Positions 1 to 40,008 of a DNA stretch of 40,008 nucleotides are shown piece after piece. The stretch is from a bacterium. Its GTDB lineage: Bacteria; Chloroflexota; Anaerolineae; Epilineales; Epilineaceae. The notes under the pieces were generated by a model that saw only the letters and a program-made list of their open reading frames with translations, was not told the origin of the DNA and made no database searches. The position numbers were made by a program, and so were the translations under genes. The DNA lies in contig QEVT01000007.1 in NCBI GenBank assembly GCA_003576755.1, forward strand, positions 1-40,008. The letters run 5' to 3'. Within the stretch, counting starts at the first letter, position 1; every line of letters begins with the position of its first letter.

Positions 1-560
1 GAGATCTCGAGGTCATCCACATCGGTCTTGGTGCACCCTTCCGCCGTCAGATCGTCGCGCGTGACATCCGGACCAAACCAGACGGCGAGGCGGTCGTTGT
101 CCGCGGGTGCCGCCCTCGTGTTGAGGAAGCGCACATACAGCGCGTGATCGGGTTTCAGGTCCTTGATCGGCGGGAACACGTATCGGCCGTCTGCGCCCGT
201 GGTCCTGGAGTCTCCTCGCTGCACGTCGCCCGCCAGGGTGGCGGGGACGTAGTCGAACAACTCGACTCGGACTCCCTCCACGGGCGAACCGGCGAAGGTC
301 ACCCGTCCCGCGATCCCGCAACCCTGGGTCGGAGCATCGGCGCGACTGGCTTGAACGGCAGTTGACAACAGCGCTCGGGCCGCGAGGCCGCTCTTCGACA
401 ACGTCAGCGGACCAAGTGCGCCGTCCTTCAACGGCGCCGAGGCGACTGGGGCGTCGGAGGAAGGCCACGTGATGTGCGAGATCGACCCTGCGCACACCAG
501 CATCGCGGCGACTGTCAACGGCCGAAGGCGTCGCAAACCGAGGACCATCCAACGCATCAT
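1..560 (-). CDS. Secreted carboxypeptidase-regulatory-like (SdrD_B/transthyretin-like) domain protein, 3' truncated
   Basis: Open on the minus strand from ATG at 560 to the left edge with no stop; 186 complete codons are visible. The start is set by a GAGGAG Shine-Dalgarno about 8 bases upstream; a second ATG follows directly. Residues 1-25 have basic residues then a hydrophobic stretch (LTVAAMLVCAGSIS), a likely signal peptide. From about residue 85 the sequence reads GRVTFAGSPVEGVRVELFD, then TTGADGRYVFPPI, the usual pattern of a carboxypeptidase-regulatory-like beta-sandwich. The WFGPDVT segment and the DDLEI near the edge resemble repeats common in Chloroflexota surface proteins (recalled, not searched). 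Role: probably an extracellular structural or adhesive protein; the rest lies outside the window. It has its own promoter at 658-686. Confidence 0.8.
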   Translation of the reverse strand, partial: MMRWMVLGLRRLRPLTVAAMLVCAGSISHITWPSSDAPVASAPLKDGALGPLTLSKSGLAARALLSTAVQASRADAPTQGCGIAGRVTFAGSPVEGVRVELFDYVPATLAGDVQRGDSRTTGADGRYVFPPIKDLKPDHALYVRFLNTRAAPADNDRLAVWFGPDVTRDDLTAEGCTKTDVDDLEI

Positions 561-633
561 CCGATAGCTCCTCAGGGTGGGGAGGCGGAGGCTCTCGAGA
601 ATCGTGCGCATCGTGCGGACGGTTGTGGTCAAC

Positions 634-651
634 GGTCGAAGGAGATCGACC
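634..651 (-). promoter_or_regulatory. Perfect inverted repeat at the predicted transcript start
   Basis: GGTCGA (634-639), a six-base loop, then TCGACC (646-651). Read on the minus strand the loop is TCTCCT, which contains CTCCT, the complement of the AGGAG in this gene's ribosome binding site near 570. It could be an operator or a 5' leader hairpin; the sequence does not decide between them. Confidence 0.35.
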
Positions 652-657
652 TATTTC

Positions 658-686
658 ATGTTAGCAACTCCGAACGCCGCCGCCAA
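658..686 (-). promoter_or_regulatory. Predicted sigma70-type promoter of the left-edge secreted protein
   Basis: On the minus strand TTGGCG (686-681), a 17-base spacer and TAACAT (663-658). The predicted start is near 651, giving a leader of about 90 bases before the ATG at 560. The same TTGGC(G/A)-17-TAACAT arrangement stands before the cyclase-NACHT gene at 6702-6730. Confidence 0.5.
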
Positions 687-842
687 GCACGGCTTCATGC
701 CAAGCATCAGCCGATCCGAGCATTCTGGGCTTCAGACTCGACGTTACTGATGGCGCGTGACTGGCATTCAAACCGATGCAACTTGACGGCACCTTCTTTC
801 ACTACCTGACCCGCGGCGCGAGCGCCACCATCGGTGCCGCCG

Positions 843-2027
843 CTACTCCGCCACCCGCACCCCCCGCAGCCGCTCGACCAGCGGCGGCAGCACCTCGACC
901 ACGGCGTCGACGTCGGCGTCCGTGGTCATGCGCCCGAGGCTGAACCGCAGCGCGCCGGTGGCGATCTCCGCCGGCACGCCCATCGCCGTGAGCACATGCG
1001 ACGGCGCGAGGTTGCCGCTCGAGCACGCCGAGCCGCTGGAGGCGCAGATGCCGTGCAGGTCCAGCCCGAGGAGCATCGCGTCGGCGGGCGCGCCCTCGAT
1101 GCAGAACGACGCGTGGCTCGGCAGTCGGTTGGTCGGGTGGCCGGTGAGCCGGATGCCGTCCGCGGCAGCCGTCAGCCTTGCAACCAGCTGGTCGCGGAGC
1201 GCGGCCGCGTGGGCGCACGCCGCCGGGCGCTCGCCGGCCGCGAGCACGAGCGCCCGCGCCAGCCCGACGGCGCCGGCCACGTTTTGCGTGCCGCTCCGCC
1301 GCCCGCCCTCCTGCCCGCCGCCGGTCTGGCACGCGGCGATCGGCGTCCCGTCGCGCACGTAGAGCACACCGACCCCCTTGGGCCCGTAGAACTTGTGCGC
1401 CGAGAGGCTGAGGAGGTCGACGTGCAGCCCCTCGACGCCGAGGTCGACATAAGCGGCGGCCTGGACCGCGTCGGTGTGGAACGGGACCCCGCGCTCGCGC
1501 AGCACCGCCCCGATCGCGGCGACGGGCTGGAGCGTCCCGACCTCGTTGTTGGCCAGCATGACGCTGACCACCGCGGTGTCGGGCCGCACCGCGTCGAGCA
1601 CCGCCTCGGGGTCGACCCGCCCGTCGCCGTCGACGCCCACGACCGTGGCCTCGAAGCCGAAGCACGCCTCGAGCTGGTGGACGGTGGCCAGCACGGCCTC
1701 GTGCTCGATGGCGGTGGTGACGACGTGGTTGCCGCGGCCGGCGGCGCGCATCGCCAGCGCCACGCCGCGCAGCGCCAGGTTGTCGCTCTCGCTCCCGCCC
1801 GACGTGAAGACGACCTCCGCCGGCCGGCAGCCCAGGACGCGGGCGACGTCGATGCGCGCCGCCTCGAGCGCGCCGCGCGCCTTGCGGCCGAGGCTGTAGG
1901 CGCCGCCGGCGTTGCCGAACCGCTCGCCGAAGTACGGCAGCATCGCCTCGAGCACATCGGCGCGCACGGGGGTGGTGGCCGAACAGTCGAGGTAGATCAA
2001 GCGGTCGTCGTCGCGGTCGATCGGCAT
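843..2027 (-). CDS. Cysteine desulfurase (IscS/NifS family)
   Basis: A PLP enzyme that takes sulfur from L-cysteine, leaving alanine, and carries it as a persulfide for Fe-S cluster and thio-cofactor assembly in the cytoplasm. At 394 residues it has normal family length. Visible landmarks are the TSGGSESDN phosphate-binding loop (75-83), active-site His109 in AIEHE, MLANNEVGT (157-165), HTDAVQA, the PLP lysine Lys212 in SAHKFYGPKG, the GGGQEGGRRSGTQN segment, and the persulfide Cys335 in SGSACSSG. The ATG at 2027 is chosen because GGGGAG lies about 7 bases upstream; the frame is open 7 codons further. It stands alone: no scaffold protein (IscU), regulator or thiolase-type partner is next to it, so whether it serves Fe-S assembly or tRNA thiolation cannot be told here. 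Confidence 0.95.
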   Translation of the reverse strand: MPIDRDDDRLIYLDCSATTPVRADVLEAMLPYFGERFGNAGGAYSLGRKARGALEAARIDVARVLGCRPAEVVFTSGGSESDNLALRGVALAMRAAGRGNHVVTTAIEHEAVLATVHQLEACFGFEATVVGVDGDGRVDPEAVLDAVRPDTAVVSVMLANNEVGTLQPVAAIGAVLRERGVPFHTDAVQAAAYVDLGVEGLHVDLLSLSAHKFYGPKGVGVLYVRDGTPIAACQTGGGQEGGRRSGTQNVAGAVGLARALVLAAGERPAACAHAAALRDQLVARLTAAADGIRLTGHPTNRLPSHASFCIEGAPADAMLLGLDLHGICASSGSACSSGNLAPSHVLTAMGVPAEIATGALRFSLGRMTTDADVDAVVEVLPPLVERLRGVRVAE

Positions 2028-2113
2028 GGTCTGCGCTCCCCGGCGCACGGTTCGGGACGGTGGTTTCGTCGGGCGGTCGGCGCGCCCACGGCGCGCCGCG
2101 ACAGGCGCAGCGC

Positions 2114-2142
2114 ATTGTATGCGGGGTCAGCAGCGGTGACAA
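2114..2142 (-). promoter_or_regulatory. Predicted promoter of the cysteine desulfurase gene
   Basis: Minus strand TTGTCA (2142-2137), a 17-base spacer and TACAAT (2119-2114); each hexamer is one mismatch from the sigma70 consensus. The predicted start is near 2107, giving a leader of about 80 bases. Confidence 0.6.
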
Positions 2143-2320
2143 CCGGCGGGTGTGAGCGTCCGCCGCCCACGTCTACGACACCACTCGGCCTGCAACCGCT
2201 TCGGGGCGTTTCCGTAGGCTATGGCGCGGGCGTCAGGGTTCGGTTTGGCAGCGGGTCCGGGCACGGTGTGATCCATGTCCGAATCCGGTCGGGCACGGGC
2301 GCCTTTGGAGGCGAGAACGC

Positions 2321-2872
2321 GTGATGGAGCCCCGAATGGAACCAAGCGTTGGCGATTTTGCGCGCATCTTCGGGTTCGACGACCTCGACCTGCAGTCCAA
2401 CCGCGCAGGCGACATGTCGCCGCGCCAGGTCGCCCGCATGCAGCGGGTGGCTGTCGGGAGGTTCTGGGCGTCGACGGTGCCGCTGGCGACGACGGCGATC
2501 TGCGTGGCCGCGGCGTCGTGGGTGGGGCCGGCGGCCGGCCCGGCGACGACGGTGTTCAAGGCGCTGTTGGGGCTCGCGGCGTTGTCGGTGCTCCTCACAG
2601 CGTACCTGGGCTGGCGGACGATGTGCGCGATCGCGGACGCGATCGACGGGCGTGTGGAGGTGGATGACGGGTACGTTGTCTTCGAGGACATGACGCGAGG
2701 ACCAGCCCATGAGCCCGCGCCGCGTCGCTATCGATTCCGCACGGCGCGACACGTGTACGACGTACCGGCGGCGGCCAGGCACGCCCTGGACAAGCGGCAG
2801 CGCTACCGGATCTACTTCACGCCGCGCGCGAAGGCGCTGCTCGCCATCGAGCCGTACGCGCGGCGGGACTGA
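2321..2872 (+). CDS. Small membrane protein of unknown function (two predicted helices)
   Basis: 183 residues with no family I can name. The N-terminal 45 residues are soluble and polar. Two hydrophobic segments follow (about 50-70, PLATTAICVAAASWVGPAA, and about 76-96, ALLGLAALSVLLTAYLGW), probably a helical hairpin. A soluble C-terminal domain of about 85 residues ends in YRIYFTPRAKALLAIEP, which resembles the tail of small uncharacterised membrane proteins in Chloroflexota (from memory). GGAGG at 2307-2311 sits 9 bases before the GTG at 2321; ATG at 2324 and ATG at 2336 (with GGAG six bases upstream) are alternatives. It is transcribed away from the desulfurase gene and converges on the cyclase-NACHT gene. 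I saw no strong promoter hexamers upstream. Confidence 0.6.
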   Translation: MMEPRMEPSVGDFARIFGFDDLDLQSNRAGDMSPRQVARMQRVAVGRFWASTVPLATTAICVAAASWVGPAAGPATTVFKALLGLAALSVLLTAYLGWRTMCAIADAIDGRVEVDDGYVVFEDMTRGPAHEPAPRRYRFRTARHVYDVPAAARHALDKRQRYRIYFTPRAKALLAIEPYARRD

Positions 2873-3087
2873 CCGATGCCGACGGTCGAGCGGGCTGCGA
2901 TGGCGATGTCCGGAAGCGCGACGGCAGGCGTCCGGCGGCCGGCGACGAGCGGACGAGACCGCCAACCGTCGGTGCGGCCCGGCGTCCGTCGGCGCGGGTG
3001 CACGCCGTCGGCTTGCGCGGCCCGCCGATCCCTCGCCACGGGACGCGTTCGCCGCAAGGGGCGCCGGTCGTCGACGGGGGCTCCGAC

Positions 3088-6000
3088 CTACCGCTCGGCG
3101 GCCGACTCGACCAGGCGGACGCCGAAGGCGAAGTCGCGCAGGTACGGCGCGAACTCCAGCCGCACCGCGGCCAGCGCGTCGAACCGGCTGCGTGACCAGG
3201 CGCTGCCGCGCAGGACGCGCAGGCAACCGATGCCGAGGTTGGGGTCTTCGCGGCCGTCCGACGCGTCGTAGGGGTAGGGGAACGCCAGTGTGCCGTCGCC
3301 GCCCGGCTCGCCGGCCGTCAGCGCCCGCATGCCCGCGGCGTCGCCCCACGCGCTGCTCGTCCACTGGCAGGCGTTGCCGCACATGTCGCTGACGCCTTCA
3401 GGCGTATCGCCCTCGAGGAACACCCCCACCGGCGAGGGCCGGTTCAGGCGCGTCTCGTAGGTGTTCCCCTTGGCGGGGTCGAAGGCGTCGCCGTGGGGGT
3501 AGAGACGGCCAGCCCTCCCACGCGCCGCCGCTTCCCATTCCGCTTCCGTCGGCAGCCGGAACGCACGGCCGGACTGAGCGCTCAGCCAGCGGCCATAGGC
3601 CCTCGCCTCAAACCAGCAGACACCCAGAACCGGCTGTGCCGATGCGTTGAAGCGCGCCTCGTGCCAAAACGCCGGCTCGGCCATGCGCCTCGCCTGCCAC
3701 TGCGCGGCAAGCACCGCCTCGAACGCTTCGTCGTCGAGCGTCATCCAGCCGCGCCATCGCTGCACCGCCTCCTCGTTCGGGAACCGGCCCGTGGCGATGC
3801 TCAGCTCGAAGAGCCCCGGATCGGCCTGGAAGCGTCGGCGCCAGTAACGGTTGTTGTCCTTGGCCCCCTCGTTGGCCAGCTCGCCGCGGCGCCAGGCGCG
3901 CGCGGCATCGGTGTCCCACCAGCGCTCGTCGTCGTACCCTCCGGCGGCCATGAAGCAGCGCCACTCGGCGTTGGTCACGGGGAAGCGTGCGATGTTGAAC
4001 GGGTCGACCGCGATGGTGTGGCGCGGCACGTGGCCGGCGACGTGTTCGACTTGCCCGTTGAACTCGCGACAGATCGGGGTGTCGTCGCCGATGGTGTACG
4101 CACCGCCTGGAATGGCGGCCAACGGCGGCAGCAGGTATGGGCCGAACGGGCCGGTGTGGCGCTCGTAGCGAGGGTCGCCCAGATCGCCCAGGACCAGCGC
4201 GCACGCGATCCGGTCGCGCAGGTCCGCCCCAGGATCGCGGCTGCGTTCCACCAGGGCCCGGCGGAGGTCGTGGAGAAGGTCGGGTGGCAGGCGGGGCGAG
4301 CCATCGTCCACCCCTTCCCCCCGGGGCATGGCTGCGCGCCCACCGGCACCCGGAATGCTGTCGCTCGCGGTGCACGCTGCCCGGCCGCGGGCGTCGGCCG
4401 CCGCGGCGACCTGAACCGCGCAGCGCCCGGCGAGCGCCAGGTTCGCCCGCATCACGCCGCGGACGAACGCCACGGGGTCGTCGGCCATCACCGCCGCCAG
4501 CGCCGTCGTCTCCTCCCACCCCGTCTGGGCCAGCGGGGGCAGCGCCTCGCCTGCAGGCAAGGTCGCCAGCAGTTCGGGCACGCCGGGCCGGATGTCCGCC
4601 GCCCGCCACGGCGCGGCCACGCGCTCGGGCTCGGGCGCGCGGGCCACCACGCGCGCGGCAAAGTATTCCTGAAGCAACTGATGGCGGTACATCACCTCGT
4701 CCGCCGCGGGGTCCTCATCCAGCGCACTGATGGCCACGCCGGCCTTGAGGATGGCCTCGTCGGCCGGATGGTCGATGATGTTCAGCGCCGCGTCGTAGCT
4801 CAGCCGCACCTGGCGCGCCCCGCCGTCGGCCGCGGTCGCCTGCATGCCGAACGCCAGCGCCGTCAGCCGGGGTATCAGCGCTTCGCGCTCCGGCAGGTCG
4901 TACGCGTCGAGCCAGCGGCGCTGCGCGATGCGGCGGATGTCGCGGTCGGCGAGCAGATCGTCGCGGGCGAACAGCGGGTTGTCGCGCTCGACCTCGCGCC
5001 GCAACGCCTGGCGTACGAAGCCGGTGAACAACCCCGCGCGGTCGAGGGCCCGATCGCCGGTCGCCTCGATCTGGTCGACCAGGAGGGCGAGGAAGAACGG
5101 GGCGCGCAAGGCATCGAGCTGCGGCGTACCGGCAAGCGCCGTCCAGATGTCGGCCCCGTGCACGGGGCTGTACGCGCGCAGGAAGGCCTCGACCTGAGCG
5201 TCGGCCAGCGGCTCGATCTGCACCTGGGGGACACGCAGGGCGGGTGTCGAGAGCGGCGCGCTGTAGTCGAGGGTCCGGCAGCTGAACACGACCCGGTTCC
5301 CCGGCTGCTCGCTCGTCAAGCGGACCAGCCACTGCTTCCAGGTGGCTACGTGTTCGCGGAACGCGCGCTCGGTGGCGGCTGGCATTTCGTTCAACGCGTC
5401 CAGGAGCAGCACCATGCGGCCGGTGGCCAAGAGCGATGGCAACGGCGGCAGGTTCGGGTATGCGGCGGACCAGCGGTCGGCGAGCCAATTGCCCGGCGCC
5501 GGCGGCGGATCGCCGACGCGCTCGGGCTTGTACTGGTTGAGCTGGGCGAAGAACGTGACCGGGGCGGACGAGGCCCCGGCCCGGAGTCCCCCGATCGCCG
5601 CCTCGAGCTCGTAGTGCCGCAACAGCGTGCTCTTGCCGCTCCCAGGCGGACCCAGGACGACCAGCGCGGGCTCTGGGACTTCCGCGAGCAGCGCGCCGAG
5701 GTCGGAATGCCGCTCCGCCCGGGCCGCCCAGCGCCCGCCCGGCGCATCCTCGCCCTGATCGACGAGCAGCGAAAGAGCGACGAACCGCCCGTCCAGCCGG
5801 TAGCGCGGCTGGCTCCAGGCGGCGATCCGCCCGAGGCGGTACTCCGTCAGGTCGTCCGGGCGCCGCGCCGCGGCCTCGCGTGCCAGGGCGGCCGAGAGGA
5901 CCACCGCCGGCGCGTCGTCGTCGCGCACGGCGGCCAGCGTCGCGGCAAGCAAGTCGGAGATGCCCACCGGGCGGTGTATGCTCGGGCTGGCGAGGGCCGT

Positions 6001-6648
6001 GGCCACGCCCTGCTCCATGTCGTCACCCGCGTCGGCCAGCACGTCCTCGACCAAGACGCGGTCGCGCGGGGCGAGGGCGGTCGCCGTCCGGGGCGGCGCG
6101 GCGACGTCCTCCAGCCCGGGAGCGAGGATCTGGAAGATGCGGTCGGCGTGCCGCAGGTCCTTGAGGCGATGCGTGCCCCAGTCGCGCAAGGCCCAGTCTG
6201 GAGGCAGGTCGCTCTGCATGAGCTGCTGGGTGGCGAGCGACAGGAGCACCTGGCCGCCGTGACCGGCTGCTTCGAGCCGCGCCGTCCGGTTGACGGCGGG
6301 GCCGAAGTAGTCCCCGCCGCGCTCCTGGGCGACCCCGATGTGGATCCCCATGCGGACGCGCAGCGGCGGGAAGTCGGGGGCGAACGCGGTCCAGTCTTCG
6401 GCGGCGACGGCGTGCTGGGCGTCGACGGCCGCGCGGGCGGCCTCGATGGGCGTGTGGAACGCGGCGCAAAACGCGTCACCGACGGTCTTGAACACAAGGC
6501 CGCGGTGCGCCGCGATGCAGGCGCGGAGCAGATCGTCGTGGCGCTCGAGCGCCTGCCGCATCGCGCTTGGGAAGTGTTCCCAGCGGGCGGTCGAGCCCTC
6601 GACGTCGGTGAACAGAAAGGTGACGGTGCCGGTAGGGTGTTGCGCCAT
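3088..6648 (-). CDS. Class III nucleotide cyclase - NACHT NTPase - FGE-sulfatase/CLec-fold fusion protein
   Basis: 1186 residues in three modules. (1) Cyclase homology domain, about 5-180: FLFTDVEGST gives metal Asp15, FKTVGDAF gives Lys54 and metal Asp58, and YFGPAVNRTAR gives Asn120 and Arg124. All the expected catalytic residues are present; Lys54 and Asp113 favour ATP, so cAMP is the likely product. (2) NACHT-type STAND NTPase, about 325-800: Walker A GPPGSGKST (333-341), Walker B LLLDALNE (414-421) and a late YRHQLLQEYFAA motif. (3) FGE-sulfatase domain, about 839-1186 (IPGGAYTIGDD, FPVTNAEW, RLPTEAEWEAAARG, RVLRGSAW). The catalytic Cys pair of true formylglycine enzymes is missing, so this is more likely a ligand-binding C-type-lectin fold. 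Start at 6648 is set by the domain boundary (MAQHPTGTVTFLFTD) and the promoter; no clear ribosome site is seen and the frame is open 166 codons further. Inference: the C-terminus senses, NACHT switches and the cyclase signals. Confidence 0.9.
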   Translation of the reverse strand: MAQHPTGTVTFLFTDVEGSTARWEHFPSAMRQALERHDDLLRACIAAHRGLVFKTVGDAFCAAFHTPIEAARAAVDAQHAVAAEDWTAFAPDFPPLRVRMGIHIGVAQERGGDYFGPAVNRTARLEAAGHGGQVLLSLATQQLMQSDLPPDWALRDWGTHRLKDLRHADRIFQILAPGLEDVAAPPRTATALAPRDRVLVEDVLADAGDDMEQGVATALASPSIHRPVGISDLLAATLAAVRDDDAPAVVLSAALAREAAARRPDDLTEYRLGRIAAWSQPRYRLDGRFVALSLLVDQGEDAPGGRWAARAERHSDLGALLAEVPEPALVVLGPPGSGKSTLLRHYELEAAIGGLRAGASSAPVTFFAQLNQYKPERVGDPPPAPGNWLADRWSAAYPNLPPLPSLLATGRMVLLLDALNEMPAATERAFREHVATWKQWLVRLTSEQPGNRVVFSCRTLDYSAPLSTPALRVPQVQIEPLADAQVEAFLRAYSPVHGADIWTALAGTPQLDALRAPFFLALLVDQIEATGDRALDRAGLFTGFVRQALRREVERDNPLFARDDLLADRDIRRIAQRRWLDAYDLPEREALIPRLTALAFGMQATAADGGARQVRLSYDAALNIIDHPADEAILKAGVAISALDEDPAADEVMYRHQLLQEYFAARVVARAPEPERVAAPWRAADIRPGVPELLATLPAGEALPPLAQTGWEETTALAAVMADDPVAFVRGVMRANLALAGRCAVQVAAAADARGRAACTASDSIPGAGGRAAMPRGEGVDDGSPRLPPDLLHDLRRALVERSRDPGADLRDRIACALVLGDLGDPRYERHTGPFGPYLLPPLAAIPGGAYTIGDDTPICREFNGQVEHVAGHVPRHTIAVDPFNIARFPVTNAEWRCFMAAGGYDDERWWDTDAARAWRRGELANEGAKDNNRYWRRRFQADPGLFELSIATGRFPNEEAVQRWRGWMTLDDEAFEAVLAAQWQARRMAEPAFWHEARFNASAQPVLGVCWFEARAYGRWLSAQSGRAFRLPTEAEWEAAARGRAGRLYPHGDAFDPAKGNTYETRLNRPSPVGVFLEGDTPEGVSDMCGNACQWTSSAWGDAAGMRALTAGEPGGDGTLAFPYPYDASDGREDPNLGIGCLRVLRGSAWSRSRFDALAAVRLEFAPYLRDFAFGVRLVESAAER

Positions 6649-7031
6649 GTTCGGGCCGCCGGATGGGTCGACGGTCGGTGCCGCGACTCGGGGCGGCGGC
6701 GATGTTACCAGACGTGCCAGCCGCTGCCAATCCGGACGCCCATGCGAAGGGGACGACAGCGGACGTGCGGGCAATCGCGGCACCACGAGGCCCAACCGCC
6801 GACCTCCGCGCTGCCCGGTCGTTCGCGATCCCCGCTCGCACGGTGCCTGCGGGTGGACACGACGGCGGACGCGGATCTGATCACGGATGCCGACCCGAGC
6901 ATCGAGCTGCCGGGCGACACGCCGGAGGGCGTGGCGGACCGCGACCACGGCTATCCTTATATACCCCGACGGCTTGGGGTGAGGATGCATGGCCGTGATG
7001 GCGACGACGCCGATCAGGGAGGTCGACAACC
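6649..7031. other. Divergent intergenic region between the cyclase-NACHT and haem-binding genes
   Basis: 383 bases without a gene. The left half holds the minus-strand promoter at 6702-6730. Toward the right is a short A/T-rich stretch (TTATATA near 6957) that could be a -10 for the plus-strand gene, but no -35 stands at a proper distance. It is followed by ACCCC (6963-6967), an eight-base gap and GGGGT (6976-6980), a small inverted repeat that may be an operator or leader hairpin. Confidence 0.5.
6702..6730 (-). promoter_or_regulatory. Predicted promoter of the cyclase-NACHT-FGE gene
   Basis: Minus strand TTGGCA (6730-6725), a 17-base spacer, TAACAT (6707-6702). The predicted start is near 6695, giving a leader of about 47 bases to the ATG at 6648 and supporting that start over the longer open frame. 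Confidence 0.55.
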
Positions 7032-7499
7032 ATGAAGGTTCTGAAGCGCGCGGCCGTCGCGGCCGCGATCGTGTTCGCCGTGATCCAACTGATCCCGGTG
7101 GACCGGACGAACCCGCCGGTGACCCGCGAGGTCCGGTGGAACGCACCGGAGACGCGGGCGCTGGCCCAACGGGCCTGCTTCGACTGCCACAGCAACGAGA
7201 CGGTGTGGCCTTGGACGTCGCGGATCGCGCCGGCGTCGTGGCTCCTGGCCCGCCATGTCGACGAAGGGCGCGGCGAGCTCAACTTCTCGGAGTGGGACCG
7301 GCCCAACGCCGAGGCGGACGAGATCCCCGAATCGGTCACGGACGGCTCGATGCCGACGTGGGACTACATGCTGATGCACGCCGAGGCCAGGCTGACCGAC
7401 GCCGAGCAGGACGCGCTGGCCGCGGGGCTCGCCGAGACGGTGCGTCAGGATCCGCCGATCTCCGACGAAGGCGGAGGCGAGGACGGAGACGACGACTGA
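7032..7499 (+). CDS. Haem-binding domain protein (Haem_bd type, CxxCH)
   Basis: 155 residues. Residues 1-22 form a signal or anchor (KVLKRAAVAAAIVFAVIQLI), so the rest acts outside the membrane. The core CFDCHSNETVWPW carries one c-type haem attachment motif, followed by IAPASWLLARHVDEGRGELNFSEW, the typical pattern of the small haem-binding domain found alone or fused to cytochromes. The tail is acidic (EGGGEDGDDD). AGGGAGG ends about 10 bases before the ATG. Family role: probably an extracytoplasmic mono-haem electron carrier; the partner is unknown. No cytochrome maturation or oxidase genes are nearby. It may be co-transcribed with the downstream kinase-like gene, although a GC-rich hairpin lies between them. 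Confidence 0.85.
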   Translation: MKVLKRAAVAAAIVFAVIQLIPVDRTNPPVTREVRWNAPETRALAQRACFDCHSNETVWPWTSRIAPASWLLARHVDEGRGELNFSEWDRPNAEADEIPESVTDGSMPTWDYMLMHAEARLTDAEQDALAAGLAETVRQDPPISDEGGGEDGDDD

Positions 7500-7553
7500 A
7501 CGGGCAGGGCTCGTGAGGTGGAGCCGCGACACCCAGGCGAACCTGCGGGCTCG

Positions 7554-7571
7554 CGGCGCCGGGCGGCGCCG
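7554..7571 (+). terminator. GC-rich hairpin after the haem-binding gene
   Basis: CGGCGCC (7554-7560), loop GGGC, GGCGCCG (7565-7571): a seven-pair stem 55 bases past the stop. It has no T-run, so it could be a terminator or attenuating hairpin, or simply GC-rich sequence. Confidence 0.3.
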
Positions 7572-7618
7572 GCACGCGTTCGGACGCTGTTCGCGCCGTC
7601 TGGTTCTTGGTGGTGCCA

Positions 7619-8548
7619 ATGATCACGCCGGCCGCGTGGCGTGCGGTCGGTAACGTGGGCATGACCCGCATCGGGGCTTTGCTCGAAGCCGCCCGACCGG
7701 AACTGCCCTTCGGCGGCCGGCTAGAGCTTGAACCGGTCAAGGAGCACGTCTTTCGGCTGACATCCGGCACCGATCGGTATCTCGTCAAGTGGATCGACGG
7801 GACCGCCGGGAGCGGCCACGACGAAGTCGCGGCGAACCGCACCTGGCTGTCGCACGACGACATCGCGGCCCCGCGCATGGTGGCGGCCATCGACGTCGAC
7901 GACGGCGTCGTGGCGTGCTGGGAGTGGCTGGACGGCGACGACTTGCGTGCCAAGGACCGCGACCGCCTGCCGGAGGCGTTCGCCGCGCTCGGGCGCTTCC
8001 ACGATCGCCGCCGTCACGACGGCCCGGTCGTCTCGCCGCTGTCGCTCGAGGCGTTTGGGACCGTGGGCGAGCTGGTGGCCGCCGAGATCGATCGGCTTGT
8101 CCCGTTGGTCGACGCCTCGCTGCGGTCGCGCTGCGCGCAACGCCTTCGGCGGCTCGCGCAGGGCTACGCCACGGTCATCCACGGCGACGCGCACCCTGGG
8201 AACATCATCCTGGCGCCACGCGGCCTGCACTTCGTGGACTGGTCGCTTGCCCGGCCGAGCGTCAACGTCTTCGACCTTGACTATCTCGACAGCGTGCCGC
8301 TCGAACCGCCGATGCCGGTGGGAGCCTACATGCCGCTGCCCGAGGCGACCGCCATCCTGCACGCGTATGCGGCGGGGTGCGGGATGCCCGCGGTGGACAT
8401 CGCCGGCGTTCACGTGGCGGTGATGCTGTGGCGGGACCTCTCGTTTCTCGAAAGCTTCATCCAGCGGCCGCGGCGTGACGAACGGGCCGAGGCCGCGTTT
8501 CGCGGGCGCGTGTCGCAGCTCCTGGCGCGCGAGCGCACGGAGCCCTGA
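7619..8548 (+). CDS. APH-fold phosphotransferase (aminoglycoside/choline/homoserine kinase-like)
   Basis: 309 residues. The C-lobe has the kinase-like catalytic loop VIHGDAHPGNIIL (HGDxHxxN; catalytic Asp) and the metal-binding HFVDWS. The N-lobe has FRLTSGTDRYLVKWID (nucleotide-binding strand with Lys) and the hinge ACWEWLDGDDL. Family members phosphorylate small hydroxylated molecules (antibiotics, choline, sugars, homoserine) with ATP in the cytoplasm; the substrate cannot be read from sequence, and a resistance role should not be assumed. Start choice is weak: ATG at 7619 and ATG at 7661 both lack a good ribosome site, and the frame is also open through GTG/TTG codons at 7607-7613. A perfect hairpin follows the stop directly. 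Confidence 0.85.
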   Translation: MITPAAWRAVGNVGMTRIGALLEAARPELPFGGRLELEPVKEHVFRLTSGTDRYLVKWIDGTAGSGHDEVAANRTWLSHDDIAAPRMVAAIDVDDGVVACWEWLDGDDLRAKDRDRLPEAFAALGRFHDRRRHDGPVVSPLSLEAFGTVGELVAAEIDRLVPLVDASLRSRCAQRLRRLAQGYATVIHGDAHPGNIILAPRGLHFVDWSLARPSVNVFDLDYLDSVPLEPPMPVGAYMPLPEATAILHAYAAGCGMPAVDIAGVHVAVMLWRDLSFLESFIQRPRRDERAEAAFRGRVSQLLARERTEP

Positions 8549-8576
8549 CCGAGGACCGGGGTGGAATGGTCCTCGG
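8549..8576 (+). terminator. Perfect stem-loop directly after the phosphotransferase stop codon
   Basis: CCGAGGACC (8549-8557), a ten-base loop and GGTCCTCGG (8568-8576): nine perfect pairs starting at the base after the TGA. No T-tract follows, so termination by an intrinsic mechanism is likely but not certain. Confidence 0.6.
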
Positions 8577-8881
8577 CCTGCCTCGGTGGGCGTGGCCAAC
8601 GGGGGCTGTCGTGCCGGTGTTGGGCAGGCACGAGCCCTGCTCCAACCAGACGTTGTGTCGAACACGTGTCCAACCGGGTGGTCACGCGGCGGAAAGCTGT
8701 CGGATTCCTGTCAGAATCGCCTTGCGGCCGAGCTCCTCCATAGGCGACAATACAGGCGCCGACAAGCGCTCGTACCAACCCCTCACCACGACCCTACCCA
8801 GACCATCCCGAGCTCATCGTCGACGTCGCACCTGCGAGGATTCACATGCGCACGTAGTGGCAAGTAAAAGGAGCCCCAGCC
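8577..8881. other. Upstream region of the giant RTX-like gene
   Basis: About 305 bases, less GC-rich than its surroundings. A weak candidate promoter is TTGCGG (8722-8727), an 18-base gap and GACAAT (8746-8751), which would give a leader of about 120 bases. A small GATTC/GAATC inverted repeat lies at 8703-8718. AAAGGAG precedes the ATG at 8882. No convincing gene. Confidence 0.4.
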
Positions 8882-11800
8882 ATGTCCACGCCGACCCGCG
8901 GCCACGCCGCGGAACGACCGCGACCCGGTACCCGTCCATCCCCACGGGTCTTCCATGCCTTCGTCCGCGTGGCGATGCCCACCCGACGTCGCACCTTCCG
9001 CTTCCCCCTCGCCCCGGCGGCGCCGGCCGCCCTGGCCTTCGGCATGGCGTGCCTCGCGATCCTCGGCGCGCTGCTCGCGCTGGCGGCGTCTGACGCCGCC
9101 GCCGTCGCCGCCCGCCCCCTCGCGCCGGTGCCGGGAGACCGCCCGGCGGCGTCGGGGCCGGAGACCGTGGCGCAGGCCCCCTGCGGAATGGCCGTTCAGG
9201 CCTCCGTGGCGAACGGCACGCTGAGCATCGTCGGGACGGACGCAGCCGACCAGATCCGCGTCCGCTTCGACGCCGCCGCCGACACGGTGGACGTCTTCGA
9301 TCCGGCGACGGCGACCACCACGCCCTGGATGTTCGCCGCGGTCGGGCTGCAGAGCATCCACGCCCGGCTGTGCGACGGCGACGACCTGATCGTCTTCGAC
9401 GACTCTGGCGGCGCCCTGGCCAGCCAGTGGTCGATCCATGTCGAAGGCGACGGCGGCGCCGACAAGGTCCTGGGCGGGGTCGACCTCGGCGCGGTGTCGC
9501 TCGGCGACGCCCTGCAGATGCTCGAGACGCTCCGAACGGCCGGCGACCTGATCGACGGCGCGCTCGACCTGCTGGATGCGTCGCCCGGCGCCTGCGCGAC
9601 GGCGCCGTGCCTCGTCGCGGACACGGCCGGGGTGTTGCGCGGCGCGGGCGAAGACCTCGTCCTGCCGGCGGCCGCCTACGTCCGCGACACCGAGCGCAAG
9701 CTGGTGCAGCCGGCGGCCGCAACGGTGCGCGAGGCCCACGGGCGCGTGGGCACGTTCGTCACGACCTTCGTGTCGCAGACCGCCCAGCCGCTCTCGGCCG
9801 ACGCCCAGGCCATGCAGGCCGACGTCGAGCTGGCGGTCGACGACTTCAAGCTCCTTTTGCCGACGGCGCGGGACCTTCTGACCGACACGACGACGCTGTA
9901 CGGGCAGGTCGCGAGCCTCGGCCTCGACGTGCAGAGCCGCGATCCGATCGGCGTGTTCACGCGGACGATCGAGAGCCACACCACGTCCATTGCCGCGCTG
10001 TCGGCCGCGTGCGCGGAGGACCCGGAGCCGGTCGAGACCACCACGGACGAGGACCAGCAGGACCCGTCCGGCCTCTCTCCGGCGTGCGCCGAGCTCGAGC
10101 GGCGCATCGAGGCGCTGGAGTCGATCACCGACGGCGTCGGGGACGACACGCGGCCCGATTCCAGTGCTGCGCAGCTCGATGCAAAGGGCGACGCGTTCGA
10201 GGACAGGGGCGAGACGCTCGAGCTGGCGGGGGACGGCCTGGGCGACGACGAGGTCGCCACGTCCAGGGCATCGCAGATCGAAGCGGACGGCGATGCCCTC
10301 GTCGCCGGCGGGGACCAGGTCGACGCGGCGGCCGAGGCCGTCAACGCCGACTGGGAAGCGTGGGTCGTGCAGTCCGAGACGGATCTCGAGTCGGCCGGCG
10401 CGGGCATGGACAGCCGCGGCCAGACCGAGGTCATGGGCGCGGCCGACGACCTTCGCGCCCGCGCCGGCACCGACGTGGAGGCCGCGGCCGGGCGGCTGCG
10501 CGACCGCGCCGATCAGCTGCGCGCGGATCTCGACGCGCTCATGGCCGCGGCCGCCCCGCTCCTGGGAGCCGGCGGCGCCGAGCTGGCCGGCCAGTCCAGC
10601 ACGTCGTGCAGCATCACCCCCGCGCACACGCTCAGCGGCGCGGCGGGCAGCGACGTGCTGGTCGGCACGGGCGACAGCGACCTGATCGAGGGCGGCGACG
10701 GCGACGACCTGATCGTCGGGGCGGACGGCGGCGACCGGCTGCTGGGCGAGGACGGCAACGACGCGATCTTCGGCGCCGACGGCGGCGACGAGATCAACGG
10801 CGGCGCCAAGACGGACGTGCTGGTCGGCAACGGCGCCGACGACTGCCTCTACGGCGGCGGCGGCCAGACGCTGGCGCGCAACACCCTGTCCGTCGACCTC
10901 GGCGACCTCTTCTTCGGCCTGGGCGGGGGCGACCTCGTCGTCAGCGGCGACGACACGAGCGACCCGCTGACCGAGATCGACCTGGCGTGGGGCGGCGACG
11001 GCGCGGACGAGATGCACCTGAGCCACGGCGGCGACCTGGAGGTGGGCGGCTTCTCGTTCCAGCTGGGGAACCTCGCGTTCGGGGAGGCCGGCGACGACGT
11101 CGTCGAGGCCGCCGACGGCGTCGACGTCGTCTTCGGCGGCACGGGCGGCGACACCATCGGCACGGGCAAGGGTGCCAAGCTGGACATCGGGGACGGCAGC
11201 GGCGTCTCGGTGCTGCGGCTGCCCCTGGGCGACCTGGTCTTCGGCGGGGACGACGGTGACACGGTCGACAGCGACGCCCCGGGCGCCGACCGCGCCGACG
11301 ACGACATCGACGTCGTGTTCGGCGGCGGCGGCAGCGACACGATCCGCGCCTACGGCGGCGGGCCGCTGAGCGTCGGCGACGCCGGCGACCCGGCCTTCGA
11401 GCTCGTGCTCGGCAACCTCGTGCTGGGCGACGCAGGTGAGGACACCATCGTCACGGGCGACGGCATCGACGTCGTCTTCGCCGGCGCCGAGGGCGACACC
11501 GTGCAGGCGGGCAAAGGCGCCGGCCTGGACATCGAAGGCAGCGACGACGCCTCGACCTTCCGGCTCGCGCTCGGCGACCTGGTCTTCGGCCAGGAGGGCG
11601 CCGACACGCTCGACGGCGACGACCCGGCCGCCGACCGCGAAGACGACGACATCGACGTCGTGTTCGGCGGCGGCGAGGACGACACGATCCGCGGCTACGG
11701 CGGCGGGCGTCTGAGCATCGGCGACGAAAGCGACCCGACGTTCGAGCTCGTGCTCGGCAACGTGGTCTTCGGCGGCGACGGCGACGATGCCATCGCCACC

Positions 11801-14800
11801 CAGGACGGCATCGACGTGATCTTCGCGGGCGCAGGCGACGACACCGCCGAGGCGGGCGCGGGCGACACGCTGGAGATCGACGACGCCTTCTCCATCCAGC
11901 TGGGCGACCTGGTCTTCGGCCAGCTCGACGACGACATCCTGCACGGCGACGCCCCGACGGCGGGGACCGGCGCCGGCGACGACGGCATCGACGTCCTCTT
12001 CGGCGGGCCGGGCGACGACAAGCTGTACGGCGGCTCGGGTGGGACCATCAAGCTGCCGGGCCAGGACTTCTGCCTGTTGTGGGGCAACCTCCTGTTCGGC
12101 GGCGCCGGTGGCGACCTCTTGCGCGGCGACTACGAGACGTGGGACAGCAGCGCTCCGCAAGGCGGCATCGACCTGGCCTTCGGCGGCCCTGGCGGCGACA
12201 CCATCGAGGGCGCCGGCGGCTCGCTGGTCGTCATCGGCGACATCACGTCGCTGCAGGCGGTCGTCATCTGGTTCGGCAACCTGTTGTTCGGCGGCGCGGA
12301 CGACGACACCATCCGCGGCGCCGACGCGGCCGATCTGGGCGGCTGCGTGAACGCCGAGCTCGCCGGGTTCCTGAGCGACGCCGGCGTGACCGGTCTCGGC
12401 GGCGCCGCCGACCTGATCCTGGCCGGCGGCGGCTACGACACCGTCGACGCCTACGACGGCATCGACTTCGTGTTTGGCGCCACCGGCGACGACACGCTCC
12501 GCGCCGACGACGGCGGGATCGTCGTCGTGCCGATCGACGGGATCCCGGTGCCGATCGCCTTCGGCAACCTCATGTTCGGCGGCGAGGGCGAGGACACCAT
12601 CCGGAGCAAGGGGCGCCTGGGGGTGGCGGCGGTGCCGCCGCTGGAGATCGACGTCTTGTTCGGCGGTCCGTGCGACGACGGCATCTTCGCCGGCGACGGC
12701 TTCAACGTCGCCTTCGGCAACCGCGGGAGCGACACGATCGTCGCCGACGACGGCGTGAACCTGCTCTTCGGCAACGCCCACGACGACGTCATCTCCGCCG
12801 GCAGCGGCCTGAGCGTCGCCTTGGGCAACCTGGGCGACGACGTGATCTCCGGCGGCGCCGACGCGCTCGGGATCTACGTGCTCCTCGGCAACCGCGACAA
12901 GGACGACATCACCGGCGGCGACGGGCTGACGGTCGCATTCGGCAACCGCGGCGACGACGCCGTCCGGGGCGGCGTCGGCGTCGGCATCCTCTTCGGGAAC
13001 GGCGGCCACGACGACATCGACGGCGGCGACGGGCTGACGGTCGCGTTCGGCAACCGCGGCGACGACACCGTCGGCGCCGGGAACGGCGTGGCCGTGCTCC
13101 TGGGCAACCAGGGCGCCGACGACGTGCAGTGCGCCGACGTTCTGTGCGTGGCCCTCGGCAACCTCGATCCCGATCTGGTCAGCGCCGGGGGCATCGGCCT
13201 GAGCGCCCTGTTCGGCAACGCCGGCGAGGACCGGGTGACGACCGGCACGGGCCTCGGCGTGGCGTTCGGCAACGACGGCGACGACATCGTCCGGGCCGGC
13301 GGCGGTGGGGCGCTCTTCGCCCTCGGCAACGGCGGCGACGACGTGATCGTCGGCGGCCCGGGCGTCAACGTCGCCTTCGGGAACACGGGGAACGACCAGT
13401 ACTTCTCTGGCGGGGGGGCGAACCTCGTGTTTGGCAATGCCGGCGACGACACGACCCGCGGCGGCCCGGGCAGCGACCTCTTGTTCGGCAACAGCGGCCT
13501 CGACACGCTCGTCGGCGGCCACGGCGGCCCCGACGTCCTGTTCGGCAACCGCGACGGCGACACGCTCGGCACCAACGACGGGGACGACCTCGCGTTCGGC
13601 AACCGCGGCGGCGACCACGTCTACGCGTCCGACGCCGGCGGGTGCGACCTCCTGTTCGGCAACCGCGGCATCGACACGCTCGAAGAATGCCAGAGCTGCG
13701 ACCTCCGCTTCGGCGGCCGCGGCGGCGACGACAAGCCAGCGAGCTGCACGATGCTCTCGCCCGCCGCGCCGAGCCGCGGCGAGGTCCGCGGCACGGTGCG
13801 GCTGGACCTGAACGGCGACTCGGCCGGCGACGTCGGCCAGCCGAACGTCACCGTGAAGGCCGGTTCGCAGAGCGCCGTGACGGACGCGGACGGCCGGTAT
13901 CGGATCACCGGGCTGGCCGCGAACACGGCGTACAGCGTCGTGGAGGTCGTCCCGGCCGGCTTCGCCCAACTGTCGCCGCCGACCGCCCACGCCGTCGCCG
14001 TCGGCGGCCAGGGCATCGACCTCTTCCCGGGCCGCGACTTCGTGAACCGGCCTCGCTGCGCGGTGGCGGCCGACGGCTGGGGATGCGTCTCGGCGGAATG
14101 CGAGCCGGGCGGTGCCGCACCCGTGCCGGCGTGCCGGCCCGTGGCCGTGCGGCGGGTCATGCGCTGCGTCCAGACCGGGAAGGTCTGCGGAAGCGATGCC
14201 GACTGCCCGTGCCTGGACTGCGAGCCCTCGTGGGAGGTCGTGTCGTGCGCCTGCGTGGCATCCGACGCGAGCTGCACCCTCACGCTCGACCCGAAGACGG
14301 GACCGCGCTGCGGCGGCATCTGCCCGGGGCGTCCCGGGGGGCCGTGCCAACTGCAGGCCGTCGGCGACGTCTACCGTTGCGGCTGTCCGGTCTTGGGCAG
14401 CATGATCTACCTGCCGGCCGTCGGCGTCTCCGCCGTGTCCGGCCCGGTCGGACCGACTCAGACCAGCACGCCCTCGCGGACGGCGACGCGGCGGGTCACG
14501 GCATCGCCGACGCAGACAGCGACGCCGCGGGTCACCCTGGCGGCGACGAACCCGCCGCCGACTTCGCGGCCGATGGTGCGCCCGACCGTCGCACCGGCCC
14601 CGTCGCCGACTGTCACCGCGCGCCCGTCGTCGACGGTCAGGCCGACGGGCTCCCCCTCGCCGCGGCCGACGGGGACACCCCGCCCGGCGGGCGGGGTCGG
14701 AGTGGTGCAGCGGTCGGCGAGCGCCGGGCCGGGCGCGCGGCCGCAAGCAGTGCCGATGACGCTCGCGACCGTCGCGCTGGACGGCTCGTGGACGGTCCTG

Positions 14801-15937
14801 GACGAGCTGATGGGCGGCGGCGCGTTCTACGCGCCGCTGTTCGCCTACACGTCGACCGTCCCGGTGCGGATCGACGTGACCGACCTGTTCGTCGTATCGG
14901 ACCGCAACGAGGTCTACCTCGACGGCCAGCTCGTCGGGTCGACGCCGCCGGTCGCCGACTGGACCGCGCTCGGCGGCGGTCCCCAGGACCCGCCGTACAC
15001 CGCCGATCCCGCCGCGGCCTGGTCCGACGCCGCGTTCAGCAAGGCGTCGTTCATGCTGCCCGCCGGGTCGCACGTGCTGACGCTGCGCAACACGCACATC
15101 CCGCCCAAGGCCGACGGCTCGCCCTACCCGGACGGCACGGTGGCGTTCCGCTTGACCACGCTCAAGGACCCGACCCCGACGGCCACGCCGGAGGGAGAGC
15201 CCCCGACGGTCACGCCCGAGGGCCCGACCCCGACGGCCACGCCCGGCTGCGCGCCGCGCCCGGCGGGCATGGTCGCCTGGTGGACGCTGGACGAGGAGGG
15301 CGGCGCGGTGGCGCTGGACAGCGCCGGCGGCCACGACGGCGCCGTCGAGGGGGCGGCGGCGGTCGTCCCGGCCAAGGTGGCGGCGGGGCGGCACTTCGAC
15401 GGCGGCCTGGTGCGGGTGGCGGATGCGCCCGCGCTGGACGGCGGCGACGCGGGGCTGAGCGTGGATGCCTGGATCCGGCCGGCGGGGATCGACGGCCTGC
15501 AGCCGATCGTGACGAAGCGGTTCGCGCCCGCCGACGCGCCGATGGGCTGGTCGCTCCACCTGGCCGACGGGCGGCTGGGCTTCACCTGGAGCCACGCGTC
15601 GAGCAGCCTCGACGCCGTCGCGCCGGATCGCCTGAGCGCCGGCGAATGGCACCTGGTGGCCGTGACCGTCCGCCGCGGGTCGCCCGACGGCGGGAAGCTG
15701 TACGTCGACGGCGCGCTGGTCCACACGTTCGACACGACGCCGCTGGCCGGGGCCGTGGACACCGACGCCCTCTTGCACGTCGCCTTGCAGCCCGCCCTTG
15801 GCCGCGGGCAGCCGGCGCGCGGCTTCGTCGGTGCCATCGACGAGGTCGAGCTGTTCGACCGGCCGATCTCCGGCGACGACATCCGCGCCATCTACGCGGC
15901 CGACCGGTTCGGCAAGTGCGACAAGCCGCGCCGGTGA
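8882..15937 (+). CDS. Giant secreted RTX-like calcium-binding protein with LamG-like C-terminus
   Basis: 2351 residues; AAAGGAG about 9 bases before the ATG. A long basic N-region (about 40 residues) precedes a hydrophobic segment (42-70), a signal peptide or anchor. Then come a beta-rich domain (about 100-240), an Ala/Asp/Glu-rich helical stretch (about 245-570), a long RTX region (about 585-1620) with GGxGxD motifs that starts conventionally (LIEGGDGDDLIVGADGG) and changes into long modules and then [FL]GN units, and an SdrD_B-like domain (GEVRGTVRLDLNGD, about 1630-1720). After these come a segment with 17 Cys (about 1720-1840), the motif MIYLPAVGV, a Thr/Pro linker (about 1860-1940), a beta-sandwich domain, a second short linker and a LamG/concanavalin-like domain (WWTLDEEGG to the end). 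RTX repeats bind calcium and fold outside the cell; LamG folds often bind sugars. Likely a surface or released adhesin. No type I secretion genes are in the window. Confidence 0.9.
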   Translation: MSTPTRGHAAERPRPGTRPSPRVFHAFVRVAMPTRRRTFRFPLAPAAPAALAFGMACLAILGALLALAASDAAAVAARPLAPVPGDRPAASGPETVAQAPCGMAVQASVANGTLSIVGTDAADQIRVRFDAAADTVDVFDPATATTTPWMFAAVGLQSIHARLCDGDDLIVFDDSGGALASQWSIHVEGDGGADKVLGGVDLGAVSLGDALQMLETLRTAGDLIDGALDLLDASPGACATAPCLVADTAGVLRGAGEDLVLPAAAYVRDTERKLVQPAAATVREAHGRVGTFVTTFVSQTAQPLSADAQAMQADVELAVDDFKLLLPTARDLLTDTTTLYGQVASLGLDVQSRDPIGVFTRTIESHTTSIAALSAACAEDPEPVETTTDEDQQDPSGLSPACAELERRIEALESITDGVGDDTRPDSSAAQLDAKGDAFEDRGETLELAGDGLGDDEVATSRASQIEADGDALVAGGDQVDAAAEAVNADWEAWVVQSETDLESAGAGMDSRGQTEVMGAADDLRARAGTDVEAAAGRLRDRADQLRADLDALMAAAAPLLGAGGAELAGQSSTSCSITPAHTLSGAAGSDVLVGTGDSDLIEGGDGDDLIVGADGGDRLLGEDGNDAIFGADGGDEINGGAKTDVLVGNGADDCLYGGGGQTLARNTLSVDLGDLFFGLGGGDLVVSGDDTSDPLTEIDLAWGGDGADEMHLSHGGDLEVGGFSFQLGNLAFGEAGDDVVEAADGVDVVFGGTGGDTIGTGKGAKLDIGDGSGVSVLRLPLGDLVFGGDDGDTVDSDAPGADRADDDIDVVFGGGGSDTIRAYGGGPLSVGDAGDPAFELVLGNLVLGDAGEDTIVTGDGIDVVFAGAEGDTVQAGKGAGLDIEGSDDASTFRLALGDLVFGQEGADTLDGDDPAADREDDDIDVVFGGGEDDTIRGYGGGRLSIGDESDPTFELVLGNVVFGGDGDDAIATQDGIDVIFAGAGDDTAEAGAGDTLEIDDAFSIQLGDLVFGQLDDDILHGDAPTAGTGAGDDGIDVLFGGPGDDKLYGGSGGTIKLPGQDFCLLWGNLLFGGAGGDLLRGDYETWDSSAPQGGIDLAFGGPGGDTIEGAGGSLVVIGDITSLQAVVIWFGNLLFGGADDDTIRGADAADLGGCVNAELAGFLSDAGVTGLGGAADLILAGGGYDTVDAYDGIDFVFGATGDDTLRADDGGIVVVPIDGIPVPIAFGNLMFGGEGEDTIRSKGRLGVAAVPPLEIDVLFGGPCDDGIFAGDGFNVAFGNRGSDTIVADDGVNLLFGNAHDDVISAGSGLSVALGNLGDDVISGGADALGIYVLLGNRDKDDITGGDGLTVAFGNRGDDAVRGGVGVGILFGNGGHDDIDGGDGLTVAFGNRGDDTVGAGNGVAVLLGNQGADDVQCADVLCVALGNLDPDLVSAGGIGLSALFGNAGEDRVTTGTGLGVAFGNDGDDIVRAGGGGALFALGNGGDDVIVGGPGVNVAFGNTGNDQYFSGGGANLVFGNAGDDTTRGGPGSDLLFGNSGLDTLVGGHGGPDVLFGNRDGDTLGTNDGDDLAFGNRGGDHVYASDAGGCDLLFGNRGIDTLEECQSCDLRFGGRGGDDKPASCTMLSPAAPSRGEVRGTVRLDLNGDSAGDVGQPNVTVKAGSQSAVTDADGRYRITGLAANTAYSVVEVVPAGFAQLSPPTAHAVAVGGQGIDLFPGRDFVNRPRCAVAADGWGCVSAECEPGGAAPVPACRPVAVRRVMRCVQTGKVCGSDADCPCLDCEPSWEVVSCACVASDASCTLTLDPKTGPRCGGICPGRPGGPCQLQAVGDVYRCGCPVLGSMIYLPAVGVSAVSGPVGPTQTSTPSRTATRRVTASPTQTATPRVTLAATNPPPTSRPMVRPTVAPAPSPTVTARPSSTVRPTGSPSPRPTGTPRPAGGVGVVQRSASAGPGARPQAVPMTLATVALDGSWTVLDELMGGGAFYAPLFAYTSTVPVRIDVTDLFVVSDRNEVYLDGQLVGSTPPVADWTALGGGPQDPPYTADPAAAWSDAAFSKASFMLPAGSHVLTLRNTHIPPKADGSPYPDGTVAFRLTTLKDPTPTATPEGEPPTVTPEGPTPTATPGCAPRPAGMVAWWTLDEEGGAVALDSAGGHDGAVEGAAAVVPAKVAAGRHFDGGLVRVADAPALDGGDAGLSVDAWIRPAGIDGLQPIVTKRFAPADAPMGWSLHLADGRLGFTWSHASSSLDAVAPDRLSAGEWHLVAVTVRRGSPDGGKLYVDGALVHTFDTTPLAGAVDTDALLHVALQPALGRGQPARGFVGAIDEVELFDRPISGDDIRAIYAADRFGKCDKPRR
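11123..12169 (+). repeat. Tandem 345-bp modules in the RTX region
   Basis: Copies start at 11123, 11468 and 11813, exactly 345 bases (115 codons) apart, each opening with DV[VI]F[AG]G. A third, more divergent copy runs to about 12169 (357 bases). Each module contains two beta-rich pieces (LGDLVFG and FELVLGN[LV]V) between RTX turns, longer than classical nonapeptides. Confidence 0.75.
12710..13710 (+). repeat. Eighteen-unit [FL]GN variant RTX array
   Basis: Eighteen units of about 18-20 residues with core (A/L/V)(F/L)GNxGxDxxxxG. Each pairs an 'FGNxGDD' half with a 'GGxGLxV' half, so one of every two calcium-binding turns has FGN in place of GG. In the first eleven units the residue before [FL]GN alternates strictly Ala, Leu, Ala, Leu, suggesting a two-unit structural period. 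Confidence 0.8.
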
Positions 15938-15958
15938 GCTGAGCCGATCGGCACAGCA

Positions 15959-15994
15959 CGCGTGCCCCCGGGCCGCAAGGCCTGGGGGCACGCG
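15959..15994. terminator. Strong 16-pair hairpin with GCAA tetraloop between convergent genes
   Basis: Left arm 15959-15974, loop GCAA (15975-15978), right arm 15979-15994, with one G-T wobble among 16 pairs. It begins 21 bases after the RTX-like stop and faces the end of the toxin gene. It is probably a bidirectional terminator or transcript-stabilising hairpin; GCAA is a stable GNRA loop. No T-run. Confidence 0.65.
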
Positions 15995-16129
15995 GTGAGT
16001 CTTGGGCGCCCCAACAAGGCGTCCGGGTTGCGGCCTGGCCGGCTCAGCCGGTGAAAGACGAAACCGTCGTTGGCGACCGTCGCGCCCACCGCCGAACCCT
16101 CGCGCGCCCGATCAGGCCGACGCCGCCCG

Positions 16130-16480
16130 TCACCTGAGCTGCAGGTAGTTCGCCAGCGCTGTCTCCAGCGCCGCCATGCGATGCTCTGCCAGGTGCCCGA
16201 TCGCCGGCTCGACAATCTTGCTCTTGTCCAAGGTGGTGACCTGGTGGGCCAGAGCGGTGCACGCCCTGGGCAGGTTGCCGTCGCCCGATTCGAGCTGGAC
16301 CGTGGTCGGCGAAGCCTGCTGCCAGCGCTCGGCCGTGGTGAGCGGAACGACGGTGACGCTCCGCCAGCGCGGGTTGGCCGTGAAGACGTCGTGTGAGACG
16401 ATCACGCACGGTCGGCGACCCGCCTGCTCGGAGCCGGAGCGCGGGGCCAGGTCCATGAAGTAGATCTCGCCCCTTACCAT
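16130..16480 (-). CDS. MazF/PemK-family toxin (endoribonuclease)
   Basis: 116 residues, normal length for the family. VRGEIYFMDLAPRSGSEQ and GRRPCVIVSHDVF match the N-terminal strand and the RP-containing loop of PemK/MazF; VTVVPLTT, the NLP turn and ALAHQVTTLDKSKI match the rest of the fold. Family role: sequence-specific mRNA cleavage, blocked by the cognate antitoxin. The ATG at 16480 overlaps the end of the antitoxin gene by 7 bases (ATGGTAA), so the two are translationally coupled and transcribed together from 16772-16801. The recognition sequence cannot be predicted. Confidence 0.9.
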   Translation of the reverse strand: MVRGEIYFMDLAPRSGSEQAGRRPCVIVSHDVFTANPRWRSVTVVPLTTAERWQQASPTTVQLESGDGNLPRACTALAHQVTTLDKSKIVEPAIGHLAEHRMAALETALANYLQLR

Positions 16481-16734
16481 GCTGCCTCCCGCAGCAGCCG
16501 CTCCACGGTGTGCGCGTCGGTCTCGGCCACGAACTCGCCGCTGGCGTCGGCGAGCTCCTCCACGTAGGCCCGCATGTCGGCGGCAAGCCGCTCGGCTTCG
16601 GTGCGGGTCACGTACTCCACCACCGCCTCCCGCAGCACATGTACGCGTCGCACGCCACGCTCACGGGCGATCCGGTCCAAGTCGGCAACGAGTCGACTGG
16701 GCAGCGCCACATGAAGATCCGTTGTGCCATCCAT
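16474..16734 (-). CDS. Ribbon-helix-helix antitoxin of the MazF/PemK pair
   Basis: 86 residues. LHVALPSRLVADLDRIARERGVRRVHVLREAVVEYV is a ribbon-helix-helix DNA-binding segment: one beta strand then two helices. It is followed by an acidic C-terminal tail (EELADASGEFVAETD) of the kind that wraps the toxin. The ATG at 16734 is chosen because GGAG lies six bases upstream; the frame is open to 16794, but that longer form would run through the promoter. Expected roles are neutralising the toxin and repressing its own operon, probably through the palindrome at 16780-16790. Confidence 0.85.
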   Translation of the reverse strand: MDGTTDLHVALPSRLVADLDRIARERGVRRVHVLREAVVEYVTRTEAERLAADMRAYVEELADASGEFVAETDAHTVERLLREAAW

Positions 16735-16771
16735 CCATAGCTCCAGATGCGGTACCATTGCCGTGCTCCAA

Positions 16772-16801
16772 AACATAGGCCATCTCATGGGCATCCGTCA
16801 A
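16772..16801 (-). promoter_or_regulatory. Predicted promoter of the toxin-antitoxin operon
   Basis: Minus strand TTGACG (16801-16796), an 18-base spacer and TATGTT (16777-16772). The predicted start is near 16765, about 30 bases before the antitoxin ATG. Confidence 0.6.
16780..16790. promoter_or_regulatory. Candidate antitoxin operator within the promoter spacer
   Basis: CCAT-CTC-ATGG is an interrupted palindrome lying entirely between the -35 and -10 hexamers. Ribbon-helix-helix dimers bind short palindromes, so autorepression by the antitoxin from here is plausible (inference). Confidence 0.4.
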
Positions 16802-18200
16802 ACCAAGGACCGCCCGGCCGGGATGCCCGTTGCCGTCCCTTCCCACCCTCCATGCCATCACGCCCGGTGCCAGATCGTCGCCATCCCCACCCCGATTCGT
16901 CCCGTCGCAGGCCAGAACCGGTGCAACCCCGTCCATGATCACAGGAACACCCGTCGGCGCGCGCGATCTGGCGGGAAGTGCCGGCACTTGGACGTCGAGC
17001 TTGTGCGGAAGGAGCGACAACGGGCCGGACTTTAAGTGTCGCTGCGCTGCGTCGCATGAGCGCGTGGATCCGGAAGCGTCGCCGTACACATCGCGGGTGG
17101 TGCGTGGCGGTTGCGGTTCAGCATCCCTCACGGCGTGCGCGCCGCCTTCCGCCATGGCAGCCGCCATCGCCCGCATCCCCGGGCGGCCCCGACGTCGGCA
17201 GGGACCGTGCCCCGGGATCGGGACGATCGACCGTGGCCATCAGCGCGATCGGCATCGGCGATTCGGCTGAACCCCGCCCCCGATAGCCAAAGAACCGACC
17301 CGCGATCAGCCTGATTGCCGGTCACGACAGGCAAAGAACCCGCCCGCGATACGCCTGGACACACGCTGCGATAGCCAAAGAACCCGGCCGCGATACGCCG
17401 AGAACCGACGCGCGACAAGCCGAGACATCGCCGGCGATCCAGGCGGCCGACCCGCGCACGCAGTGCGGAGTCCCATGTCGAGGGAAGCGTTCCCTGCCGC
17501 GATCGTGCCGGGGATGCGGTGCGGCGGCCCGACCGCGACCCGCCGCGGCGGGTGCCGCCGGCGGGCGATCCGGCGGGGCGAACGCTCGGGATCGCCCCGC
17601 CCGCGCGAATCGCGCCACGTCGGGCGACGTGGCAGAGGTCGATCCGCACCGCGGCGCCGACCCGCTACGGCGGGACGCCGGCGCGCGCCGTGCCCGCAGT
17701 ACGGCGCCACGCCCCGCCGCGCGGCATGGCGGCCCTCTCGCCGTCGCCGTACGCCCGTCGATCGCGGCGAGGCGAAGGGGTGATCACGGAACGAGGGATG
17801 CGCGCCCCGGCGCAAGGCGCGGCCCGGCACGCCTGCGGGACGAACCGAGCCGCCGACGTGCCGCGGCGGTGCCGCGCGGGCGCCAGCCGGTCGTGGCCGT
17901 GCCCCGCGTCGATCAGCCACCCGGCCAACTTGATGAACCACCGCACCAGCCTCGCCATGTCGTACCCCCATCGGTCGATCGAACACGTCATGGGGATTAA
18001 CGATTGGCGCCGCGTTTTATTGGCTCATCCGCGAAGCGATCGGCCGCCGGGTGCCCGCCGTGTGGGCACCGGCGCGCCGCGAGCGCCGGCATCGCACGGC
18101 TCGTGGTCGAGGTTGGGTGCGTCTCGCCATTCCGGAGCTTGGTTGGCAGACGGGCGATGTGGGATGCCAGGCAAGCCCTTACTCTCCCCGCGCGGCCGCC
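16802..18200. other. Gene-poor stretch between the toxin-antitoxin pair and the acyltransferase operon
   Basis: About 1.4 kb with only Arg/Pro/Gly-rich open frames typical of GC-rich noncoding or shadow sequence. It contains the 22-bp array at 17259-17456. A/T-richer spots lie near 17025-17040 and 17990-18025. An imperfect hairpin at 18137-18147/18166-18176 (9 of 11 paired, 18-base loop) lies 25 bases past the ATPase stop and may terminate that operon. Confidence 0.5.
17259..17456. repeat. Nine-unit degenerate 22-bp tandem array
   Basis: Units start at 17259, 17281, 17303, 17325, 17347, 17369, 17391, 17413 and 17435. All nine begin CGA(T/C). Units at 17281, 17325 and 17369 share the AAAGAACC block (CGAYAGSCAAAGAACC), while those at 17303 and 17347 share CCTG in the same place, giving a 44-bp higher-order period. 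As 22 is not a multiple of three, a coding repeat is unlikely. Function unknown. Confidence 0.7.
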
Positions 18201-19745
18201 TCACCCCCCGCCCGGCCGACCTTCCGGGAACAGCTGATAGCCCCCCTCCGGCCGCCCCCGCCACGTGCCCAGGTAGCGCGGCGCCGACGGCTGCGGCTCG
18301 ATCTTGCGCCGCAGCTCCTTGACCACCTGGTAGAGCGCGTCGTCCATCACCCCTTCGCCCACCGCCTCGTCCGGCCACACCGCCTCGATCACCGCCGTCT
18401 TGGTGTGCCGCACGCGCGGGTGCTCGAGCAGGAACTCCAAGAGCCGGCGCTCGAGGTTCGCCAGGCCCCCCAGCGGTGCCTGGCCCTGGTACAGCTCGCC
18501 CGTCGACGCGTCGCGCCACAGCTTGCCGCGCCCCTGGATCGCCGCCCCCGCGCCCTCGACATGCGCCGCGAGGAGCGACCCCACGACGTGCCAGTCGCCG
18601 CCGTCCTCCCCCCGCGCCGCGAGCCCCCGCCCCGCCAGCCGCGACAGCGCCGCCGCGTGCTGGTCGGCCAGGTCGTGCCGCGCCTTGGCGATCAGCCGCT
18701 CGACCGCCGCCGGGTCCGCGCCGCCCTGCGCCCGCAGCCGCTCGACCCGCCCGCGCAGCCGCTGCACCTCCGTCAATGCCAGCAGCTCGGCCTGGGTGAG
18801 GCCCTCCACGATCTCCGCCAGCCGAAACCCGATGGACGGCTCCGCCAGAAGCGCCGCCCGCCATGCGTCGCCGCCCGCCGGTTCGTGCCCGGCGCCCGCC
18901 GCGCCGACCGCGGTGGCGGCGCCGGGCACGACATCGGCGCCCGCTGCCGGCCGCCCCCGCGACCACCAGTGGCACGCCGACTTGAGCAGCGCCGGGTAGC
19001 CGCCCGTCAACGCCAGCAGGCGCCCGACGTCTTCCTCGGACGCCGGCGCCGCTGCGTGCGCCGTCTCCTCGGCGATCACCCGGCGTGCGTCGGCATCGAC
19101 GAGCGGGCCGATCCAGCACACGTGCGTGTCGAGGATCTCGTATAGCTCGCCCAGGATGCCCGGGTCGTCGAGGTAGGCGACCTCCTGGCGCAGGCCCACG
19201 ACGTACGACAGCCGCCCCTTGCACGCGTCGCGCAGGCCGCGCAGCGTGTCGGTCAGCTCCGGCGAGGCCGTTTCGCAGAACCGGTCGAAGCGGTCCAACA
19301 CCAGCACGATCGGCGTGCCGCGCGCCAGGAAGGCGAACAAGGCCTCGCGCAGCGCCGTCTGCGCGACGAACGGGTCCGTCGTGGCGCGGTTCTCGCGGAA
19401 GAGGGTCGCGATCACCGGGCCGAGCGCCGGGTCCAGCCCGTCGCGGCGCTCGTGGAACGCCCGCAAGAGCACCCGGTAGAATGTGGCCGTGTCGCCCGCC
19501 GGCAAGTCGTTGAGGTCGACCATCACCACCGCCGGCGGCGCGAGGTCGGCCGGCCAGTGCGCGCCCAGCGCTTCGGGCTGCGCGCACAGGAAGCGCAGGA
19601 AGTTCGACTTGCCGGCGCCGCCCATCCCGATGACCGCGCCGCTCGTCCCCTCGACGATCCAGCGCGCCACGATGCCCGCCTCGCGCGCGCGGTAGGTCGC
19701 GGGGTAGCCCGACCGTCGATCGCCGGCTGTCAGCGTCGTCTCCAT
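18201..19745 (-). CDS. P-loop ATPase with C-terminal OmpR/PhoB-type winged helix
   Basis: 514 residues. An N-terminal NTPase domain has Walker A GMGGAGKS (40-47) and Walker B IVLVLDRFD (146-154, Asp151), followed by LSYVVGLRQEVAYL, a STAND/ORC-like arrangement. The middle is Ala/Gly-rich. The last 100 or so residues read LERRLLEFLLEHP, TAVIEAVWPDE, DDALYQVVKELRRKIEP and GRPEGGYQLFPEG, the pattern of a response-regulator-type DNA-binding winged helix. No receiver domain is present, so ATP binding rather than phosphorylation would gate it. Last gene of the minus-strand operon: the methyltransferase TGA overlaps its GAGGTGAGG ribosome site and lies five bases before this ATG. Likely a cytoplasmic transcription regulator; it may act on its own promoter at 21376-21430. 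Confidence 0.85.
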   Translation of the reverse strand: METTLTAGDRRSGYPATYRAREAGIVARWIVEGTSGAVIGMGGAGKSNFLRFLCAQPEALGAHWPADLAPPAVVMVDLNDLPAGDTATFYRVLLRAFHERRDGLDPALGPVIATLFRENRATTDPFVAQTALREALFAFLARGTPIVLVLDRFDRFCETASPELTDTLRGLRDACKGRLSYVVGLRQEVAYLDDPGILGELYEILDTHVCWIGPLVDADARRVIAEETAHAAAPASEEDVGRLLALTGGYPALLKSACHWWSRGRPAAGADVVPGAATAVGAAGAGHEPAGGDAWRAALLAEPSIGFRLAEIVEGLTQAELLALTEVQRLRGRVERLRAQGGADPAAVERLIAKARHDLADQHAAALSRLAGRGLAARGEDGGDWHVVGSLLAAHVEGAGAAIQGRGKLWRDASTGELYQGQAPLGGLANLERRLLEFLLEHPRVRHTKTAVIEAVWPDEAVGEGVMDDALYQVVKELRRKIEPQPSAPRYLGTWRGRPEGGYQLFPEGRPGGG

Positions 19746-19750
19746 GTGCC

Positions 19751-20554
19751 TCACCTCGTCGCCCGCATGCATCCCGTCGGCCCGGCGGCGATTGTACCAC
19801 CGCGCCGGTCCGGGCGCTGCCGCCCCGCGCCCGCGCCGCCCAGCGGCCGGCGGGCGACGACGAGGTCGCTGTAGCCCCGGAAGCACGTCTCGACGCGCTC
19901 GACCTCGAAGTCGGCGGCCTCGACCGCCGCGCGGAACGCCTCCGGGGAGTGCGTCCAGTACGTCCCGTCGAGCTGGGCGCGGCGGATCCGGCGGTTCTGG
20001 CGCCAGGTCTCGCGACCCCGCCAGAACACCCGCGCCGCGCCAACCGGGCCCACCGTCCGCACCAGGTGGCCGGCGAGGAAGCGCGACCACTCCCACACAT
20101 CCACCGGCCGCCCGGGATCGCACAGGAACGCCCGGCCGCCCGGCGCCAGCCACGCGTGCAGCCGCGCCAGCGCGGCCGGCGGGTCCGGGAACGTGTAGAG
20201 GGCGTGCACGCACGACACCGCCGCGGCCGAGCCGGGCGCGACGTCGGCATCGTCGACGCCGCGCGCCGCGATGCGCACGTTGCCGAGCCCGGCCGCCCGG
20301 GCCTTGCGCGCGGCGACCGCGTTCATGCCCGGGTCGGGCTCGACGTGGACCACCGGGTGGTCCGGGAAGGCCCGCGCCCAGCCCAGCGAGAAGACGCCCG
20401 TCCCGGCGCCGACGTCGACGATCGGCCGCCCGGACGGCAGCGACCAGCCGCGCACCTCGGCCTCGAAGCGGGCGACGAGGTCCTGGTAGGCCGGGTTGTA
20501 GGCCTGGATCATGTCGTACACCGCGGCGTACGAGCTCCAATCGGTGGCTTGCAT
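19751..20554 (-). CDS. Class I SAM-dependent methyltransferase
   Basis: 267 residues. YAAVYDMIQAYNPAY opens the fold, motif I is PIVDVGAGTGVFSLGW (about 45-60), the acidic strand-2 end is VVHVEPDPGMNAVAA, the motif II/III region is RGVDDADVAPGSAAAV, and post-motif ALARLHAWLAPGGRAFL completes the Rossmann-type fold. The substrate is unknown; the family methylates many small molecules. ATG at 20554 has GGAGGG about 7 bases upstream. It lies 67 bases after the acyltransferase gene and five bases before the ATPase gene, so the three form one transcription unit. That context suggests, but does not prove, that it modifies the product of the upstream acyltransferase. The C-terminal 30 residues are Arg/Gly-rich and may be unstructured. 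Confidence 0.9.
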   Translation of the reverse strand: MQATDWSSYAAVYDMIQAYNPAYQDLVARFEAEVRGWSLPSGRPIVDVGAGTGVFSLGWARAFPDHPVVHVEPDPGMNAVAARKARAAGLGNVRIAARGVDDADVAPGSAAAVSCVHALYTFPDPPAALARLHAWLAPGGRAFLCDPGRPVDVWEWSRFLAGHLVRTVGPVGAARVFWRGRETWRQNRRIRRAQLDGTYWTHSPEAFRAAVEAADFEVERVETCFRGYSDLVVARRPLGGAGAGRQRPDRRGGTIAAGPTGCMRATR

Positions 20555-20621
20555 CGGGATCCCTCCAGTGCGTCGGGGTCGGGGTTGTCGCGATCCGGCG
20601 AGCCTGCTTCGGCGCTGCGCG

Positions 20622-21311
20622 TCACGCCGCGTAGCGCCCCGCTTCGTCGCGGTCGATCGCGAGCCGCGGCTCGGCCGCGCACATCGCGGCGAAGTCACGG
20701 AACGGCAGCCCGCACAGGACGCCGAGGTCGCGCACGCCGGGATACGGCTTCGGGTCGGACAACGGCTGCATCCCGAACAGCCGCCGGTAGATCGCCACGT
20801 GCTTGCGCCGCATGGCGGTGATCACCCAGTCCGCCTCGTGGACCACGGCGTTGGCGGCGATCATCCGGAACAGCCGGAACTGGGTGTCGAGCATGACGTC
20901 GAACGACGTCTCGGCCGTCACGAAGCGCGAGGGCTCGACGATGCGCCGGTCGAAGCCGATCCGCAACGCGATCTCGTCGCGGTAGCTCTCGAACGACGGC
21001 AGGCCGATGCCGCGCTCGGGGATGTAGACGCCGGCACGTATGGCGCCGATCGGCTCGTCGCCGTCCATCAGCAGGTACGTCATCGCGTTCGGCTCGTCGC
21101 CGTCCATCAGCAGGTACGTCATCGCGTTCGGCTTGTAGTCGTAGGGGTCGCGGAACCGTTGCGACCCGTTCTCGGGGATGGAGTCGGTGGCGCGATACGC
21201 CCGGTAGCGCAGCTTGAACGCCGCGTCGCGCAGCGCGGGCGTCGCCGCCCGGACGACGGTGGCGGTCGCGGGCAGCGGCTTGACGAGGGTGGGCGTGGCC
21301 GATTGCAGCAT
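20622..21311 (-). CDS. LuxI/FeeM-type N-acyltransferase-like protein (GNAT superfamily)
   Basis: 229 residues. The pattern AAFKLRYRAYRATDSIP, DPYDYKPNAMTYLLMDGD, IGAIRAGVYI and EPSRFVTAE (about 126-134), followed by LFRMIAANAVVHEADWVITAM and YRRLFGMQPL, matches the acyl-homoserine-lactone synthase / N-acyl amino acid synthase group of acyltransferases, which join an acyl chain to an amino compound. Residues 62-87 are a perfect tandem duplication of a 13-residue strand. The ATG at 21311 has AGGAG about 10 bases upstream; the longer open frame continues over the promoter. First gene of an operon with a methyltransferase and an ATPase/winged-helix regulator. Substrate and activity are unproven, and a plain GNAT acetyltransferase remains possible. 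Confidence 0.7.
   Translation of the reverse strand: MLQSATPTLVKPLPATATVVRAATPALRDAAFKLRYRAYRATDSIPENGSQRFRDPYDYKPNAMTYLLMDGDEPNAMTYLLMDGDEPIGAIRAGVYIPERGIGLPSFESYRDEIALRIGFDRRIVEPSRFVTAETSFDVMLDTQFRLFRMIAANAVVHEADWVITAMRRKHVAIYRRLFGMQPLSDPKPYPGVRDLGVLCGLPFRDFAAMCAAEPRLAIDRDEAGRYAA
21052..21129. repeat. Perfect 39-bp tandem duplication inside the acyltransferase gene
   Basis: Bases 21052-21090 and 21091-21129 are identical. The duplication is 13 codons, keeps frame and repeats the peptide NAMTYLLMDGDEP. Identity at every third position means it is very recent or an assembly error. Confidence 0.95.
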
Positions 21312-21375
21312 GGAGGTCGATCTCCTGTCAATCGCGGGTCGGTCGGTGTCGTGCGCTCGAGCCCGACATGGCGCC

Positions 21376-21404
21376 AGCATACGCCGGGGGCGGCGGCGAG
21401 TCCT
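21376..21404 (-). promoter_or_regulatory. Candidate promoter of the acyltransferase-methyltransferase-ATPase operon
   Basis: Minus strand AGGACT (21404-21399), a 17-base spacer and TATGCT (21381-21376). The -35 is poor, as in activator-dependent promoters. The predicted start is near 21369, giving a leader of about 58 bases. Confidence 0.35.
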
Positions 21405-21430
21405 GAGGCCGCCCTGAGGCCGCCCTGAGG
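21402..21430 (-). promoter_or_regulatory. Three 7-bp direct repeats spaced 11 bp apart, touching the -35
   Basis: CCTCAGG on the minus strand (CCTGAGG on plus) at 21402-21408, 21413-21419 and 21424-21430, joined by GCGG spacers on the minus strand. PhoB/OmpR-type winged helices bind direct repeats about 11 bp apart beside weak -35 elements, and the operon encodes such a winged helix. A slippage-generated 11-bp tandem repeat is the alternative. Confidence 0.45.
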
Positions 21431-21583
21431 CAGACGCGAGGTCGCCGCTGGCCACGGTGCGCCGCGCACCGCCGGTGCGACGGTGTTGCGACGACTTTGA
21501 GACGGCGACGGACGACAATGCCGAACGTCGCATCCCGGGCCGGCGACCGCTGGCCCGCCCAAGCTCGAAAGGAGAACGAAGCG

Positions 21584-22378
21584 ATGCTTCCCAAGCGCTT
21601 CCCGGCCATGGCCGGGATCACCCGAGCGCTCTTCGGCGCCCTCACCGCGCTCGCCGCGCTGGCCGACACGGCCGGCGCCCAACCGCCGCCGACCAACGGC
21701 ACCCGCTGGCCGACCTACGAGGTGTGCTACCGGGTCGACAGCACCGCCGCCGGCTACGCCCTCCAGATCGACCAGGCCGCCGCCACCTGGACCGCCGCCA
21801 GCACCAACGGCTTCAAGTTCGTCAAGGCGGCCAACGGCACGCCTTGCCAGAACGCCTTCTACGAGGGCTTCATCGATGGCCTCAAGGGCTGGTACGGGTA
21901 TACCATCATCGACACCGACGTCGGCCAGGCCGGCTGTGTGCCGTTCGTGGGCTGCACCGACCCGACGCCGGGCGCGACCATCCTCGCCGCCTACTCGGTC
22001 CTGGAGTCGCGCCAGTGCTCCGAGAACCAGAAGGGCTGCATCTGCCAGACCCAGCCGGCGGCCGAGGCGGACTTCCACGACCCGCTGGGCTGCCACCTCG
22101 TCACGCTGCCGGCGGGCCACTGCGGTCCGGGCGGGATCCCCAACACCGTCATGACCACTTCCGGGCTGCGCTGGGACACGCCGGGCGTCTACGAGACCGC
22201 TCTCCACGAGCTCGGGCACTGGCTGTGGATGGGCGACACGTTCATCGCCCTGCCGGCACAGCGGGACTCGGCCCTCGACTGGCTGTTTCCGCAGCGCTGT
22301 ACCGATCCGGGCATGGCGCCGGACTTCTACACGCTGTTCGGCGTCGACATCGCCGAGCTCAACCAGCTCTATCCGTGA
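21584..22378 (+). CDS. Secreted matrixin-like zinc metalloprotease
   Basis: 264 residues. Signal peptide about 1-32 (ITRALFGALTALAALADTAGAQ). The zinc motif HELGHWLWMGD (His208, Glu209, His212) lies near the C-terminus, followed about 40 residues later by GVDIAELNQLYP, like the tail of M10-type metalloproteases. The third metal ligand would be Asp218 in place of His, and the Gly usual at motif position 8 is Trp. Numerous Cys (including RQCSENQKGCICQTQ) suggest disulfides in an extracellular fold. GGAGAA lies about 10 bases before ATG 21584; the frame is open further upstream, but a signal peptide beginning at this ATG fits better. The next gene starts 11 bases after the stop, so they are co-transcribed. 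Likely digests extracellular protein; the target is unknown. Confidence 0.75.
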   Translation: MLPKRFPAMAGITRALFGALTALAALADTAGAQPPPTNGTRWPTYEVCYRVDSTAAGYALQIDQAAATWTAASTNGFKFVKAANGTPCQNAFYEGFIDGLKGWYGYTIIDTDVGQAGCVPFVGCTDPTPGATILAAYSVLESRQCSENQKGCICQTQPAAEADFHDPLGCHLVTLPAGHCGPGGIPNTVMTTSGLRWDTPGVYETALHELGHWLWMGDTFIALPAQRDSALDWLFPQRCTDPGMAPDFYTLFGVDIAELNQLYP

Positions 22379-22389
22379 GGAGAACGACG

Positions 22390-23124
22390 ATGCGGTACCG
22401 CGCGATCGCGCAAGTGGCGGCGGGGGCGTTGGCGGTGGTGGCCGTGGCGGGTTTCGGTTCGGGCCGGCCGACGCGCTCGGGCGACGGCGACGGGAACGCG
22501 GGGACGGGGTCGGCGGCGCCTTCGGGCGTCGCCGCCACCTTCCAGTATGCGTTCGTCGAGGAGGGCGACGTGATCGAGGCGGCCGACGCCGTCATCCGCG
22601 GCACGATCCTTGCCGTGTCGGAGCCGCGTTGGAACCAGACGAGCGGGGAGCGCTGGTCGATGGACGCCGATCGGCCCAAGTCGGTGGCGCACCCGCCGGC
22701 GGCGTTCATGTTGCAGACCGTCGACCTGGCCGTCGCCGAGGTCTGGCGGGGCCGGGACGTCCAACCGGGCGACCGTGTCGCCTTCGACGTCCTCGGCAAC
22801 GGGATCGGCGCGGCGTGGAACAAGGAGGGCGCGTTCCTCGCGCCCGGCACCGAGGTCGTCGTGCTCCTCGACCGCCGGTCGATCGGTTGGCGCGACGGGC
22901 CTGGCGGGCGCAAGGAAGTCCTGACCTTGAGCGGTGCCTACCAGGGCGTGTACCGTGTCGAGGTCGGAGGTGGCTTGACCAACGCCAGCACGGCGCGCTT
23001 GAAAGGCGCGCGCGACCGGGCATCGTCGAGCGGGGACGCTGCCGCGCAGACCTCGGGCGCGGTCTCACGGTCCGGCACGGTGGCGGCGCTGAAGGCGCGT
23101 GTGCTACGGCAGGCGGGTGGCTGA
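22390..23124 (+). CDS. Secreted beta-rich protein of unknown function
   Basis: 244 residues. An N-terminal signal (MRYRAIAQVAAGALAVVAVAG) has no lipobox Cys, so the protein is probably released or loosely anchored. The middle resembles a recurrent extracytoplasmic beta-domain: ADAVIRGTILAVSEPRW, VDLAVAEVWRGRDVQPGDRV, LAPGTEVVVLLDRR and GAYQGVYRVE. I know this pattern only as an uncharacterised secreted domain. GAGGAGAA stands 7 bases before the ATG. It lies between the metalloprotease and the vWA protein in one plus-strand unit; the association may mean a substrate, inhibitor or chaperone of the protease, but nothing in the sequence shows which. Confidence 0.7.
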   Translation: MRYRAIAQVAAGALAVVAVAGFGSGRPTRSGDGDGNAGTGSAAPSGVAATFQYAFVEEGDVIEAADAVIRGTILAVSEPRWNQTSGERWSMDADRPKSVAHPPAAFMLQTVDLAVAEVWRGRDVQPGDRVAFDVLGNGIGAAWNKEGAFLAPGTEVVVLLDRRSIGWRDGPGGRKEVLTLSGAYQGVYRVEVGGGLTNASTARLKGARDRASSSGDAAAQTSGAVSRSGTVAALKARVLRQAGG

Positions 23125-23177
23125 GCCATCGGGCGCCGGCGCGCGGGAGCAGTGGCATTCCGAAAGCGAGGGTGGTG

Positions 23178-26021
23178 ATGGGTACTCGGACATCCGTCCG
23201 TGGATTGATGCCGGCAGTCGCGCCGGGTGTGGCCCTCGCGGCCGCCGTCCTCGCGGCCGGCGCCGCGGGCACGGCAGGACGGGGCGCCACGGTGGCCGCC
23301 GCCGGCCCCGCGCTGCCGGAGCACTACGCGTGGCAGACGACGTGGGCTCCCGGATCAACGGGGTTGCGACACCCGCTCGACGTGTCGACGGCAGCCGACG
23401 GGCGGGTGGTCGTCTTCGACGCCGAGGGCGAGCGCGTGGTGGGCCTCGCCGCCGACGGACGCCGGCTCGGGGTCTGGACCGACCCCGAGCCGGCGGACGA
23501 CGGCATGTGGGAGGACGACGGCCCGATCGCGGCGGTCGGCACCGCCGATGGCGGCCTGATCGTGCTCCGGCGCCCTTCGCGCATCCTGCCCGACGGCGTG
23601 CGGCAGCTGCGTGAGATCGTCCGCCATGACGCGACGGGCGCCCTGCGATGGGGCGCCGGTCGTCTCAGCCCCGACGTGACGCTCGACCCGCTGCATCCCG
23701 ACCGCACGTGGTCCGACCGCCTGGCCCTGGCCCGCGGGGGTGACCGGGTGTTCGTGCTGGATCGCGGCGGCCCGCGCGTCTACGCCAAGGCGGCCGAGTC
23801 GGGTGCCGGGCTCGGCAGCGAGAACCTGCCGCCCGCCGAGACCCGTCGGCTGGTCGACGCGTTCGACTGGTATGTCGATCTCGACGTGCTGCCGGATGGC
23901 CGGCTCGCCTTGCTCAACCAGGCACGGTCGGAGCTGCTGCTCTTGCGTTCGGGATGGAGCGCGCCCGGTGCGGCGGCGACGCGGCGGGTGGCGCTGGAAG
24001 GGCGCCCGCGGCGCATCGCGGCCGACGCCGCGGGCGGCGTGTTCGTGCTGGATGCCGACGGCACGGTCCGCAAGCTGGCCGCCGACGGCCGCCTGCGCGC
24101 CCGATGGGACGCCCGTGGACCCGCGCCGACCGCGCGGACCACCGTTGCCGACATCGCCGTCCAGGCGGATGGCGCCGTCCTGGCGGCCGACGCGCACAGC
24201 GGGGCCATCCACCGGTTCGTGCCGGATGCGTCCGGCGCGCCGGCGGCGGACGCATCCGGATGCCGGCTCGCCCCCGGCAAGACCGCCGCGCCGAACCAGG
24301 TGCGACTCGGCGCGGCGGTGACGGTCACGCTGGCCGTGCATGGCGACTGCCCGCGCCGCGAGGGCGCCGACATCGCGCTCGTCGTCGCCCGGGGCAGCGG
24401 CGACGGGGCGGCGTCGGACGAGCTCGACGCCGCCGTCCCGTTTGCGCGGGCGTTCGTCCAGCAGGCCGACCTGGGGCGACATCGCATCGCCGTCATCAGC
24501 CATCAGCTCGCCTTCACACCCACCGTCGACGCGCCGTTGTCCGCGGATCGGACCGTGCTGCTCGATGCGGTGGACGCGCTCCGGCCGGCCCGCGACGCCG
24601 ACTTGCTCGGGCCGCGCCACCGCGTCTACGCCCGGGCACAGGCCGTGTTGGACGGGCCGGGCGGCCGTGACGAGGCGCGCAAGGTGATCGTCGCGCTGGC
24701 GACGCCCGGCCAGCCGGGCGTGTCCGTGATGGATGCCTTGCGCACCCGCGCGCTGGGCACGCGGGTCATCGCCCTGCAGGGGCTGCCCGACGCGGTGGTG
24801 CGGCGACTGCGGCGGCAGTCGACCTTCTGGTTTGACGAGGCGATGCTGTGGCCGCGCTTCCTGGCGTCCGACTGGTGGGACTGCCATTGCGCGGCCGGCG
24901 TGACGGCCGAAGCCGCCGCGGAGGTGCACGCGGCCATCGCCGCGGATGCCCCGGTGTGGCGCGCGACGGCGCTGGCGTCGACGCTCGTCGTCACCGATCG
25001 GCTGCCCGCCGACATGGCCTACGTCGAGGGGTCCGCGGTGCCTCCGGCGGGCTGGGAGCCCGCCACGCGCACGCTGACGTGGCGGCTCGCGGGGGTCCCG
25101 CTCGACGGCACGACGCTGGCCTTTCGGGTCGTCCCGACGCTGGCCGGCCACCGCCCGACCAACGTCGACGCCCGCGCTGCCTACACCGACGGCCTGGGGG
25201 TGGCCGGCGCGCTGGTCTTCCCGCTCCCGTTCGTCGACGTGCTGGCGCCGACGCCGACGGCATCGCCGACCGCCACGCGCCCCCCGACCGCGACGCCCAC
25301 GCCTTTCCCGACCACGACGCCGTTTCCCACCGCCCTCCCCTCCCCGACGGCCACCGACCGGCCAACGCCGATCCGCCACACGGCGTGGCTACCGATTGCG
25401 CTCCTGGATCGCTGTGTGCCGGAGGCGGCGCGCGCCGACATCGCGCTGGTCCTCGACCTGTCGAGCAGCATGCGCGAGGCGGCGGGCCCGGCGCCCGGCG
25501 CCACCAAGCTCGACGCCGCCCGCCGGGCCGCGGTGGTGTTCCTGGACCTGGTGCGCCTCGATCGCGGCGACCAGGTGGCCGTGATCGGCTTCAACAGCAC
25601 GGCCCGCGTGATCCAGGCGCTGACCGGCGATCGGTCGGCGCTCGAGCGATCGCTGGCGACGCTGGACACCGCCGCGCAGACCCGGATCGACCTCGGGATC
25701 GCGGCCGGCGCGCAGGCGCTCGACGGCCCGCTGCACCGGCCGGGGCACGATCGGGTGATGATCGTGCTGACCGACGGGCGCGCCAACCCCGTCGGCCCCG
25801 AGGCGGCCGTTGCGGAAGCGGCAACGGCCAAGCGGCACGGCATCCGGATCTTCACCATCGGGCTGGGCGACGATCTGGACACCGAGGCGCTGGCGCGCAT
25901 CGCGGATCGGCCCGACCACTTCTTCCAGACGGCCGACGCCGACCGGCTGGCGGCCATCTACGCCGCCATCGCCCGGCGCATCCCGTGCCCGGCGACGCCG
26001 CTGGAGAACGGCATGCGCTGA
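23178..26021 (+). CDS. Secreted beta-propeller / DUF11-like / von Willebrand A surface protein
   Basis: 947 residues. Signal peptide about 1-33 (GVALAAAVLAAGAAGTAG). Residues about 45-360 are NHL-like strands (DGRVVVFDAEGERVVGL, GGVFVLDADGTVRKLAADG), a probable beta-propeller. Residues about 395-560 look like a vWA domain with a lost metal site (DIALVVARGSGDG where DxSxS is expected). A DUF11-like beta-sandwich follows (LVVTDRLPADMAYVEGS), then a Thr/Pro linker (about 685-730) and the motif AWLPIALLDRC. The C-terminal vWA domain is intact: DLSSS (Asp760), a Thr near 835 and LTDGRAN (Asp866), a complete MIDAS. vWA domains bind protein ligands through a metal ion. ATG at 23178 has GAGGG just upstream; GTG at 23172 and 23175 are alternatives. 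Third gene of the metalloprotease unit. Confidence 0.85.
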   Translation: MGTRTSVRGLMPAVAPGVALAAAVLAAGAAGTAGRGATVAAAGPALPEHYAWQTTWAPGSTGLRHPLDVSTAADGRVVVFDAEGERVVGLAADGRRLGVWTDPEPADDGMWEDDGPIAAVGTADGGLIVLRRPSRILPDGVRQLREIVRHDATGALRWGAGRLSPDVTLDPLHPDRTWSDRLALARGGDRVFVLDRGGPRVYAKAAESGAGLGSENLPPAETRRLVDAFDWYVDLDVLPDGRLALLNQARSELLLLRSGWSAPGAAATRRVALEGRPRRIAADAAGGVFVLDADGTVRKLAADGRLRARWDARGPAPTARTTVADIAVQADGAVLAADAHSGAIHRFVPDASGAPAADASGCRLAPGKTAAPNQVRLGAAVTVTLAVHGDCPRREGADIALVVARGSGDGAASDELDAAVPFARAFVQQADLGRHRIAVISHQLAFTPTVDAPLSADRTVLLDAVDALRPARDADLLGPRHRVYARAQAVLDGPGGRDEARKVIVALATPGQPGVSVMDALRTRALGTRVIALQGLPDAVVRRLRRQSTFWFDEAMLWPRFLASDWWDCHCAAGVTAEAAAEVHAAIAADAPVWRATALASTLVVTDRLPADMAYVEGSAVPPAGWEPATRTLTWRLAGVPLDGTTLAFRVVPTLAGHRPTNVDARAAYTDGLGVAGALVFPLPFVDVLAPTPTASPTATRPPTATPTPFPTTTPFPTALPSPTATDRPTPIRHTAWLPIALLDRCVPEAARADIALVLDLSSSMREAAGPAPGATKLDAARRAAVVFLDLVRLDRGDQVAVIGFNSTARVIQALTGDRSALERSLATLDTAAQTRIDLGIAAGAQALDGPLHRPGHDRVMIVLTDGRANPVGPEAAVAEAATAKRHGIRIFTIGLGDDLDTEALARIADRPDHFFQTADADRLAAIYAAIARRIPCPATPLENGMR

Positions 26022-26117
26022 CGGGGGCGGTCCCGCCCGGGCGTGTGCCGGCAAGGGCGCCGCGCGTCGTGTGACCCTTTCGTCCTGCCTTGCCCCCTCC
26101 GCCCGCACCCGCACGGG

Positions 26118-29100
26118 CTACCGCTGCTGCACCGACGGCAGGAACACGCGGCCCGGCGGCGATCCGCCTGCCGGCAGCGTCACCGACACCGGCCCGTGCC
26201 ACGTGCTCGGGCCGGTGTCGTGCACGACCTCGAGCCGATAGTGGAACGTCCCGGCGCCCGGCCCGTCGGCGAGGTCGTAGCGCGTGCCCGACGCGCCGCC
26301 CCCGCGCGCCGCGACGAGCGCCGCGTTCACCCGCGACCACGGGCCATCCGGGGTTGGCGCACGGTGCACGTGGAAGCCCGTGACGCCGGCTTCCGGCCCG
26401 GTCGTCCACGCCACGATCGCCCGGTCGCCGGCCGCCGTCGCCGTCAGCGACAGGATCTCCGCGGCCGTGGGGTCGCCGATGCCGACAACCGTCACGACGA
26501 GCGTGTCCGACACCGTCACGCCGCCGGCCTGGTCGGGAGCATCTCCCACCGTCGTCGGCCCGGTGGCCGCGGCGCCTGCCAACAGCGTGCCGTCGTGCGT
26601 CACGCTCAGCGTCACGCGGTACGCCCCACCGCGGGTGTAGGTGTGCGTCGGCGACAGGGCCGGGTCGCCCGGGCCGGCCACCGCGGCGGTGTGCGACCCG
26701 CCGTCGCCGAAGTCCCACCGGATGAAGTACGGGCTCTGGCCACCCCACGGCGTGAACGTGCCGGCGAACTCGACCGGCAGGCCCGCCAGCGTGCGCTGGT
26801 CCGGGCCTGCGTCGACCGGCGGTTCCGGGAACGTCGTCGTCGTCTGCCACGGTGTCGGGGGGCCGGCGTTGCCCGCCGCGTCGACGGCCCGGGCCCGGAG
26901 CTGGTGCACCGATCCGATCGTCGACGGCACGTCCCACGTGAAGAGCCACGTCACCACGCCCGTCGTCGTGTTGACGATCGCCGGCAGCCACGGGCCGCTC
27001 GGGTCGTCGACCTGCACCTCGACCCGCAACAGCGCGCCGCCCGGGGGCGCCGTGTCGGCCGCGGTGCCGCCCAGGTCGACGAAGTCGCCGATGATCACCG
27101 GCGGCACGACGAACGACGGCGCGGCCGGCGGCGCCGTGTCCACCGCCAGCGTCGCGTCGGCGATGGGGCTCTCCTGGCCGTAGTAGTCCGTCGCGCGCAC
27201 CTCGACCTGCACGCTGGTCGCGCCGCTCGGCGGGACGACCGGGATCGTCCAGAGCGCCTTGCCGCTGGCCAGCATCCACATCCCGCCGTCGACGCGCACC
27301 TCGACGAAGTCCACGCCGATGCCGTCGCCGTCGTGGGCCTCGCCGAGCAGGTCCAGCCCCGCCGCCCCGATCGTCCCGGCCGGCAGCATCACCCCCGCGG
27401 TCGGCGCGCGGCTGTCGACGCGGTGGCTGAACGTGCGCTCGAGGACGGACTCCCCGTTCGGCGTGATCGGCAGATCCAGGCGGGCGGTCGTCGTGACGGC
27501 GTCGATGCCGGTCAACAGCGACGCCAGCCGCCCGGTCACCGTGAACGCCGCGCTGGCGCGGGCCGGCACCGGCGGGATGTCCAGCGTCCAGGCGGCGCCG
27601 CCGACCGGGCACGTGCCGCACGTGGCTCCCGAGCCCGCCACGGTCCGGTAGCCCAGCCCCGGCGTGGCCGACAGCATCACCTGCGCGCCGACGAGCGGGT
27701 CGGCCTCGGGGTTCTCGACCGTGACGACATAGTCCAGATCCTGGTCGTGGCCCCACGGCGCCAGCGGGCTCTGCGGGCTGTTCAGCGCCAGGCGCGCCAG
27801 GCGGGCGCGCGGGATGCCGCTGGTGGGCTCGGTGTTGCAGCGGTCCGCCCAGGCGTAGCTCGACGACCACGGCCCGGCGGCGGCGTTGGCCGTCGGGAAC
27901 ACGCTGGTCGGCGTCCCGGCGTCGTTGACGGCAAAGGCGAAGAGCCGTACGGCGCCCGCCACTTCCGGCGCGCCCCACGGCAGCTTGACCTCGGTCCCCG
28001 CCATCTCGCCATGGGCGAACGCGAAGTCGGCGGCCGGGAGGCTCTCGGGCGACCAGGCGGATCCGTTCCAGCGCCAGAGGCCGCCCAGCGTGTCGCTGTC
28101 GACCGCTGCCGCGTAGTCCGCGGCGAAGGGCAGGGCCGGCAGCCCGAGCGCGATGCCGCCCGGCGTCGCGGCCATCGGCGTGGTCGTCCCGCCGGCGGCG
28201 ACGTCGAAGTAGGCGAACAGCGTCCCGTCCGGGATCCAGCGCGCGCCCTGCCAGCCGAGGAAGCTGTTGACGCCGTCCCACGCGAAGTAGAGATCCTGTC
28301 CGACCCCCGAGCGCTCGTCGGTGGCCAGCAGCTCGGTGTCGTCGCGCCACTCGTCGAGGTCCAGCTCGAGCACGCCGTCGACGTCGATCGTTTGCCGGCG
28401 ATCGGCGCAGTCGACCGCCGACGGGCCGAAGAGGCGGTCGAGCATCCCCGCCGCCAGGAAGGTCGTCTCCTCGACCGTGCCGACGTGCCACGGCCCGAAG
28501 TGCCGCACCAGGGTGTTGCCGACGGCGTCGGCGGTGGCGATGTGCACGTACCACTCGCCCGGCGCACCCAGCGCCCGCGTCGCGGTCTGCCCGGCCACCA
28601 CCGTCGTCGGCGTCGTGTCGGGGACCTGGTCCACCGCCAGCCGGACCTCGGCCACGTCGCCGCCGCTCTGCGGCGGGGTCCACGCGATGTCGAGGTCGGT
28701 GAACGCGTCGACGTGGCTGCCGGCCGGCAGGCTGAAGGTGACGGGCGCGACCCCGGCTGGCGCGACGCTGTCGATGGTCACGGCGATGGCGGCCAACACG
28801 CTGACGTTGCCCGCCCGATCCAGCGCCCGCACCCGCACCGGGAAGCTCTCGTGGTCGAGGCCGTCGGGCGCGGTCCAGTCGAGCGACCACGTGCCGCCCG
28901 TGATGGTCGCCGCGGACCAGGCCCGCCCGCCGTCCAGGCTGACCTGCACGCCCGCCACTCCGCTGCCGCCGGCGTCGGCCACCGTGCCGGTGAAGGTCAC
29001 GTCCGCGCGGGTCACCGCTCCATCCGCCGGCGCCACGAGCGACCCCGTCGGCGACGTGGTGTCGGCCGGGCTCGCGCCGGTGATCGAGAGCCCGACCGCC

Positions 29101-32100
29101 GGGCTGCTGGCGCCGTCGTTCCCGGCGCGGTCCGTCGCCACGGCCCGCACCGTGTGCGGCCCGCTCGCGAGGCTCACCCACGCCCGGAAGACGCGCGGGT
29201 CGCCGCTCGTCGGGTCCCAGGGCTCCGGCGCCCATTCCGCCGCCACCGGCAGCCCGTCGACCTCGAAGCCGATGGTCTCGACGTTGAACGATCCCGCCAC
29301 GTAGTCCGCGACCTGCGCCCGCAGCTCGAGCGGCGATGTCGTCGACGTGCCGCCCGCAGGGCCGAGCCAGGCGACGACCGGCGCCACGCCGTCGACCGAG
29401 AAGGCGCCGCGGAACTGCGCCGTGGCGTCGTCCACCCGGTTGCCGGCGCGGTCGAGCGCGCGGCTGTACACGCGGTACAAGCCGTCGCCGTCCGCGGGCG
29501 TCAGCGTCCGCGTCCAGTACGACGTCGTCTGGCTCGGCGTGGCCAGCGTCGCCGTGAGCCAGGCCGTCGGCAGCGAGGCGGTGTCGGTGATCGGCAGGGT
29601 GGGGTCGGCGATGCGGCGGAAGCCGACCTGGACCGACTGGATGCCCGAGTTCCCCGTCGCGGCCGAGATGCCCTCGCGCCCGAGCAAGAGCGCCAAAGGC
29701 GCGCTGACGAGCTCCTTGTAGCCGATGTCGGCCCGCGCCCCGCCGCCCGGCGGGACTGCGGCGAGCGGATCGGCTGCATCGACGGCCGGGCTCGCCGGCG
29801 TCAGCGCGTAGCTCCCGCCGCCGACGAAGCCCGGCGCCTGGCCGACGATCGTGTCGGGACCGGCGACGAGGCCGGTCGCGGCGTTGTCCTGGTAGTCGGT
29901 CGCGTTGCCGTGCACCAGGTTGAAGTCGTCGAACACCTGGCCGCCGACAAGCGTGGACAGGCCGACGCCGTTGCCGGAGACGATGCTGCTGCGCGCGTCG
30001 AACCACGTCCCGCCGCCCATGGCGGCGTAGCCGGCCCCGGTGTTGCCGACGACGGTGTTGAACGTCGCCGCCCCGGTCGATCGCCCGGCGAAGACGACAC
30101 CGCTGCCGGCGTTGCCGGTGACGAGGTTGCGCGAGACGTGCACGCGGCTCGACGCCCCGTCGACGACGACGCCGCCGCCGCCGGGGGCGCTGCCCGTCAG
30201 CGTGAGCGCGCGCACCTCGACCGAGATCCCACCCTGCACGCGCACCGGGCTGCTGCTGCCGCCCGCGTCGATCGTGACGTCGTCCGCCCCGGTGCCGACC
30301 AGGCTGACGTGGCTGGGCACGACGACGCGCTCGGGATAGGTGCCCGGCCCGACGCCGACCGTCCACTGCGTGTCGCACGGCACGCCGCCGACCGACGCCA
30401 GGCCGCAGCCGAGCGCCGTGATCTCGTTGGCCGCCGCCGCGAGCGCGTCGCCGACGACGTCGAAGGCGTCGACCTGCCAGAACAGGCCGTCGTTGTCGCA
30501 GAACGCGCAGTAGTCGTCGTCGGCGAAGAAGGCGGCGCCGCCGGTCTCGACGTAGCCGATGTCGACCCGTCCCCCCGCGCCGGGCGGCACCGGGTCCGAC
30601 GGGTTGCCGGCGTCGATGACCGGCGAGCCGTCCGACGGCCGGAAGTCGTTGGCCGGCGGCGCGGGGTCGACGAAGGCCGGGTCGGCGAAGACCTCGCCGG
30701 CGCCCGGCGCCTGCGTCGGCGTGCCGTCGATCGCCAGGTCCGCCGCGTTGCCGGAGTAGGCGTTGTAGGTGTGCAGCTTCGTCGCCGCGCAGGCCTGGTA
30801 GGCCAGACCGCGCGTGGTGTGGTCGGCGAAGATCGTGTTGCGCACGTCGACGGGCGCGCACAGCTCGGCCGCCAGGCCGGTGCCGTTGCGGGCGAAGGTG
30901 TTGTTGACGACCTCGACGTCGGTGGCCGCGCCGCGCAGGCGCACGCCGGTGCCGCTGTCGCGCACGATGGCGCGGGCGAGCGTGACCCCGCGTGCCCCGT
31001 CCTCGACACGCGCGCCGTCGACGCCGGCGGCGCCGGCCAACGTGACGCGCGCCAGGCGGCTGCCGCGCACGCCTTCCGCGCGGGCCAGCGCGACCGGCGG
31101 CGTCGGCGGCGGGGTCACGACGGTCAAGCCGGCGCCGGCGCCGATCACCTGCACGCCGGTGACGAGGTGGAAGGCCTGGGCATACGACCCGGCGTGGACC
31201 AACACCCGCGGCGCGCCGGTGTCGATGGCGGCCTGGAGCGTGTCGAAGGCGTCGACGCCCCACGTCAGGCGGTCGGGGTCCGCCATGGGCAGGGCGCACG
31301 GGGCGCAGGCGGCCAGGCTGGTGAACACGTGCGCGTCCGGGTGCGCGTCGTGGTAGCCGGCCGTGAGCGCGGTGCCGGTCGCGACGCGCAGCACGCCGCC
31401 GGCCGCGTCGAGGAACCGGGCGGCCGTGGCCGTCACAAACGTCATCGACAGCGGCGCGCCGGCGCCGGACGGCGACCAGCTCGTCCCGGCCCCGGCGACC
31501 CACTGGCTGCCCGCGCCGCCCACGAGGTAGTCCGCCGGCTCCGTGCCGCCCGTCAACAGGTCGGGGTTGAGCCAGGTCTGCGCCGCGGTGGTGTCCGGCG
31601 TGACGAAGGCGACCCGGTCCAGCGTCAGCTTCTGGGGCTTCACGCCGATCGGGCCGACGCGGTCGACGCCCGTGCCGCCGCCGCGGGCGAAGTAGAGCTT
31701 GGCGTTGGGCGCGTCGAGCACCAGCCCGCCGCCGGCGTTGCTGCCGGCGGGCGTCGAGAGGCCGGAGCCGCCCGTCCCGAGCACCGTCCAGGCGTTGCCG
31801 GCGATGCTGTAGCGCGCGAAGGTGCGGCCGTTGCCGCCCTGGACGGCGTAGATGTCGTCGGCGCCGTCCCACTCGAGGTCCGCGCCCGACCCGAGGTCGA
31901 ACGGCGCGCCGGCCATCGCGGTCCACGTGCCCAGCCCGCCGTTCGGTGTGAAGCGGTGGAACGCCGCGCTGCCGTTGACCGTGCTGTCGCCGGGCAGGAG
32001 GTAGAGGTGGCCGGCCGCCCACACCGACGCCGCGCCGGTGGTCGTGGTCGCCGGGGCGACCGCGAGCGTCGTCCACGAGTTGGCCGCGATGTTGTGGCGC

Positions 32101-35100
32101 ATGAACTCGGTGCCGCCGCCGAACGTGGCGTAGACGGCGTCGGTGCCGTCGGCCGCCAGGGTGGCGCCCACCGCCGGCAGGCGCGGCGGGGTGGCGCGGG
32201 GCACCCATGTGGTCGGGGCCTCGGGGTACCGCAGGAGGCGGGGCGTGGGCGTCAGCCGCACGAAGTTCGTGGCGGCGAAGCTCGTCGTGTCCTCGTGGTT
32301 GACCGACGTGAACACGCCGCCGACGTAGATGTCGGCGCCGAAGAACGCCAGCGTCCAGACTTGCCCCCCATACGGGCCCATCGGGTTGGCGAACGGGCTC
32401 CCGGAGCCGGGAAGCCGCGACCACGCCCCGCCGTCGTACACCAGGACCTGGTCGTAACCGTAGTTCTCGGGCATGAGGTACGCCTTGCCGCCGTGCGGGA
32501 TCAGGCTGCCCTGCGGGTTGGAGCCGAACCCCACCGGCGTGATGTCCTGCCAGGCGCCGGCCGACAGGCGTCGGACCGACGGCGTGACGCCTGTGAGGGC
32601 GTCCCGATCCGAGACGATCGGCACGCCGCCGACGAAGGCGATGCCGACGACGTACGAAAGCGGGCTGGCGACCGGCCCCACGGCCTGGAAGGCGCTCCCG
32701 TCCCAGCGCGTGATGTGGTCGGTCGGCGTGCTGTCGAAGTTGCCGCCGACGTACACGTCGCTGCCCTGGATGTCGATCGCCCACACGAAGCCGGGCCGGG
32801 TGCCGCTCGGGCTCGCCGGGCGCGTCACGCCGCTGCCGAGCGCCGACCACGCGCTGCCGTTCCACTTCGCGATCGAGTTGACCGTTGTGCCGCCGGCCTT
32901 GTCGAAGTTGCCGCCGACGTAGATGTCGGTGCCGTTGGCGACGATGGTGGTGACCGACGGGGCCGTGCCGCTGTTGTCCGTCACGCCGCTGCCGAGCGCG
33001 CTCCACGTGCTGCCGTTCCACTTGGCGACGCCGCCGGCCGAGACGATGGTCCCGTCGCCGTTGACCGCCTGGTCGAAGAAGCCGCCGACGTAGACGTGGC
33101 CGTTGCCGTCCACGGCGACCGCGTTGACGGACGGGTCGCATGGGCAAGACGGGCTGAGCGCGGCCGTGGCCCGCATGCCCTGGCCCAGGGCGCTCCACGT
33201 GCCGGCGACCGTGTCGTAGCGCGCGATGCCGTTGGCCGTCACGCTGCCGGCCGTGTCGAACTGGCCGCCGGCGTAGATGTGGTTTCCGCTCACCGCGAAA
33301 TCTTGGATGCCGCGCGGGTCCGCCACGTTGATCGACGTGCCGGGCACGCCGGCGAAGCGCGGCTGCTGGCTCATGAGGTAGAGCAGGCCGGCGCTGGCAT
33401 CGACCGTCGTGGCGCTGCCGGCCACGACGTCGAGCGGCGGGCTGGGGCGCGTGGTCCAGGCGTCGGTGCCCTCGTCGTAGGCATAGAACTCACGGCTGCC
33501 GCCGCCGAGCAGCGCGCGCGGCCGGTTGAGCAGCATCTGCACGCTGCCGCCGGCCGCCAGCGACTTCCCGACCGGCAGGTCCGCCGGCGGAGACGTGCTC
33601 CAGGCCGGGTTCAGCACCGGGTCGGGCGTGGTCGGGTCCACGCGGACATGACGGTCCGCCGGGCCGCGTGCGGCGATGGTGCTGTCGGCGACGGCCATGG
33701 CGCTGTCGCGGTCGGTGTACAGCCCGACGGTGCAGTCCTGGACCAGCACGCGCGACAGCGCGATGCGCAGCGCCGGATCGCCGAAGCCGGCGAGCGGCGA
33801 CGTGTAGCCGCCGACGCCGGCGTTGTCCAGCCACACGCCGCGGTCGGCGTTGCGCAGGGTGAGGCCCTCGAGCGCGACGCCGGCGACGTCGTGCACGTAG
33901 GCCGCCGCCGTCGCGCCGCCGAAGGTTGCGCCGTCGACGAACACGGCGTCGGGGTCGCTGCCGGCGACCGTCAGGTCGTTCTTCGCCGCCCCGGTGATCT
34001 CGAAGCCGGCGTAGACGCCGGGCCGAACGCGGACGGTGTCGCCGGTCGCCGCGGCGGTCACGGCGGCCTGGATCGTCGCGAACGCGTCGGTGCCGAAGCT
34101 CGTCGCCGGCCCGGCGCCGTCGGGGTCGGCGCCCGCCGCCGTGCCGGCCCAGTCGTCGTCGACGTGGCGGTCGAGGGCGGCCAGGCGGTGCGGGGCATCG
34201 CCGCGGGCGGGTTCGTCGAGCGCGGCCCAAGGCCGATCCGCGCCTGCACCGCGGTCGGTCGCGGCAGGTCCGTGGCCGCCGGGCAGGCCCGCCGGCACCG
34301 CCCCGCGGCCGTGTCGGGCGGCGGGCCGCTCGACGCCGGGACCGACGGCCAGACCGCGCGGCAGGGCGTCGGCGGCCACGTGCGGCGGGCGACCGAAGTG
34401 CAGGAACGACGTGGCCAGCACCGCCGTGCCGCCGGAGCCGGGCACGAGCACGAGGTCGGCCGAGCCGTCGGCGTTGGCGTCGGCGCCGGCCAATGGGGAG
34501 AGCGAGGCCGCGCCGGCCACGTCGGTGATCCGGGCGGCGACGGCGGGTGGCGACGAGGCCGGGTTCAGACCCGCCTGGCCGAGGAACAGGTAGGCCGAGC
34601 CGTCCGCGGCGCCGACCACGAGGTCGCGGAGCCCCGCGGCGTCGGCGTCGACGTTGCCCACCGCGGCCAGGAAGCGCGACGCGGCCGGCGCGTAGCCGCC
34701 GAGCGACAGGCAGCAGCTGCCGCTCCCGCCGGCAGACCCGAAGACGACCTTCGGCGCCGTGCCGTCGTGGTATGCGAAGTCGGCCCGGCCGTCGCCGCTG
34801 ATGTCGCCCAGGGCCGCGACGCGGCCGTCGCCGCCGGTGCTGGCGAACGACGCGGTGGCGGTCAGCGCGCGCCCCTCGGCGGCGGCATACATGGCATCGC
34901 CGCGGTAGAGGTGGTAGCGGCCGGCGGGGCCGATCGCCCCTGTCGGGTCCGCGACGACGATCTCGCCCGCGCCGTCGCCGTCCATGTCGCCGACGCCGCG
35001 CGCCGGCGCGACGGCAGGCGGCGCGGCGACGACCGCCGCCGCCTGCACCGTGACGTCTTCCTCCGGTTGCCAGGCGGTCTGAACCTTGCCCAAGACGAGC

Positions 35101-38100
35101 ACCCAACCCGGTTGTCCCCCGCCGACGCCGACGAGCAGGTCGCCCAGGCCGTCGCCGTTGGCGTCGCCGGCTGCGGCCACCGCGCCGCCCAGGCCGGGGC
35201 CGTTCAGCACCACCCGCCCCGCGCTGCCGTCGGCGTCCAGAACCGCGTCGGGCACCGTGCCGCCGCGCCGTCCGAAGACCAGGTGCGCCCGACCGTTGGC
35301 GGGGTCGCCGACGAGCACGTCGTCCAGCCCGTCGCCGTTGGCATCGCCGACGGCCGACACGTGGGCCCCGATGCCGGCGCCGGCCTCGCCGACGTAGGTC
35401 GTCGGGGAGTCGCCGATCAGCTCGGGCGTCGGCGGCAGGGCGAAGCCGCCCGGGCGGCCGTAGACGAGCGCCACGCGCCCGGCCCCGTCGGCCGCGGCAG
35501 GCAGCCCGACGGCGAGGTCGGCCAGGCGGTCGCCGTTGAAGTCGCCCAGCCATGTCGCCGACACGCCGCCGTCGTCCTCGCCGACGCTGTCGGGCGAGAT
35601 CCAGACCGTGGCGTCCTCCAGGCTGCCGAGCGTGCCCGCCAACGCCGCCGGCCGCGGGGCGAGCGGGCCGTTGCCGGCGTCGTTGGCCAGGCCCCGCAGG
35701 TCCACGGGGCTGCCCGCGCCGTACGACGGCGGATCGGTCTCGAAGCGCCGATTGGTGAGGCCGTCCCCCGGCGGCAGGACGTCGACGACGATGGTCCGCT
35801 CGCCGACGGTGCTCCGGTTCCCAGCGCGGTCGAAGGCCCGCACGCGGACGGTGTGCCGACCCTGGGCGGCGTTGCCGCCCGGCAGGCGCCAATCGTGTTG
35901 CCAGCTCGCGGTCGTCGGGAACTCCGGCCGGTCGCCGCCGGTCAGCGCCACCGGCACCCAGGCCCGGTCGTCGATCTGGATCTGAAGGCGCTGGATCCCG
36001 GACAGGTTGTCCGCGACACCGCCGGCGATGGTGATCGCCACCCCCTCGCCGCTCGGGTCGTTGATGAACGCCCCGTCGGCCGGCGTGGCGAACGACGCCG
36101 TGGGCGCCGTGTTGTCGACGGTGACCGTCGCCGTGGCGGGCGTGCTCGCCCGGCCCACGGCGTCCGTGGCCGTGGCCGACAGCGTGTGGACACCGTCGGC
36201 GGGCAGCGTCCAGGCGTACGACCACGGGCTGACGTCGGTGGCCGTCGCCGTGCCGCCGCCCGGCAGGTCGAGGTCGACCGACGTCACCCAGCTCCCGGCG
36301 TCGGCGGCGGTGCCGCCGACGACCAGCGTCGTGGTGCCGCCGCCGACGACGGCGCCGTCGAGCGGGGTCGTGATCGCCGCCAGGGGATCGTCGGCATCGA
36401 CGGTGATCGGGAGCGACGGTGCCAGCTCCGCGAGGTCGGGCGAGCCGTTGCCGTCGCGGTCGAGGTCGTCGCGGTACGGCAGCCGACCGGTGACGGTCGC
36501 GCGCCGTGTCTCCGTGGCGCCGGCCCCGGCGATCGCCGTGATCGACGTGGTGGCGGAGCCGCCCAGGGCCAGGGGATCGCTGGCGCTGAACGCCCACGTC
36601 AGCAGCGTGGCGGCCGGGTCGCCGCCGCAGTCGGCCGAGACCGTGGCCTTGAGGCTGCTGTCGCCGCCGAGGTCGCCGCCGGCCACGCCGGTGAGCAGCG
36701 ACGGCAAGCACAGCTCGAGCGGCTGGTCGATGGCGTGGCGGCCGACCGACAGGAGCTCGAGGTCGAGCGTGATCGCCGTGCCCGGAAGGACGAACAAGCC
36801 GGGCGCGCGTGCCGGCGCGGGCGGGAGCGGGCTCGCGGTCAGGATCAACACCGGGCCGGTGTTGGGCGCGTAGGGGCTGGTCTGGTTCGCGCGCTCGGTC
36901 GCGTCGGACAGGCCGTCGCCGTCGGCGTCGGCGCGCAGCGGGTCGGGGAAGGCCGGGACCAGCGGGCCGCCCGGCAGCCGGAACAGCCAGCCGCCGACGC
37001 TCGTCGCCGCCGTGCCGGGCTGCCAGAAGGTGTCGCCGGCCTGGAACGCCTCGTCGCCGTCGGACAGGCCGTCGCCGTCGGTGTCGGCCGTGGCCGGGTC
37101 GGTGTGGCGCCGCAGCTCCTCGGCGTCGGAGAGGCCGTCGCCGTCGGTGTCGGCCACGGCGGGGTTGAGGCCGAGCTCGCCGGCATGGGTCACCTCGTGG
37201 CCGTCGGGCACGCCGTCGTCGTCGGTGTCCCAGTCGTCGCTGCGGGTGCAGTGTTGCGCCGCCGGGTCGGTGCACGGGGCGGCCGGGATCTCGTCGCGGT
37301 CGGGCCGGCCGTCGCCGTCGACGTCGGGGTTGAAGGCGTGGCCGGCGACGACCGGCGCGGCGTCCCACGCCCAGAAGTCGTCGAGGAAGAACGGCAGCAC
37401 GTCGAGCGCGATCTCGGACGGCTCGTTGTCCTCGGGCAGGGTGTCGGTGATGCGCTTGCGGAAGCAGAAGGCGCCCTGGAGCGTGCACTCCTCGTAGTAC
37501 ACCCGGGTCGTGATCGAGGCCTCGACCGACATGTCGACGTCGCGCACGGCCTGATCGAGGAGGAACCCCACGCCGACCGGCGTCTTGCACTGCAGGGTGC
37601 TGCTGTCGGACGTGCGGCAGCGGGGGTCGGCGGCCAGCGGGTAGACCGTCGAGCGGGTGGAGGTGCCGTCGAAGCGGCCGGTGACGTAGCTGTCGAGGAG
37701 GTCGCCGAGGTCGCCCGCCGACTTCTTCTCGATGGTCCCGGTGACCTCCGAGGACAGCCAGAACGCGTTGAAGCGCCGGGGGCCGATCTCGGGGAAGATC
37801 AGCCCGCTGGTGACGTCGCCGAGGCGGGCATCGGTGACTTCGGTGAGCAGGTTGACGTCGTAGAAGAACTCGGTGATGCCCCTGATGATGACGTCGGTCA
37901 GGCTGAACTCTCCGCTCGTGGCCAGGAAGACGATCAAGTCGATCAGGTAGAACAGCGATGTCAGGACCAGGCCCACGGGGTTGAGGCTGATGACGAACAT
38001 CAGGATCGTGAACACCGTGGCCACGACGGCGGACGCCACCGCCAGCTTGATGGCGACGGGGTCGGAGAAGTCGGTGGTCAGCCCGAACGAGACCCAGATC

Positions 38101-40008
38101 AAGGCCACCGCCACCGCTGTGCCGATCGCGCCGAGGGTGCGCCCCTCGAGCACCGAGCGCGTCAGCGGGTAGAGGATCTGTTGCGAGCGCGTCAGGCTGT
38201 TGAAGGCCTGGGTGGCCTGGTAGAGCTGGTAAAGGTCCTTGGCGGCCGTGACCACCTTGCGGGCCTTGCTGAAGAAGTCGCTCGAGGCGGTCCGCGGCGA
38301 GCGAAAGGTGTAGACGTTCATCCCGGCGTAGTCGATGCCGACGATCTTCGTCTCCGCGAAGTTGGCGCGGACGTACTGCCAATCCGAGAGGGGGCCGTTG
38401 CCCATGCGGAGGCCGCCGCCGGGCTCGGCCAGCCGCGCCACGTCGATGAGGTAAGCGTCGAGGGTCTGGCCGGAGCTGCGGTCGAGGAAGGCGGTGATCT
38501 CGGCATCGGACAGCCCGCTGGCTGCCAGCGCCACCCCGTCGGCCGCCATGACCGTCGTGCGCCCAGCGGTCCAGGTGTCGTACATGTTGCGCACGACGCT
38601 CTGGAGGTCCACCGCCGTCAGGCCCGGGTACGTCGGCTGCAGCGCGGCCAGCGAAGCCGAGACGTCGGCATAGCGCGCGTCGATCACGCCGCCGCGCTCG
38701 GGGGCGGAGAGCGTGCGCCATTCCGTGCCGGCCGCCTGATAGAGGTTGAGCTGCAGTCCGCGCGTGCGCGCCAGCGGCGCGTCGGCGAGGTTGACGTTCA
38801 GCGCGGCGCCGGGGTCGAGGCGCTCGACCTGGTCGAGGTTGTAGCTGCGCCCGCGCTCCTCGAACGCCGTGACGACCGAAGGCGTGTCGGCGGCACCGAA
38901 GTCGGCGTTGAGGAGCTGCGTCAAGCGCCGGCCGGTGCCGGCGATGCCCTCGTCGCGGTGAAGATAGTCGGCGCGGTCCGTCACGACGGTCGCCGTGACG
39001 CCCCATTTCTCCTCGGGCGGGGTGAGCGGCTGGGTGAAGCGGTTGACGACGTCCGACAACGTCACGCTGTCGGCGTTGGTGAAGGCGGCGTTCAGCCCGA
39101 AGACCAGGTTGAAGAGCTGGCGGTCGTCGGCGGGCGAGGCGGGTGTGGCGAAGAGCGCGCTCTCGAAGCTCTGGCTGCGCGACACGGCGGCCCCGGTGAC
39201 GCGGAAGCCAGGCTCCTCGTAGGTCTGGAGCGCCAGGGCATCGGTGCGGATGCTGTTGCCGGTGTCGCGGTCGCTCTGGGCCTGGACGACCCACACCATC
39301 TTGGCCTGCCAGCGGATTTGCACCTGCTGGTCGGGCGGGTAGGCCACGCGGGCGTAGAACGCGACGACCCGGCCGTTGTCGGTGATCGGCATGAGCGGCG
39401 CGTAGAGACGGTAGGGCTCGGGCGAGTCCGGGAGCGACTCCACCGTGCCGAGGCCATAGCGCCGCGCCAGCTCGGTGTCGGGGCGGATGTTGGTCAGGAC
39501 CTCGAGCATCGGGAAGATGCGGGCGTCGGCCGTGCTGTTGTCGAGGTCGGCCATCTGGCCGGCCTCGTCGGCGGGCCAGTCGAGCGCCGACACGTTGTAG
39601 CGCAGGCGGTCGGGGTCCTCGGGCTGGACCTGGAGCTCGACGTACTGGTGGCCGTCGGTGCCGCCGCCCTGGGTGTTCAGCGTGTAGCGCTCGATGATGC
39701 CGGTCCGGCTGAACGGCGACAGGTCGGCGCTGTCGGGCACGCCGTCGCCGTCGTTGTCGTCGTCCCAGATGTTCGGCACGCCGTCGCCGTCGGGGTCCCA
39801 GGCCTCGGCGTCGGTCGCGGTGCCGTTGCCGTCGGCGTCCATGCGCGGGCCCTTGCCGACCGGGGTCGGCCATTCGGCGCTGTCGACCATGCCGTCGCCG
39901 GCCGCGTCGACGTTGTTCGGGGCGCCGTACCACGTGTGGCCGCCCACCGTGAAGCCGGCGACCTCGGCCCCGTCGGGGATGAGGTCGGCGTCGGTGTCGT
40001 CGCGATAC
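26118..40008 (-). CDS. Giant multidomain surface protein, N-terminus beyond right edge
   Basis: At least 4629 residues; open through the right edge, so signal peptide and start are not visible. From the edge inward: thrombospondin type-3-like DxDxDG repeats (39.7-40.0 kb); about 500 residues of unrecognised sequence; a cluster of three hydrophobic helices (38.14-37.92 kb); a second DTDGDGLSD calcium-repeat block (37.3-36.85 kb); two Ig-like domains (36.4-35.8 kb); seven FG-GAP repeats such as GDANGDGLDDVLVGDP (35.6-34.4 kb), an integrin-type propeller; a beta-helix opened by VDDDWAG (34.15-33.6 kb); Kelch/propeller blades (33.5-31.65 kb); a second long beta-helix region (31.3-29.7 kb); Ig-like domains (29.6-28.5 kb); a CBM9-like domain (IDVDGVLELDLDEW, about 28.4 kb); a DUF11-like piece; PKD (26.8-26.5 kb); and a fibronectin-III-like end finishing FLPSVQQR. 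Probably an adhesin or sheath protein; no catalytic site seen. Confidence 0.9.
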   Translation of the reverse strand, partial: YRDDTDADLIPDGAEVAGFTVGGHTWYGAPNNVDAAGDGMVDSAEWPTPVGKGPRMDADGNGTATDAEAWDPDGDGVPNIWDDDNDGDGVPDSADLSPFSRTGIIERYTLNTQGGGTDGHQYVELQVQPEDPDRLRYNVSALDWPADEAGQMADLDNSTADARIFPMLEVLTNIRPDTELARRYGLGTVESLPDSPEPYRLYAPLMPITDNGRVVAFYARVAYPPDQQVQIRWQAKMVWVVQAQSDRDTGNSIRTDALALQTYEEPGFRVTGAAVSRSQSFESALFATPASPADDRQLFNLVFGLNAAFTNADSVTLSDVVNRFTQPLTPPEEKWGVTATVVTDRADYLHRDEGIAGTGRRLTQLLNADFGAADTPSVVTAFEERGRSYNLDQVERLDPGAALNVNLADAPLARTRGLQLNLYQAAGTEWRTLSAPERGGVIDARYADVSASLAALQPTYPGLTAVDLQSVVRNMYDTWTAGRTTVMAADGVALAASGLSDAEITAFLDRSSGQTLDAYLIDVARLAEPGGGLRMGNGPLSDWQYVRANFAETKIVGIDYAGMNVYTFRSPRTASSDFFSKARKVVTAAKDLYQLYQATQAFNSLTRSQQILYPLTRSVLEGRTLGAIGTAVAVALIWVSFGLTTDFSDPVAIKLAVASAVVATVFTILMFVISLNPVGLVLTSLFYLIDLIVFLATSGEFSLTDVIIRGITEFFYDVNLLTEVTDARLGDVTSGLIFPEIGPRRFNAFWLSSEVTGTIEKKSAGDLGDLLDSYVTGRFDGTSTRSTVYPLAADPRCRTSDSSTLQCKTPVGVGFLLDQAVRDVDMSVEASITTRVYYEECTLQGAFCFRKRITDTLPEDNEPSEIALDVLPFFLDDFWAWDAAPVVAGHAFNPDVDGDGRPDRDEIPAAPCTDPAAQHCTRSDDWDTDDDGVPDGHEVTHAGELGLNPAVADTDGDGLSDAEELRRHTDPATADTDGDGLSDGDEAFQAGDTFWQPGTAATSVGGWLFRLPGGPLVPAFPDPLRADADGDGLSDATERANQTSPYAPNTGPVLILTASPLPPAPARAPGLFVLPGTAITLDLELLSVGRHAIDQPLELCLPSLLTGVAGGDLGGDSSLKATVSADCGGDPAATLLTWAFSASDPLALGGSATTSITAIAGAGATETRRATVTGRLPYRDDLDRDGNGSPDLAELAPSLPITVDADDPLAAITTPLDGAVVGGGTTTLVVGGTAADAGSWVTSVDLDLPGGGTATATDVSPWSYAWTLPADGVHTLSATATDAVGRASTPATATVTVDNTAPTASFATPADGAFINDPSGEGVAITIAGGVADNLSGIQRLQIQIDDRAWVPVALTGGDRPEFPTTASWQHDWRLPGGNAAQGRHTVRVRAFDRAGNRSTVGERTIVVDVLPPGDGLTNRRFETDPPSYGAGSPVDLRGLANDAGNGPLAPRPAALAGTLGSLEDATVWISPDSVGEDDGGVSATWLGDFNGDRLADLAVGLPAAADGAGRVALVYGRPGGFALPPTPELIGDSPTTYVGEAGAGIGAHVSAVGDANGDGLDDVLVGDPANGRAHLVFGRRGGTVPDAVLDADGSAGRVVLNGPGLGGAVAAAGDANGDGLGDLLVGVGGGQPGWVLVLGKVQTAWQPEEDVTVQAAAVVAAPPAVAPARGVGDMDGDGAGEIVVADPTGAIGPAGRYHLYRGDAMYAAAEGRALTATASFASTGGDGRVAALGDISGDGRADFAYHDGTAPKVVFGSAGGSGSCCLSLGGYAPAASRFLAAVGNVDADAAGLRDLVVGAADGSAYLFLGQAGLNPASSPPAVAARITDVAGAASLSPLAGADANADGSADLVLVPGSGGTAVLATSFLHFGRPPHVAADALPRGLAVGPGVERPAARHGRGAVPAGLPGGHGPAATDRGAGADRPWAALDEPARGDAPHRLAALDRHVDDDWAGTAAGADPDGAGPATSFGTDAFATIQAAVTAAATGDTVRVRPGVYAGFEITGAAKNDLTVAGSDPDAVFVDGATFGGATAAAYVHDVAGVALEGLTLRNADRGVWLDNAGVGGYTSPLAGFGDPALRIALSRVLVQDCTVGLYTDRDSAMAVADSTIAARGPADRHVRVDPTTPDPVLNPAWSTSPPADLPVGKSLAAGGSVQMLLNRPRALLGGGSREFYAYDEGTDAWTTRPSPPLDVVAGSATTVDASAGLLYLMSQQPRFAGVPGTSINVADPRGIQDFAVSGNHIYAGGQFDTAGSVTANGIARYDTVAGTWSALGQGMRATAALSPSCPCDPSVNAVAVDGNGHVYVGGFFDQAVNGDGTIVSAGGVAKWNGSTWSALGSGVTDNSGTAPSVTTIVANGTDIYVGGNFDKAGGTTVNSIAKWNGSAWSALGSGVTRPASPSGTRPGFVWAIDIQGSDVYVGGNFDSTPTDHITRWDGSAFQAVGPVASPLSYVVGIAFVGGVPIVSDRDALTGVTPSVRRLSAGAWQDITPVGFGSNPQGSLIPHGGKAYLMPENYGYDQVLVYDGGAWSRLPGSGSPFANPMGPYGGQVWTLAFFGADIYVGGVFTSVNHEDTTSFAATNFVRLTPTPRLLRYPEAPTTWVPRATPPRLPAVGATLAADGTDAVYATFGGGTEFMRHNIAANSWTTLAVAPATTTTGAASVWAAGHLYLLPGDSTVNGSAAFHRFTPNGGLGTWTAMAGAPFDLGSGADLEWDGADDIYAVQGGNGRTFARYSIAGNAWTVLGTGGSGLSTPAGSNAGGGLVLDAPNAKLYFARGGGTGVDRVGPIGVKPQKLTLDRVAFVTPDTTAAQTWLNPDLLTGGTEPADYLVGGAGSQWVAGAGTSWSPSGAGAPLSMTFVTATAARFLDAAGGVLRVATGTALTAGYHDAHPDAHVFTSLAACAPCALPMADPDRLTWGVDAFDTLQAAIDTGAPRVLVHAGSYAQAFHLVTGVQVIGAGAGLTVVTPPPTPPVALARAEGVRGSRLARVTLAGAAGVDGARVEDGARGVTLARAIVRDSGTGVRLRGAATDVEVVNNTFARNGTGLAAELCAPVDVRNTIFADHTTRGLAYQACAATKLHTYNAYSGNAADLAIDGTPTQAPGAGEVFADPAFVDPAPPANDFRPSDGSPVIDAGNPSDPVPPGAGGRVDIGYVETGGAAFFADDDYCAFCDNDGLFWQVDAFDVVGDALAAAANEITALGCGLASVGGVPCDTQWTVGVGPGTYPERVVVPSHVSLVGTGADDVTIDAGGSSSPVRVQGGISVEVRALTLTGSAPGGGGVVVDGASSRVHVSRNLVTGNAGSGVVFAGRSTGAATFNTVVGNTGAGYAAMGGGTWFDARSSIVSGNGVGLSTLVGGQVFDDFNLVHGNATDYQDNAATGLVAGPDTIVGQAPGFVGGGSYALTPASPAVDAADPLAAVPPGGGARADIGYKELVSAPLALLLGREGISAATGNSGIQSVQVGFRRIADPTLPITDTASLPTAWLTATLATPSQTTSYWTRTLTPADGDGLYRVYSRALDRAGNRVDDATAQFRGAFSVDGVAPVVAWLGPAGGTSTTSPLELRAQVADYVAGSFNVETIGFEVDGLPVAAEWAPEPWDPTSGDPRVFRAWVSLASGPHTVRAVATDRAGNDGASSPAVGLSITGASPADTTSPTGSLVAPADGAVTRADVTFTGTVADAGGSGVAGVQVSLDGGRAWSAATITGGTWSLDWTAPDGLDHESFPVRVRALDRAGNVSVLAAIAVTIDSVAPAGVAPVTFSLPAGSHVDAFTDLDIAWTPPQSGGDVAEVRLAVDQVPDTTPTTVVAGQTATRALGAPGEWYVHIATADAVGNTLVRHFGPWHVGTVEETTFLAAGMLDRLFGPSAVDCADRRQTIDVDGVLELDLDEWRDDTELLATDERSGVGQDLYFAWDGVNSFLGWQGARWIPDGTLFAYFDVAAGGTTTPMAATPGGIALGLPALPFAADYAAAVDSDTLGGLWRWNGSAWSPESLPAADFAFAHGEMAGTEVKLPWGAPEVAGAVRLFAFAVNDAGTPTSVFPTANAAAGPWSSSYAWADRCNTEPTSGIPRARLARLALNSPQSPLAPWGHDQDLDYVVTVENPEADPLVGAQVMLSATPGLGYRTVAGSGATCGTCPVGGAAWTLDIPPVPARASAAFTVTGRLASLLTGIDAVTTTARLDLPITPNGESVLERTFSHRVDSRAPTAGVMLPAGTIGAAGLDLLGEAHDGDGIGVDFVEVRVDGGMWMLASGKALWTIPVVPPSGATSVQVEVRATDYYGQESPIADATLAVDTAPPAAPSFVVPPVIIGDFVDLGGTAADTAPPGGALLRVEVQVDDPSGPWLPAIVNTTTGVVTWLFTWDVPSTIGSVHQLRARAVDAAGNAGPPTPWQTTTTFPEPPVDAGPDQRTLAGLPVEFAGTFTPWGGQSPYFIRWDFGDGGSHTAAVAGPGDPALSPTHTYTRGGAYRVTLSVTHDGTLLAGAAATGPTTVGDAPDQAGGVTVSDTLVVTVVGIGDPTAAEILSLTATAAGDRAIVAWTTGPEAGVTGFHVHRAPTPDGPWSRVNAALVAARGGGASGTRYDLADGPGAGTFHYRLEVVHDTGPSTWHGPVSVTLPAGGSPPGRVFLPSVQQR
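32823..33134 (-). repeat. Blade repeats in the giant protein's propeller (156-bp spacing)
   Basis: A near-identical segment encoding AKWNGSxWSALGSGV recurs at 32823 and 32979, 156 bases (52 codons) apart, each with a DIYVGGNFD-type strand. More diverged blades continue to about 33240. High DNA identity between the two suggests recent internal duplication. Confidence 0.6.

Follow-up and report, generated by a model that had tools for sequence, protein, structure and literature searches.

A predicted FeeM-type acyltransferase-methyltransferase gene pair and a putative 11-bp repeat operator of a winged-helix ATPase family

Organization of the locus

The window, by which we mean the whole stretch of 40,008 nucleotides analyzed, is contig 438 of a fragmented 4.4-Mb draft assembly (489 contigs, 82% complete). 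On its minus strand lie three genes encoding a predicted acyltransferase (AT), a methyltransferase (MT) and a P-loop ATPase, all with reading frames open without internal stops (Table 1). The gaps are 67 bases between AT and MT and 5 bases between MT and the ATPase gene, in agreement with the initial annotation, which had described three coupled genes. Next to the repeats upstream of AT is a divergent gene whose translation has a single N-terminal hydrophobic segment and for which a Pfam search gave no significant match. Twenty bases separate the hexamer TATGCT from the nearest repeat, and the sequence here can be read, weakly, as a promoter of the AT operon. An Rfam search of the window returned no RNA family. 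Large proteins are encoded on both flanks of the operon (8882-15937 and 22629-26021), one with RTX calcium-binding repeats and a Laminin_G_3 domain, the other with a von Willebrand A domain.

Table 1. Features of the AT operon and its upstream region, in window coordinates.
Feature	Position	Strand	Basis
AT, predicted FeeM-type N-acyl amino acid synthase, operon gene 1 (229 aa)	20622..21311	-	Pfam FeeM; AlphaFold2 model
MT, class I SAM-dependent methyltransferase (267 aa), paired with AT	19751..20554	-	Methyltransf_23; FeeM neighbours of relatives
P-loop ATPase with C-terminal OmpR/PhoB-type winged helix (514 aa), candidate regulator	18201..19745	-	Trans_reg_C, weak AAA
39-bp tandem duplication inside AT (13 residues, in frame)	21050..21133	-	Copies 100% identical
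Three CCTGAGG direct repeats, 11-bp spacing, candidate ATPase-family operator	21402..21430	no strand	Repeat scans, homologue comparison
Possible -10 hexamer TATGCT for AT operon (weak)	21376..21381	-	Sequence reading
Divergent gene next to shared repeat region, secreted-looking, HELGH motif, possible metalloprotease	21584..22378	+	Translation

AT is a predicted FeeM-type N-acyl amino acid synthase

AT matches the Pfam FeeM profile (PF21926) with an E-value of 1.6e-28 and 99.9 bits (cut-off 27). FeeM is also matched by 15 of the 15 cassette ATs that were aligned. The AlphaFold2 model of AT (pLDDT 81.6) has FeeM (2g0b) as its top match by both Foldseek and VIA-align (Z 18.9, rmsd 2.4, 172 residues aligned), with LasI behind it at Z 16.2. 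In the profile and fold comparisons AT aligns best with FeeM and next with LuxI-type synthases rather than with ordinary acetyltransferases, which upholds the earlier assignment of AT as a LuxI/FeeM-like N-acyltransferase. The Autoinducer synthase profile (PF00765) gave no match to AT at E up to 1, and some of the other cassette ATs match it weakly. Together these comparisons argue strongly that AT is a FeeM-type N-acyl amino acid synthase, with the activity predicted from sequence and model. In Pfam family and predicted fold AT resembles the N-acyl amino acid synthases FeeM, TyzA and NasY. Its fold is also related to that of the LuxI-type AHL synthases, but FeeM matches better, and the LuxR partner of LuxI systems has no counterpart among the window neighbours examined.

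As a query, AT gave no match in the genome scan and found only the window among 396 genomes of the class. The AT of a sister genome matches FeeM and yet yields no BLASTP alignment with the window AT. Because AT diverges too fast, MT was used as the tracer in its place.

AT and MT form a conserved pair

MT matches Methyltransf_23 (1.5e-17) and is 49% identical to the MT beside the FeeM-type gene in the sister genome. With MT as tracer we found an adjoining FeeM-type gene in Chloroflexota, Alphaproteobacteria, Deinococcota and Bacteroidota. Only four of 72,556 plasmid records contain an MT relative at 1e-8 (three Sulfitobacter, one Deinococcus), and a FeeM homologue adjoins MT in 4/4. In a scan of ~85,000 species genomes with a five-sequence MT alignment, all 16 good loci have an adjoining FeeM-type gene (16/16): the sister Ardenticatenales genome, one Saprospiraceae and fourteen Rhodobacterales, the last including Roseovarius tolerans, R. 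confluentis, R. atlanticus, Loktanella, Salipiger, Shimia and Wenxinia. One locus with a weak MT match of 97 residues (L109) was excluded. The cassette is rare: samples of the family and the genus of R. tolerans contained MT in 6/296 and 7/79 genomes, respectively, with AT adjacent in every carrier found and examined. After removal of overlaps between the searches the pair is conserved at about 30 loci, so that the coupling of acyltransferase and methyltransferase proposed in the initial annotation holds well beyond the window; the one exception is an MT paralogue. The order is AT-MT in the window, Saprospiraceae and Deinococcus, and MT-AT in the sister genome and the roseobacters. One roseobacter-family genome has an uninterrupted MT-AT frame of 499 residues (L142:1501-3000), either a natural fusion or the product of a lost stop codon. 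Judged from gene order and sequence, AT and MT are a real two-enzyme cassette.

The exception lies in the window's own genome, where contig 158 carries a second MT copy, 47% identical, with no recognisable FeeM neighbour; the 407-aa gene upstream of it has no Pfam or PDB match. About 3.4 kb from this copy (L156:1473-2500) is a beta-eliminating lyase gene (5885-7321) of the kind seen in the sister-genome cluster. On one of the Sulfitobacter plasmids (L088:2746-4907) an IS256-family transposase gene splits MT, and AT and a kinase gene remain.

The third partner of the pair varies

In roseobacters the usual companion of the pair is a membrane sensor histidine kinase that belongs to a single orthologous group, is found across many genera and comes after the pair in most loci. 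A simple scan gives three to five hydrophobic segments in the N-terminal half of this kinase, which is conserved to the same degree as the kinase half. Downstream of the pair in the sister genome are genes for KASIII and a subtilase, a ThiF/beta-eliminating-lyase frame and a response regulator-kinase pair; in Deinococcus the AT-MT pair has a desaturase before it and another methyltransferase after it. No histidine kinase gene stands next to the pair in the window; the winged-helix ATPase gene takes that place, and we saw the ATPase as a partner only there. The suggestion that the three window genes form a set kept together in other genomes was thus not sustained: elsewhere the pair is joined by a histidine kinase, a KASIII/ThiF set or a second methyltransferase, and the ATPase homologues of the class adjoin other genes. 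We rejected the three-gene unit because its third gene lies outside the cassette in other genomes. The roseobacter kinase and the window ATPase do suggest that such a cassette often has a sensor or regulator gene linked to it at the same locus.

A plasmid of Loktanella salsilacus (L090:2694-6127) combines a homologous kinase with an ICMT-like carboxyl methyltransferase and a FeeM/LuxI-like gene, and it is possible that MT was replaced there by an unrelated carboxyl methyltransferase. The FeeM/LuxI-like gene of this plasmid is annotated as an AHL synthase.

CTGAG repeats recur upstream of ATPase homologues

The ATPase has a Trans_reg_C domain at residues 428-498 of 514 (7.2e-11, 42.5 bits, cut-off 26.2) and weak AAA matches at its N-terminal end. 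Homologues, mostly distant, occur in 336/396 genomes of the class, where they adjoin unrelated genes, many of them encoding STAND or kinase-type signalling proteins; viral contigs scanned with the ATPase gave no match.

CCTGAGG, which reads CCTCAGG on the minus strand, is present in three perfect copies with starts at 21402, 21413 and 21424, exactly 11 bp apart as first described. In the 40-kb window, at spacings of 8 to 22, a tripled 7-mer occurs only in this array. A 7-mer tripled at 11 bp was found in 1% of 200 first-order random windows, and 0/1000 shuffles of the promoter region reached the array score. Perfect CCTSAGG-N4-CCTSAGG occurs in the 4.4-Mb assembly only at this array. An OmpR/PhoB-type DNA-binding domain (Trans_reg_C) and direct repeats about 11 bp apart at the promoter are both present in the window.

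For 31 ATPase homologues, the upstream sequence (up to 300 bases) was scored for all tetramers at periods of 7 to 20. CTGA at period 11 ranked first of the 256 tetramers, and 13/31 homologues scored at least 10 of 12 for it, as compared to 0.7 expected; for this tetramer other periods and shuffles fell far below. Typically CCTGAG is followed by CTGA at 11-bp steps, in some cases with four copies, and the good arrays lie 11 to 256 bases upstream of the homologue gene. In homologue loci totalling 184 kb, three CTGAG units in a row (at most three mismatches) lie mostly immediately upstream of the ATPase gene. A score of 10 of 12 or more is reached only where the homologue has at least 35% identity to the window ATPase. 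Repeats of 11-bp spacing are found, as CTGAG arrays, before ATPase homologues of other genera, and this recurrence indicates that they are probably the operator of the winged-helix ATPase family. The sister-genome MT-AT pair has no conserved repeats upstream (138/1000 shuffles were as good).

The window array matches this motif perfectly; it stands upstream of AT, the operon's first gene, and not directly upstream of the ATPase gene. Its sense is opposite to that at most homologues, with two other loci (L083, L020) likewise reversed. The array has the usual sense when followed in the direction of the divergent gene at 21584, and for this reason the repeats may also serve that gene. The recurrence of the motif gives moderate support to autoregulation through the repeats.

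We considered whether the repeats are private to this operon and rejected it, since other near-perfect arrays are present in the same assembly. Those with at most one mismatch are near genes for a multicopper oxidase, cohesin and reprolysin proteins, a Clp-like ATPase and others, so that a wider regulon is possible. Outside the window, CTGAG arrays of 11-bp period in this genome are at L131:3230-3267, L132:114-151, L133:5027-5064, L134:360-397 and L135:4659-4685; their neighbours encode a cohesin protein and PPK2, a multicopper oxidase, a lectin-like protein, a Clp-like ATPase and a reprolysin-like protein.

A possible link to N-acyl amino acid methyl esters

Methyl esters of N-acyl alanine, N-acyl glycine and other N-acyl amino acids (NAMEs) are native compounds of Roseovarius and Loktanella strains (PMC6296433). 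Strain EL-164 of R. tolerans, a marine species, is a NAME producer for which synthase genes were not identified (PMC11580390, PMC6296433). We found two MT-AT copies in R. tolerans DSM 11457, which is not the producer strain EL-164. The correlation of cassette and NAMEs rests on this one species, and the genus prevalence of ~9% is the probability of a chance co-occurrence. The L. salsilacus plasmid with its ICMT-like carboxyl methyltransferase points to the same kind of product. Acylation and carboxyl methylation, the two activities predicted for the cassette, are the chemistry that NAMEs need, and the cassette occurs in R. tolerans and in a Loktanella. In the papers we found, NAMEs are known as compounds only, and our search of the open literature, with subscription papers and preprints outside its scope, found no assigned NAME genes. 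A 2024 paper reported no candidates; candidate genes for NAME biosynthesis can now be named, together with a candidate receptor gene beside them in the roseobacter kinase, and they allow NAME production and signalling to be tested by deletion.

We favor, with some reserve, a model in which AT and MT make a NAME-type molecule and the ATPase family, by recognising CTGAG direct repeats at 11-bp spacing, controls its own operon. AT would take a long acyl chain from acyl-ACP or acyl-CoA and attach it to an amino acid at the amino group, both chain and amino acid being inferred. The pairing of the genes argues strongly that MT would then methylate the acylated product, most likely at its free carboxyl group, an acceptor that we propose with moderate confidence, to give an N-acyl amino acid methyl ester. 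The ATPase might bind the repeats before AT, and perhaps also control the divergent gene for the secreted-looking protein. That the ATPase senses the product is speculative, and the window is at most a candidate for a closed signalling circuit. At the level of sequence, an operator is hereby proposed for a widespread and uncharacterised family of winged-helix ATPases.

Of the alternatives, the one that fares best, though we regard it as doubtful, is that the ATPase gene lies downstream of the pair by chance and that the repeats are its operator, with inputs and targets unrelated to the AT-MT product. The unrelated, often STAND or kinase-type neighbours of its homologues and the other CTGAG arrays near unrelated genes would fit such independence; a separation from MT by just 5 bases and an array ahead of the operon's first gene, not ahead of the ATPase gene, do not.

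It is unlikely, but a matter for serious weighing, that the product is a membrane lipid, surfactant or antimicrobial instead of a signal, with the regulator answering stress or ATP state. Antimicrobial and antialgal activity is known for NAMEs, and they have no action on AHL receptors (PMC6296433, PMC11580390); the pairs in Deinococcus and the sister genome are flanked by other lipid-enzyme genes, with no fixed sensor. Against this, one orthologous kinase group accompanies the roseobacter pair across many genera, with its N-terminal half conserved.

We consider it less likely again that MT methylates another group, such as a hydroxyl or an amine, or acts before acylation, so that the end product is not a NAME. 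The nearest fold to the MT model is the tRNA-modification methyltransferase CmoA (Z 23.5), and for that reason the fold leaves the substrate unfixed; the profile and fold matches are generic (CmoA, UbiE/UbiG, Coq5), and known N-acyl tyrosine pathways include C- or O-methylation of the ring (PMC12479983). However, CysG/BelI, which methylate a C1 carboxyl group (PMC11408123), are among the nearest folds with a close score (Z 21), the cassette is present in a NAME-producing species, and the Loktanella plasmid with the homologous kinase has its ICMT-like carboxyl methyltransferase beside the AT-like gene.

An AT that is inactive or misassembled owing to the 39-bp duplication is improbable: the perfect repeat is missing from 14/14 aligned homologues and the assembly is a fragmented draft, but the duplication is in frame, its residues fall in a low-confidence loop between two strands of the AlphaFold2 model, and the fold and conserved family residues are kept.

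Relation to known systems

Known pathways combine ThiF with N-acyl amino acid synthases (PMC10404671, PMC12479983), and the tyrazolone and stieleriacine pathways have a ThiF neighbour, as does the pair in the sister genome. The window differs from FeeM-type pathways in that its synthase has a dedicated methyltransferase as constant partner, with neither ThiF nor nitroreductase present. In the PhcB/PhcS quorum sensing of Ralstonia, the methyltransferase PhcB makes a lipid methyl ester that is sensed by the histidine kinase PhcS (PMC8578825). This is the same scheme that we propose for the roseobacter cassettes, but the Phc signals are hydroxy-fatty-acid methyl esters without an amino acid, and the window has no kinase.

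The ATPase shares with AfsR, a STAND protein of the SARP type, a nucleotide-binding module, an OmpR-type winged helix and direct repeats 11 bp apart; AfsR binds such repeats at its targets, and ATP binding relieves its inhibition (PMC10936776). The window ATPase may work in a like manner. It differs from AfsR in domain order, with the winged helix at the C-terminus and no BTA or TPR domain found; the SARP architecture of an N-terminal winged helix followed by BTA is absent, and the protein is not a SARP. Several ATPase homologues (L073:7424-10011, L065:2329-5108) have as neighbours a TPR gene and a gene of the HTH or sigma-like plus NB-ARC type; the arrangement looks like an AfsR-like regulator whose modules are distributed among adjacent genes.
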